DNA of 64,000 nt from Aromatoleum aromaticum EbN1 (GTDB lineage Bacteria; Pseudomonadota; Gammaproteobacteria; Burkholderiales; Rhodocyclaceae), in contig NC_006513.1 of NCBI RefSeq assembly GCF_000025965.1, positions 2,542,001 to 2,606,000 on the forward strand, written 5' to 3'. The position numbers were made by a program, and so were the translations under genes. Below, piece after piece: positions 1 to 64,000 of this stretch. The notes below the pieces were generated by a model. The model worked only from the letters and a program-made list of their open reading frames with translations. It had not been told where the DNA came from and did no database searches. How positions within the stretch are numbered: the stretch's first letter is position 1; every line of letters begins with the position of its first letter.

Positions 1-326
1 GCCCAGCTTAACCGAAACCGGCGGGAAACGGCGTCCGCATGCCGTCCAACCACCTCGACCATACGGTCATTGGTCAGAAACAGTACCGGTTTTCCGGTGT
101 TTTGCTCGGGAATTTCGAGTTGCAACAGGTTTTCGATGAGCCCCTCGCCATTTATGTCGGGCACAATGCGTATCTCGGCGCAACAAGTGCCTACGCCAGG
201 GAGCGCGGCATTTGCCTCCAGTGCGAGCACACGTATGCCCGCCTGACAAAGCGATCGCGCAATACCTAGACCGTGGGCACACAAGCCCACGACGACGGCG
301 TGCTGGGGGGCAGTCGGGCTCGGCAT
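1..326 (-). CDS. ATP-grasp-like protein, N-terminal part (runs off the window)
   Basis: Reading leftwards from an ATG at 324-326, an open frame continues without a stop to position 1, giving about 108 residues. The N-terminus has an alternating beta/alpha start (HAVVVGLCAHGLGIARSL) that looks like a Rossmann-like pre-ATP-grasp fold. Further on is a VLFLTNDRMV segment typical of carboxylate-amine ligase-like ATP-grasp proteins that accompany exosortase-A loci. The catalytic ATP-grasp part lies outside the window, so the substrate cannot be named. It is divergent from the carrier-protein operon at 441. An alternative is another Rossmann-type enzyme. Confidence 0.5.
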   Translation of the reverse strand, partial: MPSPTAPQHAVVVGLCAHGLGIARSLCQAGIRVLALEANAALPGVGTCCAEIRIVPDINGEGLIENLLQLEIPEQNTGKPVLFLTNDRMVEVVGRHADAVSRRFRLSW

Positions 327-440
327 GCTGGAGATCCAAAAGTATGTTCGCTATATTCTGTCACGAGAGCGACGAACGCACTTATTTTATGATTCTTGCA
401 GAAACGGGGGGTGTAACAACACCGCCCATTCAGGGAGCAG
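327..440. promoter_or_regulatory. Divergent promoter region
   Basis: This 114-bp stretch separates the leftward ATP-grasp-like gene from the rightward carrier-protein operon. It is locally AT-richer (around 345-400) than the flanking genes and ends with a purine-rich GGGAGC just before the ATG at 441. I could not assign -35/-10 boxes with confidence. Confidence 0.35.
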
Positions 441-692
441 ATGTTGGACATTCACGCAGAAGTTCTTGCCATTCTCGATGAAATTCTGAGCCTGCAAGGA
501 CGTGCGGCCGGCATGACGGCCGACACGCCCCTGCTTGGCGCCGTGCCCGAACTCGATTCGATGGCCGTGGTCGGTGTGATCGGCGCGATCGAAGAGCGCT
601 TCGACATCATTTTCGATGATGACGAAATCGACGGCCAAACCTTCGCCAGCGTTGGTTCGCTGGTCGAGGCGGTCAGCGCCAAGCTCACCTAA
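441..692 (+). CDS. Acyl carrier protein, exosortase-A locus type
   Basis: An 83-residue acidic carrier protein. The phosphopantetheine attachment site is Ser40 within ELDSMAVV, followed by the expected acidic helix (EERFDIIFDDDEI). The length matches stand-alone ACPs. It is the first gene of a tight rightward operon with hydrolase 2 (7 bp later) and hydrolase 1. A carrier protein in exactly this company is typical of PEP-CTERM/exosortase-A exopolysaccharide loci, where the acyl group carried is unknown. The start has a GGGAGC ribosome-binding sequence just upstream. The family is confident and the cargo is not. Confidence 0.85.
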   Translation: MLDIHAEVLAILDEILSLQGRAAGMTADTPLLGAVPELDSMAVVGVIGAIEERFDIIFDDDEIDGQTFASVGSLVEAVSAKLT

Positions 693-699
693 ACTGTCC

Positions 700-1530
700 A
701 TGTCGCCGAAACTGCACGCCTTCCATCTGCACGCACCGCACGGATTCCGATTCTGCGTCAGCAGGACGCCGGTAGCAGAGCGACCGCGCCATGGAGTGAT
801 CATCCATGTACCTGCTTTCGCGGAGGAGATGAACAAGGGGCGGCACATGGTCGCGCTGCAGGCGGACGCTTGGGCTCAGGAGGGGTGGACCGTGCTGCAG
901 ATCGATCTCGGCGGTTGCGGCGACAGCGAGGGCGATTTTGCGGCGGCAAGCTGGGATAGCTGGCTTGAGGACGTTCGCATCGCCCACGCATGGGGGACGG
1001 AGCAGGCGTGCGGACCGGTCTGGCTGTGGGGCCTGCGGCTCGGTGCACTGTTGGCTAGCGAGGCCGCGGCTCGTTATCGGCTCGAGTGCGGCTTGCTGCT
1101 TTGGCAGCCGGTAACGAGCGGCAAACAGCATCTCCAGCAGTTCCTGCGCCTGTGGAAAATGGCGCAGGTCATTGGCAAGGCAGGGGGAGACGACAAGCCG
1201 CCGCACGAGCGCCTGGCCGCAGGCGAAACGGTCGAGGTCGGCGGCTATGAAATCGCTCCAGCCCTGGCCCAGGGCATCGACGCTGCCCAACTCGCGGCGG
1301 TCGCGCCCCTTCACGGCGTGCATTGGTTCCAGGTGGGCCCTGCATGGGCGGCGACGCCCTCTCCGGCCTTCGAGCGTCTACGAGCCCAATGGGACGCGGC
1401 CGGGATTGAAGTGCAATATCACGCCGTCGTTGGCCCGCTATTCTGGCAGACACAGGAAATCGAGCTCGCGCAAGAGTTACTCGACAGGTCGCGCAAGGTG
1501 CCGGATGTTTCGGAGTTTGCCCGCGCATGA
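700..1530 (+). CDS. Exosortase A system-associated hydrolase 2 (alpha/beta hydrolase)
   Basis: A 276-residue alpha/beta-hydrolase-fold protein. An upstream in-frame ATG at 616 exists but would overlap the carrier-protein gene, so I chose 700, 7 bp after its stop. The strand-5/elbow motif reads WGLRLGA, with Arg113 where the nucleophilic Ser normally sits. The catalytic serine is therefore absent, or the site works differently. The VLQIDLGGCGDSEG segment fits the oxyanion/strand-4 region of this family. It sits between the ACP and hydrolase 1, with which it overlaps by 4 bp (ATGA). The family (TIGR03101-like) is known only by association with exosortase-A loci, and no reaction is established. 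Confidence 0.8.
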   Translation: MSPKLHAFHLHAPHGFRFCVSRTPVAERPRHGVIIHVPAFAEEMNKGRHMVALQADAWAQEGWTVLQIDLGGCGDSEGDFAAASWDSWLEDVRIAHAWGTEQACGPVWLWGLRLGALLASEAAARYRLECGLLLWQPVTSGKQHLQQFLRLWKMAQVIGKAGGDDKPPHERLAAGETVEVGGYEIAPALAQGIDAAQLAAVAPLHGVHWFQVGPAWAATPSPAFERLRAQWDAAGIEVQYHAVVGPLFWQTQEIELAQELLDRSRKVPDVSEFARA

Positions 1531-2438
1531 CCTCCCGCGAAATCCCTTTGGTGTTTTCCTGCGGCTCTGAACCCCTGATCGGTGTGCTGCACATCCCGAA
1601 CCGGCCCGCTCGGCTGGGCGTTATCGTGATCGTCGGGGGGCCTCAATATCGGGTTGGCAGTCACAGACAGTTCCTGCTTCTCGCGCGGGAACTGGCATCT
1701 GGCGGCTTTGCCTGTCTGCGCTTCGACTATCGGGGAATGGGCGACAGCGCGAGCAACTTGTGTACCTTCGAGGATGTGGATGCCGACATACATGCAGCGA
1801 TCGATGCGCTCCTCGAGGCCTGTCCCGAGCTTGAAGGGGTGGTGCTGTGGGGACTGTGCGACGGCGCCTCCGCCGCATTGATGTACGCTCCGCTGGATGC
1901 CCGTGTCAAAGGTATCGTGGCGTTGAACCCATGGGTGCGCACAGACGCATCGCTGGCAACTGCCCGACTGAATCATCACTACAAGCGGCAGATCCTTTCT
2001 GCGCACTTCTGGCGGCGGCTGTTGAGCGGCGAGGTACGTCTTGCGAGATCGCTCCTCGGCTTGGCCGATGCGATACGAAAAGCCGCGCGGCAGAAGGGGC
2101 GGGCCGCGAACCGCGCGCCGCAGTCGTTCCTTGAACGCATGAATGCAGGCTGCCAGCGGATGCAAGGCAAGGTGTTGTTCGTGCTGAGCGGTAACGATCT
2201 GACTGCACGCGAATTTGCCGATTTCTGCCATGCACGCCCGGAATGGCGGCGAGCATTGGAACCGGGGTTGAATTTCGTCGAAATTGAAGGCGCCGATCAT
2301 ACCTTTTCGACGCGCAAATGGAAGCGCAGCGTCGAAGGGGCGACGCTCAACTGGGTACGAAATTTGGTCGCTTCATCGGAAATGTTCGTCGGTGTCGAGA
2401 CGCTCGCACAGCCGGGCATTGTGGAACCACAGAGGTGA
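1527..2438 (+). CDS. Exosortase A system-associated hydrolase 1 (alpha/beta hydrolase)
   Basis: A 303-residue alpha/beta hydrolase. Core features are IVIVGGPQYR near residue 33, FDYRGMGDS near 66-74 (strand 4 and cap) and the elbow WGLCDGAS. In the elbow a Cys (C111) takes the nucleophile position of G-x-Nuc-x-G. A C-terminal GADHTF supplies the expected acid/His region. The start ATG overlaps the hydrolase 2 stop as ATGA, indicating translational coupling. A TGA then precedes the next ATG by 2 bp. Paired hydrolases 1 and 2 are markers of PEP-CTERM/exosortase-A exopolysaccharide clusters (TIGR03100-like). The substrate is unknown. Confidence 0.82.
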   Translation: MTSREIPLVFSCGSEPLIGVLHIPNRPARLGVIVIVGGPQYRVGSHRQFLLLARELASGGFACLRFDYRGMGDSASNLCTFEDVDADIHAAIDALLEACPELEGVVLWGLCDGASAALMYAPLDARVKGIVALNPWVRTDASLATARLNHHYKRQILSAHFWRRLLSGEVRLARSLLGLADAIRKAARQKGRAANRAPQSFLERMNAGCQRMQGKVLFVLSGNDLTAREFADFCHARPEWRRALEPGLNFVEIEGADHTFSTRKWKRSVEGATLNWVRNLVASSEMFVGVETLAQPGIVEPQR

Positions 2439-2440
2439 GC

Positions 2441-3385
2441 ATGAACATCCGCAATCTGGTGAGTGTCGTCATCCCCGCCTACAACGTCGGTCCGCATATT
2501 GTGGAAGCGATAGACAGTGTACTTCAGCAGAATTACCCGCATATCGAGTTGATTGTCGTTGACGACGGCTCCCAGGACGACACGGCCGATGTTGTTGCGA
2601 AGCGGTATCCGCAGGCGATTTTGATCCGCAAGGCGAACGGCGGTGCGGCTACTGCGCGCAATGCAGGCATTCGCGCAGCCCGCGGTGAGTTCATCGCCTT
2701 TCTCGATGCCGACGACATTTGGCTGCCTGGGAAGCTGCGAGCACAGGTCGAGTACCTAGGAGCCCGTGTGGACGTCAGTATGATCTGTACCGGCTTCTCG
2801 CACTGGACGTCCGACCGGAATGGCGTATTCCCCGATTTGTTGACCATGATTCCGGATCAGTCAGATGTTGCGCCCGGCGCTATCGATAGCGAGTTGTCTG
2901 GCTGGATCTACCATAAACTTCTATTGCACAATTTCGTCTGGACGACGACGGTGATGATGCGGCGCTCGCTGATAGACAGAATTGGTTTTTATGACGAGAA
3001 GTTCCGCCTCGGGCAGGATTATGAATATTTTCTCCGCGCTTCACGTGAAACAGAAGTGCACCGCCTGTCGCGGATCTACGCTCTATATAGGCACCACCCG
3101 GGCAGCGCTACCGCTCGTGGAAACGATTACAATTACGGTGCCTCCATCATGCTGCGTGCGAGAGATACCTGGGGGCTGGCAAGTCCCAATGGCGAGAGCA
3201 TTTCAGAAAGAGAATTTAGGGAGCGTGTTCACAAGATTCATTTCATGTCTGGTTATCGGTTGTATCAGCGAGGGAATCTGGCAACTGCGTTTGATGAATT
3301 CAAGCTGGCCGTGAAGGAGCGGCCCCTGCATCTGAAGTCCTGGGCTTATGCTGCATTGGCCGCTACTCGCGCGATTCTGCAGTAA
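2441..3385 (+). CDS. Family 2 glycosyltransferase
   Basis: A 314-residue GT-A fold glycosyltransferase. The N-terminus SVVIPAYNVGPHIVEAIDSV is the nucleotide-sugar binding start of GT2. VVDDGSQDDT and the FLDADDIW metal-binding DxD segment follow at about residues 42 and 90. There is no membrane segment, so it should act at the cytoplasmic face building a lipid-linked repeat unit. The start at 2441 has an AGAGGTGAG ribosome-binding site and lies 2 bp after hydrolase 1, in the same operon. The ISAs1 insertion begins 14 bp after its stop and separates it from the genes beyond. The sugar donor cannot be read from sequence. Confidence 0.88.
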   Translation: MNIRNLVSVVIPAYNVGPHIVEAIDSVLQQNYPHIELIVVDDGSQDDTADVVAKRYPQAILIRKANGGAATARNAGIRAARGEFIAFLDADDIWLPGKLRAQVEYLGARVDVSMICTGFSHWTSDRNGVFPDLLTMIPDQSDVAPGAIDSELSGWIYHKLLLHNFVWTTTVMMRRSLIDRIGFYDEKFRLGQDYEYFLRASRETEVHRLSRIYALYRHHPGSATARGNDYNYGASIMLRARDTWGLASPNGESISEREFRERVHKIHFMSGYRLYQRGNLATAFDEFKLAVKERPLHLKSWAYAALAATRAILQ

Positions 3386-3389
3386 GGGG

Positions 3390-3399
3390 CATTGCAGCC
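3390..3399. repeat. Target-site duplication, left copy
   Basis: The 10 bases cattgcagcc directly abut the left inverted repeat and are repeated exactly at 6218-6227. ISAs1 elements typically generate duplications of 8-10 bp. Confidence 0.9.
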
Positions 3400-3428
3400 C
3401 AGGGCAATCGCACCTAAAATGCATAACC
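3400..3428 (+). repeat. Left terminal inverted repeat of the ISAs1 element
   Basis: It begins CAGGGCAATCGCACC and ends CATAACC. Compared with the reverse complement of 6189-6217, the outer 15 bases differ at one position, the inner CATAACC is identical, and a 7-base middle block is not conserved. A CAGGG terminus is typical of ISAs1-family ends. Confidence 0.88.
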
Positions 3429-4991
3429 GGTACAGGTAAACCGTTTACGATCATGCGCTTAGCGAGCCCCTGTTCACAACGTCATATTTTGTGTAGCTTA
3501 CTGTCTTTTTGGGACTCCCATGAAGACAGGCCAGTTGATGCCCGTGAGCGAAGTGTTCGTGTCGGTACCCGACCCGCGCAGCAAGCGGCAGGCCAGGCAC
3601 GATCTGTCCGAGTTGCTGACGGTGGCGGTGTGCGCGGTGCTGTGCGGGGCGAACGATTTCGTGGATGTGGCGCTGTGGGGCAAGTCCAACCTGGCCTGGC
3701 TGCGCAAGTTCCTGAAGCTCAAGGCGGGCGTGCCCTCGCATGACACGTTCTGCCGGGTGCTCGCGATGATCGATCCCGCGGCCTTCGAGGCGGCCTTTTT
3801 GCGCTGGGTGGGCGTGCTGGTGCCGGCGCTGGCGCCGGACAGCGTGGTGGCCATCGATGGCAAGACCAGTCGGCGCAGTGGCGGCAAGGATACGTCGGGG
3901 CCGTTGCACATGGTCAGCGCCTTTGCCGCCGGGATGGGTCTGGTGCTGGGGCAGCGCGCCACCGATCAGAAGAGCAACGAGATAACAGCGATTCCCGAGT
4001 TGCTCGCCATGCTGGCGCTCGAAGGCACCATCGTCACGATCGATGCGATGGGCACCCAGGCAGCGATTGCCCGCACCATCCGTAGTCGTGGCGCAGACTA
4101 CGTGTTGTGCGTCAAAGACAACCCCCCCACGCTGACCGACTCGATTCTGCTCACCCTGGCCGGCGTGGCGGAAAAGATCGCGCCGGCTTCGCATTTCGAA
4201 GAACAAACCAAGGGCCACGGCCGTGTGGAGGTGCGCCGCTGCTGGGCCTATGATGCGGTCAGCCAGTTGTACAAGTCCGAGCAGTGGGCCGGGCTGCAAT
4301 CGTTTGCGCTCGTCGAGCGCGAACGCACCGTCGACGGCAAGACCAGCGTCGAGCGCCATTACTACATCAGTTCCCTGCCCGCAGATGCCGCCAGAATCGC
4401 GCAGGCCGTGCGCAGCCATTGGGCGGTCGAAAGTGTGCCGCAGGCACACAGCAAGGAAGTTCAGCATGAACCGACAAACTGTGTCGAAGCTGCACGGAAG
4501 ATGAGGGTAGGTCCCTCGGAGTCGGCTTTCAGGAGCGGGCTTCAAACCACCCCAAGCTGCTGCGGTCAAGAGCCGTCGGTGGTGAGCGTTGGGGTCAAAG
4601 CGTCGGGGACGTACCCCGAGCAGGTAAGGATCAGAGAGACGAACGAAAGTGAACCCTCGATGACGCGTCGTTATCCAAAGAATTGTCGTCAAAACCAGGG
4701 GCGTTTCCACTTCCTGGGACAAGCTTGCCGGGCACCTGATTACTGGGCAAGCGGCGGCCGGCGTATAGGGGGCGTGAAGCTGATCCAGGCTTCCGTGCGG
4801 AACTGCGGGAACCAGTCGTTGCGATGTCAAGGGAGAAGCACAAGTGGCAGAAACCACGAGGCGAGAGTACCGATGCGCAGCACTGGGACGGATCGACCCG
4901 TAGTAGTGGGGAAGGCCGGTAATGCGGCTGGAGCGAAGGGGTCGAGTCAAGCGGTTGCATTCGGCGTCCAACTGGCAACAGGAGGAGACGG

Positions 4992-5891
4992 ATGAGTGCA
5001 ACAACAAAACCATTTGCCATCGACAAGTGGCAGGTGTACGAAGCGTATCAAGCGGTCAAAGCCAATGCGGGCGCGGCCGGTGTGGATCAGCAGTCGATCG
5101 AGGCGTTCGAGCAGGATCTGAAGGGCAATCTCTACAAGATCTGGAATCGGATGTCCTCGGGAAGCTACTTTCCGCCGCCGGTCAAAGCGGTCGCCATTCC
5201 GAAGAAGAATGGTGGGGTGCGCATATTGGGCGTTCCGACGGTGGCCGATCGCGTGGCGCAGATGGTGGTCAAGCGGGTGATCGAGCCGGAACTCGAGGCG
5301 CGGTTTCTGCCGGACTCCTACGGGTATCGTCCCGGAAGATCGGCGTTGGAGGCCGTGGCGGTAACGCGTCAGCGTTGCTGGCAGTATCCCTGGGTGCTGG
5401 AATTCGATATCAAGGGCCTGTTCGACAACATCGACCACGTGCTGCTCCTTCGGGCGCTCAAGAAGCATGTCAAATGTGAGTGGGCCATGCTGTACATCAA
5501 GCGCTGGCTGACAGCGCCGCTGCAACATGCGGACGGAACCTTGGAGGAACGTACCAAGGGCACGCCACAGGGTGGTGTCGTCACGGCGATGCGGCAGAAG
5601 ACACGCAAACTGAACTATCGGAATCGAACAGACCTGAGTCTGGCAGACATTGCCCGCCTGCATAACCCGCTCCTCAGGGGTTGGCTGGAGTATTACGGGA
5701 AATTCTGTCGCTCGGCGATGTACCCCGTGCTGCGGCACTTCAACAAAACGTTGGTGGCATGGGCGATGAAGAAGTACAGACGGCTGAAGGGCCACAAGAT
5801 CCGCGCGGCTCGCTTTCTCGAAGGTCTCGCCGAGAAGCAGTCGTACCTCTTCGTGCACTGGCAACGAGGGATGGTCGGTGCGTTCGCTTGA
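4992..5891 (+). pseudogene. Group II intron reverse transcriptase/maturase with internal in-frame deletion
   Basis: The frame opens at an ATG preceded by AGGAGGAGACGG and encodes 299 residues. The first about 196 residues are a normal LtrA-type RT N-terminal half (RT0-RT4): GAAGVDQQSIE, PKKNGGVRILGVPTVADRV, FDIKGLFDNIDH (first catalytic Asp) and KGTPQGGV. The frame then jumps directly to the maturase X domain (NPLLRGWLEYYGKFCRSAMYP) at about residue 205. The segment that normally holds YADD and RT5-RT7 is missing, roughly 125 residues judged from the usual 420-residue length. The deletion preserves frame. Reverse transcription should be impossible. Whether the residual RT/X protein still helps splicing is unknown. 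Confidence 0.85.
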
Positions 5892-5894
5892 TGG

Positions 5895-5970
5895 GAGCGG
5901 TGTGAATCGAGAGGTTCACGCACCGTTCTGTGAGAGGCTGGGGGTGCGACTCCCCCGGCCTACTCGCCAT
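5895..5970 (+). ncRNA. Group II intron domains V and VI
   Basis: Domain V spans 5895-5928 (34 nt). Its lower stem GAGCGGTG pairs with CACCGTTC, the AGC catalytic triad is at 5896-5898, and a GAGA-type terminal loop closes the GTGAATC/GGTTCAC helix. Domain VI follows as a GAGAGGCTGGGGG / CCCCCGGCCTACTC hairpin with an unpaired A near its base, the candidate branch point. These are the ribozyme's active-site elements and both look intact. Confidence 0.85.
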
Positions 5971-6188
5971 CAGCTTCACTGGTCGCTCGATGTGCAGTTC
6001 AACGATGATCAGTCCCGTGTGCGCCGAGGCTATGCGGCCAACAACTTCGTGGTGCTGCGCCACATCGTACTGAACCTGCTGCGCCACAACACCACCCGCA
6101 AGGCCAGCATCAAGTCCAAGCGACTGCTCGCCTGCATGGAGGATGACTTTCGCGAAGAGTTACTCGGGCTGGCCATATGAGCGCCTCG

Positions 6189-6217
6189 GGTTATGACAAA
6201 ACGGTGCAATTGCCCTG
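6189..6217 (-). repeat. Right terminal inverted repeat of the ISAs1 element
   Basis: Read on the minus strand it begins CAGGGCAATTGCACC and ends CATAACC, mirroring 3400-3428. It starts 8 bp after the transposase stop codon. Confidence 0.88.
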
Positions 6218-6227
6218 CATTGCAGCC
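6218..6227. repeat. Target-site duplication, right copy
   Basis: An exact copy of the 10 bases at 3390-3399, immediately outside the right inverted repeat. Confidence 0.9.
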
Positions 6228-6270
6228 GCCATGCGGGCGCGTAGATTGTGCACTTGATGGTGAGGGGGCG

Positions 6271-7344
6271 ATGCAACGAACGAGTCGATTCCGATATCTG
6301 CTTCTGTTGGCGGTGCTGGTGGCGTGCCTTACCCTCGAGACTGCTTCTGCTCACGAATTCGAGCGGCTCTCGAATTCGACGCTGGGAAAAATCGCGTCAA
6401 AGCTGAAGCCGGGTGATTTTGTCGAGATTAACACCGAGCTTCCAGCAGGCATGGCAAGCCTTTCCGACCTGTTGCGTGTCCCAGTCGACGATGGCCGGCG
6501 GATGCTGATCGATCTCTGGACGGATTTAGCCCATTGGGATCCGAAACGTCATCGGACCTTTTTTATTGGGATCCGCAAGTACAAGAAATTCATTTCGTAC
6601 GATGCGGAGTCGAATGCGTGGCAAGTGCTGGGCTGGGAAGGCGAGCCTCCTCCGCAGCACGTGGAACTCGGGCACACATACGGTCGCACGGCACTGGACT
6701 CGACACGCGGCCACTATTATTGGCTCTCACCCGGTCAAATATTGAGCCGCTATTGGATCGACGAGGAGCGCTGGGAGGCCGTCCCCGGTGTAAAGATAGG
6801 CGGATACATCCCTATTGAGTGGCATGAGAAACTAGACATGCTTGTTGCGATTAACCGCGGCGGCAAGATGGTCGCTTTCAGCAAAGGTGAAACTAAGTCG
6901 ATTGGCGCGTCTGTCGTCGATGGCTATCATTCGGTCGGAAGTTATAACCGAACGCGCGGAGATATGTTATTCGCAGGTGGCAACGCTTCTCGTCGGAAGC
7001 TCGAGTTGATCGAAGCGGACGGTGATGTCCGCAGATTTAGAGACGCGCCGATTAATATCTCGGTCGCAAGAACAGCACTGTCTTATGACCCGAAGTCGGG
7101 CAACTATTTGTTTTTGCAGCGACAGGAGCGGCAGTTGCACGAGTTCAATCCTGATTTGGACGAATGGCGCCTTATAAGAGAATGGAGCGAGTCGGAGTGG
7201 CCGTTTGGGAAAGAGGGATCCTCTACCCCGGTGGTGATCGATGAACTGGGCGTAATATTCTGGCAATCTGAAATGGGGATTCGCGTTTACCGGCATAGAA
7301 GCGCCTTCGACAAGCCCGATCGCCGGCAATCGCTACCGAATTAG
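6271..7344 (+). CDS. Secreted protein of unknown function, exopolysaccharide locus
   Basis: A 357-residue protein that I do not recognise. I start it at 6271 because the earlier in-frame ATG at 6193 lies inside the IS inverted repeat, and because residue 1 onward gives a clean signal peptide (MQRTSRFRYLLLLAVLVACL, cleavage after about ETASA). The mature part has regularly spaced Trp/Tyr strand-like segments (YDAESNAWQVLG, DEERWEAVPG, FNPDLDEWRLI) that resemble beta-propeller or Kelch-like blades, about six in number. This is a structural guess. Codon use is less GC-biased than in the core genes. The next glycosyltransferase begins 23 bp later. It may be a periplasmic glycan-binding or glycan-modifying protein. 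Confidence 0.7.
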   Translation: MQRTSRFRYLLLLAVLVACLTLETASAHEFERLSNSTLGKIASKLKPGDFVEINTELPAGMASLSDLLRVPVDDGRRMLIDLWTDLAHWDPKRHRTFFIGIRKYKKFISYDAESNAWQVLGWEGEPPPQHVELGHTYGRTALDSTRGHYYWLSPGQILSRYWIDEERWEAVPGVKIGGYIPIEWHEKLDMLVAINRGGKMVAFSKGETKSIGASVVDGYHSVGSYNRTRGDMLFAGGNASRRKLELIEADGDVRRFRDAPINISVARTALSYDPKSGNYLFLQRQERQLHEFNPDLDEWRLIREWSESEWPFGKEGSSTPVVIDELGVIFWQSEMGIRVYRHRSAFDKPDRRQSLPN

Positions 7345-7367
7345 CGTCCGTGGAGCAGGAGCTAGCC

Positions 7368-8315
7368 ATGTTTGGTGTCGTCATCCCCTATTTTCAGCGG
7401 CGGAGCGGCGTGCTGGCGAGAACCCTGCAATCCGTCGCGCAACAGGACGTTGACGTGCCAGTATGCGTTGTGGTTGTGGACGACGCCTCTCCGGCTTCTG
7501 CGGAAGAAGAGGTCGGCAACGTCTGCTTTCCGAACAACTTCAGCGTTCGCATCATCAGGCAGGAGAATGCTGGACCGGGTGCGGCGAGAAATGCCGGGAT
7601 CGATGCGCTCGCTGACGTTGCCTATATTGCTTTTCTGGATTCAGATGATTGCTGGGAGCCCTATCATCTCAGTTCGGCCCTGCATGCCTTCGAGCACGGC
7701 TTCGACTACTATACTGCCGAAACTATGGATGGTGCATCGGGTTACCGGATGCACGCTAACCATTTCAGGGGGATGCTTCCTCTCAGATCCCATCCTTCCG
7801 CCCCTTGGGCGCAGGAGTTGATGCAGCCGCTTATCGATTTCACGGTTTGCGGGCCGATCTCGGGTTCGAGTACCTTCGTTGTGACGAAATCGTTGATCGG
7901 AGACACGAGGTTTCGTTGTGAACTCCGCACGGCCGGCGAGGATGGCTTATTCACGACTGAATTGGCAGCCAAGTCACCGAGGGTGATGATTTCAAGGCGA
8001 ACCGACACCGTTCTCGGCAAGGGTGTCAACATTTTCTCCGATGGCGACTGGGGTAGTGGTGCTTCCACACTGCGCGCGATCTACTTTCTTCGCTCGAGGC
8101 TGATGATGCGGCCGCTCGTGCAGCCGTTTCCGGTGGCACTCGACAAGGTCGACGCCCTGATTCGGCATGCGCGAAAGGAAGTGTGGAAAAGCGGGCTTGC
8201 GAATCTTCGTAGAGGGGGCTTTCCGTTGCGCGCGTTCGTAGAGGCCGTGCGCATGGACCCTCCACTACTTGGAGTTGGACCTGCCATATTTGCTGATGTG
8301 ATTCGCAGAAAATAG
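7368..8315 (+). CDS. Family 2 glycosyltransferase
   Basis: A 315-residue GT2 enzyme: FGVVIPYFQRRSGVLARTL at the N-terminus, VVDDASPAS near residue 37, NAGPGAARNAGID near 70 and the DxD-like FLDSDDCW near 90. I chose the ATG at 7368, which follows AGGAG by 5 nt, over an upstream GTG at 7350. There are no membrane segments. It probably adds one sugar to the lipid-linked repeat unit of this locus. It follows the secreted protein gene and precedes the asparagine-synthase-like gene in the same direction. Confidence 0.85.
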   Translation: MFGVVIPYFQRRSGVLARTLQSVAQQDVDVPVCVVVVDDASPASAEEEVGNVCFPNNFSVRIIRQENAGPGAARNAGIDALADVAYIAFLDSDDCWEPYHLSSALHAFEHGFDYYTAETMDGASGYRMHANHFRGMLPLRSHPSAPWAQELMQPLIDFTVCGPISGSSTFVVTKSLIGDTRFRCELRTAGEDGLFTTELAAKSPRVMISRRTDTVLGKGVNIFSDGDWGSGASTLRAIYFLRSRLMMRPLVQPFPVALDKVDALIRHARKEVWKSGLANLRRGGFPLRAFVEAVRMDPPLLGVGPAIFADVIRRK

Positions 8316-8409
8316 ACCGTTCGTCGCCGGCGGCTAGCATTGATGCTCGGCCGCAATTCGAGCATCGCTCGGGTTCGCCCCGTCGTTTCCTGGAGAAGTA
8401 TGGGGATTT

Positions 8410-9825
8410 ATGGCAATTGTCGAAGCGTCCGAACGAAGGTTTTGCGGTGCGTTATCGCATCGGCTGCAGGCGGATGCGACGACCGCCGGACCCTCCTTGA
8501 CATGCGGCTGGCGCTGCACTGACGGAACGCTTGAGGCGGTTTCGGACCGGTTAGGATTCATCCCACTCTTTTACTGGAGCGAAGGCGAGAAACTGCTGCT
8601 CTCGGATTCGATCCGCGAGCTCGCGCGTCGCCTGCCGCGGGTGCGTTTCGATGATCGCGCCGTCGCCGCATATCTGAGGCTCGGCTACTACATTGGGGAC
8701 ACGACCCTCCTCGACGGGGTACGAGTGCTTCCTCCCGACTCCACGCTCATTTGGGATGGCACGCTCGCCATGCGGGAAAAGACACAACATCCCCCTGCCG
8801 TCTTTGCAGGGAACCGCGACGAGGCCGTCGACGAATATATTCGGCTCTTTTCGAGCGCGATTTCGACGCGACTTACGCCACAGATCGGCCGACTTACCCT
8901 CTCGGGCGGGCGGGATTCGCGACACATCCTACTGGAACTGCACCGGCAAGGCGCGTTACCCCATGATGTGGTGACGCTTAGGCGGCGGAACTCGACCGAC
9001 GACATTGCAGCGGCCGACCTCGCTGAGCGGCTCGGCTTGCGCTGCATCGTTGCGGAAGGCGTGCTTGACGCTTTCGAGGTCGAAGCAGTCAAGAACCGGA
9101 TGAATTTCTACATGGCCGATGAGAACGGCTGGTACGTTCATCTTCTGGACCATCTTGATGGCCCTGTTTTCGACGGTCTTGCGGGCGACGTACTGTCGAA
9201 TGGCCTTTATTTCGTTGGCGAGGTCGCAGATTTGATCGATACGGGCGCTTTCGACGATGCGGCAAGGCTGTTCGTGCGCAAGCACGGTGGTTATCTGAGC
9301 TATCTGTCCGACGAAGGGCGGCAGAGGTTTTCCGATGAACTCGCGGAGGACCTCATCTCGCAGGAATTTGCGCGGCACCGTGGGATGGCGAACCCGGTGC
9401 AGTCATTTGTATTCTGGAACCGCACCCGGCGGGAAATCGCCCTGCTTCCGATAGGGATGGCCCGGAGCCGGGTCGATACGTTGCTGCCGTACACCGATCC
9501 CGATTTGCTGGCGTTCTTTCTGTCGCTGCCGCATACAGTGTTCGGTCGGCAAGGTTTTCATGATGAAGTGATCGGCAAGGCGTATCCGTCCTTCGCCGAT
9601 GTCGCTTTTGCCGAGAAGCGGAAACCTTCATACCGTTTTTCGGAGCGAATCGTCTATTCGGTGAGAGCGTCGAAAAAACTTGTGGGCCGCTTTGCCTCCT
9701 GGCCGCGGATTCTGTCGTATGCGGGTGCGGTTGTTGCGGGCGGGAGCCTTAAGCCCTTGGAGAACCCATTTTCGCGCCTGTACCCGTTGCTGCAGGCGCG
9801 AGATGAACTCGGAATCGAACTTTGA
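8410..9825 (+). CDS. Asparagine synthase-like protein lacking the glutaminase nucleophile
   Basis: A 471-residue protein with the C-terminal asparagine-synthetase ATP-pyrophosphatase domain. The PP-loop LSGGRDSRHIL lies near residue 163, and AADLAERLGLRC and FDGLAGDVLSNGLYF follow. The N-terminal about 110 residues keep only the later part of the class II glutaminase fold (DRLGFIPLFYW, LLLSDSIREL). The required Cys2 is absent (it begins MAIVEAS), so glutamine hydrolysis is not expected. Such proteins recur in surface-polysaccharide loci and may amidate or ligate an amine to a sugar acid. That role is an inference. It converges on the minus-strand gene ending at 9828. Confidence 0.78.
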   Translation: MAIVEASERRFCGALSHRLQADATTAGPSLTCGWRCTDGTLEAVSDRLGFIPLFYWSEGEKLLLSDSIRELARRLPRVRFDDRAVAAYLRLGYYIGDTTLLDGVRVLPPDSTLIWDGTLAMREKTQHPPAVFAGNRDEAVDEYIRLFSSAISTRLTPQIGRLTLSGGRDSRHILLELHRQGALPHDVVTLRRRNSTDDIAAADLAERLGLRCIVAEGVLDAFEVEAVKNRMNFYMADENGWYVHLLDHLDGPVFDGLAGDVLSNGLYFVGEVADLIDTGAFDDAARLFVRKHGGYLSYLSDEGRQRFSDELAEDLISQEFARHRGMANPVQSFVFWNRTRREIALLPIGMARSRVDTLLPYTDPDLLAFFLSLPHTVFGRQGFHDEVIGKAYPSFADVAFAEKRKPSYRFSERIVYSVRASKKLVGRFASWPRILSYAGAVVAGGSLKPLENPFSRLYPLLQARDELGIEL

Positions 9826-9827
9826 GC

Positions 9828-11585
9828 CTATCGGCTACGAGCCGGAGAGGACAAATGCAATTCCAGGGCGGGAAGATGTTCCCCGTCTTCCGCGCAGCAC
9901 GGCGGCTGCGTGCAGACGTATGCTTGCGGAAGGCTCGCGTCGAGTTTCGAAGAGAGGCAATCGCAGTCGTGGTTAACCGCTGTCGCTATCCCTGCAGTCG
10001 CGATCCGACTGCGGCTGGCTGGATTCAGATAGGTAAGCGGTTTCCCGGTCCCGGAGATTTCGAGGTGCCGCCTGATGACGATGGTGCCGGCGCTTTCGCG
10101 CATTTGCAACGTCATCCTACCGGCGAGAAGTGTCGACGTTCTTCGGGTCAGTGCAGCGCGGCGGCCCAAACGCCCCCCTAATGCGCGCCAATCGAGAATC
10201 GCGATCAGGCGCTGCAGAAAACCCGATGGCGCCGCGCGGAATACTGCGCTCGCGAAGCCTTCCAGGCGGAGCGTGAAATCGCCATCGTCGAGGTCGGCCT
10301 GAACCCCCTCGAAGCGGTCGAGTGCAATGATTTCCTCGCCGAATCGGAACAACGGTGTCCAGCCCGCGAGTGCAGGCGTTTCCATTAGCCGGGTTCGTGC
10401 CACCCGAACCGGGGGAGGGATAAGCGGCGGGCCGTCAGCGAGCCTGAGGTGGAGGATCGCTCCGCCGGAGTAGCGAAAATCCGCTTCGGTTCGGCTGAAT
10501 GACTGCGGGGGCTGTCCTCGCGTCGAAACAAGGGCGTTGAGGCCGTCGGGCGAGCGCAGGTAGATCAGACCCGCTTCCTCGTCATGGAAGAAGCCGGCGC
10601 GCGCGGCAATCCAACGTGTGCCCCGCAGCGTTTCGGGAAGGGGGCGCGCTCTTCGCATCTGCCGGGCGGCGCCAATGATAGCTGCAGCCCACGCGTTGTA
10701 CACCGAAAGGTGCATATAGCCGTCCCAACTAGCGTTGCCGGATTCAGGTCCCGCCGGGTTCAGCCATAGAAAACCGTCCGGACGGCTCTGCGATACCAGG
10801 CGTCGGCAAATGGCGCGAATCGGATCGTCCTCGCTGTCATGCTCGACGCCCATCAGAATCAATGCCGCGACGAGGCAGCCGTCGCCGAAAAGCGAATGCG
10901 TGCTGCGCCCGAAACCGCCCGCGTAGCCGGCCGGGTCCCAACAGTGAACCATCCAGTCGAGCAGCCGGCGCGCTCGGTGCGCCAGTCCCGCATCGTTGTG
11001 AAACCAGCATGCGAGGGCGGCGAGGAACAACGCCTTGTGATGGTAAGCGAGCGGCGTGGAGAAGCCGGTGCCCGGGTTTTCGGGGAAGTCGATGAAGGCC
11101 CCTTTCGTCGTCGTCCAGCGGTCCAGCAGGATGCAGAGACGCTGCGTTTCGATCGGTCGTCGATCGGCGGGAGCCTCGATAACGCGGCAGGTTTGCGCGA
11201 GCAGGCTCCAGTTGTTGGATGGATACCGTGGTCGCAGCGCGCAACGTTTGAGCCCTGCTTCCAGCAACGGCCTATCACGGTCGCGTTCTTGGTCGGACAG
11301 AATCAACTGCATCAGCAACAGCATCAAGCGATTGAACGGTTCGTGGCCGAGGCTTCGCGTGTCGAGGGCGAGCCATGCCTTTAGCGCGCGTTTTCCGTGC
11401 TCCCAATCTTCGGGCAGGCCCGCGGCAAGTGCCAATGCGGCCGCGGTGTGTCCATAGTGATCTGCAGGGCTGGGCCTCTGTTCGAATGTGTCGTAGAGCC
11501 CGGTGTCCGGGCGGAGGTTGTTGCGGAGCGCAGAATTGAGCCCCAGTAGCAGTGCCGTGAGTTCGGTCGGCATGTCGAAGCTCAT
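9828..11585 (-). CDS. Uncharacterised polysaccharide-locus protein, possibly (alpha/alpha)6 fold
   Basis: A 585-residue soluble protein without a signal peptide. The start at 11585 overlaps the deacetylase stop as ATGA; a longer frame to 11741 would run inside that gene. The first about 350 residues are helical, with repeated aromatic/His-rich turns (DTFEQRPSPADHYGHTAAAL, YAGGFGRSTHSLFGDG, GNASWDGYMHLSVYNAW), reminiscent of the toroid found in glycoside hydrolases and polysaccharide lyases. The rest is beta-rich (FHDEEAGLIYLRS, FRYSGGAILHLRLADG), as in heparinase II/III-like sandwiches. I cannot identify catalytic residues, so I do not name an enzyme. It is the last gene of a coupled CapK-deacetylase operon, which suggests work on the same glycan. 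Confidence 0.7.
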   Translation of the reverse strand: MSFDMPTELTALLLGLNSALRNNLRPDTGLYDTFEQRPSPADHYGHTAAALALAAGLPEDWEHGKRALKAWLALDTRSLGHEPFNRLMLLLMQLILSDQERDRDRPLLEAGLKRCALRPRYPSNNWSLLAQTCRVIEAPADRRPIETQRLCILLDRWTTTKGAFIDFPENPGTGFSTPLAYHHKALFLAALACWFHNDAGLAHRARRLLDWMVHCWDPAGYAGGFGRSTHSLFGDGCLVAALILMGVEHDSEDDPIRAICRRLVSQSRPDGFLWLNPAGPESGNASWDGYMHLSVYNAWAAAIIGAARQMRRARPLPETLRGTRWIAARAGFFHDEEAGLIYLRSPDGLNALVSTRGQPPQSFSRTEADFRYSGGAILHLRLADGPPLIPPPVRVARTRLMETPALAGWTPLFRFGEEIIALDRFEGVQADLDDGDFTLRLEGFASAVFRAAPSGFLQRLIAILDWRALGGRLGRRAALTRRTSTLLAGRMTLQMRESAGTIVIRRHLEISGTGKPLTYLNPASRSRIATAGIATAVNHDCDCLSSKLDASLPQAYVCTQPPCCAEDGEHLPALELHLSSPARSR

Positions 11586-12568
11586 CCGCCGGCACTTCGG
11601 GGCTGGACGAGCGTGCGCAGCAATCGCAGGGCGAAACGCGCAGGAGTTCTGTCCCAGGGAGTAAAACGCGGCAACTGATGGATGTCGCAGTGCCGGTCTG
11701 CGACGGCAGGGCGCGTCGACACCGCGACGTCGAAACCGCATTCGGAAATCATCGCGACGTGCTCCTGGCCGTAATCCTTGACCGGCCTGCCGTTCGGGTA
11801 GGCGAAGACGCGTATCGCGGTGCCCAGCAGAGCCTCGAGTTTTTCCTTTCCCAGACAGATCTCCGCTCGGGCTTCGGCCGGCGACTGGAGCGCGAGAATC
11901 GGGTGGGAGTGGGTGTGGCCGCCGATTTCCATTCCCGATGCGTGGAGTGCCTTGAGCTGGCGGCTCGACATCATCAGGTCGGTTGGAAGATCGATGTCGA
12001 AAGTTTCGGCCAGTCTTTCGGCTGCGGGTATCCGTTCTTCGGGAGGGCGGTATTTGAAATATCCAAGCAGGGTGCCGGCCAGCGCTTGACGATCGGCGAT
12101 CGAAACGAGGTCGACCGCGCCCAGGCCGATTGATGAAAGATTGCAGATCCCCTCGGGCAAGCCCCGGACGACCTCGATGAGCGTGTCGTTGAACATGCGC
12201 CCGCCATCGAGGTAGGCGGTGGAAATGAAGAACGTAGCCGAAATGCCGAATTCCCGGAGAATCGGCAGCGCCGTCGTGTAGTTGTCGGCATAGCCGTCAT
12301 CGAAGGTGACGCAGGCTGCCCGAGCCGGTAGGCAACGCTCCCGAAGGCGCAAGGCGGCCTCGTGCAGCGGCAGAACATTGAAATGGCGGGAAAGCAGGCG
12401 CATCTGCCAGCGAAACGTGTTGGCGTCGGGGTCGCCCAGGCGCAACGGGTCGGCGTCGGGTAGGACGCGATGAAAGATGAGGATGCATAATTTTGCCCCT
12501 GCTCCCGCGGGGGAGGCCAGCGAGAGGACGGTCTTCAGACCGGGAATCTTCGGGTCGGGAGCCCTCAT
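11582..12568 (-). CDS. Polysaccharide deacetylase (NodB domain)
   Basis: A 328-residue carbohydrate esterase family 4 protein. Motif 1 is TFDDGYAD near residue 90 (catalytic base and metal Asp), motif 2 is GGHTHSHP near 217 (metal-binding His pair), and FAYPNGRP near 255 is motif 3. ILIFHRVLPD near residue 29 is the usual N-terminal strand. It would remove N-acetyl groups from amino sugars of a glycan. No clear signal peptide is present, although a glycan deacetylase often acts outside the cytoplasm. It overlaps the CapK-like gene upstream and the unknown gene downstream by 4 bp each (ATGA), so all three are translated together. Confidence 0.88.
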   Translation of the reverse strand: MRAPDPKIPGLKTVLSLASPAGAGAKLCILIFHRVLPDADPLRLGDPDANTFRWQMRLLSRHFNVLPLHEAALRLRERCLPARAACVTFDDGYADNYTTALPILREFGISATFFISTAYLDGGRMFNDTLIEVVRGLPEGICNLSSIGLGAVDLVSIADRQALAGTLLGYFKYRPPEERIPAAERLAETFDIDLPTDLMMSSRQLKALHASGMEIGGHTHSHPILALQSPAEARAEICLGKEKLEALLGTAIRVFAYPNGRPVKDYGQEHVAMISECGFDVAVSTRPAVADRHCDIHQLPRFTPWDRTPARFALRLLRTLVQPRSAGG

Positions 12569-13959
12569 AAGTTCTCCTGTGCGCCGACGTTGTCCGTCGG
12601 CTCGCTCTGCCCGCGCTCGACATTACAGATGATATGGCGGAACTTGCCGTTGGGTTCGGGTGGAATTTCGGGCAGTTGCGCGATTTCCACCTGTACGGAA
12701 GCGCCAAGCAGGGTGTGAACATGCCGAGTCAGCGCGGACCTAACGGCGTCGGGCAGAGGTGTCCGTGTCGCAAGCGTGATACGGATGTATTGGCGTGACT
12801 CCTGAACGATACGATAGGCTTCGAGGTCACGAAGCTCGCGCAGGGCGTGATTGATGGCGCTGCCGTGAACCCAGCTTCCGTCGGCTGCAACAAGACCGTC
12901 ATTCGTGCGTCCGCTGATCGACTGGATCAGTGGCAGGCCGCGACCGCAGGCGCATCGGGCATCCGAGAGAACGCCGCGATCGCCGGTGCGATAGCGGATG
13001 AAGGGAAATTCCGGTCCGGCGAAGTTGGTGATCACGATATCGCCCTCGGTTCCCGGCTGGAGTCTCTTCCCATCGTCATCGACCACTTCGACGATTACTT
13101 CCTCCGCCGTGACGTGCAGGCCACCATGCTGACACTCCCGGGCAATGAACCCGGCGTCCCGGGCGCCATACTCGTTGGCGACCCCACATCCGAAGACCTG
13201 GCCGATCGCCTCGCGCCATTCCGGGCGCAACACCTCGGAGGTGCAGAAGGCGACGCGGATGCCGACATCGTCCATCCTGAGGCTTCGTTCGCGGGCGCGA
13301 AAGGCGATGCGGGAAAGTGCGGACGGGTAACCGAACAACATTCTCGGTCGGAACGTCCGTATGTCCGCGAGGATGCGATCGATGCGGTCTGGGCTGAGGT
13401 CTCGCGCCGGCACCAATCGCGAGCGGAACAGGCGATCACGCAGTGCGCGGAGGCGATCCTGTGCGCCGATTTCCAGCGGCGAGCTCCATAGGACCATCTC
13501 CCGGTCGCCGATGTCCACGTCCCACCAGCGAGTGGCGCGCCATTTGGCCGCAATGTCGAAGCTGATTCGGTGACTCCCGAGCAGGAAGCTCAGTGGCTCT
13601 CCGGAAGAACCGCTGGTACTGTGGCGGGCAAGTGCTCCTCCATCTTCCGCCTTCCATTCGTCAAAGTTACTGCGGATGACGTTTTTGTCGATCAGCGGGA
13701 GCGCGTTGAGGCCGTCGCGTGTGACGAAATCGGCGATGGTGAGCCCATTCGCGCGAAAATGTTTGCGGTAAAACGGAACGGAGTTGGATACCGCGACGAG
13801 CATGTTCCGCAAGCGAGCCATCTGAAGGTCCGCGAGGTGGTCTTGCGAGTACCACTGGCTCCGCTCAAGCTCGCGCAGGATCCCCGGGGTATCGTGGCCC
13901 TTGAAGTGCTCATGCAGCGGAAACAGCAACGTACTGACGATCTTCGGATAGAGGGTCAT
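12565..13959 (-). CDS. CapK / phenylacetate-CoA ligase-like adenylate-forming protein
   Basis: A 464-residue member of the phenylacetate-CoA ligase (F390 synthetase/CapK) family. The ATP loop is HSTSGSSGEPLSF, NEYGARDAG is the A5-like motif, and YRTGDRG is the A7 motif with the ribose-binding Asp. A CACGRGLPLIQSISGR segment follows, then the C-terminal subdomain. In-frame ATGs at 14028 and 13959 are both possible. I prefer 13959 (MTLYPKIVS) because homologous proteins start near this point, and the ribosome-binding signal is weak for both. CapK homologues sit in capsule and exopolysaccharide clusters, and their acyl substrate is unknown. It heads the three-gene minus-strand operon. Confidence 0.82.
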   Translation of the reverse strand: MTLYPKIVSTLLFPLHEHFKGHDTPGILRELERSQWYSQDHLADLQMARLRNMLVAVSNSVPFYRKHFRANGLTIADFVTRDGLNALPLIDKNVIRSNFDEWKAEDGGALARHSTSGSSGEPLSFLLGSHRISFDIAAKWRATRWWDVDIGDREMVLWSSPLEIGAQDRLRALRDRLFRSRLVPARDLSPDRIDRILADIRTFRPRMLFGYPSALSRIAFRARERSLRMDDVGIRVAFCTSEVLRPEWREAIGQVFGCGVANEYGARDAGFIARECQHGGLHVTAEEVIVEVVDDDGKRLQPGTEGDIVITNFAGPEFPFIRYRTGDRGVLSDARCACGRGLPLIQSISGRTNDGLVAADGSWVHGSAINHALRELRDLEAYRIVQESRQYIRITLATRTPLPDAVRSALTRHVHTLLGASVQVEIAQLPEIPPEPNGKFRHIICNVERGQSEPTDNVGAQENL

Positions 13960-14117
13960 GAACGGAATTGTATGGCTGACATGGGGGACTAGGGGCTGAC
14001 CAAAGGCTTCAGCTCGCCTCTGACTCATTGTTCGCCTATTGTATGATGAACAGAAATCTGCGCGGGTAGGAACGGCTGCCCGATGTGCAACATCACGACC
14101 GGGAGCGGGATCAAGCG

Positions 14118-14777
14118 ATGAAGAAGACTTATCGGGGCCTCCATTACCCTCTTACGTTCTTTGCGCTCTTCGGCGCCTTTCAGCTGGTGTATGCACAGAG
14201 CTCGATGTGTGGCAATCCTTTCACCAAGGCCGGCAACGGCCCTTACGATTTCCGTACCGCGGAGCCCGGGAAGCGAAGTGTCGTAGAGAATGCGCACTTC
14301 ACTGCCGACGTCCAGACAATGCGACGGGGAGCCTCAACCAAGAATCTGGCGGCGGACATTGCGTACACCTTGAAAGTGATGCCCAATCATCACCAGGCGC
14401 TTCTTACGATGGGCAACTGGTCGCTGAAAACCGGAAGCAATCCTCCGATCGGCGCGGAATACACCGTGGAGTGCTGGTTCGACCGCGCCTTGCGGTATGC
14501 ACCTGACGATGCAATGGTGAAAGTGGTATACGGCATTTACCTGATCAAGCGCGGGAAGCCCCAGGAGGCCGTTAATCAGCTCGAAGCTGCACTGTCTCAG
14601 GCTGGCGACAACGCAAATGTCCATTACAACCTCGGCCTCGCCTACGTCGATCTGAAGCAGTACGACAAGGCATTGGAAAGCGCCCATACCGCTTACCGAC
14701 TCGGTTTTCCCTTGCCAGGATTGAAAAACAAGCTGGCGCGGGCGGGTGCGTGGCGGGAACTCCCCACGACAAAGTAA
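14118..14777 (+). CDS. Secreted TPR-like protein
   Basis: A 219-residue protein with a signal peptide (MKKTYRGLHYPLTFFALFGA, cleavage after about VYAQS). The mature part has tetratricopeptide-like helices: DDAMVKVVYGIYLIKRGKPQ near residue 133 and NVHYNLGLAYVDLKQYDKAL near 172, a classic TPR consensus. The start at 14118 follows GGGAGCGGGATC; the earlier ATG at 14085 would spoil the signal sequence. It is divergent from the CapK operon. Secreted TPR proteins are common scaffolds in exopolysaccharide export. No specific role can be assigned. Confidence 0.8.
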   Translation: MKKTYRGLHYPLTFFALFGAFQLVYAQSSMCGNPFTKAGNGPYDFRTAEPGKRSVVENAHFTADVQTMRRGASTKNLAADIAYTLKVMPNHHQALLTMGNWSLKTGSNPPIGAEYTVECWFDRALRYAPDDAMVKVVYGIYLIKRGKPQEAVNQLEAALSQAGDNANVHYNLGLAYVDLKQYDKALESAHTAYRLGFPLPGLKNKLARAGAWRELPTTK

Positions 14778-15246
14778 GGCGGGCGGGAACGTCCGAGGCG
14801 AGCACCGATCATCGATATCCGTTTACAGTCGCGAGCGCGATCGGAGACGGGTGTCCGCAAGGCGCGTTCCAGCGCACAACAAGTTCTATCCGGATATATC
14901 TGACGCGCCTTCGTGTGTCGGAGAATTTGACACTACTTTGCTCCGTTGCTCCACGGGCTCTGGGCTGACATTCTAAGCCCATGATTCATTGCGTGTTGGC
15001 TTTGGCGGTTTTAGCTTGCCTGAAACTTGCTTGCGGGGGTAATGGCGCGTCCACTCTCGGCATGCATTTTATCGATGATTTTGGAGTGCCACTTCCGAGG
15101 GGATCGGTCCGCATTGATGGTTGCCCCGTTGCTTGTCGGCGTGGAGATCCTTAAATGACAAAAGCAGAATGCGTCGGGCCTGATGCGCCTTTGCGCCTCG
15201 GTCTTCGACAGGGGCGGAACGTCAATGATGTCAAGGGGAAATCACG
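14778..15246. other. 469-bp intergenic region with two tiny candidate ORFs
   Basis: No standard gene covers this stretch. A TTGACA at 14927-14932 matches a -35 consensus, but no good -10 lies at the right distance. Two tandem small frames (14981-15154 and 15155-15250, listed separately) lead directly into the MBOAT gene. Nothing else is recognisable. Confidence 0.5.
14981..15154 (+). CDS. Candidate 57-residue small lipoprotein ORF
   Basis: ATG at 14981 to TAA at 15152-15154. The predicted peptide starts MIHCVLALAVLACLKLACGG, a short hydrophobic stretch containing VLAC, which fits a lipobox. It then has a polar tail with two more Cys (GCPVACRRGDP). Its stop abuts the ATG of the next small frame. 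There is no clear Shine-Dalgarno sequence. It could be a real small lipoprotein of the acyl-modification operon, or chance. Confidence 0.33.
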   Translation: MIHCVLALAVLACLKLACGGNGASTLGMHFIDDFGVPLPRGSVRIDGCPVACRRGDP

Positions 15247-15250
15247 ATGA
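15155..15250 (+). CDS. Candidate 31-residue leader ORF overlapping the MBOAT start
   Basis: ATG at 15155 directly follows the preceding TAA. The frame ends with TGA at 15248-15250, overlapping the MBOAT start (ATGA). The peptide (MTKAECVGPDAPLRLGLRQG...) has no recognisable motif. The position would allow translational coupling into the large gene. Its GC content is similar to its surroundings, so chance is a fair alternative. Confidence 0.22.
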   Translation: MTKAECVGPDAPLRLGLRQGRNVNDVKGKSR

Positions 15251-17781
15251 ACTTGACGGCGGTTATCGATAGGAGGTCCGGTCGCCTCGCCGGTGACGAG
15301 GTGCAACCGGGGCAGATCGATCTCGCGAACTATCTGATCGTCGTTGCGCAGCTCGGACTCCTGCTCCTGCTGCTGCGCCAGTTCCAGATCGAGTCCGCCG
15401 CGTTCTTGCGGCTCGCGATGCTCGCTTTTGCCGGTTTCGCAGTCCACGCATGGCTGCCCCTGCGCATGCGCATGCCGTTCTTCGTGATGCTCAGCTTCGC
15501 AGGCATCGGTGTGGTCATGGGCGGCGTCAACGCGGCATGGCTCGTCGCGATCGGATTGGTCCTGCTCGGTATCTGCCACTTGCCGGTGTCCTTCGCGTGG
15601 CGGGGAGCATTGCTGCTGGGTGTCGCAGGCGTTCTCGCGCTGCAGCGCGCCGGCCTCCTGCCGTTTCCATGGTCGGACGCGATCTGGCCGATCCTCGGCG
15701 CGATGTTCATGTTCCGCCTGATCGTCTATTTCTACGATCTGCGCCATGACAAGACGCCGACCACGCCGGCGCAGTCGCTCGCTTATTTCTTCATGCTGCC
15801 GAACGCCTGCTTTCCCCTTTTTCCGGTCATCGACTACAAGACCTTCCGCCGCAACTATTTCGATGACGATGCCTATCGCATTTACCAGGTCGGCATCGAC
15901 TGGATGGTGCGGGGCGTGATCCACCTGATCCTGTACCGCATCGTCTACTACTATCTGACGCTCGCCCCGCACGAAGTGGGCAATCCAGCCGAGCTGATCC
16001 AGTACCTGGTGGCCAACTTCCTCCTGTACCTGCGGGTGTCCGGCCTGTTCCACCTGATCATCGGCATGCTCTACCTGTTCGGCTTCCGCCTCCCCGAAAC
16101 GCACAACCGCTACCTGCTGGCTTCGAGTTTCACGGACTTCTGGCGGCGCATCAACATCTACTGGAAGGAGTTCATGCAGAAGATCTTCTATTACCCGGCA
16201 GTGTTCAAGCTGCGCAAGCTGGGTACCGAGAAGGCGCTTGTCATCGCGACGCTGTACGTCTTCCTGATGACATGGTTCCTGCATGCCTACCAGTGGTTCT
16301 GGCTGCGTGGATCGATGCTCCTGGTCGCACAGGACATGTTGTTCTGGGGCATCCTCGGCGTGCTGGTGGTCGCCAATTCGCTCTACGAGATGAAGCACGG
16401 ACGCGTCCGCAGCCTGGGGACGCCCGTGCGCACCTGGCGCACGACTGCCGCGCTCGTGCTCAGGACGTATGCGACATTCTGGTTCATTTGCGTGCTGTGG
16501 TCGTTCTGGACCACCGAGTCGCTTGAGGCGTGGTTCTCGTTGTGGTCGGCGCTCGGCGGGGAATATACCGCCGAACTGTTGCTGTATCCGTCCGTCGTGC
16601 TCGCGGTCATCGTCCTCGGTTCGATCCCGCGCGAAGCGGTGCGGAACGTGCGCGCGTCGGAACAGGACGATCGGGTGTGGATGAGGAGCAGGGTGGTTAC
16701 CGTGGCGTCCCTGTGCGCGCTCATCGCGGTCAGCGTGGAAGGGTTGCATTCCCGGATCGGCACCGATTTCGGGACCTTCGTCCACTCGGTGCGCTCCGGT
16801 CAGCTCAGCCGCCTCGACACCGCAAAACTGGAGCGGGGTTATTACGAAAACCTCCTGTCGGTCGATCGCTTCAACTCCCAATTGTGGGAGGTGTACATGA
16901 ACAAGCCGAAGAACTGGCTGGATGTCGAAAGCACGAATCTGAAGCGCTTCGTCGGCGGTTTCGCGCAGACCGAACTGATTCCATCCTTTGTCCGGACGAC
17001 CCGGCACGGCACGATCAGCATCAATGAATACGGCATGCGCGATCGTGATTACGAACGGCTGCCGGCGCCGGGCACCTTCCGTGCGGCCGTGTTGGGCGCA
17101 TCCTCGGTCATGGGCTGGGGTGTCGGCGACGGGCAGACGTTCGAGACGCTGGTCGAGGACAGGTTGAACCGGGAACGGACCGGCAACTTCGCCAGGTACG
17201 AGTTGCTCAATATGGGCGTGCCCGGCTATCAGCCGCCGCAACAGCTGGTGATGGCGGAGAAGGCTTTCGGCTTCGAGCCGCATGCGATCTTTTACATCGC
17301 GGCGGGACGCGAGATCACGCGCTCCGTGGCCTACCTCGCGGAGGCCACCCACAAGGCTCTCGACATTCCCTACGAGGGTCTGCGTGATATTTCGGCCAAG
17401 GCGGGCGCCACCAGCGGGATGGACGAAGACGAGGCGCGCAAGCGCCTGACGCCGCATGGTCGCGAGATTCTCAGCTACGTCTACGGCCGCATCGCGGAGG
17501 AGTCGCGAAAACGTGGCAGCGTGCCGGTGTGGATTTTCCTGCCGCAGGTACGGGAAGGCGTGTGGCAGGAAGAAACTCCAGAGACCCTCGCCATTGCGGA
17601 GGCGGCGGGCTTCGTCGTGATCAATCTCGAGGATGTCTACAAGGGCCGCAACATCAACGAGATCCGACTGGCGGAGTGGGACGACCACCCGAACGTGCCC
17701 GGTCACGAGTTGATCGCGGAACGAGTCTTCAACGGTCTGGCGGAAAAGCGCGAGGCCATTTTTCAGCCCGTTGGGCACTGA
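15247..17781 (+). CDS. MBOAT O-acyltransferase fused to an SGNH/GDSL domain (DltB-DltD-like)
   Basis: An 844-residue two-part protein. Residues about 25-520 form a polytopic MBOAT acyltransferase, with YFYDLRHDKTP near 160, FPLFPVIDYKTF, SSFTDFWRRINIYWKEFM near 297, and the predicted catalytic His346 in MTWFLHAYQWFW. After a final membrane segment (about residues 480-500), the soluble C-terminal part carries SGNH blocks: LGASSVMGWG near 615 (block I Ser), NMGVPGYQPP near 657 (block II Gly) and DDHPNVPGH near 811 (block V Asp/His). MBOATs move acyl groups from a cytoplasmic donor to an extracytoplasmic acceptor, and SGNH partners such as DltD complete transfer. It starts the operon with a carrier protein, a ligase and a dehydrogenase. 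Confidence 0.85.
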   Translation: MNLTAVIDRRSGRLAGDEVQPGQIDLANYLIVVAQLGLLLLLLRQFQIESAAFLRLAMLAFAGFAVHAWLPLRMRMPFFVMLSFAGIGVVMGGVNAAWLVAIGLVLLGICHLPVSFAWRGALLLGVAGVLALQRAGLLPFPWSDAIWPILGAMFMFRLIVYFYDLRHDKTPTTPAQSLAYFFMLPNACFPLFPVIDYKTFRRNYFDDDAYRIYQVGIDWMVRGVIHLILYRIVYYYLTLAPHEVGNPAELIQYLVANFLLYLRVSGLFHLIIGMLYLFGFRLPETHNRYLLASSFTDFWRRINIYWKEFMQKIFYYPAVFKLRKLGTEKALVIATLYVFLMTWFLHAYQWFWLRGSMLLVAQDMLFWGILGVLVVANSLYEMKHGRVRSLGTPVRTWRTTAALVLRTYATFWFICVLWSFWTTESLEAWFSLWSALGGEYTAELLLYPSVVLAVIVLGSIPREAVRNVRASEQDDRVWMRSRVVTVASLCALIAVSVEGLHSRIGTDFGTFVHSVRSGQLSRLDTAKLERGYYENLLSVDRFNSQLWEVYMNKPKNWLDVESTNLKRFVGGFAQTELIPSFVRTTRHGTISINEYGMRDRDYERLPAPGTFRAAVLGASSVMGWGVGDGQTFETLVEDRLNRERTGNFARYELLNMGVPGYQPPQQLVMAEKAFGFEPHAIFYIAAGREITRSVAYLAEATHKALDIPYEGLRDISAKAGATSGMDEDEARKRLTPHGREILSYVYGRIAEESRKRGSVPVWIFLPQVREGVWQEETPETLAIAEAAGFVVINLEDVYKGRNINEIRLAEWDDHPNVPGHELIAERVFNGLAEKREAIFQPVGH

Positions 17782-17803
17782 TCGATTCCAAGGCGAGGCA
17801 GCG

Positions 17804-18061
17804 ATGGAAACAGGTGTGGACTTCAGCAAGGCCGTCAAGGACTACATTCTCGAGGAATTTCTGCCGGGCGAGAATCCGGATGAACTGACCGATGACCTGC
17901 CGCTGATCAGCGGCGGCATCCTCGATTCGATCGCCACGCTCAAACTGGTTCTGCATTTCGAGGAGCAGTACGGCATCGTGCTCGAAGCCCACGAGGCAGA
18001 CAAGGAACACCTGGACACGATCCGCAGCATCGCCAGTCTCCTCGCATCCAAGGCGAGGTAG
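17804..18061 (+). CDS. Stand-alone acyl/peptidyl carrier protein (DltC/PltL-like)
   Basis: An 85-residue acidic carrier protein. Ser42 in GGILDSIATLK is the phosphopantetheine site, and a second acidic helix follows (FEEQYGIVLEAHEAD). I chose the ATG at 17804, 22 bp after the MBOAT stop, preceded by GGCGAGGCAGCG; an ATG at 17771 would overlap the MBOAT gene. The adenylation enzyme starts 6 bp after its stop. By analogy with PltL/RedO or DltC it should carry an aminoacyl thioester loaded by that enzyme. This is an inference from gene order. It is distinct in sequence from the exosortase carrier at 441. Confidence 0.85.
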   Translation: METGVDFSKAVKDYILEEFLPGENPDELTDDLPLISGGILDSIATLKLVLHFEEQYGIVLEAHEADKEHLDTIRSIASLLASKAR

Positions 18062-18067
18062 CGCGCC

Positions 18068-19636
18068 ATGTCGAACCCACGCCCGCTGCATCAATTCCTC
18101 TGCGACACGGCCGCCCTCCATCCGTCGCATACTGCAGTCGTCGAGCCTGGCCGAGGGTTGATCAGCTATGTCGCGCTGGACGAGTTGTCCGATCGACTGC
18201 GTGACCGGCTCGTCGCCATCGGCGTGCGGCCCGGCGACCGCGTCGGCATCTACCTGCGCAAGTCGATCGACGCCGTCGCTGCGATCTACGGCATTCTCAA
18301 GGCAGGTGCCGCCTACGTGCCGGTCGATCCCGACGCACCACCTGCGCGCAACGCCTACATCATGCACAACTGTGCGGTGCGGGCGGTCGTCATGGAGAGG
18401 CGCCTCGAGGATCGCTTCTCCACCGAGTTTTTCGCGCTCGGAGAGCTGCCGCCTTTGCTGCTGCTCGACGGGACGGGTGGTGGTGGTCCGCTCGCCCGCA
18501 TGCTGGACGAAGCGGACGCGCAGCGGCCGGCCGCGGTGACGAAGAACGCGATGTCGCCGCCCGAAGATCTCGCCTACATCCTCTACACGTCGGGCTCGAC
18601 GGGAAAGCCGAAGGGCGTGATGCTCTCGCACGAGAACGCCGTGAGTTTCGTCGACTGGTGTTCCGCGGTGTTCGAACCGCAGCCGGATGACCGCTTCTCG
18701 TCTCACGCGCCGCTGCACTTCGACCTCTCGATCCTCGACATCCATGTCGCCCTCAAGCACGGCGCGACCCTCGTGCTGATCCCGGAGGAACGGGGCAAGG
18801 ACGCGCTGCATCTGGCCAGGCTGATTTCCGAGGAAAGGATCAGCATCTGGTACTCCGCGCCGTCGATCCTCAGCCTGATGGCGCAGTTCGGCGACCTCCA
18901 CAGCCAGGACTGCTCTTCGCTGCGCCTCGTCCTGTTCGCGGGCGAGGTGTTCCCGGTCAAGCATCTCCGGACGCTGTGTTCGCAGTTGCCGGAACCCCGC
19001 TATTTCAACCTCTACGGCCCGACCGAAACCAACGTCTGCACCTACTACGAAGTTGTTCCGCCGGTGTCTGACGAGCGTACGTCGCCCTATCCCATCGGCA
19101 AAGTGTGCGAGCACCTGCGTGGCAAGGTCGTCGACGAGCACAACGCGCCGGTGAAGCCGGGAGAAGAGGGCGAACTGTGCATTACCGGCAGCGGCGTGAT
19201 GCAGGGTTACTGGTCGTTGCCGGAGCGCAGCGCGGAAAGCTTCCTCGTCGATAACGACGGAACGCGCTGGTACCGGACCGGCGACATCGTCGTCGAAGCA
19301 GCCGACGGAAACCATATCTACCGCGGCCGGCGCGACCGCATGGTCAAGCGGCGCGGCTACCGGGTCGAGCTCGGTGAAATCGAGGCGGGGCTGTATCAGC
19401 ATCCGCTGGTCAAGGAGGTTGCCGTCGTCGCCGTGCCGGATGCCGAAGCGGGTGTGCGGATCAGCGCATTCCTGAGCAGCAAGGGGACGGACAAGGCCTC
19501 CCTGATCGAACTCAAGCGCTTCTGCGCGGAGCGGATACCGCTGTACATGATCCCCGACCATTTCAAGTGGCTCGATGCCCTGCCGAAAACGTCGACGGAC
19601 AAGACGGACTACCAGCGACTCAAGGAGCTGGGCTGA
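18068..19636 (+). CDS. Amino acid adenylation enzyme (DltA/prolyl-AMP-ligase-like)
   Basis: A 522-residue stand-alone A domain. Core motifs are the P-loop YTSGSTGKPKG (residues about 173-183), HAPLHFDLSILD with Asp219 in the position that binds the alpha-amino group of amino acid substrates, FNLYGPTETN, YRTGDIV, and the C-terminal Lys512 in STDKTDY. The preserved Asp argues for an amino acid rather than a fatty acid. The SSHAPLHFDLSI phrasing is what I recall from prolyl-AMP ligases such as PltF and RedM, but DltA-type alanine activation is the alternative. It lies directly downstream of its presumed carrier and overlaps the dehydrogenase start (TGATG). Confidence 0.85.
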   Translation: MSNPRPLHQFLCDTAALHPSHTAVVEPGRGLISYVALDELSDRLRDRLVAIGVRPGDRVGIYLRKSIDAVAAIYGILKAGAAYVPVDPDAPPARNAYIMHNCAVRAVVMERRLEDRFSTEFFALGELPPLLLLDGTGGGGPLARMLDEADAQRPAAVTKNAMSPPEDLAYILYTSGSTGKPKGVMLSHENAVSFVDWCSAVFEPQPDDRFSSHAPLHFDLSILDIHVALKHGATLVLIPEERGKDALHLARLISEERISIWYSAPSILSLMAQFGDLHSQDCSSLRLVLFAGEVFPVKHLRTLCSQLPEPRYFNLYGPTETNVCTYYEVVPPVSDERTSPYPIGKVCEHLRGKVVDEHNAPVKPGEEGELCITGSGVMQGYWSLPERSAESFLVDNDGTRWYRTGDIVVEAADGNHIYRGRRDRMVKRRGYRVELGEIEAGLYQHPLVKEVAVVAVPDAEAGVRISAFLSSKGTDKASLIELKRFCAERIPLYMIPDHFKWLDALPKTSTDKTDYQRLKELG

Positions 19637-20784
19637 TGGACTTCGCCTATTCGGAAGAGCAGAAGCTCCTGCGCGACAACATCATCAAATTCGCCCGCGG
19701 CTCGCTCAATGCGCATGTTGTCGAGCGCGATCGCGAGCAGGTCTTTTCCCGCGACCTGTGGCGAGAATGTGCCAACGTCGGCATTCAGGGCCTGCCGGTT
19801 CCCGAAGCGTATGGCGGGACCGGTCTCGATGCCTTGTCGTGCGCGATGGTGCTGGAGGCGCTGGGCTATGGGTGCAGGGACGGTGGACTCGTGTTTTCGC
19901 TGTGCGCCCACCTGCTCGCATGTGTGGTGCCGGTATGGCGGCACGGCAGCGAGGAACAGAAGCGCCGTTATCTGCCGGGGCTGTGCGACGGCACCTTGGT
20001 CGGCGCCCACGCGATCACCGAACCCGATTCCGGTTCGGATTCCTTTTCGATGCGCACCCATGCCGAGCGCGACCGCGACGGCTGGCGCATCAACGGCACC
20101 AAGACATTCATCTCCAACGGTCCGGTCGCCGACGTTGCGGTGGTGTTCGCGGTCACCGAACCGGCCAAGGGTTTTCACGGCGGAGTGACCGCGTTTCTCG
20201 TCGAAAGCGATACCCCCGGTTTTTCTGCGGGACAGAAGTTCGAGAAGCTCGGGCTGCGGACGTCGCCGGTTGGAGAACTGGTGTTCACCGACATGTATGT
20301 TTCACCATCGGCCGTGCTCGGTCAGGTCGGGGGCGGCTCCGCCGTGTTCTCCACGGCGATGGACTGGGAGCGCTGCCTGTTGGTCGCGAGCCATGTCGGA
20401 ACCATCGAGCGGCTCCTCGAGACGTCAATCTCCTACGCACGCACGCGCAACCAGTTCGGCCAGGCGATCGGAAAGTTTCAGGCCGTGGCGCACAAGATCG
20501 CCGACATGAAGGTCCAACTCGAAGCCGCGCGGCTGCTCGCTTACCGCGCTGCGTGGCGGCTCGAGAACCTGCGCAACGCATCGCTGGATGCCGCAATGGC
20601 AAAGCTGATGGTCAGCGAATCCCTGCTCCGGACCGCCCTGGACACAGTCCATCTGCACGGCGGCTACGGCTATATGGTCGAGTACGAGGTCGAGCGCGCG
20701 TTGCGTGACGCGGTCGGCAGCACCATCTATTCAGGCACCTCCGAGATGCAGCGCAACATCATTGGACGCTGGCTCGGGCTGTAG
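19636..20784 (+). CDS. Acyl-CoA dehydrogenase-family flavoenzyme, prolyl-carrier-protein dehydrogenase-like
   Basis: A 382-residue ACAD-fold protein starting at the ATG that overlaps the ligase TGA (TGATG), so translation is coupled. FAD-binding segments are present: AITEPDSGSDS near residue 126, the ARTRNQFG region near 276, and HGGYGYMVEYEVER. The MCAD-type catalytic Glu is missing (YSGTS, Ser366). Instead Glu245 in AMDWERCLL aligns with the isovaleryl-CoA-dehydrogenase-type base. That arrangement, with the MxWER and SGTSxMQ phrases, is shared by PltE/RedW-type enzymes that oxidise prolyl-carrier protein to pyrrolyl-2-carboxyl-carrier protein. Oxidation of another carrier-bound acyl group cannot be excluded. 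Confidence 0.82.
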   Translation: MDFAYSEEQKLLRDNIIKFARGSLNAHVVERDREQVFSRDLWRECANVGIQGLPVPEAYGGTGLDALSCAMVLEALGYGCRDGGLVFSLCAHLLACVVPVWRHGSEEQKRRYLPGLCDGTLVGAHAITEPDSGSDSFSMRTHAERDRDGWRINGTKTFISNGPVADVAVVFAVTEPAKGFHGGVTAFLVESDTPGFSAGQKFEKLGLRTSPVGELVFTDMYVSPSAVLGQVGGGSAVFSTAMDWERCLLVASHVGTIERLLETSISYARTRNQFGQAIGKFQAVAHKIADMKVQLEAARLLAYRAAWRLENLRNASLDAAMAKLMVSESLLRTALDTVHLHGGYGYMVEYEVERALRDAVGSTIYSGTSEMQRNIIGRWLGL

Positions 20785-20804
20785 GCTGGTTCGACCTGTT
20801 GTAG

Positions 20805-21971
20805 CTATCGTGCATCGCCAGCGCGCTGGAAGGCGCCGGGTGTCCACTGCGCGGGGGCAGTGAGCGGCCGCCGGCCGATCGGAAGCTGGAATTCGGCGTC
20901 GGGAACGATGTCGTCGCCGGGGCTGGCTGCGACGTTTTTGCCACGTCCATGCAGCAGCGAGCCGGGTGCGAGCGAGAAGTCGAGAGTTTCGATATCGTTC
21001 AGCATGCCACTCAGCGTCGGGAAGTTGCCGTGGAATTCGCCGCTGGCGCCGAGCGTGAAGGCGCCGAGCCCGACGATCAGGTTATTAATGCCCTGCACGC
21101 GGATGTTCGCCCCGATACGATCCCTCCATACGCGCAGGAACCAGGCGCCGAAGGGGCGGGCGCTCGTCAACGTGTTATGAGACAGCACAAGCGCGTTGTC
21201 GGCCCAGGCATGCCCTTCGGCGCCGTAGGCGACAACGACAGGATTGCGCGTCGCCGCGCTCTGGCCGATGACGTTGCCGACGAGCGTCGCGTTGCCACCA
21301 TTGGGCAGGTCGATTTCGTACGAAGCTTCGCCGGCGCGCCCGTCATAGATCAAGTTGTAGCGGATATCGGAGCGCCGTGCGCGAGACTTGATGAGGTGGC
21401 CGCGGTATCCGTTATGGAAGCGGCTGCCGAAGATCTCGAGTTGCGCGATCCGCCCGACGTAGAGCAGATGGGGCAGGGAGTGCTCCTGACGCGGGGCGTC
21501 GGCGAACAGGCTGTCGTCGATGCGCAATTCGGCGTCGCTGAAGTTGCTGGTCAGGATCCCCGTCTGATTGTCGACGAAGGCGCAGTTGCGCACGTGCAGC
21601 CTGCCCCGCTCGAAACGGATGCCCGCTCCGTTGCCATCGACGACTCGGGCGCCCCGGAATTCGACGTTGTCGATGACGAAGTCGCCATTGCGGATCACCC
21701 AGGTCGCCTTGTCTTCGGCGCTCCTGCCGTCGGCGATCAGTACCGGCCGTTCGCCGACGCCCCGGATCGTCAGTCGCCGTTGCGTCCATGAGGCAACATC
21801 GCCGCGATACTCGCCTGGCTGGATTTCGACGATGTCTCCGTCACGGGCGAGACGTGCCACCTCTGCGATAGTGGTAATTGCCTCCTCCGGACCGACACGC
21901 AGCGTTGCCGCGCGTGCGGGCTCGGAAAGGACCAACGACAGCAAGCTGACGATTACGGCGCGCAGGCGCAT
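20805..21971 (-). CDS. Secreted right-handed parallel beta-helix protein
   Basis: A 388-residue protein with a signal peptide (MRLRAVIVSLLSLVLSEPARA). I chose this ATG over an earlier GTG at 22037 because it begins the signal sequence. The body has repeating coils typical of a right-handed beta-helix: GDFVIDNVEFRGARV, GRLHVRNCAFVDNQTGI, AELRIDDSLFAD, AQLEIFGSRFHNGYRG, ATLVGNVIGQ. Such proteins bind, lyse or epimerise polysaccharides, and related ones are common in exopolysaccharide loci. No catalytic residues could be assigned. It converges on the dehydrogenase gene at 20784 and marks the edge of the accessory region. Confidence 0.8.
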   Translation of the reverse strand: MRLRAVIVSLLSLVLSEPARAATLRVGPEEAITTIAEVARLARDGDIVEIQPGEYRGDVASWTQRRLTIRGVGERPVLIADGRSAEDKATWVIRNGDFVIDNVEFRGARVVDGNGAGIRFERGRLHVRNCAFVDNQTGILTSNFSDAELRIDDSLFADAPRQEHSLPHLLYVGRIAQLEIFGSRFHNGYRGHLIKSRARRSDIRYNLIYDGRAGEASYEIDLPNGGNATLVGNVIGQSAATRNPVVVAYGAEGHAWADNALVLSHNTLTSARPFGAWFLRVWRDRIGANIRVQGINNLIVGLGAFTLGASGEFHGNFPTLSGMLNDIETLDFSLAPGSLLHGRGKNVAASPGDDIVPDAEFQLPIGRRPLTAPAQWTPGAFQRAGDAR

Positions 21972-22042
21972 TGAAGGGGGCCGAGGCGAGATGGTCGGTA
22001 TGCGGGCGTCGAGCGGATGTGCCTGCCGGCGCGGCACAACGG

Positions 22043-22071
22043 CGCCTTCTCCCGGCAGTCTGCCGAAGGCG
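22043..22071 (-). terminator. Weak hairpin after argB
   Basis: CGCCTTC pairs with GAAGGCG, with an inner GGCAG/CTGCC helix and a small bulge. It directly follows the argB stop. There is no T-run, so intrinsic termination is doubtful. Confidence 0.3.
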
Positions 22072-23013
<942 letters not shown>

Positions 23014-23021
23014 TCACGCCA

Positions 23022-23062
23022 TAAAGAAGAAGCCGCAGCCCCTCGATGAGGGAGTGCGGCTT
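23022..23062 (-). terminator. Rho-independent terminator of the small heat-shock gene
   Basis: On the minus strand AAGCCGCA pairs with TGCGGCTT, extended by CTCCCTC/GAGGGG around a short loop, followed by TTCTTCTTT. It lies 24 bp beyond the hsp20 stop. Confidence 0.8.
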
Positions 23063-23085
23063 CACGGCGCGGGGAACGGCCTGGA

Positions 23086-23505
23086 TCAGTCGATCGTCAG
23101 CCGCTTCGCCTGTTCCGGAGCCTTCTTCGGCAGGCTCAGTTCGAGTACGCCGTCATTGAACTTCGCGCTCGACTTGCCTTCGTCGATCTCCTGGCCGAGC
23201 TGGAAGCTGCGCGACACCTTACCGAAATAACGCTCGGTGCGCAGGACGCGCTCGCCTTCCTTGACTTCCTTTTCCTGCTTGCGCTCGGCGCTGATCGACA
23301 CGACCGGGCCGTCGATATGGACGTGGATGTCCTCCTTCTTGATGCCCGGCAGCTCAGCGTGCACCTGGTACGCGCTCTCGTCTTCCTTGACGTCGACACG
23401 CATCTGCGGCGCTTCGCCCTGGATGCCGGCGGTCATGTCGACGGGACGAACGAAAAACCCGCGCAGCAGATCGTCGAACGGGTCGCGACGGATGAGATTG
23501 CTCAT
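23086..23505 (-). CDS. Small heat-shock protein (Hsp20/alpha-crystallin)
   Basis: A 139-residue ATP-independent holdase. The alpha-crystallin domain spans about residues 35-130: MRVDVKEDESAYQVHAELPG, VSISAERKQEKE, then the conserved RYFGKVSRSFQL and NDGVLELSLPKK signature. The N-terminal DPFDDLLRGFFVRP is the usual aromatic arm. It has a well-placed CAGGAG ribosome-binding site, a sigma-32-like promoter upstream and its own terminator, so it is a monocistronic heat-shock gene. Confidence 0.93.
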   Translation of the reverse strand: MSNLIRRDPFDDLLRGFFVRPVDMTAGIQGEAPQMRVDVKEDESAYQVHAELPGIKKEDIHVHIDGPVVSISAERKQEKEVKEGERVLRTERYFGKVSRSFQLGQEIDEGKSSAKFNDGVLELSLPKKAPEQAKRLTID

Positions 23506-23551
23506 GTTTTTCTCCTGTATGTCATCATGGGTTTGAACCGCTTACATAACC

Positions 23552-23580
23552 AATATAGGTGCGGGAGGCGGCTTTTCAAG
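23552..23580 (-). promoter_or_regulatory. Sigma-32-type heat-shock promoter for hsp20
   Basis: On the minus strand a perfect CTTGAAA (-35, 23574-23580) is followed after 14 nt by CCTATATT (-10-like, 23552-23559). The spacing fits heat-shock promoters. The -10 only partly matches CCCCATNT. It lies about 47 bp upstream of the start codon. Confidence 0.6.
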
Positions 23581-23634
23581 CTTCCGCCCCCGCGCGGAAC
23601 GTAATATCTCGTGTCCTGTCCGGAGCATTTCCAT

Positions 23635-23859
23635 ATGAGCGATATCACCGGGAACACGATCGGGAACGACGTGGCCACCAACAATTGCCCGCGTTGCGGC
23701 GCCGCTTTTACATGCGGCATGGAGGCCGGCTCGCCGACGTGCTGGTGCGCCGCGCTGCCGCCGATGGAGGCGATTCCGGACGCGGGGACCGGATGCTACT
23801 GTCCGAACTGCCTGAAAACCTTGCTGCTTGCCGCGCGCGAAAGGCCTGAAGTGCGCTAA
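23635..23859 (+). CDS. Cysteine-rich CWC-family protein
   Basis: A 74-residue protein with paired cysteine motifs (CPRCGAAFTCGM, PTCWCAALPP, CYCPNC) that form a likely zinc-binding fold. The CWC sequence pattern gives the family its name. The start at 23635 follows CGGAG by 8 nt; an ATG at 23611 has no ribosome-binding site. Its stop overlaps the end of the convergent nudB by 4 bp. The function is unknown. Confidence 0.8.
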   Translation: MSDITGNTIGNDVATNNCPRCGAAFTCGMEAGSPTCWCAALPPMEAIPDAGTGCYCPNCLKTLLLAARERPEVR

Positions 23860-24326
23860 ACCGGAATATCCGGTTGCCGCCCGGCGATGTGCGGCAGCAT
23901 CAGGATCGCGTCGCGGTTGGTCCACGACGATGCTTTCCCGGCGGCTTCTTCGAGCGGCAGCCACAGCTGCAGCCGGTGTTCGGCGGGCGCCAGCCTGACC
24001 GGTCGCGGTGCGGGAACGCAGAGACTGAACACGTGTTCGGTGTTGTGCGTGACGTCCGGCGCGTATCGCGCGCGCCAGTCCTCGATGATTTCGAAGCGGT
24101 TCGTGTGGTGCCAGTCACGCAGCTGGCCCGCGGACACTGCGAGGCCGGTTTCCTCGTTCACTTCCCGTATCGCGGCCTGCAGCGGCGATTCGTCCGCTTC
24201 GAGGCTGCCGGTCACCGATTGCCAGAAGCCGGCGGGAACCACCCGTTCGAGCAGCAGCACCTGGAGCGTCGTAGTGTGGATGACAACGAGGACCGAGATC
24301 GGCCGCTTGTACGGCAGTTCCGCCAT
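23856..24326 (-). CDS. nudB: Dihydroneopterin triphosphate pyrophosphatase (Nudix)
   Basis: A 156-residue Nudix hydrolase predicted to remove pyrophosphate from dihydroneopterin triphosphate in folate synthesis. The Nudix box G-x5-E-x7-REVNEETGL is complete (from GSLEADES near residue 41). YKRPISVLVVIHT at the N-terminus and GFWQSVTGSLE before the box are typical of NudB. It starts at 24326, overlapping the barstar-like stop as TGATG. In beta- and gammaproteobacteria nudB commonly follows aspS, and here the barnase/barstar genes lie between. The NudB assignment rests on motif plus neighbourhood. Confidence 0.85.
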   Translation of the reverse strand: MAELPYKRPISVLVVIHTTTLQVLLLERVVPAGFWQSVTGSLEADESPLQAAIREVNEETGLAVSAGQLRDWHHTNRFEIIEDWRARYAPDVTHNTEHVFSLCVPAPRPVRLAPAEHRLQLWLPLEEAAGKASSWTNRDAILMLPHIAGRQPDIPV

Positions 24327-24769
24327 CACAGGGTGCGAAGGTGCACGATGCCGTTTGCGGTGAGCCCGACGAAAATCCACAGCGGGATGCCCTCCGCCGC
24401 CTGTTCGCGCGCAGCTTCGTCGAAAGTTTCCAGGGCGGTGATGAAGTCGGCTTCGGCGGCGATGCGGAAATGCTCCGCATGTTCGAGGATGATCACGTAG
24501 CCGTCTGCCGGGAGCCACGCCATGTCGGCAAGGCAGTCGGCAAGCGCGTCCCAGTTGTGCCCGAACCAGTCCGGAAACTCGAGGCCAGCCGCGACCCGGG
24601 CGAGAAAATCCCCCTTGTCCGCGCAATCGGAGAGATCGACCCGCAATACCGGAAAATCAAGCTCGTGCGCGGCGCGGGTGATTGCCTCGACACTACGCTG
24701 CGGCAGGTGGTAAACGCCGGCGCGGTCGGGATGCTGCAGGACGGATACGAGTTCGTTTTCGGGGATCAT
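24326..24769 (-). CDS. Barstar-family ribonuclease inhibitor
   Basis: A 147-residue cytoplasmic protein. The core DWFGHNWDALADCLADMAWL near residue 67 matches the barstar helix whose Asp residues plug the barnase active site. VLRVDLSDCADKGDFLARVA near 41 and GYVIILEHAEHFR near 90 match the flanking strands. The N-terminal about 30 residues are an extension beyond classical barstar. It overlaps the RNase gene upstream by 4 bp (ATGA) and nudB downstream by 1 bp. The inferred role is protection of the cell from its own secreted ribonuclease. Confidence 0.85.
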   Translation of the reverse strand: MIPENELVSVLQHPDRAGVYHLPQRSVEAITRAAHELDFPVLRVDLSDCADKGDFLARVAAGLEFPDWFGHNWDALADCLADMAWLPADGYVIILEHAEHFRIAAEADFITALETFDEAAREQAAEGIPLWIFVGLTANGIVHLRTL

Positions 24770-25131
24770 GGCCGACGCTCGATTCGCCGGAAACTGCGGT
24801 AATGGTCGTCCGTATAGTAGAACACGGCGGGCGGATCCCCGCCGGTGACGAGACGCCGTGCGCCGCGATCCCGGGAGCCCGGCGTCGGCACCGTGTATTC
24901 GCGATAGTAGCCGCGCGGGCGCTGCGGCAAGAGCCGTTCGCGGTTCTGGAACACCACGCCGTCGCGGCGATAAGGAAACGGGCCGCCACGCTCGATCAGC
25001 TGCAGCGTCGCAATCGCCTCGGGCGGCAAGCCGTGCACTCCGGCGGCGGGCGGCGTATCGCGCGTGCACGCGGGCAGGGCCACCAGCGTGGCGGCGAGGA
25101 ACAGTGCGAATCGGAGTGCAAGTCGGCGCAT
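24766..25131 (-). CDS. Secreted barnase-like ribonuclease, predicted lipoprotein
   Basis: A 121-residue guanyl-specific RNase. The signal sequence (MRRLALRFALFLAATLVALP) ends in a lipobox LPAC, with Cys22 the predicted lipidation site. Barnase active-site residues can be aligned: Glu78 in YYREYTV (barnase Glu73), the Arg pair in GARRLVT (Arg83/87 region) and His110 in TDDHYRSF (His102). VVFQNRERLLP matches the FxNRE loop. It is translated with the barstar-like inhibitor through an ATGA overlap. The lipobox suggests membrane anchoring rather than free secretion. Confidence 0.85.
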   Translation of the reverse strand: MRRLALRFALFLAATLVALPACTRDTPPAAGVHGLPPEAIATLQLIERGGPFPYRRDGVVFQNRERLLPQRPRGYYREYTVPTPGSRDRGARRLVTGGDPPAVFYYTDDHYRSFRRIERRP

Positions 25132-25291
25132 CGGGTCTTCCGTACGTGGCTTCTTCCGGCCTGATGCCGATGTTGTTGAGCAGCGCGCGCAACGGGCCGC
25201 GTGGAGGTCGCCGGGAACGGTTCGTGCCGGAGCTTACGGCATCCTGGGCGTGATTTTTAGGCCCTTTCGCCGCTGTCGTTCGTCACGGCAC

Positions 25292-25321
25292 AAAAAAGGG
25301 CAGATGGTGTCCCACCTGCCC
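25292..25321 (-). terminator. Rho-independent terminator of the aspS operon
   Basis: On the minus strand a 10-bp stem GGGCAGGTGG/CCATCTGCCC with a 4-nt loop is followed by TTTTTTG. It lies 28 bp past the aspS stop and separates aspS from the RNase-barstar-nudB operon. Confidence 0.88.
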
Positions 25322-25348
25322 CGTGTCGCTAGCGGTGTTCGGCGAGGC

Positions 25349-27148
25349 TCAGGCCTTCGCCACTTCGACCTGGGTTTCGATTTTCTGCCGCAGGCGGATG
25401 TGCAGTTCGCGCAGTTGCTTGTCGTCGACTTCGCCCGGCGCGTCGGTCAAAAGGCACTGGGCGCGCTGCGTCTTCGGGAACGCGATGACGTCGCGGATCG
25501 ACTCGGCGCCGGTCATCAGCGTCACGACCCGGTCGAGACCGAACGCAAGTCCGCCGTGCGGCGGTGCACCGTACTTGAGCGCGTCGAGCAGGAAGCCGAA
25601 CTTGAGCTGCGCTTCCTCGTCGCCGATGTTGAGCGCGCGGAACACCTTGCTCTGCATGTCGGCGCGGTGAATACGCACCGATCCGCCGCCGATCTCCCAG
25701 CCGTTGAGCGCGAGGTCGTAGGCTTTCGCGAGGCATTCGCCGGGAGCCGATTCGAGCAGCTCGACGTGCTCGTCCTTGGGGGCGGTGAACGGGTGGTGGC
25801 ACGCGACCCAGCGCTTGCTCTCGTCGTCGTATTCGAACATCGGGAAATCGACGACCCACACCGGCGTCCAGGCGGCACCGCTGACGTAGCCTTTCTCGTG
25901 GCCGAGCTTCGTGCGCAGCGCGCCGAGCGCGTCGTTGACGACTTTGGTCTTGTCCGCGCCGAAGAAGATCAGGTCCCCGCTCTCGGCGCCGGTGCGCTCG
26001 AGGATCGTGCGCAGCGCCTCTTCGTGCAGGTTCTTGACGATCGGCGACTGCAGGCCTTCGTCGTTCGGCTTCGTGACGTCATTGACCTTGATGTACGCAA
26101 GGCCCCGCGCGCCGTAGATGCCGACGAACTTGGTGTATTCGTCGATCTCGCCGCGGGTCAGCGAGGCACCGCCCGGCACGCGCAGCGCCGCAACGCGTCC
26201 GCCGCTCGTCGCCGGGCCGCTGAACACCTTGAACGCGACATCCTGCACCGCGTCGGTGACGTCGGTCAGCTCGAGGGTGACGCGCAGGTCCGGCTTGTCG
26301 GAGCCGTAGCGGCGCATCGCTTCGGCGTGGGTCATGCGCGGGAACGGATTCGGCAGCTCGACTGCGAGGGCTTCCCTGAACACGTAGCGGATCATGTCTT
26401 CCATGATCGCGGTGATCTCGGCCTCGTCGAGGAACGAGGTCTCGATATCGACCTGCGTGAACTCCGGCTGGCGGTCGGCGCGCAGGTCCTCGTCGCGGAA
26501 GCACTTGGTGATCTGGTAGTAGCGATCGAAGCCGGCGACCATCAGCAGTTGCTTGAAGAGCTGCGGCGATTGCGGCAGCGCGAAGAACTGGCCGGGATGC
26601 ACGCGCGACGGCACGAGATAGTCGCGCGCGCCTTCCGGCGTGCTCTTGGTCAGCATCGGCGTCTCGACGTCGATGAAGCCCTGCGCGTCGAGGAAACGGC
26701 GGAACGCCATCGCGACCTTGTAGCGCAGCATCAGGTTCTTCTGCATCTGCGGGCGGCGCAGGTCGATGACGCGGTGTGTCAGGCGGACGTTCTCGGACAG
26801 GTTGTCGTCGTCGAGCTGGAACGGTGGCGTCGCCGAGGCGTTCAGAACCTCAAGGGTGTGACAGAGGACTTCGATTTCACCGGACACGAGGTTCGGATTC
26901 TCCGTTCCGGCCGGGCGGCGGCGGACCTTGCCGGTCAGCTCGATGACGAACTCGTTGCGGATCGATTCGGCGGTGTGGAAAGTCTCGGCACGATCGGGAT
27001 CGCACACCACCTGCACCAGGCCTTCGCGATCGCGCAGGTCGATGAAGATGACGCCGCCGTGGTCGCGGCGGCGATGCACCCAGCCGCACAGCGTGACGGT
27101 CTGGTCAAGGTCGGCGGCGGTGACTTGGCCGCAGTAATGGGTTCGCAT
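25349..27148 (-). CDS. aspS: Aspartyl-tRNA synthetase
   Basis: A 599-residue class IIb synthetase charging tRNA-Asp (or Asp/Asn if non-discriminating). It starts with the OB-fold anticodon-binding domain ([37 protein letters not shown]). Class II motif 1 is near residue 140, and motif 2 [18 protein letters not shown] is near 217. The bacterial GAD insertion lies in the middle. Motif 3 is [21 protein letters not shown] near 530. The length is typical for bacterial AspS. It follows fmdB and the DUF502 gene in one minus-strand operon, as in many betaproteobacteria. Confidence 0.96.
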
Positions 27149-27192
27149 GGGTTCGGTTCCGGAAACGAAGCGCGGCCCGTGGGGCCGCGGGG

Positions 27193-27819
27193 TTACTCAC
27201 TGAGCAGGGCAGGACGGGGGCGTGCGCTGCGCACGGCTGGCGCAACCACCCCCATCGAAATGATGTACTTGAGGGCTTCATCGACGCTCATGTCGAGTTC
27301 GATGACGTCTTCCTTCGGCATCATCAGAAAGAAACCGGAGGTGGGATTCGGCGTCGTCGGCACATAGACGCTGACGTGGTCGCCTTTCAGGTGATTGGCG
27401 GCATCCCCGCCCGGCGCGCCGGTGAGAAAGGCGATCGTCCACGATCCGTGGCGCGGGTACTGCACCAGCAGCGCTTTGCGAAAAGCCTGGCCGGTGCTGG
27501 AAAAGAGGGTGTCGGAGACCTGCTTGACCCCGTAGTACAGCGACTTCACGACCGGAATGCGGGCGAGCAGCGCTTCCCAGTAGCGCACGAGCTTCTGGCC
27601 GATCACGTTCGCCGCGACCAGGCCTGTCGCAAGCACGATCAGCAGCCCGACCACGAGGCCTGCGCCCGGAATGTTGAAGCCGAGCGCGTGGCGTGGCTGC
27701 AGGCCATCCGGCAGCCACTCGATGATCTGGTCGAGCGTGCCGACGATCCACGCCAGCACCATGAAGGTGATCGACAGCGGGATCCAGATCAGCAATCCGG
27801 TGATGAAGTATTTCTTCAC
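27193..27819 (-). CDS. DUF502 membrane protein
   Basis: A 208-residue inner-membrane protein with two N-terminal membrane helices: about residues 4-26 ([20 protein letters not shown]) and 52-73 ([20 protein letters not shown]). The signature [20 protein letters not shown] and a cytoplasmic beta-rich domain ([20 protein letters not shown]) follow. DUF502 proteins are widespread with unknown function. It lies between fmdB (16 bp upstream) and aspS (44 bp downstream) in the same operon. Confidence 0.9.
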
Positions 27820-27834
27820 GCGCCGCGGCCGTGC

Positions 27835-28101
27835 TCAGCCGGCGTGACAGGCACACGCCCCGCCACAGCCGCCGGCAGGAGCGCTTGCGGTTTCGGCTGG
27901 CCGGGGCGCCGGTGTGCCGCTGCCCTTGAAGTCGGTGGCATACCAGCCGGTCCCCTTGAGCTGGAAGCCCGCGGCCGAAACCTGCTTGACGTAGGTGCCC
28001 TGACTGCAGCTCGGGCAGGAAGTGAGCGGTTCGTCGCTCATCTTCTGAAGATGTTCCTTCTGGAACCCGCAACTGTCACAACGATATTCGTAAATGGGCA
28101 T
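27835..28101 (-). CDS. FmdB-family zinc-ribbon protein
   Basis: An 88-residue protein. The N-terminal MPIYEYRCDSCGFQKE plus CPSC forms the FmdB zinc ribbon (two CxxC). The GTGWYATDFKGSG segment follows, then a low-complexity Ala/Pro stretch and a Cys-rich tail (GGCGGACACHAG). The family was named as a putative regulatory protein, but its role is not established. It is the first gene of the fmdB-DUF502-aspS operon. Confidence 0.9.
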   Translation of the reverse strand: MPIYEYRCDSCGFQKEHLQKMSDEPLTSCPSCSQGTYVKQVSAAGFQLKGTGWYATDFKGSGTPAPRPAETASAPAGGCGGACACHAG

Positions 28102-28158
28102 GGCAACCTCCGGAAAGCAAGCGCGTAAGTCTAACGCAACGCATCATGGGCGAGAAGT

Positions 28159-28190
28159 GAGCGACAGCGGGACTCGGCCCGCTGTCGCTC
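28159..28190. terminator. Perfect 13-bp inverted repeat between pilD and fmdB
   Basis: GAGCGACAGCGGG and its exact complement are separated by ACTCGG. It lies 50 bp past the pilD stop and 58 bp upstream of fmdB. There is no T-run on either side, so it could be a terminator for the pilBCD genes or an element of the fmdB promoter region. Confidence 0.5.
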
Positions 28191-28239
28191 CGTAGATGAG
28201 GGCGAGGCTGTCCGTTTCAAGCTCGCGGGAGCCGGTCGG

Positions 28240-29091
28240 TCACAGGCTGCCGAGGTACAACTGCGTGAGCGGCTCGCCCCAGAACAGCGCCAGCACGCCG
28301 GCAGCGGCGAGATAGGGGCCGAACGGAATCGGCACGTCCCGGCCGTGCCGGGCGAAAACGATCAGGCCGAGGCCGGTGACCGCGCCGACGAGCGACGAGA
28401 ACAGGATCGTCAAGGGCAGCATCTGCCATCCGAGCCACGCCCCGATCGCGGCGAGCAGCTTGAAATCGCCGTAGCCCATGCCTTCCTTGCCGGTGGCGAG
28501 CTTGAACAGCCAGTACACTGCCCACAGCGCGAGGTAACCGGCGATCGCGCCGACGACGGCCTGCGGGAGCTCGCTGTACGTGCCATCGAGATTGAAAAGC
28601 AGGCCGAGCCACAGCAGCGGGAGGGTAAGGCTGTCGGGCAGCAGCTGGGTGTCGAGATCGATGAACGCGAGCGCGACCATTGTCCACAGGAAAAGCATTG
28701 CGCCGGCGGCCGCGAGGCCGAAGCCGAAGTGCCACGCAGCGTAGCCCGAGAGCACAGCGGTGAGCATTTCGACGGTCGGGTAGCGGCGGCCAATGGGCGC
28801 GCTGCAGTGACGGCATCGCCCGCGCAGGACAAGATAGCTGATGACCGGGATGTTCTCGAACGCGGTGATCATGTGGCCGCAGTGCGGGCAGCGCGAGCGC
28901 GGCACCGCCAGATTGTAGGTTTCCTGCTCGGGGAGCGATTCGCCGCGCAGCTCGGCAGCCTGGGCGTGCCATTCGCGCTCCATCATGCGCGGCAACCGGT
29001 GGATGACGACGTTCAGGAAGCTGCCGACGAAAAGGCCGACGAACGTCGCGAGCGCGGTGAACAGGAGAAGGTCGTGAAAGAGGTCGGGCAT
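28240..29091 (-). CDS. pilD: Prepilin peptidase / N-methyltransferase
   Basis: A 283-residue inner-membrane aspartic protease that cleaves and N-methylates type IV prepilins. The N-terminal methyltransferase-like part has GSFLNVVIHRLPRMME and a four-Cys zinc site (CPHCGH, CRHC). Catalytic Asp residues lie in FIDLDTQLLPD near residue 150 and GYGDFKLLAAIG near 212. Six or more membrane segments are evident. I start at 29091 (MPDLFHDLL); the frame is open to 29130, but that extension is hydrophilic and lacks a ribosome-binding site. It follows pilC in the pilB-pilC-pilD order. Confidence 0.93.
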   Translation of the reverse strand: MPDLFHDLLLFTALATFVGLFVGSFLNVVIHRLPRMMEREWHAQAAELRGESLPEQETYNLAVPRSRCPHCGHMITAFENIPVISYLVLRGRCRHCSAPIGRRYPTVEMLTAVLSGYAAWHFGFGLAAAGAMLFLWTMVALAFIDLDTQLLPDSLTLPLLWLGLLFNLDGTYSELPQAVVGAIAGYLALWAVYWLFKLATGKEGMGYGDFKLLAAIGAWLGWQMLPLTILFSSLVGAVTGLGLIVFARHGRDVPIPFGPYLAAAGVLALFWGEPLTQLYLGSL

Positions 29092-29157
29092 CGGGAGGCT
29101 TGATTGAATCCATCCGGCGGCGCTGCGCAAGCGCCGGGCCGGGCAGGAGGAAAAACT

Positions 29158-30393
29158 TCAGACGACCTGGCCGAGCTTGAAGATCGGCAGGTACATCGCG
29201 ACGACGAGACCACCGATGACCACGCCGAGAAACACCATGATGATCGGCTCGAGCAGCGTGGACAGCCCGGCCACGGCGTCGTCGACTTCCTGTTCGAAGA
29301 AGTCCGCGACTTTGCCGAGCATCGAGTCGAGCTGCCCGGATTCCTCGCCGATCGACACCATCTGCACGACCATGCTCGGGAATACCGTCGCATTCTGCAT
29401 CGCGACCGTGAGGCTGGTGCCGGTGCTGACCTCGGTCTGGATCTGGCGCGTCGCCGTGACGTAGACGTGGTTGCCCGACGCGCCGCCGACCGAGTCGAGC
29501 GCTTCGACGAGCGGCACGCCGGCAGCGAACATCGTCGCCAGCGTGCGTGTCCAGCGCGCGATCGTCGCCTTGCGGATAATGTCGCCGACCACCGGCAGCT
29601 GCAGCACCGCGCGGTCGACGGCGATCTGCATCGCGTCCGAGCGTTTGTACATCGCACCGATGCCGATCACCGTTGCCGCGATGATGCCGAAGAGGATGTA
29701 CCAGTACGCGACGAAGGCGTCCGAGATGGCGATGACCATCAGCGTCGGCGCGGGCAGGTCGGCGCCGAAGCTGGTGAACACTTTCTTGAACTCGGGCACG
29801 ACGAACAGCATGATCACGGTGACAACGATCGCTGCGACGACGACGACCGCGATCGGGTAGAACATCGCCGACTTGATCTTGCCCTTGATCGCGAGAACCT
29901 TTTCCTTGTAGGTCGCGATGCGGTCCAGCAGGCCGTCAAGAATTCCCGCCTGCTCGCCGGCAGCGACGAGATTGCAGAACAGCTTGTCGAAATAGAGCGG
30001 ATGCCTGGCGAACGCCTGGGACAGGCTCGAGCCGGTCTCGACGTCGGTGCGCACCTCGTTCAACAGCCGTGCGAGGCTCGGATTGCCGGAACCCTTGATG
30101 CCGATGTCGAAGGCCTGCAGCAGCGGCACGCCGGATTTCATCATCGTCGCGAGCTGGCGGGTGAAGAGCGCGATGTCCTTGTCGGTGATCTTGTGACCGC
30201 GCGACATTTTCTGCTTTCTGACCTTGCTCACCAGCACGCCCTGGCGGCGCAGTGTCGCCTGCACGAGCGACGGCCCGCCCGCGCGCATTTCCCCGCGCAC
30301 GAGCTTGCCGTTCTTGTCCTTGCCTTCCCAGCTGTAGAGCGTTTCCCTGGAGCGCGCAGGGACTGCGCGTCCGGCTCGCGTTGTCGTCGCCAT
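29158..30393 (-). CDS. pilC: Type IV pilus inner-membrane platform protein PilC
   Basis: A 411-residue member of the GspF/PilC family. Two homologous T2SSF domains span about residues 70-195 and 275-397, each starting LFTRQLATMMKSGVPLLQA / RWTRTLATMFAAGVPLVEA. Three membrane helices are visible, at about 172, 225 and 382. The N-terminus (YSWEGKDKNGKLVRGEM) is typical. It couples the assembly ATPase to pilin insertion. It lies 16 bp downstream of pilB. Confidence 0.95.
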   Translation of the reverse strand: MATTTRAGRAVPARSRETLYSWEGKDKNGKLVRGEMRAGGPSLVQATLRRQGVLVSKVRKQKMSRGHKITDKDIALFTRQLATMMKSGVPLLQAFDIGIKGSGNPSLARLLNEVRTDVETGSSLSQAFARHPLYFDKLFCNLVAAGEQAGILDGLLDRIATYKEKVLAIKGKIKSAMFYPIAVVVVAAIVVTVIMLFVVPEFKKVFTSFGADLPAPTLMVIAISDAFVAYWYILFGIIAATVIGIGAMYKRSDAMQIAVDRAVLQLPVVGDIIRKATIARWTRTLATMFAAGVPLVEALDSVGGASGNHVYVTATRQIQTEVSTGTSLTVAMQNATVFPSMVVQMVSIGEESGQLDSMLGKVADFFEQEVDDAVAGLSTLLEPIIMVFLGVVIGGLVVAMYLPIFKLGQVV

Positions 30394-30409
30394 GAGGCTT
30401 GTGTGTTCC

Positions 30410-32125
30410 CTATTCGTTGGTTGAAGCGAGGACTTCTTCGAGCGATGTGACGCCCTGCCTGACTTTCAGCAGTCCGGACTGGCGCAGATCCTTGACGCCT
30501 TCGCGCTGGGCCTGCGCAGCGATGTCCATCGAGTTGCCGTTGGTCATGATGATGTGCGCGATCTCGTCGGTGATCGGCATGACCTGGTAGATCCCGAGCC
30601 GCCCCTTGTAGCCGCTGCCCTTGCAGCGCTCGCAGCCGACCGGGCCATAGGGCTGCCAGCTGCCGTCGAGCTCGTCGGCGGGAAACCCCGCCTGCAGCAG
30701 CGCTTCGATCGGGATGTCGACCGGCTGCTTGCACGTGCACAGGCGCCGCGCCAGCCGTTGCGCCGTGATCAGGATCACCGACGAGGCGATGTTGAAAGGC
30801 GCTACGCCCATGTTCTTCAGGCGCTCGAGCGTCGTCGGGGCGTCGTTGGTATGCAGCGTCGACAGCACCAGGTGGCCGGTCTGCGCGGCCTTGATCGAAA
30901 TCTCGGCGGTTTCGAGGTCGCGGATTTCGCCGACCATGATGATGTCCGGATCCTGGCGCAGAAAGGCCCGCAGCGATGCGGCGAAAGTCAGCCCGGCCTT
31001 GTCGTTGACGTTGACCTGGTTGATCCCGGACAAGTTGATTTCGGCCGGGTCTTCGGCCGTGGAGATATTCACGCCGGCTTTGTTGAGCAGGTTCAGGCAG
31101 GTATAGAGCGACACGGTCTTGCCGGAACCGGTCGGTCCGGTCACGAGGATCATTCCGTAGGGCCGTTCGATCGCGTCGAGCAGGATCTTCTTCTGTTCCG
31201 GTTCGTAGCCCAGCGCATCGACGCCGAGCATTGCCGACGAAGCGTCGAGAATCCGCATCACGATCTTTTCGCCATGCAGCGTCGGCAGCGACGAGACACG
31301 AAAGTCGATCGACTTGTTCTTCGACAGCACCAGCTTCATCCGCCCGTCCTGGGGGACGCGCTTTTCCGAGATGTCGAGGCGCGAGATGACCTTGATCCGG
31401 GCGGCGATCTTCTCCTTCAGGATCAGCGGCGGCTGGGCGATTTCGCGCAGCACGCCGTCGGTGCGCACGCGGATGCGGTAATACTTCTCGTACGGCTCGA
31501 AGTGGATATCCGAAGCGCCTTCGTTGATCGCGTCGATCAGCACTTTCTGGATGAACTTGACGACCGGCGCGTCATCGACTTCCTGCGTGTCCTCGCTCGG
31601 GGCGTCACCGGGACCTTCCTGCTGCTGCAGGAGATCCATGTCGAACTCCTCCCCCGTGAGCTCCCGCAGCGTCTGTTCGGCGGTTTCGGCCAGGGACTCG
31701 ACCAGACGCGCGAGCCGGTCCGCTTCGACGACGACGAGGTCCACCTGGAGACCGGTCTGGAAACGGATCTCGTCGAGCGCGCGCATGTTCGACGGATCGG
31801 CGGCAGCGACCGTCAGCCGGTTCTGCCGCTTGCCGAGCGCGACGACCTGGTGCTTGCTCATCAGCTTGCGGTCGATCGCGTCGCGCGCAATGCTCGTGCT
31901 GTCGATAGCCGAGATGTCGAGCAGCGGGTAGCCGAACGTTTCGGCGGCGAACCAGGCGACCGCCTGGTTCGTCATCAGTTTGCGATGGGCAAGCTCGAGG
32001 ATGAATCCGTTCGGCGCGCTGGCAGCGCCTGTCGTGCACGACATGGCGTCGGTTTCGGACAACCGGCCGTGCTGGATCATCGCTCGTGCGAGGCCGCTCA
32101 GCGCGGCCTGGGGATTCGCTGCCAT
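30410..32125 (-). CDS. pilB: Type IV pilus assembly ATPase PilB
   Basis: A 571-residue cytoplasmic extension ATPase. The N-terminal T2SSE domain spans residues about 50-160. The ATPase core has Walker A GPTGSGKTVSLY near 334, an Asp box, Walker B LRQDPDIIMVGEIRD near 390 and a His box (GHLVLSTLHTNDAP). A tetracysteine zinc motif (CTCKQP ... CERCKGSGYKGR) lies near 462-505, as expected for PilB rather than PilT. It leads the pilBCD genes. No pilin gene is present in the window. Confidence 0.95.
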   Translation of the reverse strand: MAANPQAALSGLARAMIQHGRLSETDAMSCTTGAASAPNGFILELAHRKLMTNQAVAWFAAETFGYPLLDISAIDSTSIARDAIDRKLMSKHQVVALGKRQNRLTVAAADPSNMRALDEIRFQTGLQVDLVVVEADRLARLVESLAETAEQTLRELTGEEFDMDLLQQQEGPGDAPSEDTQEVDDAPVVKFIQKVLIDAINEGASDIHFEPYEKYYRIRVRTDGVLREIAQPPLILKEKIAARIKVISRLDISEKRVPQDGRMKLVLSKNKSIDFRVSSLPTLHGEKIVMRILDASSAMLGVDALGYEPEQKKILLDAIERPYGMILVTGPTGSGKTVSLYTCLNLLNKAGVNISTAEDPAEINLSGINQVNVNDKAGLTFAASLRAFLRQDPDIIMVGEIRDLETAEISIKAAQTGHLVLSTLHTNDAPTTLERLKNMGVAPFNIASSVILITAQRLARRLCTCKQPVDIPIEALLQAGFPADELDGSWQPYGPVGCERCKGSGYKGRLGIYQVMPITDEIAHIIMTNGNSMDIAAQAQREGVKDLRQSGLLKVRQGVTSLEEVLASTNE

Positions 32126-32240
32126 GTACCGCTCTTAACTGACGGACGCTCGATGTTGCATGCCGGTCAGCTTCTTGTAAAGATTTGCAACGTCAGGCGG
32201 ACGGCGGGAGCGGAGATGCGGTGGTGCCGTGGCAGTGAGT

Positions 32241-33065
32241 TCAATTTGCGCGGCCGAGGAGAACCTCGAGGACGAAACGGCTGCCGACGTAGGCCAGCAC
32301 CAGCATGAAGAAGCCCGCGAGAGTCCAGCGCAGCGCGACGCGGCCGCGCCAGCCACGTACCCAGCGCCCGACGAGCAGCGCGCCGAACAGCAGCCACGAG
32401 ATGATCGCGAAAACCGTCTTGTGGTCGAGCCGGAAAGGCTGACCGAACAGGGCTTCGGAGAACACCACTCCCGAACTGACCGTCAGCGTCAGCAGGATGA
32501 AGGCGATGCCGATCAGGCGGAACAGCAGCGTTTCCATCGTCAAGAGCGGCGGGAGGTTGGAGAGCGTGCGCGTCAGGCGACCGCTATGCAGCTGCCGCTC
32601 CGCGACTGCCATCAGCGTCGCGTGCAGCGCCGCGAGCGTGAACAGGCTGTAGGCGAGCATCGAGATGATGAAGTGCGCTCGAAACATGGCCGAGCCGGCG
32701 TTGGCAAGGACGTGCTCGCCGGGGAAAAGCAGCGCCAGCAAGCTGCCGGCAAACCCAGCCGCGATGACCATCGCATGGAGTCCGTGGAGGCGGGCATAAA
32801 ATGTTTCGACCCAGTAGAAGCAGATCGCGAGCCACACGACCAGCGACACGGCCAGCCCGAATCCGAAATGCATCGCCTCGCCGGGGAACAGCGCTCCACG
32901 CAGTGCCAGGCCGTGGGCCGCCAGCGCACCCAGCAGGATGACGCGCTCCGCCCTCGACATGCCTTCCCGGGGTTTTGCCGGCGGCATCTGCTGGCGGCGC
33001 CACAGCCAGATGCCGAGGATCGCGTACAGCGAGGCGGCCAGTAGATGAAGTAGAATCGTCTGCAT
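32241..33065 (-). CDS. CcsA/HemX-like cytochrome c assembly-family membrane protein
   Basis: A 274-residue polytopic protein with about eight membrane helices and the CcsA-type arrangement of conserved aromatics and histidines (FRAHFIISMLAYSLFTLAAL near residue 128; FGQPFRLDHKTVFAIISWLL near 205). This is the YpjD/HemX-like subgroup, which is commonly encoded beside ffh in proteobacteria. A role in heme handling or cytochrome assembly is inferred from the family only. It is divergent from ffh, with 42 bp between start codons. Confidence 0.88.
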   Translation of the reverse strand: MQTILLHLLAASLYAILGIWLWRRQQMPPAKPREGMSRAERVILLGALAAHGLALRGALFPGEAMHFGFGLAVSLVVWLAICFYWVETFYARLHGLHAMVIAAGFAGSLLALLFPGEHVLANAGSAMFRAHFIISMLAYSLFTLAALHATLMAVAERQLHSGRLTRTLSNLPPLLTMETLLFRLIGIAFILLTLTVSSGVVFSEALFGQPFRLDHKTVFAIISWLLFGALLVGRWVRGWRGRVALRWTLAGFFMLVLAYVGSRFVLEVLLGRAN

Positions 33066-33107
33066 AGATTTTCATAGTTTACTCCATGGGCGAGGGCCCC
33101 AGCCAAC

Positions 33108-34466
33108 ATGCTCGACAATCTCACTCAGCGTCTGTCCCGGGTCGTCAAGACCCTGCGCGGGCAAGCCCGGCTCACCGAGGACAACATCCAGGAAGCGATG
33201 CGCGAAGTCCGTCTCGCGCTGCTCGAAGCGGATGTCGCGCTGCCGGTGGTCAAGGATTTCGTCGCCCGCGTCCGCGAAAAGGCGGTGGGCCAGGAAGTCA
33301 TCGGCTCCCTCACGCCGGGCCAGGCGCTGGTCGGCGTCGTTCATGACGAACTCAAGACGCTGATGGGCGGCGCCCATGTCGGGCTGAACCTCGCGACCCA
33401 GCCTCCGGCAGTGGTCCTGATGGCCGGCCTGCAGGGCGCCGGCAAGACCACCACCACCGGCAAGCTCGGCAAGCTGCTGCACGAGCGGATGAAGAAAAAA
33501 GTGCTGGCGGTCTCGGCCGACGTGTACCGCCCCGCGGCGATCGAGCAGTTGAAAGCGGTGTCGGCGCAAGCGGGAATCGACTTCTTCCCGTCGACTCCCG
33601 ACCAGAAGCCGGTCGATATCGCGCTCGCCGCGATCGATCACGCGCGCCGCCATTATTACGATGTGGTGCTGCTCGACACCGCCGGCCGCCTGGCGATCGA
33701 CGCGGCGATGATGGACGAGATCAAGGCGCTGCACGCGGCCGCCAAGCCGATCGAGACGCTGTTCGTCGTCGATGCGATGCTCGGCCAGGACGCGGTGAAT
33801 ACCGCCCGCGCGTTCAACGAGGCCTTGCCGCTGACCGGCGTCGTGCTGACGAAGCTCGACGGCGATGCGCGTGGCGGCGCTGCGCTGTCGGTGCGGCACG
33901 TCACCGGGAAACCGCTGAAGTTCGCCGGCGTCGGCGAGAAGCTCAGCGGGCTCGAGGAGTTTCATCCCGAGCGGATGGCGAGCCGCATTCTCGGCATGGG
34001 CGACATCCTCGGTCTCGTCGAGGACGCGCGTCGCGGCGTCGACGAGGACAAGGCGCGCGCCTTCGCGCAGAAGCTCAAGACGGGCAAGGGCTTCGATCTG
34101 AACGACTTCAAGGAGCAGATCGCGCAGATGCGCAAGATGGGCGGCCTGTCGTCGATGATGGAAAAACTGCCCGCACAGTTTGCCCAGGCCGCCGGCAAGC
34201 TGCAGGGCGGGGGCGAGGAAAAGGCGATCGGCCGCATCGAAGGCATCATCAACTCGATGACGGCGGCCGAACGCGCGAAGCCGGAAATCCTCAAGGCGAG
34301 CCGCAAGCGGCGAATTGCCGCGGGCTCCGGGGTCACGGTCCAGGAAGTCAACCGCCTGCTGAACCAGTTCGAGCAGACACAGAAGATGATGAAGCAATTC
34401 TCCAAGGGGGGCATGCAGAAGATGATGCGAGGCATGAAAGGCATGCTGCCGGGCATGATGCGGTGA
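33108..34466 (+). CDS. ffh: Signal recognition particle protein
   Basis: A 452-residue SRP54 GTPase that, with 4.5S RNA, targets nascent membrane proteins to FtsY. The N domain spans residues 1-90. The G domain has GLQGAGKTTTTGKLGK near 106 (G1), LLDTAGRL near 190 (G3) and TKLDGDARGG near 248 (G4). The C-terminal M domain is methionine-rich (MKQFSKGGMQKMMRGMKGML), forming the signal-peptide groove. The length is standard. The frame starts 42 bp from the divergent CcsA-like gene. Confidence 0.96.
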   Translation: MLDNLTQRLSRVVKTLRGQARLTEDNIQEAMREVRLALLEADVALPVVKDFVARVREKAVGQEVIGSLTPGQALVGVVHDELKTLMGGAHVGLNLATQPPAVVLMAGLQGAGKTTTTGKLGKLLHERMKKKVLAVSADVYRPAAIEQLKAVSAQAGIDFFPSTPDQKPVDIALAAIDHARRHYYDVVLLDTAGRLAIDAAMMDEIKALHAAAKPIETLFVVDAMLGQDAVNTARAFNEALPLTGVVLTKLDGDARGGAALSVRHVTGKPLKFAGVGEKLSGLEEFHPERMASRILGMGDILGLVEDARRGVDEDKARAFAQKLKTGKGFDLNDFKEQIAQMRKMGGLSSMMEKLPAQFAQAAGKLQGGGEEKAIGRIEGIINSMTAAERAKPEILKASRKRRIAAGSGVTVQEVNRLLNQFEQTQKMMKQFSKGGMQKMMRGMKGMLPGMMR

Positions 34467-34482
34467 ACCTGCGAGTCGCACA

Positions 34483-35247
34483 ATGAGCGAAATCCTGATT
34501 GCCTTCGGCCGTGCGCTGCGCAGCCTCACCCGCCGCGGCGTGTTGGTGCACCTGCTGTGGCCGAGCGTCGTCGCGCTGCTGCTGTGGATCGGGGCCGCGG
34601 TCTTCCTGTGGACACCGGTGGTCGAAGGCATCATGGCGTGGATCGACAGCTGGGCGTTCGCGCGCGACTGGCTGACCGGCTCCGAAATCGGTGCTGCGAC
34701 GGTGCTGACCCTGGTGAAGATCGCCCTGGTCCTCGCGTTGCTGCCGCTGGTCTATGTGACGGCCGCGCTGCTGGTCGCGGTGTTTGCCTTGCCGATGATC
34801 CTCGAGCGTGTGGCGACGCGGGATTACGCCGATCTCGAGCGGCGAAAAGGCGGCTCGAACCTGGGCAGCGCGTGGAATGCGCTGGTCGCCGGCTTGCTGT
34901 TCCTGCTCGGCCTGCTTGTTTCGTTGCCGTTCTGGCTGATCCCCGGCGTCGGTATCGTGGTTTCGCTGGTGCTGACCGCGTGGCTCAACCAGCGCGCGTT
35001 CGGTTACGACGCGCTGATGCTGCACGCCGACCGCGAGGAACTGGCGCGACTGCCGCGGGTGCTGCGCCCGCCGATGCTGCTGCTCGGCGGCGGCTGCGCG
35101 CTGCTGGCGTATGTGCCGCTGGTGAACCTGCTGGCGCCGGCGTTCTGCGGCCTGGCTTTCGTGCATTTCATGCTCGAATCCTTGCGCCGCGAACGCATCG
35201 CCCGCGGCGTCACGGTGCTCGACGCGCTGCCCGGCGCTCCGTCATAG
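34483..35247 (+). CDS. EI24/CysZ-like membrane protein
   Basis: A 254-residue inner-membrane protein of the EI24 domain family. Membrane segments lie at about residues 20-45, 70-108, 140-170 and 205-225 (LLPLVYVTAALLVAVFALPM; LLFLLGLLVSLPFWLIPGVG). NLLAPAFCGLAFVHFMLES near the end is typical of the family, to which the sulfate-uptake protein CysZ belongs. A specific substrate cannot be inferred. It lies 16 bp after ffh and 10 bp before the next gene, in one rightward operon. Confidence 0.85.
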   Translation: MSEILIAFGRALRSLTRRGVLVHLLWPSVVALLLWIGAAVFLWTPVVEGIMAWIDSWAFARDWLTGSEIGAATVLTLVKIALVLALLPLVYVTAALLVAVFALPMILERVATRDYADLERRKGGSNLGSAWNALVAGLLFLLGLLVSLPFWLIPGVGIVVSLVLTAWLNQRAFGYDALMLHADREELARLPRVLRPPMLLLGGGCALLAYVPLVNLLAPAFCGLAFVHFMLESLRRERIARGVTVLDALPGAPS

Positions 35248-35257
35248 GGAGTCCGTG

Positions 35258-36007
35258 ATGGTTTTCGGCGCAGTCATCATCGGGGACGAGATCCTGTCCG
35301 GGCGACGGGCCGACAAGCATCTGCCCAGGCTCATCGAACTGCTGGGCGTTCGCGGGCTCAAGCTCGGGTGGGCGCGGTATGTCGGCGACGACGCGCTGCG
35401 CCTCGTCGAGACGTTGCGCCAGACTTTCGCGAGCGGCGACATCGTGTTCAGCTTCGGCGGCATCGGCGCGACGCCGGATGATCGCACACGGCAATCGGCC
35501 GCAACGGCCCTGGGGGTGGAGCTGGCGTTGCATCCGCAAGCCGAAGCGCTGATACGCGAGCGGTTCGGCAACGAGATCAACGCGCACCGGCTGCGGATGG
35601 GAATGTTTCCCATCGGGGCTGAAATCGTGCCGAATGCCTATAACCGCATCCCGGGGTTTTCGATCCGGAGCCACTTTTTCATGCCTGGCTTTCCCGTCAT
35701 GGCGTGGCCGATGGTCGAGTGGGTGCTCGATACGCAGTTTCATGCGCTGCACCACGCCAACGATTACGTTGAGGAAGCCATCACCGTATGGGACGCGTAC
35801 GAAGGCCAGCTCATCGACCTGATGGAAAATGTCACGGCCCGCTATCCGGACGCGACACTGTTCAGCCTGCCGACGGTTGCCGCCCCGGGCGAGCGACGTT
35901 CGATCGAGCTCGGTATGAAAGGTGCTGCCGCGTACGTCGCCGCGGCGATGGCGCAGATCCGGCTGGAAGTGGCGGCGCGGGGCTACGAGTGGCAGGACAA
36001 GCGTTGA
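35258..36007 (+). CDS. Molybdopterin-binding (MoaB/CinA N-terminal type) domain protein
   Basis: A 249-residue protein. The MoCF-biosynthesis fold shows FGAVIIGDEILSGRRADKHL at the start and VFSFGGIGATPDDRTRQ near residue 67, the motif that binds molybdopterin in MogA/CinA proteins. NRIPGFSIRSHFFMPGFPVM follows near 129. The C-terminal CinA deamidase domain is absent, so this is a stand-alone domain whose function is unproven. I chose ATG 35258, with AGGGAG upstream, over a GTG one codon earlier. Confidence 0.85.
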   Translation: MVFGAVIIGDEILSGRRADKHLPRLIELLGVRGLKLGWARYVGDDALRLVETLRQTFASGDIVFSFGGIGATPDDRTRQSAATALGVELALHPQAEALIRERFGNEINAHRLRMGMFPIGAEIVPNAYNRIPGFSIRSHFFMPGFPVMAWPMVEWVLDTQFHALHHANDYVEEAITVWDAYEGQLIDLMENVTARYPDATLFSLPTVAAPGERRSIELGMKGAAAYVAAAMAQIRLEVAARGYEWQDKR

Positions 36008-36777
36008 AACCATCGGCGCGCCGTCCAGCCGCGACCGAAGAACGGCGCGTGATCCAGCTCGCGGGGCAGGACGTGCCTTATGTGCTGCGCCGCTCGGTGC
36101 GCCGCACCTTCGCACTCCAAATCGATCATCGCGGCGTCAAAGTGGCGGTGCCCCGGCCGGCGCGCGAGGCGGATGTCGAGCGTTTCATCACCGGGCACCA
36201 GGACTGGCTGCTCGGCAAGCTGGCGGCCCGTCAGGCCCGGTCGGGGCCACTGCCGTTCGAGCCGGTCGATGGCGCGTGCCTGCCGATTCTGGGCGAAAAC
36301 TGCCGCCTGCGCGTCAGCGAACCGGCGCGCTCGTCGCATTGGCGACAAAGTCCCGATGGCACGGAAGAACTCGTCCTCGGAAAGACGCTCGATCCGCGCG
36401 GCGCGACCATTCGCGCGTTGCGCAAGCGTGCGCTGCCCTGGTTTGCCGAGCGCGTGGCCGCCTATTGTCTCAGGCTGGGGCGCAGCACGCCGCCCGTCCG
36501 GCTATCGTCGGCGAGAACGCGCTGGGGCAGCTGCAGTTCGGTCAGCGGCATTCGCCTGCACTGGCGGTTGATCCATCTGCCTCCCGAACTCATCGACTAC
36601 GTCGTCGCCCACGAGGTGGCGCATCTGGTCGAAATGAATCACTCGCCGCGATTCTGGGCCGTGGTCGCGCAGCTTTATCCGGACTGGAAAACCGCCCGCA
36701 CCCGGCTGCGGGCGGCCGGACGAACGCTGCCTCTCATCGAGCCCGGAAGCGGTGACGAACCCCTGAACGAAGACTGA
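36004..36777 (+). CDS. YgjP-like zinc metallopeptidase domain protein
   Basis: A 257-residue protein with the YgjP/SprT-like zinc signature VVAHEVAHLVEMNHSPRFW near residue 203: HExxH plus a downstream His. RTRWGSCSSVSGIRLHWRLI precedes it, as is typical of this family (formerly DUF45). I start at TTG 36004, which overlaps the preceding stop (TTGA). A GTG at 36049, fifteen codons later, is the alternative. No signal peptide is present, so it is cytoplasmic. The substrate is unknown. Confidence 0.85.
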   Translation: MKPSARRPAATEERRVIQLAGQDVPYVLRRSVRRTFALQIDHRGVKVAVPRPAREADVERFITGHQDWLLGKLAARQARSGPLPFEPVDGACLPILGENCRLRVSEPARSSHWRQSPDGTEELVLGKTLDPRGATIRALRKRALPWFAERVAAYCLRLGRSTPPVRLSSARTRWGSCSSVSGIRLHWRLIHLPPELIDYVVAHEVAHLVEMNHSPRFWAVVAQLYPDWKTARTRLRAAGRTLPLIEPGSGDEPLNED

Positions 36778-36786
36778 GGACTGCTG

Positions 36787-37170
36787 ATGCGAATTCTTCA
36801 CACAATGCTGCGAGTGGGCGATCTGGACCGTTCGATCGCTTTCTATACCGAAGTTCTCGGCATGCGCCTGCTGCGGCGCCAGGACTATCCGGAAGGAAAA
36901 TTCACGCTCGCGTTCGTCGGTTACGGGGATGAGGCCGACAACGCGGTGATCGAGCTCACGTACAACTGGGAGGTATCGTCCTATGACCTCGGCAACGGCT
37001 TCGGCCACATCGCGCTGGCTGTCCCGGATGCCCGGCGGGCCTGCGACGATATTCGTGCCCGCGGCGGCAAAGTCGTGCGCGAGGCCGGCCCGATGAAGCA
37101 TGGCAATACGGTGATCGCTTTCGTCGAGGATCCGGACGGCTACAAGATCGAACTGATCGAGCGCAGCTGA
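36787..37170 (+). CDS. gloA: Lactoylglutathione lyase (glyoxalase I)
   Basis: A 127-residue metalloenzyme converting the methylglyoxal-glutathione hemithioacetal to S-lactoylglutathione. Metal ligands are predicted at His5 (RILHTMLRV), Glu56 (AVIELTYNW), His74 (GFGHIALAV) and Glu122 (YKIELIE). [16 protein letters not shown] and [11 protein letters not shown] are family signatures. The compact length matches the Ni-dependent bacterial type. It follows the YgjP-like gene by 9 bp. Confidence 0.95.
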
Positions 37171-37180
37171 ACTGCCCGCC

Positions 37181-38179
37181 TCAGCCGCTGCGGCGAACTG
37201 CCGCCACCGTTTCCTCGTCGAGCGCTCCGCCGCAACTCGAACCCTGTCCGGCCGTGCACCCGTAGCAGTGGTCGGCCACGCGGATCGGTCGTCCTGCAAG
37301 GGCGGCCGCCGTGGCGGATGTGACGTGCAGCCGATTGTCCGTGCTACCGGCAATCGGCAGCCCCAGTTGCTGATTGAAGTCGCAGTCGTACAGGTAACCC
37401 TGCCAGTCGACGCTCAACAGCGTGCGGCACATCACGTGAGCGAGGTTTTCGTCGTGATGTGCGTCACGCAGCGTGCGCATGTACGTGTTGAAGTGGCCTT
37501 TCGAGATCAACTGGCTGCCGAAACGCTGGATCGGCATGTTGGCCAGCGTGAAGAGTTGGTTGAAAAATATCCCGAAACGCTCGCCGAGATGCCGCCTGTA
37601 CGAGGCTTCCAGGTCGGCCTGGGGCGGGGGCAGACTTGCGCCCTGCGGGTTGTAGACGAGGTTCAGGACTAAGCTGCTACCGACCGCTCCATATCCCAGC
37701 CGATTGAGTCGGACGAGACCGCGCAGGCTCGCATCGAACACGCCCTTGCCGCGCTGCCGATCGACGTTGTCCTCGAGATAGCAGGGCAGCGAGGCCACGA
37801 CTTCGACGCGGTGAGCGGCGAGAAAGTCAGCCAGGTCTTCGCAACCCGGCTCTTCGAGGACGGTGAGATTGCAGCGATCGATGACGTGCAGGCCACGTGC
37901 GCGCGCGGCGGCGACGAGGCGCCGGAACTGCGGATTCAGTTCCGGTGCGCCACCGGTCAGGTCGATGGTCTTGATGTCGGGGCTCGCCGCCGCAAAAGCG
38001 AGGACGGCGTCGACGGTTGCAGCAGTCATCGCCTCCTTGCGGCTCGGGCCGGCATTGACATGGCAATGTACGCAGCTCTGGTTGCAGCGGTAGCCGAGGT
38101 TCACCTGCAGAGTCTCGACTGCCCTGCGTTTCAGCGGCGGGAAATCGGTGCGGGCCAGAAAGGGCAGGGTGGCATGCAT
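37181..38179 (-). CDS. arsS: Arsenosugar biosynthesis radical SAM protein ArsS-type
   Basis: A 332-residue radical SAM enzyme. The [4Fe-4S]-binding CNQSCVHCHVNAGP lies near residue 33, with TIDLTGGAPELNPQF following as the SAM-binding GGE-like motif. A C-terminal Cys-rich segment (HCYGCTAGQGSSCGG) suits an auxiliary cluster in the DUF3641 domain. In cyanobacteria the family is implicated in arsenosugar assembly. No arsM methyltransferase is adjacent here, so the substrate is uncertain. It converges on gloA with 10 bp between stops. Confidence 0.85.
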   Translation of the reverse strand: MHATLPFLARTDFPPLKRRAVETLQVNLGYRCNQSCVHCHVNAGPSRKEAMTAATVDAVLAFAAASPDIKTIDLTGGAPELNPQFRRLVAAARARGLHVIDRCNLTVLEEPGCEDLADFLAAHRVEVVASLPCYLEDNVDRQRGKGVFDASLRGLVRLNRLGYGAVGSSLVLNLVYNPQGASLPPPQADLEASYRRHLGERFGIFFNQLFTLANMPIQRFGSQLISKGHFNTYMRTLRDAHHDENLAHVMCRTLLSVDWQGYLYDCDFNQQLGLPIAGSTDNRLHVTSATAAALAGRPIRVADHCYGCTAGQGSSCGGALDEETVAAVRRSG

Positions 38180-38182
38180 GGT

Positions 38183-38545
38183 TCAGCGTGTGGTCGTTCT
38201 GCAGGAAGCGGCTGCGAGGGCAGATACCGCTGCGGCGAGGTTCGTTGGGTCGAGGTGTTGCCGGATCCGATCGACTCCTCCTTGTCTTCGTCGCGCAACC
38301 GGATCCGGTTTCAAGTTTCCTTCACTGCGGCTCCGCACGCAATGGCATTTCACTTCGATTGACCGGAACGGACTCGGCAGCGATCGGCAGTTGAAGAAGT
38401 GGAAGCTTTCGACCATCCTGAAGAGGTCGGCCGCCATGCGCTTCTCCCGATGAATGCATTGGCGGAACTCTTCCACCGTCCGGTAGTGTCCACGCTTGCA
38501 GCATGCGTGACACGTAACGGAGCGCAAGTTACAGGAAGCCTCCAT
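38183..38545 (-). CDS. Doubtful Cys-rich ORF in the 364-bp gap before cfa
   Basis: The gap 38180-38543 holds no standard gene. On the minus strand a 120-residue frame starts at an ATG (38543-38545) overlapping the cfa start codon and ends 4 bp before arsS. Its first half (VTCHACCKRGHYRTVEEF, MAADLFRMVESFHFFNC) looks protein-like and Cys-rich. The second half is Arg/Ala-rich and resembles a chance frame. Its position would let it be co-transcribed with arsS. No ribosome-binding site is visible. Confidence 0.25.
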   Translation of the reverse strand: MEASCNLRSVTCHACCKRGHYRTVEEFRQCIHREKRMAADLFRMVESFHFFNCRSLPSPFRSIEVKCHCVRSRSEGNLKPDPVARRRQGGVDRIRQHLDPTNLAAAVSALAAASCRTTTR

Positions 38546-39731
38546 GTCCGACCCGACATCCAGCGAGCGCCGTGAACATAATGTCAGCGAGGAATCCCGC
38601 CTCCACCAGATGCTGGTGGAACTGCTGGAGAAAGCTGACGTACGCATCGGCGGCGATCGTCCGTGGGATATCCGCGTATTCGACGGAAAGGTTCCCGAGC
38701 GGGTTTTTTCGATGGGCAACGTGGGTCTCGGCGAGGCCTACATGGATGGCCACTGGGAAGCCGACCGGCTCGACGAGTTCTTCAGCCATATTCTGCGCGC
38801 CCATCTGGACCGGAAAGTGCAACCGCTGCGCTTGGCGTTCCATGGACTGCGCGCACGCCTGCTCAACCGGCAAAGCCTGAAGCGGGCCTGGCGAGTGGGC
38901 GAGGCGCATTACGATCTGGGCAACGATTTCTACGCGGCGATGCTTGATCCCCGCATGACATACAGTTGCGCCTACTGGGAGGGTGCGAGCGACCTCGCGC
39001 AGGCGCAGGAAGCCAAGCTCGACCTCATCTGCCGCAAGCTCGGCCTCGAACCTGGCATGCGGCTGCTCGACATCGGCTGTGGCTGGGGGAGTCTGATGGG
39101 GTATGCGGCGGAGCGCTACGGAGTCGAGTGCGTCGGGATCACGATATCGAAGGAGCAGGCCGCATGGGCGCAGCAGCGCTACGCTGGCCTGCCGCTGGAG
39201 TTTCGCCTGCAGGACTACCGGTCGGTCGACGAGCGCTTCGACCGCATCGCCAGCGTCGGCATGTTCGAGCATGTCGGACGCAAGAATTACCGCATTTTCA
39301 TGGAAGTTGCGCGCCGTTGTCTCACTGACGACGGATTGTTCCTGCTTCACTCGATCGGCAAGAACCAGCGCGACCTGGTTTCCGACGCCTGGGTGGACAA
39401 ATACATTTTCCCCAACGGCGAGCTTCCGTCGGTCGGCCAGATCGGCGACGCGGTCGACGATCTCTTCGTCGTCGAGGACCTGCACAGCTTCGGTGCTGAC
39501 TATGACAGAACGCTCATGGTCTGGTATGACAACTTCGAAGCCGCGTGGCCGCGCTTCAGGGACCGGCTCGGCGAGCGCTTCCGCCGCATGTGGCGTTACT
39601 ACCTCCTGTCCTTCGCCGGCGCATTCCGTGCCCGCGACATACAGCTGTGGCAGTGGGTATTTTCGCCGGAAGGCGTCCCCGGAGGATACCGGCGCCCCGG
39701 TACCAAGACGGTGGCAAGGGACGGCGCCTGA
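38544..39731 (+). CDS. cfa: Cyclopropane-fatty-acyl-phospholipid synthase family methyltransferase
   Basis: A 395-residue SAM-dependent enzyme that adds a methylene bridge to unsaturated acyl chains of membrane lipids. The N-terminal domain (MGNVGLGEAYMDGHWE near residue 54) precedes the Rossmann methyltransferase with LLDIGCGWGSLMGYAAERYG near 173. HYDLGNDFYAAMLDPRMTYSCAYW near 121 and FEHVGRKNYRIFM near 242 are signature regions. It starts after ACAGGAAGCCTCC. The length matches E. coli Cfa. Confidence 0.93.
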   Translation: MSDPTSSERREHNVSEESRLHQMLVELLEKADVRIGGDRPWDIRVFDGKVPERVFSMGNVGLGEAYMDGHWEADRLDEFFSHILRAHLDRKVQPLRLAFHGLRARLLNRQSLKRAWRVGEAHYDLGNDFYAAMLDPRMTYSCAYWEGASDLAQAQEAKLDLICRKLGLEPGMRLLDIGCGWGSLMGYAAERYGVECVGITISKEQAAWAQQRYAGLPLEFRLQDYRSVDERFDRIASVGMFEHVGRKNYRIFMEVARRCLTDDGLFLLHSIGKNQRDLVSDAWVDKYIFPNGELPSVGQIGDAVDDLFVVEDLHSFGADYDRTLMVWYDNFEAAWPRFRDRLGERFRRMWRYYLLSFAGAFRARDIQLWQWVFSPEGVPGGYRRPGTKTVARDGA

Positions 39732-39820
39732 AAACCGGGAAAATGCATCGAAGCGCGGATCCGCGATGGGCGAAAGCACAACGCCAACCCCGAAGGATTG
39801 GCGCAAGTGCCTGATTCTCA

Positions 39821-39896
39821 TGGTGGGCCCAGCAGGACTCGAACCTGCAACCAAAGGATTATGAGTCCTCTGCTCTAACCATTGAGCTATGGGCCC
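39821..39896 (-). tRNA. tRNA with CAT anticodon, tRNA-Ile2 type
   Basis: A full cloverleaf of 76 nt with encoded CCA. The acceptor stem is GGGCCCA/TGGGCCC, the anticodon loop is CTCATAA with anticodon CAT (39861-39863 on the plus strand), and the T-arm has GGTTCGAGTCC. The D-arm and variable region resemble E. coli ileX (tRNA-Ile2, whose C34 becomes lysidine and reads AUA) more than elongator or initiator Met tRNAs. It follows rpoD in the same direction. Confidence 0.88.
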
Positions 39897-39904
39897 GGAA
39901 AGGG

Positions 39905-39928
39905 GTGCCCGTCACGGGGACGGGCGAG
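39905..39928 (-). terminator. Weak hairpin after rpoD
   Basis: On the minus strand GCCCGT pairs with ACGGGC around a 7-nt loop, followed by ACCCCTTTCC. The T-tract is poor, so read-through into the tRNA is possible. Confidence 0.4.
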
Positions 39929-39940
39929 GGAGGAGGAAGA

Positions 39941-41932
<1,992 letters not shown>

Positions 41933-41981
41933 GGTACTCCTTGGTTCGGGCGGGAAATGAATTGGGTAACCAGCAATGTTA

Positions 41982-43811
41982 CTAAAAATCTTGGACTTTG
42001 CCGAGATTGACGAGGTTCATTTTTTCGATTAGCAACGCTGCAAGCCGGTGCCGCTCGATCGACGACAGGCCGGATTCCCGCTCGCGGGCGGTCAGCCCGT
42101 CGATTTCACGGGCGATCGTGTCGGCGTGCAGCTTGCGCAGCGTGTCCTCGAAAAGCACCTCGACGACCGCCTCGTCGAACTCTGCGTCCACAAGCTCGCC
42201 CGCGGTTTTCGCCAGCGTTTCCCCGTGCGGGGTTTCCCTGAAGCGTTCGACCAGTGCGCCGAGTCCGACGTTCGCTGCGAGATCACCGGTGTTTGTGGCG
42301 TCGATGATTGCGACCAGCGCTTCGCCCTCTGCGTTCATTGTCGGGACGAGGTCGACCGGCAGTCGCGCTGCCAAGGCGGGGTGCTGGAGCACGAGCCGCA
42401 AGAGCGTGCCCACGGTCGAAGGCGGTTTGCGCCGGGGACGCATTCCCGGGGTCAATCGGCGCGGGGGGGCGGCGGCAGGGTGATGGTGTGGACCAGCGGC
42501 GGCGTGCTCGCCGGGCCGTTCGCGACCCTCTTCCGACAGCCCATACGCACGCTCGATTTCGCTCTGGCTGAACTGGCATGCTTCGGCGATCGACTTCACG
42601 ATCTGCAGCCGCAGCATTGGCGCGGTGATCCGGGTGACGAGCGGTTTCGCTTCATGGACGAGTCGTGCGCGCCCTTCTGCAGTATCGAGCGCGCAATTCG
42701 ACTGCAGTTCGCGCAGCAGGAAATTCGTCAGCGTCGTCGCGGCGCCAGCGGCCTGGCGGAACGCATCGGCACCGTGAGCGCGCACGAACGAATCGGGGTC
42801 GTGTTGCTCGGGCAAGAACAGAAAGGCGAGGGTGACGTCGTCGCGCAGGGCTTCGAGCGACGATTCGAGCGCCCGTCGAGCGGCCTTGCGCCCCGCTGCG
42901 TCGCCGTCGAAGCAGAACACGATGCGTTGGGACTGTCGCAGCAGCACATTGATGTGGTGCGTCGTTGTCGCAGTGCCGAGTGTCGCGACCGAATTGCCGA
43001 TGCCGTGCTGGGCGAGCGCCACGACGTCCATGTAGCCTTCGACGACGATCGCATGGCCCGCATCACGGATCGATTTCTGCGCCTGGAGCAGCCCGTAGAG
43101 TTCGCGGCCTTTTTCGAACAGCGGGGTTTCCGGCGAGTTAAGGTACTTCGGTTCGCCGCTGTCCAGAACGCGCCCGCCGAACGCGATGACGCGCCCGCGC
43201 CGGTCCTGGATCGGGAACACGATCCGGTTGCGGAAGCGGTCGTAGCGTCGTCCGGCTTCATTCTCGATCACGAGTCCGGCTTCGAGCAGTGCCTTCGCAT
43301 CGTAGTCGGGGAAGATGCTGCGCAGGCCCTGCCAGTCGTCGGGCGCATAGCCGATGCCGAAGCGCGCAGCGATTTCACCGCTGACGCCGCGTCTTTTGAG
43401 GTAGTCGATCGCCGCGGACGCCTGCCTGAGCTGGTCGCGGTAGTGTCGCGCCGCGACGGTCATCGCCTCGATCAGCGCTGCGTGCGCGGGGTTCTTGTCG
43501 TTACGGGGATTCGGGCCGCGTTCCTGCGGGACCTGCAGGCCTGCCTGGGCGGCGAGTTCCTTGACTGCCTCGACGAACGGCAGCCCGCTGTATTCCATCA
43601 GGAATCCGACGGCACTGCCGTGGGCGCCACAGCCGAAGCAGTGGTAGAACTGCTTGGTCGGGCTGACCGAGAACGAGGGCGACTTCTCGCCGTGGAACGG
43701 GCAGCAGGCGAAGTAGTTGGCGCCGCCTTTTTTCAGCGGCAGGTGGCGCTCGATGACGTCGACGATGTCGACCCGGGCGAGCAGATCCTGAATGAACGAC
43801 TGCGGAATCAT
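41982..43811 (-). CDS. dnaG: DNA primase
   Basis: A 609-residue replication primase. The N-terminal zinc finger [13 protein letters not shown] ... [11 protein letters not shown] lies near residues 37-62. The TOPRIM core has [15 protein letters not shown] near 260 and [18 protein letters not shown] near 300. A Pro/His-rich linker (about 430-455) precedes the C-terminal DnaB-interacting domain. The length is normal. It lies between yqeY and rpoD in the same direction. Confidence 0.96.
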
Positions 43812-43848
43812 GACCGGGCGCCTGCCCGCCCGCTGGGGCGGCAGGCAA

Positions 43849-44295
43849 TCAGTTCGTCAGCCTCGCGCGCACCCGGCGCGACGCTTCAGTCATGTCGGCA
43901 CGGCCCGCCAGGCGTGGCTTCAGCAGCGCCATCACGCGTCCCATGTCAGCAGGACCCGTGGCGCCGGATTCGCCGACGGCAGCGGCAATCGCCTCGTCGA
44001 GTTCGGCATCGGACAGCGGCTCGGGAAGATAGGCTGACAGCACCTCGATCTCGAAGCGCTCGCCGGCAGCCAGTTCGGGTCGATTTGCGGCTTCGTACTG
44101 GCTGGCTGCGTCGCGCCGTTGCTTGACCAGTTTTTCGACGGTGGCGGTGATCGCCGCATCGTCGAGTTCGACGCGCTCGTCGATCTCGCGCTGCTTGACT
44201 GCAGCGACCAGCAGACGGATCGCGGACAGGCGCGCGCTATCCTTTGCGCGCAGTGCCGCCTTCATGTCGTCCTGGATGCGTTCCTTGAGAGACAT
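43849..44295 (-). CDS. yqeY: GatB/YqeY domain protein
   Basis: A 148-residue protein with the helical YqeY fold: SLKERIQDDMKAALRAKDSA at the start, LSAIRLLVAAVKQREIDER, then a C-terminal DMGRVMALLKPRLAGRADM segment similar to the tail of GatB. It is frequently encoded between rpsU and dnaG, as here. A tRNA-related role is suspected from the GatB similarity but not shown. Confidence 0.93.
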   Translation of the reverse strand: MSLKERIQDDMKAALRAKDSARLSAIRLLVAAVKQREIDERVELDDAAITATVEKLVKQRRDAASQYEAANRPELAAGERFEIEVLSAYLPEPLSDAELDEAIAAAVGESGATGPADMGRVMALLKPRLAGRADMTEASRRVRARLTN

Positions 44296-44315
44296 GATGT
44301 ACTCCAGTTCGAAAA

Positions 44316-44363
44316 TGCAAAAGCCACGCCGGGCACGAATCCTGTGACTCGTGCCCGGCGTGG
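44316..44363 (-). terminator. Strong intrinsic terminator/attenuator between rpsU and yqeY
   Basis: On the minus strand a 14-bp GC-rich stem (CCACGCCGGGCACG paired with CGTGCCCGGCGTGG) and a short loop are followed by CTTTTGC. It lies 27 bp after the rpsU stop and would reduce read-through from rpsU into yqeY-dnaG-rpoD, as in the classical macromolecular-synthesis operon. Confidence 0.85.
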
Positions 44364-44389
44364 TGCCGGCCGGCTGAACCGGTGACGGA

Positions 44390-44602
44390 TCAGTACAGCT
44401 TCGGCGGCAGGGTCTGGCTACGCAGGCGCTTGTGGTTGCGCTTGACTGCGGCGGCCGACTTGCGCTTGCGTTCCGCGGTAGGCTTTTCGTAGAACTCGCG
44501 GGCGCGAAGCTCAGTCAGCAAACCGGTTTTTTCGATGGTGCGCTTGAAGCGGCGAATGGCGACTTCAAACGGCTCGTTTTCCTTGACGCGAATACCCGGC
44601 AT
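44390..44602 (-). CDS. rpsU: 30S ribosomal protein S21
   Basis: A 70-residue basic protein. [20 protein letters not shown] at the start and the Arg/Lys-rich tail ([17 protein letters not shown]) are diagnostic of S21, which helps 30S subunits base-pair with Shine-Dalgarno sequences. The frame is open upstream to 44842, but S21 starts at 44602. It is the first gene of the rpsU-yqeY-dnaG-rpoD block, with a strong terminator behind it. Confidence 0.97.
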
Positions 44603-44750
44603 TGCGAACGTCCTTGTGTGTCTTGTAGGCGGAAAAACGCGGATTATAACGACTGGCAGGCGCCAAGCCAAGCATAAACTTCGGCGGTGCATCACCGACG
44701 GGCCGTTAGAATAGGCGCCTTTGCGAACGTGCCGTCGAAATGGTGGGGTG

Positions 44751-45779
44751 ATGAAAGTACTGGGAATCGAGACTTCGTGCGACGAAACGGGCGTGGCGAT
44801 CTTCGACACGGCGGCCGGTTTGCTCGGGCATTGCGTCCACACGCAGATCGCGCTGCATGCCGCATACGGCGGCGTAGTCCCGGAGCTTGCGTCGCGCGAT
44901 CACATCCGCCGCCTGCCGCTGCTGGTGAAGCAGACGCTGGATGCGGCTGGCTGCGAGCTGTCGCAACTCGATGCGATCGCCTACACGGCCGGCCCGGGAC
45001 TTGCCGGTGCGCTGCTCGTCGGCGCGAGCTTCGCCGAGTCGCTGGGATTGGCGCTCGCTGTACCGGTTTTGCCCATTCATCATCTCGAAGGGCACCTGCT
45101 GTCCCCGCTGCTCGCCGCCGATCCGCCGGCGTTTCCGTTTGTCGCGTTGCTCGTGTCCGGCGGCCATACGCAGTTGATGAGGGTGACGGGAGTGGGGGAA
45201 TACGCCCTGCTCGGAGAGTCGGTGGACGATGCGGCCGGAGAGGCATTCGACAAGACGGCGAAGCTCCTCGGGCTCGGCTATCCGGGCGGGCCGCAACTGG
45301 CCGCTTTGGCAGAGCGTGGACAAACGGGACGTTTCCGCCTGCCGCGTCCTATGCTGCGTTCGGGGGATCTTGATTTCAGCTTCAGCGGACTCAAGACGGC
45401 AGTCCTCAACGTCGTGTCGGCACCGACTTGGCGGGCCGAGGACGTGGCCGACCTGGCGGCGGACTTCCAGGCGGCAGTGGTCGAGGTGCTGTGCGCGAAG
45501 GCGCTGCGTGCGCTCGAGCAGACCGGGCTGGCCCGACTCGTCGTGGCCGGCGGGGTGGGAGCCAATCGCCACCTGCGCGAGCGACTCGATGCCTCGACGC
45601 GGCGCAAGGGCTGTCGGGTGTATTACCCGGAACCCGAACTGTGCACGGATAATGGCGCGATGATCGCATTCGCCGGCGCACTGCGTGCCGCTGCCGGGCA
45701 GCGCGGCGGCGAAACTCCGGCAGTGCGCGTGTTTCCTCGCTGGCCGTTGGCCGAACTGCATTCCCCCGTCCAGCCGTAA
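44751..45779 (+). CDS. tsaD: tRNA N6-threonylcarbamoyladenosine transferase
   Basis: A 342-residue ASKHA-fold enzyme that transfers threonylcarbamoyl to A37 of ANN-decoding tRNAs. [17 protein letters not shown] at residue 3 is the nucleotide/metal site. [13 protein letters not shown] near 108 holds the metal-binding His pair. [10 protein letters not shown] and [13 protein letters not shown] are family signatures, and [12 protein letters not shown] near 300 supplies the third ligand. The start at 44751 matches the family N-terminus. It is divergent from rpsU, as in many proteobacteria. Confidence 0.96.
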
Positions 45780-45781
45780 GC

Positions 45782-45804
45782 AAAAGGCGCCTCCGGCAGG
45801 CGCC
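45782..45804 (-). terminator. Terminator between convergent tsaD and plsY
   Basis: GGCGCCT and AGGCGCC form a stem with a 5-nt loop. On the minus strand (plsY direction) TTTTG follows. It could act weakly on tsaD too, but there is no T-run on that side. Confidence 0.65.
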
Positions 45805-45837
45805 AGGCGGCAGGTGCGCTGCGGACGCGCCGGGAGT

Positions 45838-46431
45838 TCAGCTCTTGCTTGCGCCAATCTTGCTTTCGGAGCCGTTCATCAGTTTTCGTATGTTCGGCGC
45901 GTGGCGCCACACCAGAATGCCGGCGATCAGCGCGAGCACGGCGACCGTCGGAGTGGCGCCCAGCAGAACGGCGCCGGAAATGGGCGTGATCACTGCAGCG
46001 GCCAGCGCCGCCGCCGAAGAATAGCGAGTGAGGACCGCCACCGCGAGCCATACGAAAAGCGCGCTGAGCGCGACCCAGGCATTGATTCCTGCAAGCACGC
46101 CCAGCGCGGTCGCAACGCCCTTGCCGCCGCGGAAGCGCAGGAACACGCTGAAGACATGGCCGAGAAACGCCGCCAACCCCGCCAACGCTGCTTCGACCGG
46201 GGAAAAACCCAGCTTCGCCGCGCCCCATACCGCGAGCCACCCCTTTGCGCAATCGCCGACCAAGGTCAGCAGCGCCGCAGCCTTGTTGCCGCTGCGCAGG
46301 ACATTGGTTGCCCCGGGGTTGCCCGACCCGTAGCGGCGCGGGTCCGCAAGCCCGAACAGGCGGCTCGAAACGATGGCGAACGGTGTCGAGCCGAGTGCAT
46401 ACGCGGCGAGCAATAACAGGAGGAAATTCAT
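45838..46431 (-). CDS. plsY: Glycerol-3-phosphate acyltransferase PlsY
   Basis: A 197-residue inner-membrane enzyme using acyl-phosphate to acylate glycerol-3-phosphate. The conserved loops are present: YALGSTPFAIVSSRLFG near residue 10, GSGNPGATNVLRSGNKAAAL near 36, FLRFRGGKGVATALG near 97, and RHAPNIRKLMNGSESKIG near the C-terminus. Five membrane segments are evident. It starts back to back with folB, 41 bp away. Confidence 0.95.
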   Translation of the reverse strand: MNFLLLLLAAYALGSTPFAIVSSRLFGLADPRRYGSGNPGATNVLRSGNKAAALLTLVGDCAKGWLAVWGAAKLGFSPVEAALAGLAAFLGHVFSVFLRFRGGKGVATALGVLAGINAWVALSALFVWLAVAVLTRYSSAAALAAAVITPISGAVLLGATPTVAVLALIAGILVWRHAPNIRKLMNGSESKIGASKS

Positions 46432-46472
46432 TTTTTCACCTAGAATTGCCGGAATTCTAATCGGGAAACAAC

Positions 46473-46850
46473 ATGGATTTCATCTTCATCGAGGAGTTGC
46501 GGGTGCAGGCATGGGTGGGCATCTATCCCCGTGAAAAGGCGGCGCCCCAGCCGGTCGAGCTGAATCTGACTTTCGGCGTGCCGGATTCCGCGGCCGAAAA
46601 TGACGACATTGCGGGGACGATCAACTACGCGGACGTGATCGAACGAATCCGGAAGGAATTGGCCGAGCGCCATTTCAATCTGATCGAGACGCTCGGAGAG
46701 TTCGTCGTGAAGCTGCTATTCGACGAATTCGGCGCACCGTGGGTCAAGATCCGCATCGCAAAGATCGGCGTGAAGAAAGGCGTGCGTCGCGTCGGTGTGT
46801 ATATCCAGCGTGGACGCGAGGGGATTCCGCTCCCGGCCACCGCAATCTGA
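46473..46850 (+). CDS. folB: Dihydroneopterin aldolase
   Basis: A 125-residue folate-pathway enzyme. MDFIFIEELRVQAWVGIYPREK gives the start (shown here in full only as the family signature), with Glu/Tyr/Lys active-site positions in VQAWVGIYPREKAAPQ, INYADVIERI near 50 and FNLIETLGEFV near 70. The C-terminal KIGVKKGVRRVGVYIQR fits the T-fold. It is divergent from plsY. Confidence 0.93.
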   Translation: MDFIFIEELRVQAWVGIYPREKAAPQPVELNLTFGVPDSAAENDDIAGTINYADVIERIRKELAERHFNLIETLGEFVVKLLFDEFGAPWVKIRIAKIGVKKGVRRVGVYIQRGREGIPLPATAI

Positions 46851-46894
46851 ACGGAGGGGTCGTGACGCGCCCGTTCAACAGGCGCCACGACGGG

Positions 46895-47263
46895 TTATTT
46901 TTCGGCAGCGATCTCGAGTTCCGCGAGGGGCTTGTCCTGGGCAAGCCAGTCCACTACCCATTGCGGCTTCCTGCCGCGTCCGCTCCAGGTGATCGCAGGA
47001 TTTTCCGGGTGACGATACTTGGCCGGAATCGGACTGTTTTTCTTCGTCGCGGGTTTGGCTTTCCGCGTGGCCGGGCTGCGCTTGTCGTCGCTCGCCGGGG
47101 CGCTGCCGATAAGGTCACTGAGCGACAGACCTTCGTCCGCCGCCATTTTCTGCATTTTCTTGATCAGTTCGCGGCGAGTGTTATCGCTGCGCCGGCGGAT
47201 TTCCGTTTCCACCTTCGATTGCAGGCGTCGCAATTCAGTCAGCGACAAAGTGGGCAGGTCCAT
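46895..47263 (-). CDS. H-NS-family DNA-binding protein
   Basis: A 122-residue nucleoid-associated protein. The N-terminal coiled coil is LPTLSLTELRRLQSKVETEI, followed by a Lys/Pro-rich linker (SPATRKAKPATKKNSPIPAK). The C-terminal H-NS DNA-binding motif is YRHPENPAITWSGRGRKPQW near residue 82, with the W-x-GRGR-P core. It silences AT-rich genes. The upstream stretch 47264-47390 is notably AT-rich, consistent with autoregulation (inference). Confidence 0.92.
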   Translation of the reverse strand: MDLPTLSLTELRRLQSKVETEIRRRSDNTRRELIKKMQKMAADEGLSLSDLIGSAPASDDKRSPATRKAKPATKKNSPIPAKYRHPENPAITWSGRGRKPQWVVDWLAQDKPLAELEIAAEK

Positions 47264-47399
47264 GATCTCTCCAGATATCGGGTTAGTTAGTTATGACGGC
47301 AATGGGTCGGGAATGAAATGCAAAAATCCATACTCATGGTCACTGCCAATTATTTTGCCATTAAATCCGGAGAATTAAAACGCTGTGGACGGGTGCGGG

Positions 47400-47888
47400 C
47401 TAGATTCCGGCGCTGACAAGCCGGGGTTGCAATACTCGCAGAATTTCCCGGGGAGATATCCCGAGCAGGAATCCTCGCCGGCCACCGTTGATATAGACGA
47501 GTGGAAGATCGACGATCGAGTTTTCCATGAATACCGGCAGGCGTTTTCGCGTGCCGAAAGGAGAAGTGCCGCCGACGAGATAACCTGAATGGCGATTTGC
47601 GACTTCCGGAGTGCAGGGCTCGATGCGTTTCCGGCCGGCTTGCCGTGCAAGTTCCTTCGTCGATACTTTTCGGTCGCCGTGCATCAATACGATCAACGGC
47701 GCGCCGCTTTCATCTTCCATTACCAGCGTCTTGACGATCGCATGTTCGTCGACGTCCAGTTCCCGGGCGGACACTTTTGTTCCGCCATGAGGTTCGTAGG
47801 CGTAGGAATGCGTGGTATAGGCCACGCGATGCTGCTTCAGGAAACGGGTGGCCGGCGTTTCCGGCGCGTGATGTTCGGTTCTGCTCAC
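47400..47888 (-). CDS. ybaK: YbaK/EbsC-type Cys-tRNA(Pro) deacylase
   Basis: A 162-residue YbaK/ProX-domain protein that hydrolyses mischarged Cys-tRNA(Pro). TPATRFLKQHRVAYTTHSYA at the start, VKTLVMEDESGAPLIVLMHGD near residue 48 with the catalytic-site Lys, and YLVGGTSPFGTRKRLPVFM near 98 are characteristic. I start at the GTG overlapping the ogt stop (GTGA at 47885-47888), where the family N-terminus begins. It is coupled to ogt. Confidence 0.92.
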   Translation of the reverse strand: MSRTEHHAPETPATRFLKQHRVAYTTHSYAYEPHGGTKVSARELDVDEHAIVKTLVMEDESGAPLIVLMHGDRKVSTKELARQAGRKRIEPCTPEVANRHSGYLVGGTSPFGTRKRLPVFMENSIVDLPLVYINGGRRGFLLGISPREILRVLQPRLVSAGI

Positions 47889-48379
47889 TGGTTTGCCTCG
47901 AAAGCGAGAAGCCAGTGCTTTGCGTCGATCAGGTAGCCTCCGGAGGCGCCGGCAAATCCGCCGATGCCGGTCGCGGACACGACGCGATGGCAGGGAATCA
48001 CGAGGGGAAACGGGTTTGCCCGGCAGGCCTGGCCGACCGCTCGGGCGGCGCTGGCGAGCGCCTTCGAAAGATGTGCGTACTGCCGCGTCTCGCCGCGCGG
48101 GATTGCCGCGATCGCGTCCCATACTCGCCGCTGAAACAACGTGCCACGTGTCGCCAGGGGCAGGTCGAAGGGACGATCCGGGTCTTCCAGCCACGCATGG
48201 ATCTGGATCACCGCGCGCTCGGCGAGTGCACAGTCAGGCGGTATTGCACGAGTGCCCGGGGGAAGGAAGACGAGCTCGTGAATGACGTTTCCCGCAACCC
48301 GGATGCCGAACGCGCCGAACGGCACGGCCAGGATTGCGGCGAAAGGGTCGCCGGATGAAGCGGTCGGGGGGAGGTTCAT
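47885..48379 (-). CDS. ogt: Methylated-DNA-[protein]-cysteine S-methyltransferase
   Basis: A 164-residue suicide repair protein that removes methyl groups from O6-methylguanine. The active-site motif is IPCHRVV near residue 127 with the acceptor Cys. GTLFQRRVWDAIAAIPRGET near 79 is the helix-turn-helix approach, and GGFAGASGGYLIDAKHWLL follows. There is no Ada regulatory domain. It is translationally coupled to ybaK. Confidence 0.93.
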   Translation of the reverse strand: MNLPPTASSGDPFAAILAVPFGAFGIRVAGNVIHELVFLPPGTRAIPPDCALAERAVIQIHAWLEDPDRPFDLPLATRGTLFQRRVWDAIAAIPRGETRQYAHLSKALASAARAVGQACRANPFPLVIPCHRVVSATGIGGFAGASGGYLIDAKHWLLAFEANQ

Positions 48380-48547
48380 GGTCCGCGATGCAGTGTCGAG
48401 AGAGATTCAGGACCCGCGAGGCGGCCGCAGGCTTCCGGTTGTCGGGATCCTCGCCCGTGACGACGAGACGAGGTGCTCCCCGAGCGGTCGCAGGCGGCAG
48501 CCCTTCGGGACGCGCGCGCTGAAGGCGAGACGCGGCAGCTGGCCTTT

Positions 48548-49825
48548 TTAGCCGCGGATTTCTCCGTTGCCGAAGACGATCCATTTCTGGCTCGTCAGCC
48601 CATCGAGTCCCACCGGGCCGCGGGCGTGGATCTTGTCCGTCGAGATGCCGATTTCCGCCCCGAGGCCGTATTCGAAGCCGTCGGCGAAGCGCGTCGAAGC
48701 ATTGACCATCACCGAGGACGAGTCCACCTCGCGCAGGAAGCGCATCGCGCTGGTGTAGTTTTCGGTGACGATCGCTTCGGTATGCCCTGAGCTGTAGGTG
48801 TTGATGTGCGCGATGGCCTCGTCGAGGTCGGCGACCACTTTCACCGCAATGACGGGCGCGAGATATTCCTCCGACCAGTCCTGCTCGCTCGCGGCGCGCA
48901 ACTTGTCCGCAGCGATCCCGGCTGCGCGCAGGATTGCCAGCGATTGCTCGCAACCACGCATCTCGACGCCTTTCGTCGCGAGCATCCGGCCGATTTCCGG
49001 CAGCAGGCGCGGCGCGACCTCACGGGCGACGAGCAGTGATTCCGCCGTGTTGCAGGTGCCGTAGCGCTGCGTCTTGGCGTTTTCGACGATCGGCACGACT
49101 TTCGCCACATCGGCATCGCGGTCGATATAGACGTGGCAGTTGCCGTCGAGGTGCTTGATGACCGGCACCCGCGCTTCCTTCGAAATGCGTTCGATCAGGC
49201 CTTTGCCGCCGCGGGGAACGATGACGTCGACGAACTCGGGCATCGTGATGAGGTGGCCGACCGCGGCACGGTCGGTGGTCTCGACGACCTGCACCGAAGT
49301 TTCCGGCAACCCGGCAGCAGCGAGTCCTGTCCTGACGCACTGCGCGATCGCCTGGTTGCAGTGCAGCGCCTCCTTGCCGCCACGCAGGATCGCGGCGTTG
49401 CCGGACTTGAGGCACAGCGCCGCGGCGTCGGCGGTGACGTTGGGGCGCGCTTCGTAGATGATGCCGATGACACCGAGCGGCACGCGCATCTTGCCGACCT
49501 GGATGCCCGATGGGCGACGCTTGACATCGGTGATCTCGCCGATCGGGTCGGGCAGTCCTGCGACCTGTTCGAGCCCTTCGGCCATCGCCTCGATGCCCTT
49601 GGCGGTCAGGGTGAGGCGATCGATCAGCGCCGCTTCGAGTCCCGCGGCGCGCGCCTCGTCGAGGTCGCGTGCGTTCGCCGCGAGCAGTTCCCCGGTCTGT
49701 TCCCGAATGGCCGCGGCCATCGCGACGAGTGCGGCGTTCTTGTCTGCCGTCGAAGCGGTCGCGAGCACGCGCGAGGCGGCACGTGCCTGGCGGCCCAGAG
49801 TCTGCATGTAGTCGTGGATGTCCAT
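48548..49825 (-). CDS. proA: Gamma-glutamyl phosphate reductase
   Basis: A 425-residue aldehyde-dehydrogenase-superfamily enzyme of proline synthesis. [20 protein letters not shown] near residue 115, [17 protein letters not shown], and the catalytic Cys in [15 protein letters not shown] near 255 are seen, with [20 protein letters not shown] near 370. I start at [11 protein letters not shown] (49825); 18 codons upstream an ATG at 49879 is less likely. The proB partner is not nearby. Confidence 0.95.
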
Positions 49826-49918
49826 CGGATTCTCGATGTTGCCGTGCAAAAGAAGATTAAAGCATCGATCGACCGGCACCCGCCAGTGTGCGCGCCTGCA
49901 GGGAGGTGAGCGGACCGG

Positions 49919-50926
49919 TCAGCGTCGCGCGAGTCGCATAGCCAGCTGCAGGAATTCGTCCCACACATCGCCTGGAGCGAGCCCCTTGATGATGCGGTCG
50001 ATCTTCGCCGCGTGCAGCAATGCTGCGCGAAGCGTGCCGGTTCGAACCCGCCCCAGCGCGCTGCTTAGCGCGTACTTGCGCCGTTCGTCGAAGATTCGTT
50101 CCGCCTTGAACAGCGTTGCAAGCGGCTGGCCAGCCGTTTTTCCGGCGCACAGCTTGGCCAGCATCCTGATTTCGTTCGCGAGTGCCCACAGCACCAGCGG
50201 CGGTGCGGCGCCTTCGCCCTGCAGCCCTTCGAGGAGACGCGTGCACCGCACGGGATCGCCTTCGACGAGCGCGTCGCGCAGCTTGGCAATGTCGTAGCGG
50301 GCGACGTTCAGCACCGCATTCTGGACATCCTCGAGGCTGAGGCTTCCTTCCGCATGGAGCAGGCCGAGCTTGAGTATTTCCTGGTGCGCGGCGAGCAGAT
50401 TGCCTTCGACGTGTTCGGCGATGAAAGCGAGCGCCTCCGGGCTTGCCGTCTGCTTTTGCCGCGCCAGCCGGACCGCGATCCATTCTCCAAGGCGTTCGCG
50501 TTCCGGTGCGTTGAGTTCGACCGTCACGCCGAGTTGCGACAAGGCGGTGAACCACGCAGTCTTGCGCGTCGCCCAGTCGACTTCGGGCAGCGTGATCAGC
50601 GTCACGATACCGCTGGGGAGGCTGCGCGCATAACGCTGAAGGGCGTCGCCGCCGTCGCGTCCGGGTTTCCCGCCGGGAATGCGCAGGTCGATCAGCTTCG
50701 AGCCGCCGAACAACGACAGATTCCCTGCAGCGGCGCTCAGGCTTTCCCACCGGAAACCCTGACCGACGACCAGCGTTTCACGTTCGTCGAAGCCTTGGCG
50801 GCGCGCCGCGGCGCGCACCAGATCGGCAGCTTCGAGCACCAGCAGCGGCTCGTTGCCGTGCAGCAGGTAGAGCGGGGCGAGCGGCTTTGCCAGATGTGCG
50901 GAAAGCTGTTCGGGACGCAGGTTCAC
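49919..50926 (-). CDS. holA: DNA polymerase III delta subunit
   Basis: A 335-residue clamp-loader subunit that opens the beta clamp. PLYLLHGNEPLLVLEAADLV near residue 19 and the FGGSKLIDLRIPGGKPG region near 73 are typical, as is LNVARYDIAKLRDALVEGDP near 210. I start at the GTG overlapping the lptE stop (GTGA, 50923-50926), which fits the family N-terminus. It lies in the leuS-lptE-holA order common in proteobacteria. Confidence 0.92.
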   Translation of the reverse strand: MNLRPEQLSAHLAKPLAPLYLLHGNEPLLVLEAADLVRAAARRQGFDERETLVVGQGFRWESLSAAAGNLSLFGGSKLIDLRIPGGKPGRDGGDALQRYARSLPSGIVTLITLPEVDWATRKTAWFTALSQLGVTVELNAPERERLGEWIAVRLARQKQTASPEALAFIAEHVEGNLLAAHQEILKLGLLHAEGSLSLEDVQNAVLNVARYDIAKLRDALVEGDPVRCTRLLEGLQGEGAAPPLVLWALANEIRMLAKLCAGKTAGQPLATLFKAERIFDERRKYALSSALGRVRTGTLRAALLHAAKIDRIIKGLAPGDVWDEFLQLAMRLARR

Positions 50927-51438
50927 GGCTTCGCGGCTGCCAGGCGGCGCATCAACTGGTCGATGAGGTCGATCTGCATGTCGCGGAACAGCAGGGCTTC
51001 TTCCTGTTCCTTGGCGAGGATCTGGGCGTCGTCGAAGTTGTATTCGCGCCGCGCGGAAATCGTCGTCACGGGAATCCATTCGTTGCCGTTGCGGCCGACG
51101 AGCCGGAAACTCATGAGGCGCTGGAGCTGATACTCGCGCACCTTGCCTCCTCCGGTGAGCGTGAGGATCTCGCGCTCGGTCTGATCGCGCAGGATTTCGA
51201 GCCTGACCTCGGCTTTTGCCGGGTCGTCCGTGATCGTCGTGTTGCCGTTTGCGACGATGCGGCGATGCAGCGCCGCGCCGAGGTCTGACTGCCTGCTGAC
51301 GCCGAGGTAAATGCTGGAAAACGCGAGCGGCTGCGGGCCGCGCAACTTGAATCCGCAGCCGCCGAGCAGCGCAGCGGCCGCCAGTGTGCCGAACCCCAGG
51401 ACCAGGCGGCGACGGGTAGGGGCGGACTTCATCACCAT
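50923..51438 (-). CDS. lptE: LPS-assembly lipoprotein LptE
   Basis: A 171-residue outer-membrane lipoprotein that plugs the LptD barrel during LPS export. The signal sequence ends in a lipobox (LLGGCGFKLRG, Cys near residue 28), and GCGFKLRG is the classic LptE start. SSIYLGVSRQSDLGAALHRR and YQLQRLMSFRLVG match the domain. The start is either the ATG at 51438 or the one two codons later. It lies 3 bp past leuS. Confidence 0.92.
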   Translation of the reverse strand: MVMKSAPTRRRLVLGFGTLAAAALLGGCGFKLRGPQPLAFSSIYLGVSRQSDLGAALHRRIVANGNTTITDDPAKAEVRLEILRDQTEREILTLTGGGKVREYQLQRLMSFRLVGRNGNEWIPVTTISARREYNFDDAQILAKEQEEALLFRDMQIDLIDQLMRRLAAAKP

Positions 51439-51441
51439 CGC

Positions 51442-54246
<2,805 letters not shown>

Positions 54247-54573
54247 TTACGCAGCCTTGCGGGCGATGGCCGAATAACGTTGCCAACTGGCCGAGACAGC
54301 CGACACGAGGTCTTCCATCGCGGTCAGCGGCAGACGCCAGAGACGATTCTGGCTGCGCACGAACGGGGTGACGCACGGCGCGCAGAAGTGCTCCTTTTCT
54401 TCTTCGAGCAGACGGAGGAAGGCATTCATCGCTTCGCCCCAGTACTCGGCATTGCCGACCCATCCGGTCGCCACGGTGGCTTCGCGCACCGCTTCATGCC
54501 AGAGGGTGGTGGCCCGTTCGATCGGGATGCCGGCTTTGCGCGCATGCCAGGGCAAGAGCTTGGGTGTCTTCAT
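54247..54573 (-). CDS. Conserved-looking hypothetical protein
   Basis: A 108-residue soluble, largely helical protein without a signal peptide or a motif I can name. It is rich in Trp (WHARKAG, LWHEAVREAT, WVGNAEYWGEAMNAFL, LWRLPL) and has EEEKEHFCAPC in the middle. It has a good CAGGAGAACC ribosome-binding site at 54580-54590 (minus strand), which supports expression. Codon usage matches its neighbours. It may belong to a lineage-restricted family. Confidence 0.7.
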   Translation of the reverse strand: MKTPKLLPWHARKAGIPIERATTLWHEAVREATVATGWVGNAEYWGEAMNAFLRLLEEEKEHFCAPCVTPFVRSQNRLWRLPLTAMEDLVSAVSASWQRYSAIARKAA

Positions 54574-54902
54574 GATTGGTTCTCCTGTGAGCTTGTCGGC
54601 CTTGTCGGCTTTTGCGCCGGGACAGACCTTGTAAGTCCACCGTTCGAGGCGCTGTTAATGCGGTGCAACATACAAAAATTTCGCGAATTCTGCGCCGCTC
54701 AAGGAGGTAATTCCTTGATAAAACGCAAACGGATGCTGCGTTGCACAATTTCAAACTAAAGGATCGTCCGGGGCAAATCAACGTCGTTGTTGTGCCGATG
54801 CAACAGTGCCATTTTTTACGTTGTCGCGATCGCGATTCCGAGCGAGCCCGAAGTTTCCCTCGCGTCCCGGTTAAAATTCGCTGTGCCCCAAGAGAAAACC
54901 GA
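54574..54902. promoter_or_regulatory. 329-bp divergent intergenic region with a palindrome
   Basis: It separates the hypothetical gene (leftward) from uvrD (rightward). The central part (54660-54740) is clearly AT-richer than its surroundings. It holds an interrupted palindrome CAAGGA-GGTAAT-TCCTTG at 54700-54717 and TGCGTTGCAC nearby. Neither element could be assigned to a known regulator. Confidence 0.45.
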
Positions 54903-57125
54903 ATGTCCGATCTGCTCGCCAACCTCAATCCCGAACAACTCCAGGCCGTTACCTTGCCGCCGCAACACGCGCTGGTCCTGGCCGGCGCCGGTTCCGGCAA
55001 GACCCGCGTCCTGACGACGCGCATCGCGTGGCTCGTGCAGACCGGGCAGGTCGATCCGCAAGGTGTCCTGGCCGTCACTTTCACGAACAAGGCGGCAAAG
55101 GAACTGCTCGCGCGCCTGTCCGCGATGCTGCCGCTGAGCTTCAACCGGTCGGCGCGCGGCATGTGGATCGGCACGTTTCACGGACTCTGCAACCGTTTGT
55201 TGCGCGCTCACCACCGCGACGCCGGCCTGCCCCAACTGTTCCAGATCCTCGATTCGGGCGACCAGCTCGCCGCGATCAAGCGGCTCCTGAAGGCGCTGAA
55301 CGTCGACGACGAGAAATTCCCGCCGCGCGAACTGCAGCATTTCATCAACGGCCAGAAAGAAGCCGGGCTGCGTCCCCATGCCGTCGAAGCTTGGGACGAT
55401 TACACGCGCCGCCGGGTCGAGCTGTACATCGAGTACGAGTCGCAGTGCCAGCGCGAGTCTGTCGTGGATTTTGCCGAGCTGCTGTTGCGCACTTACGAGC
55501 TGCTGGAGCGCAATGAGCCGATCCGCAAGCATTACCAGCAGCGTTTCCGCCACATCCTCGTGGACGAATTCCAGGACACGAATCGGCTCCAGTACCGCTG
55601 GCTGAAGCTGCTTGCCGACACGGGTCGCGACGGCGCAGCGAAGCTGTTCTGCGTCGGCGACGACGACCAGTCGATCTATCGTTTCCGCGGCGCCGACGTC
55701 GGCAACATGCGCGATTTCGAGCGCGAGTTTCACGTCGCCAACGTTATCCGCCTCGAGCAGAATTACCGTTCGCACGGCAACATCCTCGATGCCGCGAACG
55801 CGATCATCCGGCATAACGCCGGCCGTCTCGGCAAGAATCTGTGGACCGAACGCGGCGCCGGCGAGCCGATCCGCGTGTTCGAGGCCTGCGGCGACCTGGA
55901 CGAGGCGCGCTGGATCGTCGACGAAATCCAGTCGCTGGTGCGCGACGGCATGAGCCGTTCCGGCATCGCGCTGCTGTATCGCTCGAACGCGCAGTCGCGC
56001 GTCCTGGAGCACCAGCTCTTTTCCAGCGGCATTTCCTACCGCGTCTACGGCGGCCTGCGTTTCTTCGAGCGGCAGGAAATCAAGCATGCGCTCGCGTACC
56101 TGCGCCTGATCGCCAATCCGGACGACGACACCGCGTTCAGCCGCGTCGTCAATTTTCCGACGCGCGGCATTGGCGCCCGTTCGATCGAGGCGCTGCAGGA
56201 TGCGGCGCGCACATGGAACAGCAGCCTGTACGCGGCAGTGCCGCATGTGGCGGGGAAGCCGGGCACCGTGCTGGCCCAGTTCGTGCGCCTGGTCGAAGAC
56301 CTGCGGCGCGACACCGCAAAGCTGCCGCTGCCGGAACTCGTCGACCATGTGCTCGATGTGTCGGGCTTGCGCAATCATTTCCGCAACGAGAAGGAAGGCC
56401 AGGAGCGGCTCGAAAACCTCGATGAACTGATCAATGCAGCAGCGAATTTCGTTGCCGAAGCAGGCGTGCAGGCCGATGCGCAGGACATGGCGCATGCGCT
56501 GCTCGCCGACTTTCTTGCGCACGCATCGCTCGAGGCCGGGGAGCACCAGGCCGATGCCGGCAGCGACGCGGTGCAGTTGATGACGGTGCATTCATCGAAA
56601 GGGCTGGAATTCGATGCGGTTTTCCTGTCGGGCCTCGAGGAAGGGCTGTTTCCGCACGAGAACAGCATCATGGAGACGGAAGGGCTGGAGGAGGAGCGGC
56701 GGCTGATGTATGTAGCGGTGACGCGGGCACGCCAGCGGCTTTACCTGTCGTTCGCGCAGAGTCGCATGCTGCACGGGCAGACGCGCTACAACCTGCGTTC
56801 GCGCTTTCTCGAGGAAATTCCGGAGGAACTCACGAAGTGGCTGTCACCGCCGAATCCGCGCACGAGCGCGGTGCGCAGCGGGTTCGGCGGCTACTATCAG
56901 CCGTCGCGCGGCGGCGTGGTGGCGAAGGCGCCGGAACAACCGGTTTCGCGCAGCCGCGATCTGGGCGGCTTGCGTGTGGGTCAGCTGGTCACCCACGCCA
57001 AGTTCGGCCAGGGCGTGATCGTCGCCGCCGAAGGCAGCGGCTCGGACGCCCGACTCCAGATCAACTTCGGCGCCGCCGGCGTCAAGTGGCTGATGCTCGC
57101 GGTCGCGAAGCTCGATCCCGCGTGA
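54903..57125 (+). CDS. uvrD: DNA helicase II (UvrD/Rep family)
   Basis: A 740-residue superfamily 1A 3'-5' helicase for excision and mismatch repair. Motif I is LVLAGAGSGKTRVLTTR near residue 27, motif II is LVDEFQDTN near 220, motif III is VGDDDQSIYRFRGAD near 247, motif IV is IRLEQNYRSHGNI, and motifs V/VI are LMTVHSSKGLEFD near 560 and YVAVTRARQRLYLSF. The C-terminal TUDOR-like tail (VGQLVTHAKFGQGVI) binds RNA polymerase in homologues. I chose ATG 54903; upstream frame has no family similarity. Confidence 0.94.
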   Translation: MSDLLANLNPEQLQAVTLPPQHALVLAGAGSGKTRVLTTRIAWLVQTGQVDPQGVLAVTFTNKAAKELLARLSAMLPLSFNRSARGMWIGTFHGLCNRLLRAHHRDAGLPQLFQILDSGDQLAAIKRLLKALNVDDEKFPPRELQHFINGQKEAGLRPHAVEAWDDYTRRRVELYIEYESQCQRESVVDFAELLLRTYELLERNEPIRKHYQQRFRHILVDEFQDTNRLQYRWLKLLADTGRDGAAKLFCVGDDDQSIYRFRGADVGNMRDFEREFHVANVIRLEQNYRSHGNILDAANAIIRHNAGRLGKNLWTERGAGEPIRVFEACGDLDEARWIVDEIQSLVRDGMSRSGIALLYRSNAQSRVLEHQLFSSGISYRVYGGLRFFERQEIKHALAYLRLIANPDDDTAFSRVVNFPTRGIGARSIEALQDAARTWNSSLYAAVPHVAGKPGTVLAQFVRLVEDLRRDTAKLPLPELVDHVLDVSGLRNHFRNEKEGQERLENLDELINAAANFVAEAGVQADAQDMAHALLADFLAHASLEAGEHQADAGSDAVQLMTVHSSKGLEFDAVFLSGLEEGLFPHENSIMETEGLEEERRLMYVAVTRARQRLYLSFAQSRMLHGQTRYNLRSRFLEEIPEELTKWLSPPNPRTSAVRSGFGGYYQPSRGGVVAKAPEQPVSRSRDLGGLRVGQLVTHAKFGQGVIVAAEGSGSDARLQINFGAAGVKWLMLAVAKLDPA

Positions 57126-57162
57126 CTTCGGTCGCGCGCGATGCCGGCGGGCCGCGCCGTCG

Positions 57163-57942
57163 TCAGACGCCGTATTTGCGCGCCAGCGAGTCGTGCAGCG
57201 CAACGTACTCCTGCGTGAGCTTGTGCTTCGCGTCGAGATGGATCATCGGCCGCGCCTGCTCGTGGGATTCCTTGATCTTCACGGACGCGGACAAATAGGG
57301 CGTCAGCACCGACAGGCCTTCGTCGATCAGTTCCTGGACGACTTTTTGCGGCAGTGCGGCACGGGCCTGGAACTGGTTGACGACGATTCCTTCGACCTGC
57401 AGGTCGCGATTGTGGTCGCTGCGGATTTCCTGCACGTTTTCCAACAGCGAGTACAGCGCGCGGCGGGAAAACTCGTCGCAGTCGAACGGAATCAGGCAGC
57501 CCTCCGCGGCGATCAGCGCGGAGCGGGTGTAGAAATTGAGCGCCGGCGGCGTGTCGATGTAGATGCAGTCGTAGCGGCCGGCCAACTCCTCGAGCGCATC
57601 GCGCAGCTTGTAGATCTTGTAGCGGGACTCGAGCTTGCCCTGCAGATCTTCGAGCCCAGGGTGCGAAGGCATCACGTCGAGCCCTTCGAAAGGACTCGGG
57701 ACGATGAACTCGCTCGTCTTTTTCGGGTTCAGCTTGAAGTTGAGCGTCTGGTCGAAGAAATCCGCCAGCGTCGTGTCGACCTCTCCGCTGGAGCGGCCGA
57801 GCAGATACTGGGTCGAGTTGCCTTGCGGGTCGAGGTCGACGACCAGCGTACGCCTGCCCTCGTGGGCGCTGATCGCCGCGAGGTTGCAGGTAATGGTCGA
57901 CTTGCCGACTCCGCCTTTCTGATTGAACACCACGCGTCGCAT
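57163..57942 (-). CDS. Orphan ParA/Soj-family ATPase
   Basis: A 259-residue P-loop ATPase. The deviant Walker A VVFNQKGGVGKSTITCNLAA starts at residue 4, followed by LVVDLDPQGNSTQY near 38 and YIDTPPALNFYTRSALIAAE near 120. No ParB gene or parS-like repeat is adjacent, so it may position something other than the chromosome. I start at MRRVVFNQKGG (57942), which is the family N-terminus; the frame is open to 58089 but low in similarity. It is convergent with uvrD. Confidence 0.88.
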   Translation of the reverse strand: MRRVVFNQKGGVGKSTITCNLAAISAHEGRRTLVVDLDPQGNSTQYLLGRSSGEVDTTLADFFDQTLNFKLNPKKTSEFIVPSPFEGLDVMPSHPGLEDLQGKLESRYKIYKLRDALEELAGRYDCIYIDTPPALNFYTRSALIAAEGCLIPFDCDEFSRRALYSLLENVQEIRSDHNRDLQVEGIVVNQFQARAALPQKVVQELIDEGLSVLTPYLSASVKIKESHEQARPMIHLDAKHKLTQEYVALHDSLARKYGV

Positions 57943-58336
57943 CTTGGTTTTCCTGGTTGGGCTGCCACGCGATTGTGCCAAAAAATGTCCACGGTTACGT
58001 GTCGATGTACGCCGACGCCGCGCCGGAACACCAAGCCAGAAGATGGCGCGCGCCGCCATGCCGGTTTGCCCTGACATCCCTCTGCCCAAGGCTGGGCGGC
58101 TGCGCTAAACTTTCGCCTCGTCAAAGGTGGCGTCAGCGGCTGTCGCATGAAGCCGCCGTCATGCGGGCGCCGAGCCCGATCCGCTGCGATGCCCGGTTCA
58201 ATGCCGGCCATTCGATCAGAACAAGCCACATCGTTGCGGACATTCCTCATTGATTGGCGAGGCGCCGGTGCGAGCGCAGAGCTTTTTCCGCACGTTCATA
58301 AACAAAGACAACCCAATTAGCACGAGAGGGAGCGCA
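57943..58336. other. 394-bp divergent intergenic region
   Basis: It lies between the ParA-like gene and maeB. It contains no convincing ORF, hairpin or repeat. AGAGGGAGC at 58325-58333 serves as the maeB ribosome-binding site. An AT-richer patch (58280-58320) may hold the maeB promoter. Confidence 0.5.
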
Positions 58337-60640
58337 ATGGATCAGGATTTCATCACCGCGGCACTGGATTATCATCGTTCGCCGACCCGCGGAAAAATTT
58401 CAGTTGTTCCCACCAAGAGCCTGACGAACCAGCGTGACCTCGCGCTCGCCTACTCGCCGGGCGTGGCCGCGGCGTGCGACGCGATCGTCGCGGACCCGGG
58501 ACAGGCGCGCGAACTGACGTCACGTGGCAATCTCGTCGCCGTCGTGACGAACGGCACCGCGGTGCTCGGCCTGGGCAACATCGGCCCGCTTGCGTCGAAG
58601 CCGGTCATGGAAGGCAAGGGCTGCCTGTTCAAGAAGTTCGCGAACGTCGATGTGTTCGACATCGAACTCGCCGAGCGGGACCCGGACAAGCTCATCGACA
58701 TCATCGCGTCGCTCGAGCCGACGCTCGGCGGCGTCAACCTCGAGGACATCAAGGCGCCCGAGTGCTTCTATATCGAGCAGAAGCTGCGCGAGCGGATGAA
58801 CATTCCGGTCTTCCATGACGATCAGCACGGCACCGCGATCATTTCGTCGGCAGGGCTGATCAACGGTCTCAAGATCGTCGGCAAGGACATCGGCGAAGTC
58901 AAGTTGGTGTGCTCCGGCGCAGGCGCGGCGGCGATCGCATGCCTCGACCTGATGGTCGGGCTCGGAGTGAAGCGCGAGAACGTGTTCGTCTGCGACTCCA
59001 AAGGCGTGATCCGCGTCGGCCGCGACGAGAACATGGAGCCGAACAAGGCCCGCTACGCGCAGTGCACCGATGCGACGACGCTCGGCGAAGTCATCGAGGG
59101 CGCCGACGTGTTCCTCGGCCTGTCGACCGCGGGGGTGCTGAAGCCCGAGATGGTCAAGCGGATGGCGAAAAAGCCGCTGATCTTCGCGCTCGCGAACCCG
59201 AACCCGGAAATCCTGCCCGAAGTGGCGAAGGAAGCGCGTCCGGACTGCATCATCGCGACCGGTCGGTCCGATTATCCGAACCAGGTCAATAACGTGCTGT
59301 GCTTTCCGTTCATCTTCCGCGGCGCGCTCGACGCCGGCGCGACGAAGATCACCGAGGAGATGAAGCTCGCGTGCGTGAAGGCGATCGCGGAACTCGCGCG
59401 CGCTGAGCAGAGCGACATCGTCGCTGCCGCCTACGGCAACGCCGACCTGCATTTCGGCCCGGACTACATCATTCCCAGCCCGTTCGACCCGCGCCTGATC
59501 GTCAAGATCGCGCCCGCGGTCGCAAAGGCGGCGATGGAGTCGGGTGTCGCGACCAGGCCGATCGAGGATTTTGCGGCGTACGCGGCGAGCCTGTCGGATT
59601 TTGTCTATCAGTCGGGCATTGTCATGAAGCCGGTGTTCTCCGCGGCGAAGCGGATTCCGGCCGAATTCAAGCGCGTGCTGTACGCCGAAGGCGAGGACGA
59701 ACGCGTGCTGCATGCTGCCCGCGTCGTCATCGACGAGGAACTCGCGCGGCCGATCCTGATCGGCAGGCCGAGCGTGATCGAGATGCGCATCCAGAAGATC
59801 GGCCTGAACCTCGTGCCCGGACGCGACTTCGACATCATCAATCCCGAGTCCGACCCGCGCTACCGCGAGCTGTGGCAGGAATACCACCGCATGATGTGCC
59901 GCGACGGCGTGACGCCCGAACTGGCGAAGGCGAAGATGCGTCGCGACACGACGCTGATCGGCTGCATGGTGCTGCGTCGCGGCGACGCCGACGCGCTGGT
60001 GTGCGGCACTTTCGGCTCCTACGATTACCACTTCAAGACCGTTGAGGACGTCATCGGGTTGAAGAAGGGCTCGAAGCTGTTCGCGGCGATGAGCCTGCTG
60101 CTGCTGCCCAAGCGCATGCTCGCGATCACCGATCCGTACGTGAACGAGAATCCGAGCGCCGAGGAAGTCGCTGAAATCGCCCGGATGGCCGCCGAAGAGC
60201 TGCGCCGTTTCGGCATCGAGCCGCGCGTCGCGCTGTTGTCGCACTCGAACTTCGGCAGCTCGCGTTCGACCTCCGCGCGCAAGATGCGCGAGGCGTCCGA
60301 GATCCTCCGCCGCATCGCTCCGGGTCTCGAATGCGATGGCGAGATGCACGGCGATTCGGCGCTGTCGCCGGATATCCGCAAGAAGTCGAACCCGGAGTCC
60401 ATGCTCGCCGGCGAAGCCAACCTCGTCGTGATGCCGAACCTCGACGCGGCGAACATCTCGTTCAACCTGATGAAGATCGCGAACGGCGACGGTGTGTCGG
60501 TCGGTCCGATGCTGCTTGGCGCGGCGCTGCCTGTGCATATCCTGACGCCGTCGGCGACCGTGCGCCGGCTCGTGAACATCACTGCCGTGTCGGTGGTTGA
60601 CGCCTTCGAGCAGCGGCAGTTTGCCGCTGCGCAGGAGTAA
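58337..60640 (+). CDS. maeB: NADP-dependent malic enzyme with C-terminal phosphotransacetylase-like domain
   Basis: A 767-residue MaeB-type enzyme converting malate to pyruvate and CO2 with NADPH. The malic domain occupies residues 1-430: [51 protein letters not shown] near 158 and the nucleotide fold [15 protein letters not shown] near 195. The rest (from about 440, [20 protein letters not shown]) is a phosphate acetyltransferase-like domain that is regulatory in homologues. I start at ATG 58337. Confidence 0.95.
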
Positions 60641-60702
60641 GGTCCTGTCCGGGCGCCGGTTCCGTCGAGGAGCCGGCGCCCGCAACGAACGTCGTCCCGT
60701 TC

Positions 60703-60903
60703 ATGCAACGCCTGCTGATCGTCCTCGGCTTGATCCTGGTTGCCGCGGGCCTGTTTTGGCCGTGGCTCTCACGCCTGCCGTTCGGCCGGCTTCCCGGCGA
60801 CTTCCACATCGAGCGGGAAGGCTTCGGCTTCTATTTTCCGCTGACGACCGGGCTGATCGTCTCGATCGTGATCAGCCTTATCCTCTGGATCTTCCGCCGC
60901 TGA
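60703..60903 (+). CDS. DUF2905 small membrane protein
   Basis: A 66-residue protein with two hydrophobic segments (residues about 3-24 and 44-64) joined by RLPFGRLPGDFHIEREG, the conserved DUF2905 core. It is probably an inner-membrane protein of unknown function. It lies between maeB and the phospholipase gene in the same direction. Confidence 0.88.
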   Translation: MQRLLIVLGLILVAAGLFWPWLSRLPFGRLPGDFHIEREGFGFYFPLTTGLIVSIVISLILWIFRR

Positions 60904-60938
60904 AGGCCGGCGCCGGTCAGCCCTACAGGAGACCCCGG

Positions 60939-62075
60939 ATGCGAATTCCCGTGCTCGCGGTCGCGGCCGCGATGCTTCTTGGTGCGCCCGCAGCCCGGGC
61001 TGAATGGCTGCTGGCGGCTTTCGCCACGCGTGTGGTCGCCGGGCAACCGCTGAACATTTCGATCGTCCGTGACGCTTCCGACGAGTTGCCGCTGCCGGAT
61101 CGTCTCGAAGCCGTCATCGAAGTCGGTGAACAGCGGGTCGCCGTGGAACTGCTGGCCGCAGGGGCAAACGAGGGCGCCGCGTTCCGGCGCGATTACGTGC
61201 TGAACTGGCCAGAGCAGCTCACGGGAGCAGCAGTCGTGGAACTCGCCGATCGCGGTTCGTCGCGCCTGCTGCTGATCGCGCAGGAAGCTGCCGCGCCGCC
61301 CGGCGCCGACGTGGCCAAGGCTGCGCAGGAGCCAGTCCTGCCTGCGGCGACACTTCCGCCGGCCCCGGCGCTGTCGGTCAACGAGCCGATGTACTTCCTC
61401 GTCGGCGGCGGGGCCGGCCGCTCGGCGCGCCTCCAGCTCAGTTTCAAGTACCGCATCTTCGAGCCCGAAGGCCCCGTCGCCGAACTGCTGCCGCCGTTGC
61501 GCGGCCTGCATTTCGGTTACACGCAGACTTCGGTGTGGGACCTGCGTTCGGACTCGAAGCCGTTCCGCGACACGAGCTACCGGCCGTCGCTGTTCTACGA
61601 GTGGCGACTCGCGTCCGACCCCGACCGCCAGCACGGCATCACCGTACGCACGGGCTACGAGCACGAATCGAACGGGCGGGACCGGGAGAACTCGCGCAGC
61701 CTCGACACGCTGTTCGCGTCGCTGGACTGGCGTCATCGCGTTGGCGAGCGGCAATCCTATGTCGGCATTACCCCGAAGATATGGGGCTACCTCGATCGCG
61801 ACGAAAACCCGGACATCCACCGCTATCGCGGTTATGGCGAGCTCGGAGTGCGTTTCGGCCGGGACGACGGGTTTCTCGCTCAGTTGCGCCTGCGCCACTC
61901 GACGCACGGGGGCAGTTCGCAGCTCGATCTGTCATATCCGCTGTCGCGCGCAATCCTGTCGGACACCGCGTCCTACCTGCATTTCCAGGTGTTCAACGGT
62001 TATGGCGAAACGTTGCTCGATTACAATCGGTCACGCGGAACGCAGTTTAGAATCGGCTTCTCGATCCAGCGCTGA
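60939..62075 (+). CDS. pldA: Outer-membrane phospholipase A (OMPLA family)
   Basis: A 378-residue outer-membrane enzyme. A signal peptide (MRIPVLAVAAAMLLGAPAARA) is followed by about 110 residues of periplasmic N-terminal domain. The barrel starts near LQLSFKYRIFEP (residue 165). The catalytic His-x-Ser-Asn-Gly motif is YEHESNGRDREN near 244, and LHFGYTQTSVWDL and PSLFYEW are signatures. It hydrolyses phospholipids reaching the outer leaflet. The N-terminal domain is longer than in E. coli PldA. Ribosome-binding site ACAGGAGACC. Confidence 0.88.
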   Translation: MRIPVLAVAAAMLLGAPAARAEWLLAAFATRVVAGQPLNISIVRDASDELPLPDRLEAVIEVGEQRVAVELLAAGANEGAAFRRDYVLNWPEQLTGAAVVELADRGSSRLLLIAQEAAAPPGADVAKAAQEPVLPAATLPPAPALSVNEPMYFLVGGGAGRSARLQLSFKYRIFEPEGPVAELLPPLRGLHFGYTQTSVWDLRSDSKPFRDTSYRPSLFYEWRLASDPDRQHGITVRTGYEHESNGRDRENSRSLDTLFASLDWRHRVGERQSYVGITPKIWGYLDRDENPDIHRYRGYGELGVRFGRDDGFLAQLRLRHSTHGGSSQLDLSYPLSRAILSDTASYLHFQVFNGYGETLLDYNRSRGTQFRIGFSIQR

Positions 62076-62151
62076 ACCGCGGGCGACGGCGGTTGCCATC
62101 CTGCGCTTGCCTGCGCCGCGCGGGCTGCATCGAACCCACAAGGAGACCAGT

Positions 62152-63126
62152 ATGCCCCATGCGATTCGCTTCCATCGAACCGGCGGTCCCGAGGTCCTGC
62201 AATGGGAGGCTGTCGACGTTCCGCCCCCTGCACAAGGCGAGGCGCGCGTGCGGCAGCATGCCGTCGGGCTCAATTACATCGACACGTACCATCGCACCGG
62301 GCTGTATCCGGCGCCGTTGCCGTCCGGCATCGGTCTCGAGGCTGCCGGAGTCGTCGAGGCGGTCGGCGAGGGGGTGGACGATCTCGCGCCGGGCGATCGG
62401 GTCGCCTATGCCGGAGGCCCGCTCGGCGCCTATGCGGACCTGCGCAACATGCCGGCCGACCGGCTCGTGAAGCTTCCCGACCCGGTCTCGTTCGAGCAGG
62501 GCGCGGCGATGATGCTGCAGGGGCTGACTGCGCAGTATCTGCTGCGTCGCACTTATCGCGTGCAGCCGGGTGACACGATCCTCATCCACGCTGCCGCGGG
62601 CGGAGTCGGCCTGATCGTGTGCCAGTGGGCGAAGGCGCTCGGCGCAACCGTCATCGGCACTGTCGGTACGGACGAGAAAGCTGCACTCGCCCGCGCGCAC
62701 GGCTGCGACCATTCGATCGTCTACACGCGCGAGAACTTCGCCGAGCGGGTCAGGGAGATCACCGGCGGCGAAGGGTTGCCGGTGGTCTATGACTCGATCG
62801 GCAAGGATACTTTCATGGAGTCGCTGGGCTGCCTGCGCCCGCTCGGCATGATGGTGCTGTTCGGGGCCGCTTCGGGGCCGGTGCCGCCGTTCGATCTCGG
62901 CCTGCTCGCGAAGATGGGGTCGCTGTTCATCACGCGCCCGACTCTGTTTACCTATTCGGCCAAGCGGCCGGATCTGCTGGCGATGGCGGCCGATCTCTTC
63001 GAAGTCGTCGTCTCGGGCAAGGTGCGGATCGAGGTCAACCAGCGTTTTGCGCTGAAGGACGCCGCGCAGGCGCACCGTGAGCTCGAGGCCCGTCGCACCA
63101 CCGGTTCGTCGATCCTGCTGCCGTGA
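62152..63126 (+). CDS. qor: NADPH:quinone oxidoreductase (zeta-crystallin type)
   Basis: A 324-residue medium-chain reductase lacking zinc ligands. The substrate/cofactor motifs are GLNYIDTYHRTGLYP near residue 39, GIGLEAAGVVEAVGEGV near 60 and the NADPH fold ILIHAAAGGVGLIVCQWAKA near 144, followed by GTDEKAALARAHGCDH. The length and motifs match E. coli Qor. It starts at ATG 62152 with AAGGAGACC upstream. Confidence 0.93.
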   Translation: MPHAIRFHRTGGPEVLQWEAVDVPPPAQGEARVRQHAVGLNYIDTYHRTGLYPAPLPSGIGLEAAGVVEAVGEGVDDLAPGDRVAYAGGPLGAYADLRNMPADRLVKLPDPVSFEQGAAMMLQGLTAQYLLRRTYRVQPGDTILIHAAAGGVGLIVCQWAKALGATVIGTVGTDEKAALARAHGCDHSIVYTRENFAERVREITGGEGLPVVYDSIGKDTFMESLGCLRPLGMMVLFGAASGPVPPFDLGLLAKMGSLFITRPTLFTYSAKRPDLLAMAADLFEVVVSGKVRIEVNQRFALKDAAQAHRELEARRTTGSSILLP

Positions 63127-63524
63127 GTGCGCGCCGCGAAGGTGCATCGCCGGGAGGCCTGCTGGCGCTGTGCCTGATCCTGGTCTTTCCGGCCGCGCCG
63201 CTCGTGCCGCAGGCGCTGGCGCAACCGGCGGGCCAGAGCGCGATGAGCCCGGCCGCGACGGCGTTCCTCGCCGCGAGCAGCCGCCGGATCGAGGACCACT
63301 TCGTCAGCGAGGTCGTGCGCATCACCGGGGCCACCCCGGCACAGGTGCGTAGAGCAATGCCCGACGAACGCCGCATCACGTCGACGGCTTCGCGACTCAT
63401 CTCCGCGCTCGAAGCGGAACTCGGCGCGCCGTTGCCGCCTTCGCAGCTGCAGGCGATTCTCGAGGCCGACGACGCGCGCAAGCGGTCGCTGGCACAGGCT
63501 CGCGAAGCCGCGCGGCAGCATTGA
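63123..63524 (+). CDS. Secreted protein of unknown function
   Basis: A 133-residue protein starting at the GTG that overlaps the qor stop (GTGA). The signal-like segment is GGLLALCLILVFPAAPLVPQ (residues 11-30), with a likely cleavage after ALAQ. The mature part is helical and charged (RIEDHFVSEVVRITGATPAQ; LISALEAELGAPLPPSQLQA) with no motif I recognise. It is co-translated with qor. The similar charged helical end could be a small periplasmic adaptor. Confidence 0.7.
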   Translation: MSARREGASPGGLLALCLILVFPAAPLVPQALAQPAGQSAMSPAATAFLAASSRRIEDHFVSEVVRITGATPAQVRRAMPDERRITSTASRLISALEAELGAPLPPSQLQAILEADDARKRSLAQAREAARQH

Positions 63525-63566
63525 GCGATCACGTGAGGTGGCAGGGCATCGGGTAAAATTCAGCCC

Positions 63567-64000
63567 ATGACTGCCTCACACGAACCCTGTTTCATCCATC
63601 TGCGGCTGCACTCCGAATATTCGATCTCCGACGGCATCGTCCAGATCGACCAGGCAATCGCCCGCGCCGCCGCCGATGCCATGCCGGCCCTCGGCATTTC
63701 CGACCTGGCCAACCTCTTCGGCATGGTCAAGTTCTACAAAGGTGCCCGCGGCAAGGGCATGAAGCCGGTCGTCGGCGTCGACACCTGGATCACCAACGAC
63801 GCGGACCGCGACAAACCTTTCCGTGCCCTGCTGATCTGCAGGAACCGCAAGGGTTACGGGCAGTTGTGCGAATTGCTGACGCGCGCCTATCTCGACAACA
63901 AGTATCGCAGCCGAGCCGAGATGCACCGGCAGTGGTTCGCCGACGGCGCGGCATCGGATCTGCTCTGCCTGTCGGGCGCGATGGGCGGGGACATCGGCCA
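63567..64000 (+). CDS. dnaE: DNA polymerase III alpha subunit, N-terminal part (runs off the window)
   Basis: The first 144 residues of DnaE. The PHP domain shows FIHLRLHSEYSISDGIVQID and MPALGISDLANLFGMVKFYK, which are diagnostic, and GMKPVVGVDTWI follows. It has a short AT-rich stretch (GGGTAAAATTC) just upstream. The catalytic polymerase part lies beyond position 64000. Confidence 0.95.
   Translation, partial: MTASHEPCFIHLRLHSEYSISDGIVQIDQAIARAAADAMPALGISDLANLFGMVKFYKGARGKGMKPVVGVDTWITNDADRDKPFRALLICRNRKGYGQLCELLTRAYLDNKYRSRAEMHRQWFADGAASDLLCLSGAMGGDIG

Follow-up and report, generated by a model that had tools for sequence, protein, structure and literature searches.

A candidate Dlt-like, carrier-dependent MBOAT-SGNH pathway for a proline-derived pyrrolyl group in Aromatoleum aromaticum EbN1

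What does a membrane transferase of the D-alanylation kind transfer when it is encoded together with enzymes of prolyl-carrier chemistry? The question is raised by a tight four-gene operon on the + strand of A. aromaticum EbN1, at 15247-20784 of the window (the whole 64,000-nucleotide stretch analysed). It encodes an MBOAT-SGNH fusion (15247..17781, 844 aa), a stand-alone carrier protein (17804..18061, 85 aa), a prolyl-type adenylation enzyme (18068..19636, 522 aa) and an acyl-CoA-dehydrogenase-type enzyme of the prolyl-carrier kind (19636..20784, 382 aa, from ATG 19636), all on the + strand. The genes are spaced, from first to last, by a 22 nt gap, a 6 nt gap and a 1-nt overlap, and the single operon of the original prediction is borne out at its coordinates. 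We consider it reasonably probable that this operon specifies a Dlt-like, carrier-dependent MBOAT/SGNH pathway that decorates a surface glycan with a pyrrolyl group made from proline. Computation shows what the four proteins are, that the adenylation pocket is of proline type, to which clade the dehydrogenase belongs, that the catalytic residues are conserved and that the genes are recurrently linked.

The carrier and the adenylation enzyme

The carrier ORF opens at TTG 17771; because 52 of 72 homologous carriers measure 82-90 aa, ATG 17804 is the likely start. Counted from there, the phosphopantetheine site is Ser42 (codon 17927-17929, + strand, within GGILDSI), as had been predicted. The protein matches the Pfam PP-binding model PF00550 at 22.3 bits (cut-off 20.8). 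Its nearest NCBIfam model, NF052616, scores 122.7 bits, below the cut-off of 130, a nearness that we treat as no more than sequence kinship among carriers. An ornithine-lipid reading based on this nearness was dropped, as OlsH needs no carrier according to the text available from PMC12493201, and the OlsH/OlsI models match none of the window genes scanned with NCBIfam.

The adenylation enzyme (Pfam AMP-binding, 300.6 bits) has the pocket code DLLYLALVCK, with Asp219 at the amino-binding position as anticipated. All nine alignable residues (DLLYLALVC) are those of the solved prolyl-carrier ligase PltF (6o6e), which scores 366 bits in a PDB search, against 256 for the next single-stretch match; 7thn, another solved proline ligase, reaches just 217.9 bits, under several non-proline enzymes. 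The pocket was compared in 59 of the 62 ligase hits among relatives, L077, L097 and L107 being left out at 23-26% identity: it is identical in 42, differs at one position in 16 and lies in an incomplete sequence in one. Seven of seven control pockets differ from the prolyl code; six belong to adenylation enzymes encoded in these genomes, the seventh to the XrtA ligase of EbN1. Proline is the predicted substrate, and this assignment is well supported.

It is extremely improbable that the ligase has been misassigned and that the operon serves D-alanylation or fatty acylation. Such a system would share with ours the Dlt logic of ligase, carrier, MBOAT and SGNH, but the adenylation enzyme scores 277.4 and 270.5 bits with the DltA models (cut-offs 476 and 559.85) and the carrier 30.3 bits with the DltC model (cut-off 68), the pocket code is identical to that of a prolyl ligase, and a D-alanine pathway would have no obvious use for a dehydrogenase of its own. 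Fatty-acyl ligase models also fall far under their cut-offs. Both ligase identities were rejected on curated cut-offs and pocket code, and the proposed comparison with PltF and DltA comes out in favour of the prolyl-carrier type. The model for the XrtA-associated acyl-CoA ligase, TIGR03098, scores 275.6 (cut-off 592.35); the genuine TIGR03098 ligase of this genome is a separate gene, at 856.9 bits.

The dehydrogenase and the oxidation state of the acyl group

The dehydrogenase carries three Acyl-CoA_dh Pfam domains and a catalytic base at Glu245 (codon 20368-20370), and its top PDB match is the prolyl-ACP dehydrogenase 4irn (405 bits). It misses the NCBIfam equivalog cut-offs for PigA (445.7 vs 500) and RedW (432.1 vs 650). 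For the residue comparison, 48 of 56 hits were kept (8 fragments or sequences below 45% identity were dropped), and the isovaleryl-type Glu base is present in 53 of 53 rows; for the phylogeny, 13 near-duplicate rows were removed. A single 53-row clade with an SH-aLRT of 100 holds the enzyme together with 4irn, 5zw0 and 6cxt and leaves four ordinary acyl-CoA dehydrogenases outside, which is the clustering that the original prediction proposed to check. Because L031 and L043 are one and the same contig, both the ligase and the dehydrogenase row counts hold that contig twice. Pocket code and clade together bear out the reading of ligase, carrier and dehydrogenase as a prolyl-carrier trio.

The oxidation state of the acyl group calls for more caution. 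We take 4irn to be AnaB, with two-electron chemistry ending at pyrroline, and 5zw0 and 6cxt to be PltE and Bmp3, both pyrrole-forming. We had tried to tell two from four electrons by the tree, which fails, both kinds falling in one clade; because 4irn lies within this clade and is also the best PDB match, the product is not fixed by sequence. It is conceivable, if unlikely, that the same trio and transferase operate with an oxidation that halts at two electrons, pyrroline (dehydroprolyl) or even intact prolyl being transferred, as in the anatoxin route. The 405-bit match to 4irn, nested in the clade, speaks for this, as do four genomes (G306, G309, G313 and G318; drafts, maybe incomplete) that have a prolyl-type ligase and no dehydrogenase at E≤1e-80. 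On the other side stand 5zw0 and 6cxt, which share the clade, and the Bmp2-like halogenases near related modules, which require an aromatic ring.

These flavin halogenases are found near the module in L086, L101 and L114, and their best PDB match, by 84-128 bits, is 5bva, which we take to be Bmp2; further halogenase-like genes, one in L083 and the first in L086, lie outside this comparison. An aromatic pyrrole fits in these three loci because their halogenases are closest to Bmp2, and the halogenases would point to pyrrole for these relatives only. L114 is the only stretch with MBOAT, carrier, ligase, dehydrogenase and halogenase together; no dehydrogenase was found in the L086 genome and no ligase in the L101 stretch. 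A halogenase-like gene of L052 was discarded, its best PDB match being 3nix, labelled as a flavoprotein/dehydrogenase. In EbN1 itself, we suggest that oxidation would run to completion, giving pyrrole rather than pyrroline.

The MBOAT-SGNH fusion protein

Sequence profiles do not reveal the membrane half of the fusion: Pfam MBOAT (PF03062) has no match in the protein at E≤1 nor across the genome at E≤0.001, and the NCBIfam models are likewise silent. The assignment comes from the AlphaFold model (pLDDT 85.0, pTM 0.81), whose best PDB match is DltB. An N-terminal MBOAT-fold membrane domain (residues about 20-500) is followed by a predicted periplasmic linker (about 505-565) and a C-terminal SGNH domain (about 566-840). 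In Foldseek searches the membrane half gives DltB (8jem) as the top match (E 5.6e-8), with 6bug also among the best, and the C-terminal half gives SGNH enzymes such as TesA (E 4e-4) and PatB (7tjb, E 4.6e-3). The membrane half as modelled is thus an MBOAT of the DltB fold, and both claimed identities, MBOAT and SGNH, are recovered. The earlier comparison with the DltB/DltD side of D-alanylation is right in kind, but here the two functions reside in one polypeptide and the FXYXXF shuttle motif is absent: the fusion protein lacks it, as do 58/58 homologues within the 459-600 stretch.

The likely catalytic residues were followed through an alignment of 58 hand-picked MBOAT sequences, some of which share one contig. 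The loci had been retrieved by two peptide patterns, INIYWK[DE] and HAYQWFW (both present in 8 sequences, only the first in 44, only the second in 5, neither in 1), and conservation of Asn303 and His346 was therefore partly selected for. His346 (16282..16284, + strand), the candidate MBOAT catalytic histidine, is invariant (58/58); 13 homologues hold the pattern that covers it, and the other 45 keep the histidine. Asn303 (16153..16155, + strand), presumably at the spot where the first histidine of bacterial MBOATs usually sits, is also found in 58/58, comprising 52 that hold the pattern including it and six of six that do not. The SGNH triad is complete in blocks I and V, with the nucleophile Ser619 (17101..17103, + strand, 58/58) and Asp812-x-His814 (17680..17688, + strand; Asp812 57/58, His814 58/58).

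Loop charges place the linker and the SGNH domain outside the membrane. The predicted linker contains Gly531-Tyr532-Tyr533 (16837..16845, + strand), which lies outside the search patterns and is found in 58/58. Its tyrosine would occupy the place of the PatA shuttle tyrosine; the motif differs, and residues 531-546 are modelled unreliably, at pLDDT <50. We propose that one or both linker tyrosines may act as the acyl shuttle.

Recurrence of the gene set

Comparable gene sets turn up here and there across several bacterial phyla; the loci retrieved include some from Aromatoleum and from drafts of Thauera and Accumulibacter. We analysed the closest 79 of 211 loci, with a minimum identity of 45% for ligase and dehydrogenase and of 35% for the carrier. 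All three partner genes lie within 8 kb of the MBOAT gene in 35 of the 40 well-flanked loci among these 79, and 34 of the 79 show the strict four-gene order within 6.5 kb with no other biosynthetic genes between; the latter include several close kin, e.g. Mesorhizobium. Because the same set recurs across other genera and phyla, the gene set is not due to chance, and the predicted coupling of the prolyl trio to the MBOAT-SGNH gene is supported.

The dehydrogenase follows the MBOAT gene beyond these loci. At E≤1e-100 it is present in 6 of 300 genomes of the order, and five of these carry the MBOAT gene, complete or fragmented. Ten extra genomes agree: the dehydrogenase occurs in all six that carry the MBOAT gene, five from the same family and one from the same phylum, and in none of the four family genomes that lack the MBOAT gene. 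The linkage has exceptions. For 25 of the 29 loci lacking a dehydrogenase (22 genomes), the enzyme is absent genome-wide at E≤1e-80 in 10 of the 22; for 18 of the 24 loci lacking a ligase (15 genomes), a prolyl-type ligase is missing in 6 of the 15. Certain MBOAT-carrier pairs adjoin other ligases (L077, L097), G132 has ligase and dehydrogenase with no MBOAT gene, and G169 has a piece of the MBOAT gene with no dehydrogenase.

Genomic surroundings and the acceptor

The surroundings described here span 2318..14777 of the window and contain glycosyltransferases (2318-3385, 7350-8315), an asparagine-synthase-like gene (8410-9825), an unassigned 637-aa ORF (9828-11741, - strand), a polysaccharide deacetylase (11582-12568, - strand), a PaaK-type AMP ligase (12565-14028, - strand) and a TPR protein (14085-14777). 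Genes of XrtA type, for exosortase A, export, chain length and an O-glycosylation ligase, lie 16-55 kb upstream of the operon. In relatives, glycosyltransferases are the most frequent flanking family in a raw tally of 101 of 162 ORFs picked by eye, some surely spurious, with no background set. Judged from ORF starts, the neighbours of L032 do not have the look of polysaccharide genes.

An exopolysaccharide would be a plausible acceptor. It seems rather unlikely that the acyl group instead ends up on an extracytoplasmic lipid, protein or small molecule and that the operon makes an exported metabolite, a reading that the L032 neighbours would suit. Carrier trios of prolyl type are, moreover, best known from antibiotics and toxins. 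Against this, 34 of the closest 79 of 211 loci consist of just the four genes, glycosyltransferases and XrtA genes are neighbours, and the MBOAT/SGNH pairs described in the available portion of PMC12148441 modify cell-envelope polymers.

Proposed mechanism

Based on the above data, we propose that L-proline would be activated by the adenylation enzyme and loaded on the phosphopantetheine of carrier Ser42. The FAD enzyme would then oxidise this prolyl-carrier, most likely removing four electrons and leaving pyrrole-2-carboxyl; in some relatives the carrier-bound pyrrole may first be halogenated by Bmp2-like halogenases. On the cytoplasmic side, the MBOAT domain would accept the acyl group from the carrier, and His346 would assist its passage to a tyrosine of the periplasmic-linker GYY. 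Lastly, the acyl group would move to Ser619 of the fused SGNH domain, which would link it as an ester to a hydroxyl group of an acceptor outside the cytoplasm. The likeliest acceptor would be a sugar in the XrtA-type exopolysaccharide specified by the genes upstream.

Discussion

The proposed pathway combines features of systems known separately. With type II prolyl-carrier pyrrole modules, among which we count PltF/PltL/PltE, PigI/PigG/PigA, RedM/RedO/RedW and Bmp4/Bmp1/Bmp3, it shares the ligase pocket, the stand-alone carrier, the dehydrogenase clade and, in some relatives, a Bmp2-like halogenase; it differs in its membrane transferase, which here replaces the known offloading steps, and in its location with cell-surface genes. 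Clorobiocin and coumermycin likewise carry a carrier-made pyrrole-2-carboxyl group esterified to a sugar, noviose, but their acyltransferases are soluble and their product is a small molecule. The Dlt pathway of teichoic acid D-alanylation (DltA, DltC, DltB, DltX, DltD) resembles the operon in its carrier-bound amino-acyl donor, adenylating ligase, DltB-fold MBOAT and SGNH partner, whereas the operon has a proline-type ligase, an extra dehydrogenase and a fused MBOAT-SGNH devoid of FXYXXF, and occurs in Gram-negative bacteria and other phyla. MBOAT/SGNH pairs such as PatA/PatB resemble it in the catalytic His and Ser and, going by predicted position, in an invariant tyrosine after two more membrane helices, but the operon has a single polypeptide, a carrier, and GYY in place of FXYXXF. 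In the part of PMC12148441 available, FXYXXF is the acyl-shuttle motif of PatA/DltX, PatA takes acetyl-CoA, pathways other than Dlt work without a carrier, and the SGNH part is described either as a protein apart from the MBOAT or as fused to AT3, but not as fused to an MBOAT. The sponge oroidin pathway, which proceeds via CoA thioesters according to the accessible text of PMC12833800, is a different system. As the original prediction had supposed, a full-text search of open-licence literature found no description of a system coupling both modules.

A broader and more tentative possibility is an envelope decoration spanning several phyla, in which carrier-made pyrrolyl groups, halogenated in some lineages, are flipped by the one-piece MBOAT-SGNH via a GYY acyl-tyrosine onto surface glycans. 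The prolyl dehydrogenases that serve pyoluteorin, anatoxin and bromopyrrole synthesis would then branch from inside an older cell-surface family.

If the pathway proposed for EbN1 is correct, Dlt would no longer be the only MBOAT/SGNH pathway to depend on a carrier protein, and the fusion protein of EbN1 would offer a one-polypeptide model for acyl-group passage across membranes. An aromatic heterocycle would be placed on a surface polymer, tying antibiotic-type chemistry to the cell envelope, and pyrrolyl and halopyrrolyl glycans would be predicted in environmental bacteria, including Aromatoleum, Thauera and Accumulibacter.

Operon organization and the MBOAT-SGNH protein

The four-gene operon of the original prediction, at 15247-20784, is present as described. 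An MBOAT-SGNH fusion gene (15247-17781, 844 aa), a carrier gene (85 aa; the claimed Ser42 holds with the likely ATG start at 17804), an adenylation enzyme gene, hereafter the ligase (18068-19636, 522 aa), and an acyl-CoA-dehydrogenase-family gene (19636-20784, 382 aa) run head to tail on the + strand, and their intergenic distances of 22, 6 and -1 nt make co-transcription likely. The carrier, AMP-binding enzyme and acyl-CoA-dehydrogenase fold all exceed their Pfam cut-offs. The 844-aa protein has no Pfam domain above cut-off, the Pfam MBOAT model has zero matches across the whole genome, and the sole NCBIfam match of the protein is a weak SGNH/GDSL hit at residues 587-661 (20.5 bits vs a cut-off of 325).

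The predicted fusion is recovered in an AlphaFold model built from a 58-sequence alignment (mean pLDDT 85.0, pTM 0.81). Its top Foldseek matches in the PDB are DltB (8jem, E 5.6e-8; 6bug), followed by HHAT and PORCN, and further matches include the SGNH enzymes TesA (E 4e-4), CEX and PatB (7tjb, E 4.6e-3); the protein thus combines an MBOAT and an SGNH domain in one chain. All 58 homologues (identity down to 37%) share Asn303, His346, Gly531, Tyr532, Tyr533, Ser619 and His814, and 57 share Asp812; they were retrieved by patterns including Asn303 or His346, so that these two residues were partly selected for. The conservation of Asn303 says little, because 52 of the 58 hold the first search pattern, which contains it (the remaining six also keep it). 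His346 is kept in all 45 homologues that are without the second pattern, and GYY, Ser619 and His814 fall outside both. Family-averaged loop charges place loops 168-208, 277-303, 385-396 and 459-474 inside, which puts the linker and SGNH domain, following helices 442-458 and 475-496, outside by prediction.

PatA acylates the tyrosine of a C-terminal FXYXXF motif, on two membrane helices that DltB is without, and DltX has the same motif, according to PMC12148441. FXYXXF is absent from the window protein and from all 58 homologues between 459 and 600. Compared with PatA as described there, GYY occupies a place equivalent to the FXYXXF tyrosine, in a motif that differs. By this analogy, and given that FXYXXF is absent and the stretch poorly modelled, GYY is a candidate acyl shuttle that we favour by a small margin. 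Three tandem MBOAT-SGNH genes accompany the module at two relatives' loci, L086 (9060-18382, the third gene split over two frames) and L075 (1685-10159), perhaps one gene per acceptor site.

Probable proline activation and oxidation

The top single-stretch PDB match of the ligase is 6o6e, labelled L-proline-[L-prolyl-carrier protein] ligase and presumably PltF (366 bits; next single-stretch match, 256 bits). Multi-module entries outscore it only via summed domains. Another solved proline ligase, 7thn, reaches only 217.9 bits. For the pocket region, 6o6e ranks first outright (166.6 bits). The specificity code, placed by motifs at what we take to be the GrsA positions, reads DLLYLALVCK, and the predicted kinship with PltF extends to the pocket, all nine positions within the 6o6e alignment being identical. 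Among relatives' ligases, 42 of 59 are identical at these nine positions, 16 have one change and one is truncated; nine further ligases (53-63% identity) differ from the prolyl code at one position or none. The controls, six other adenylation enzymes from the same genomes (31-35% identical) and the window genome's XrtA ligase, have codes such as DALWLGGTFK and DASTATMRAK. The operon ligase very likely activates proline.

The dehydrogenase matches 4irn best, labelled prolyl-ACP dehydrogenase and presumably AnaB (405 bits), followed by 5zw0, labelled L-prolyl-carrier dehydrogenase (PltE, as we take it), and 6cxt, labelled butyryl-CoA dehydrogenase (which we assume to be Bmp3). Its leading NCBIfam models are PigA (445.7, cut-off 500) and RedW (432.1, cut-off 650), and these scores below cut-off place it, by sequence, near but outside both equivalogs. 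As the original prediction had it, the enzyme stands apart from ordinary dehydrogenases: in a 57-row tree (IQ-TREE quick, SH-aLRT support only), the MBOAT-linked dehydrogenases put in, the enzyme of genome G132, 4irn, 5zw0 and 6cxt form a 53-row clade with support 100, with four ordinary enzymes outside, one of which (L105, 34%) is also on an MBOAT locus. The solved natural-product dehydrogenases branch within the clade, and the direction of descent is not fixed by the tree because several branches are long and the MBOAT gene was the main route by which rows were sampled. The isovaleryl-type Glu is found in 53 of 53 rows examined for it, and none has a Glu at the medium-chain-type position. 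In the window strain, the oxidation product is probably a pyrrole rather than a pyrroline.

Distribution and linkage

Scanning the MBOAT alignment against 84,980 species, one genome each, gave 211 relatives, of which the best 79 were taken as loci. By record title, these 79 comprise Pseudomonadota, Acidobacteria, Gemmatimonadetes, Planctomycetes, Verrucomicrobia, Anaerolineae, Hydrogenedentota, Rhodothermales/Rhodothermaceae, KSB1 and Deltaproteobacteria. Forty of them have 6 kb or more of flanking sequence on either side, and within 8 kb of the MBOAT gene these have the carrier in 38, the ligase in 36, the dehydrogenase in 35 and all three in 35; in 34 of the best 79, the genes follow one another on a single strand strictly as MBOAT, carrier, ligase, dehydrogenase, counted loci not being independent (seven are Mesorhizobium, for example). 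Where the MBOAT stretch is without a dehydrogenase (22 genomes, 25 of 29 loci), 12 of the 22 genomes have one elsewhere (E<=1e-80); where it is without a ligase (15 genomes, 18 of 24 loci), nine of the 15 have a prolyl-type ligase elsewhere (55-63%).

Within the order, 6 of 300 genomes, the window genome included, have the dehydrogenase at E<=1e-100. Three of the others have a full-length or near full-length MBOAT gene, one has an MBOAT end at a contig edge, and the last is G132, whose locus L122 holds a ligase (46%), its code one position away from the prolyl one, and a dehydrogenase (51%) in a genome with no MBOAT match, apparently the trio in another context. In genome G169, a piece of the MBOAT gene lies at a contig edge, and no dehydrogenase of this kind is found (E<=1e-100). 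The MBOAT gene is found in 6 of 121 genomes of the family and 2 of 398 of the phylum, the window genome counted in each; among ten genomes tested, the dehydrogenase is present in all six with the MBOAT gene (five of the family, one of the phylum) and in none of the four without it. By these counts, the module is uncommon and its occurrence widely scattered, with its genes tending to move together.

At three loci, the MBOAT-SGNH gene and carrier lie beside a different adenylating enzyme: L077 (3231-5957), where AMP-binding, carrier and thioesterase domains share one 807-aa protein, L097 (12561-14619) and L107 (4534-5723), where the enzyme is known only as a 26% match. This suggests acyl cargoes of other kinds for the same export machinery.

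Halogenase-bearing relatives

Clustering of flanking ORFs gave one homology group of flavin-enzyme genes in five loci. For all eight flavin enzymes the first NCBIfam model is CmlS halogenase (125-157 bits, far under the cut-off of 900). The best PDB match is 5bva, labelled flavin-dependent halogenase and presumably Bmp2, for the second gene of L086 (282 bits vs 165 for the next different enzyme) and the first genes of L101 (262 vs 134) and L114 (237 vs 153); Bmp2 halogenates carrier-bound pyrrole. The L052 enzyme, the one tested against Pfam (Trp_halogenase), was rejected as a halogenase, being a different flavoprotein.

L086 has carrier, ligase, two flavin enzymes and the MBOAT-SGNH genes in that order, with no dehydrogenase seen in its draft genome. 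L101 runs from a dehydrogenase cut by the contig end through MBOAT-SGNH, carrier and exchanger to two halogenases. Of the three, L114 alone has the complete set in a single stretch, in the order MBOAT-SGNH, exchanger-like gene, two halogenases, carrier, ligase, dehydrogenase. Matches to the L086 halogenase at E<=1e-50 occur in 10 of 50 MBOAT-carrying genomes, six of them at >=44% identity, L086 itself included. With halogenase genes near the modules, an aromatic pyrrole is likely formed on the carrier in these lineages; no such halogenase was found among the window genes scanned.

Cation/proton antiporter-type genes adjoin halogenase-like genes in L101 (3722-5035), L114 (8068-9510), L169 (2059-3345) and L083 (4300-5604); Pfam Na_H_Exchanger is shown for those of L101 and L169 and also matches two members of the ORF set that holds those of L114 and L083.

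In genome G318 (L168, 169-8348), a ligase with code DLFYLALVCK stands with two Bmp2-like halogenases and a weak match to the carrier (31%). Next come genes for an acyltransferase-3 protein and for an ABC exporter, the latter with a Wzt domain. By its gene content, this is a parallel arrangement that would use another membrane acyltransferase, possibly a second route to halopyrrolyl-decorated polysaccharide.

Genomic context in Aromatoleum

In the genome, the window occupies positions 2542001-2606000 of contig C1. An XrtA gene set lies 16-55 kb upstream of the operon. Its members, each over its NCBIfam cut-off, are an XrtA/PEP-CTERM export protein, chain-length determinant, exosortase A, glycosyltransferase, O-glycosylation ligase, decarboxylase and ligase. 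Between this set and the operon, and in the window, part of the ORFs were annotated, and these include glycosyltransferases, polysaccharide deacetylase and similar genes, and a flippase-like protein below its model cut-off. Among flanking ORFs sampled at other loci, glycosyltransferases are the commonest family (group 1/4, 12 of 101; group 2, 3 of 101); the neighbours at L032, judged from ORF starts only, are unlike polysaccharide genes. Genes for a DDE transposase and for a group II intron reverse transcriptase lie at window 3520-5891, inside the polysaccharide region. The minus-strand ORF at 9828-11741 (637 aa) matches only DUF2264, far under the Pfam cut-off (11.5 bits vs 25), with no NCBIfam match at E<=0.01.

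In Aromatoleum anaerobium, the closest named relative, the dehydrogenase is 100%, the ligase 95% and the MBOAT 86% identical. Measured in 300-nt steps, nucleotide identity ranges from 73 to 99% within the operon and is 41-53% just upstream, so the operon lies at the border of a variable region. Along 15247-20784, identity to this relative (L044) is about 73-89% for the MBOAT gene and reaches 90-99% for the ligase and dehydrogenase genes, as after recombination inside the operon.

Proposed pathway

According to PMC12148441, bacteria rely on one of two designs, an MBOAT paired with a separate SGNH protein or a fusion of AT3 and SGNH, and MBOAT/SGNH pathways except Dlt have no carrier protein. 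The operon pathway resembles both Dlt and the PltF/L/E module in its working, but the full definition of each excludes it. Open-licence literature, which excludes most subscription papers, yielded no published description of such a system.

We propose that the ligase would activate proline and load the carrier, on which the prolyl group would be oxidised. Thioesters of proline with small thiols are reported to be highly unstable (PMC12833800). By way of the MBOAT domain, the acyl group would then reach a tyrosine and next a serine, both extracytoplasmic, from which a surface acceptor would be esterified. We hold with good confidence that the MBOAT-SGNH protein is the acceptor of the carrier-bound group, and it is reasonably probable that the target of the transferred group is a surface glycan.
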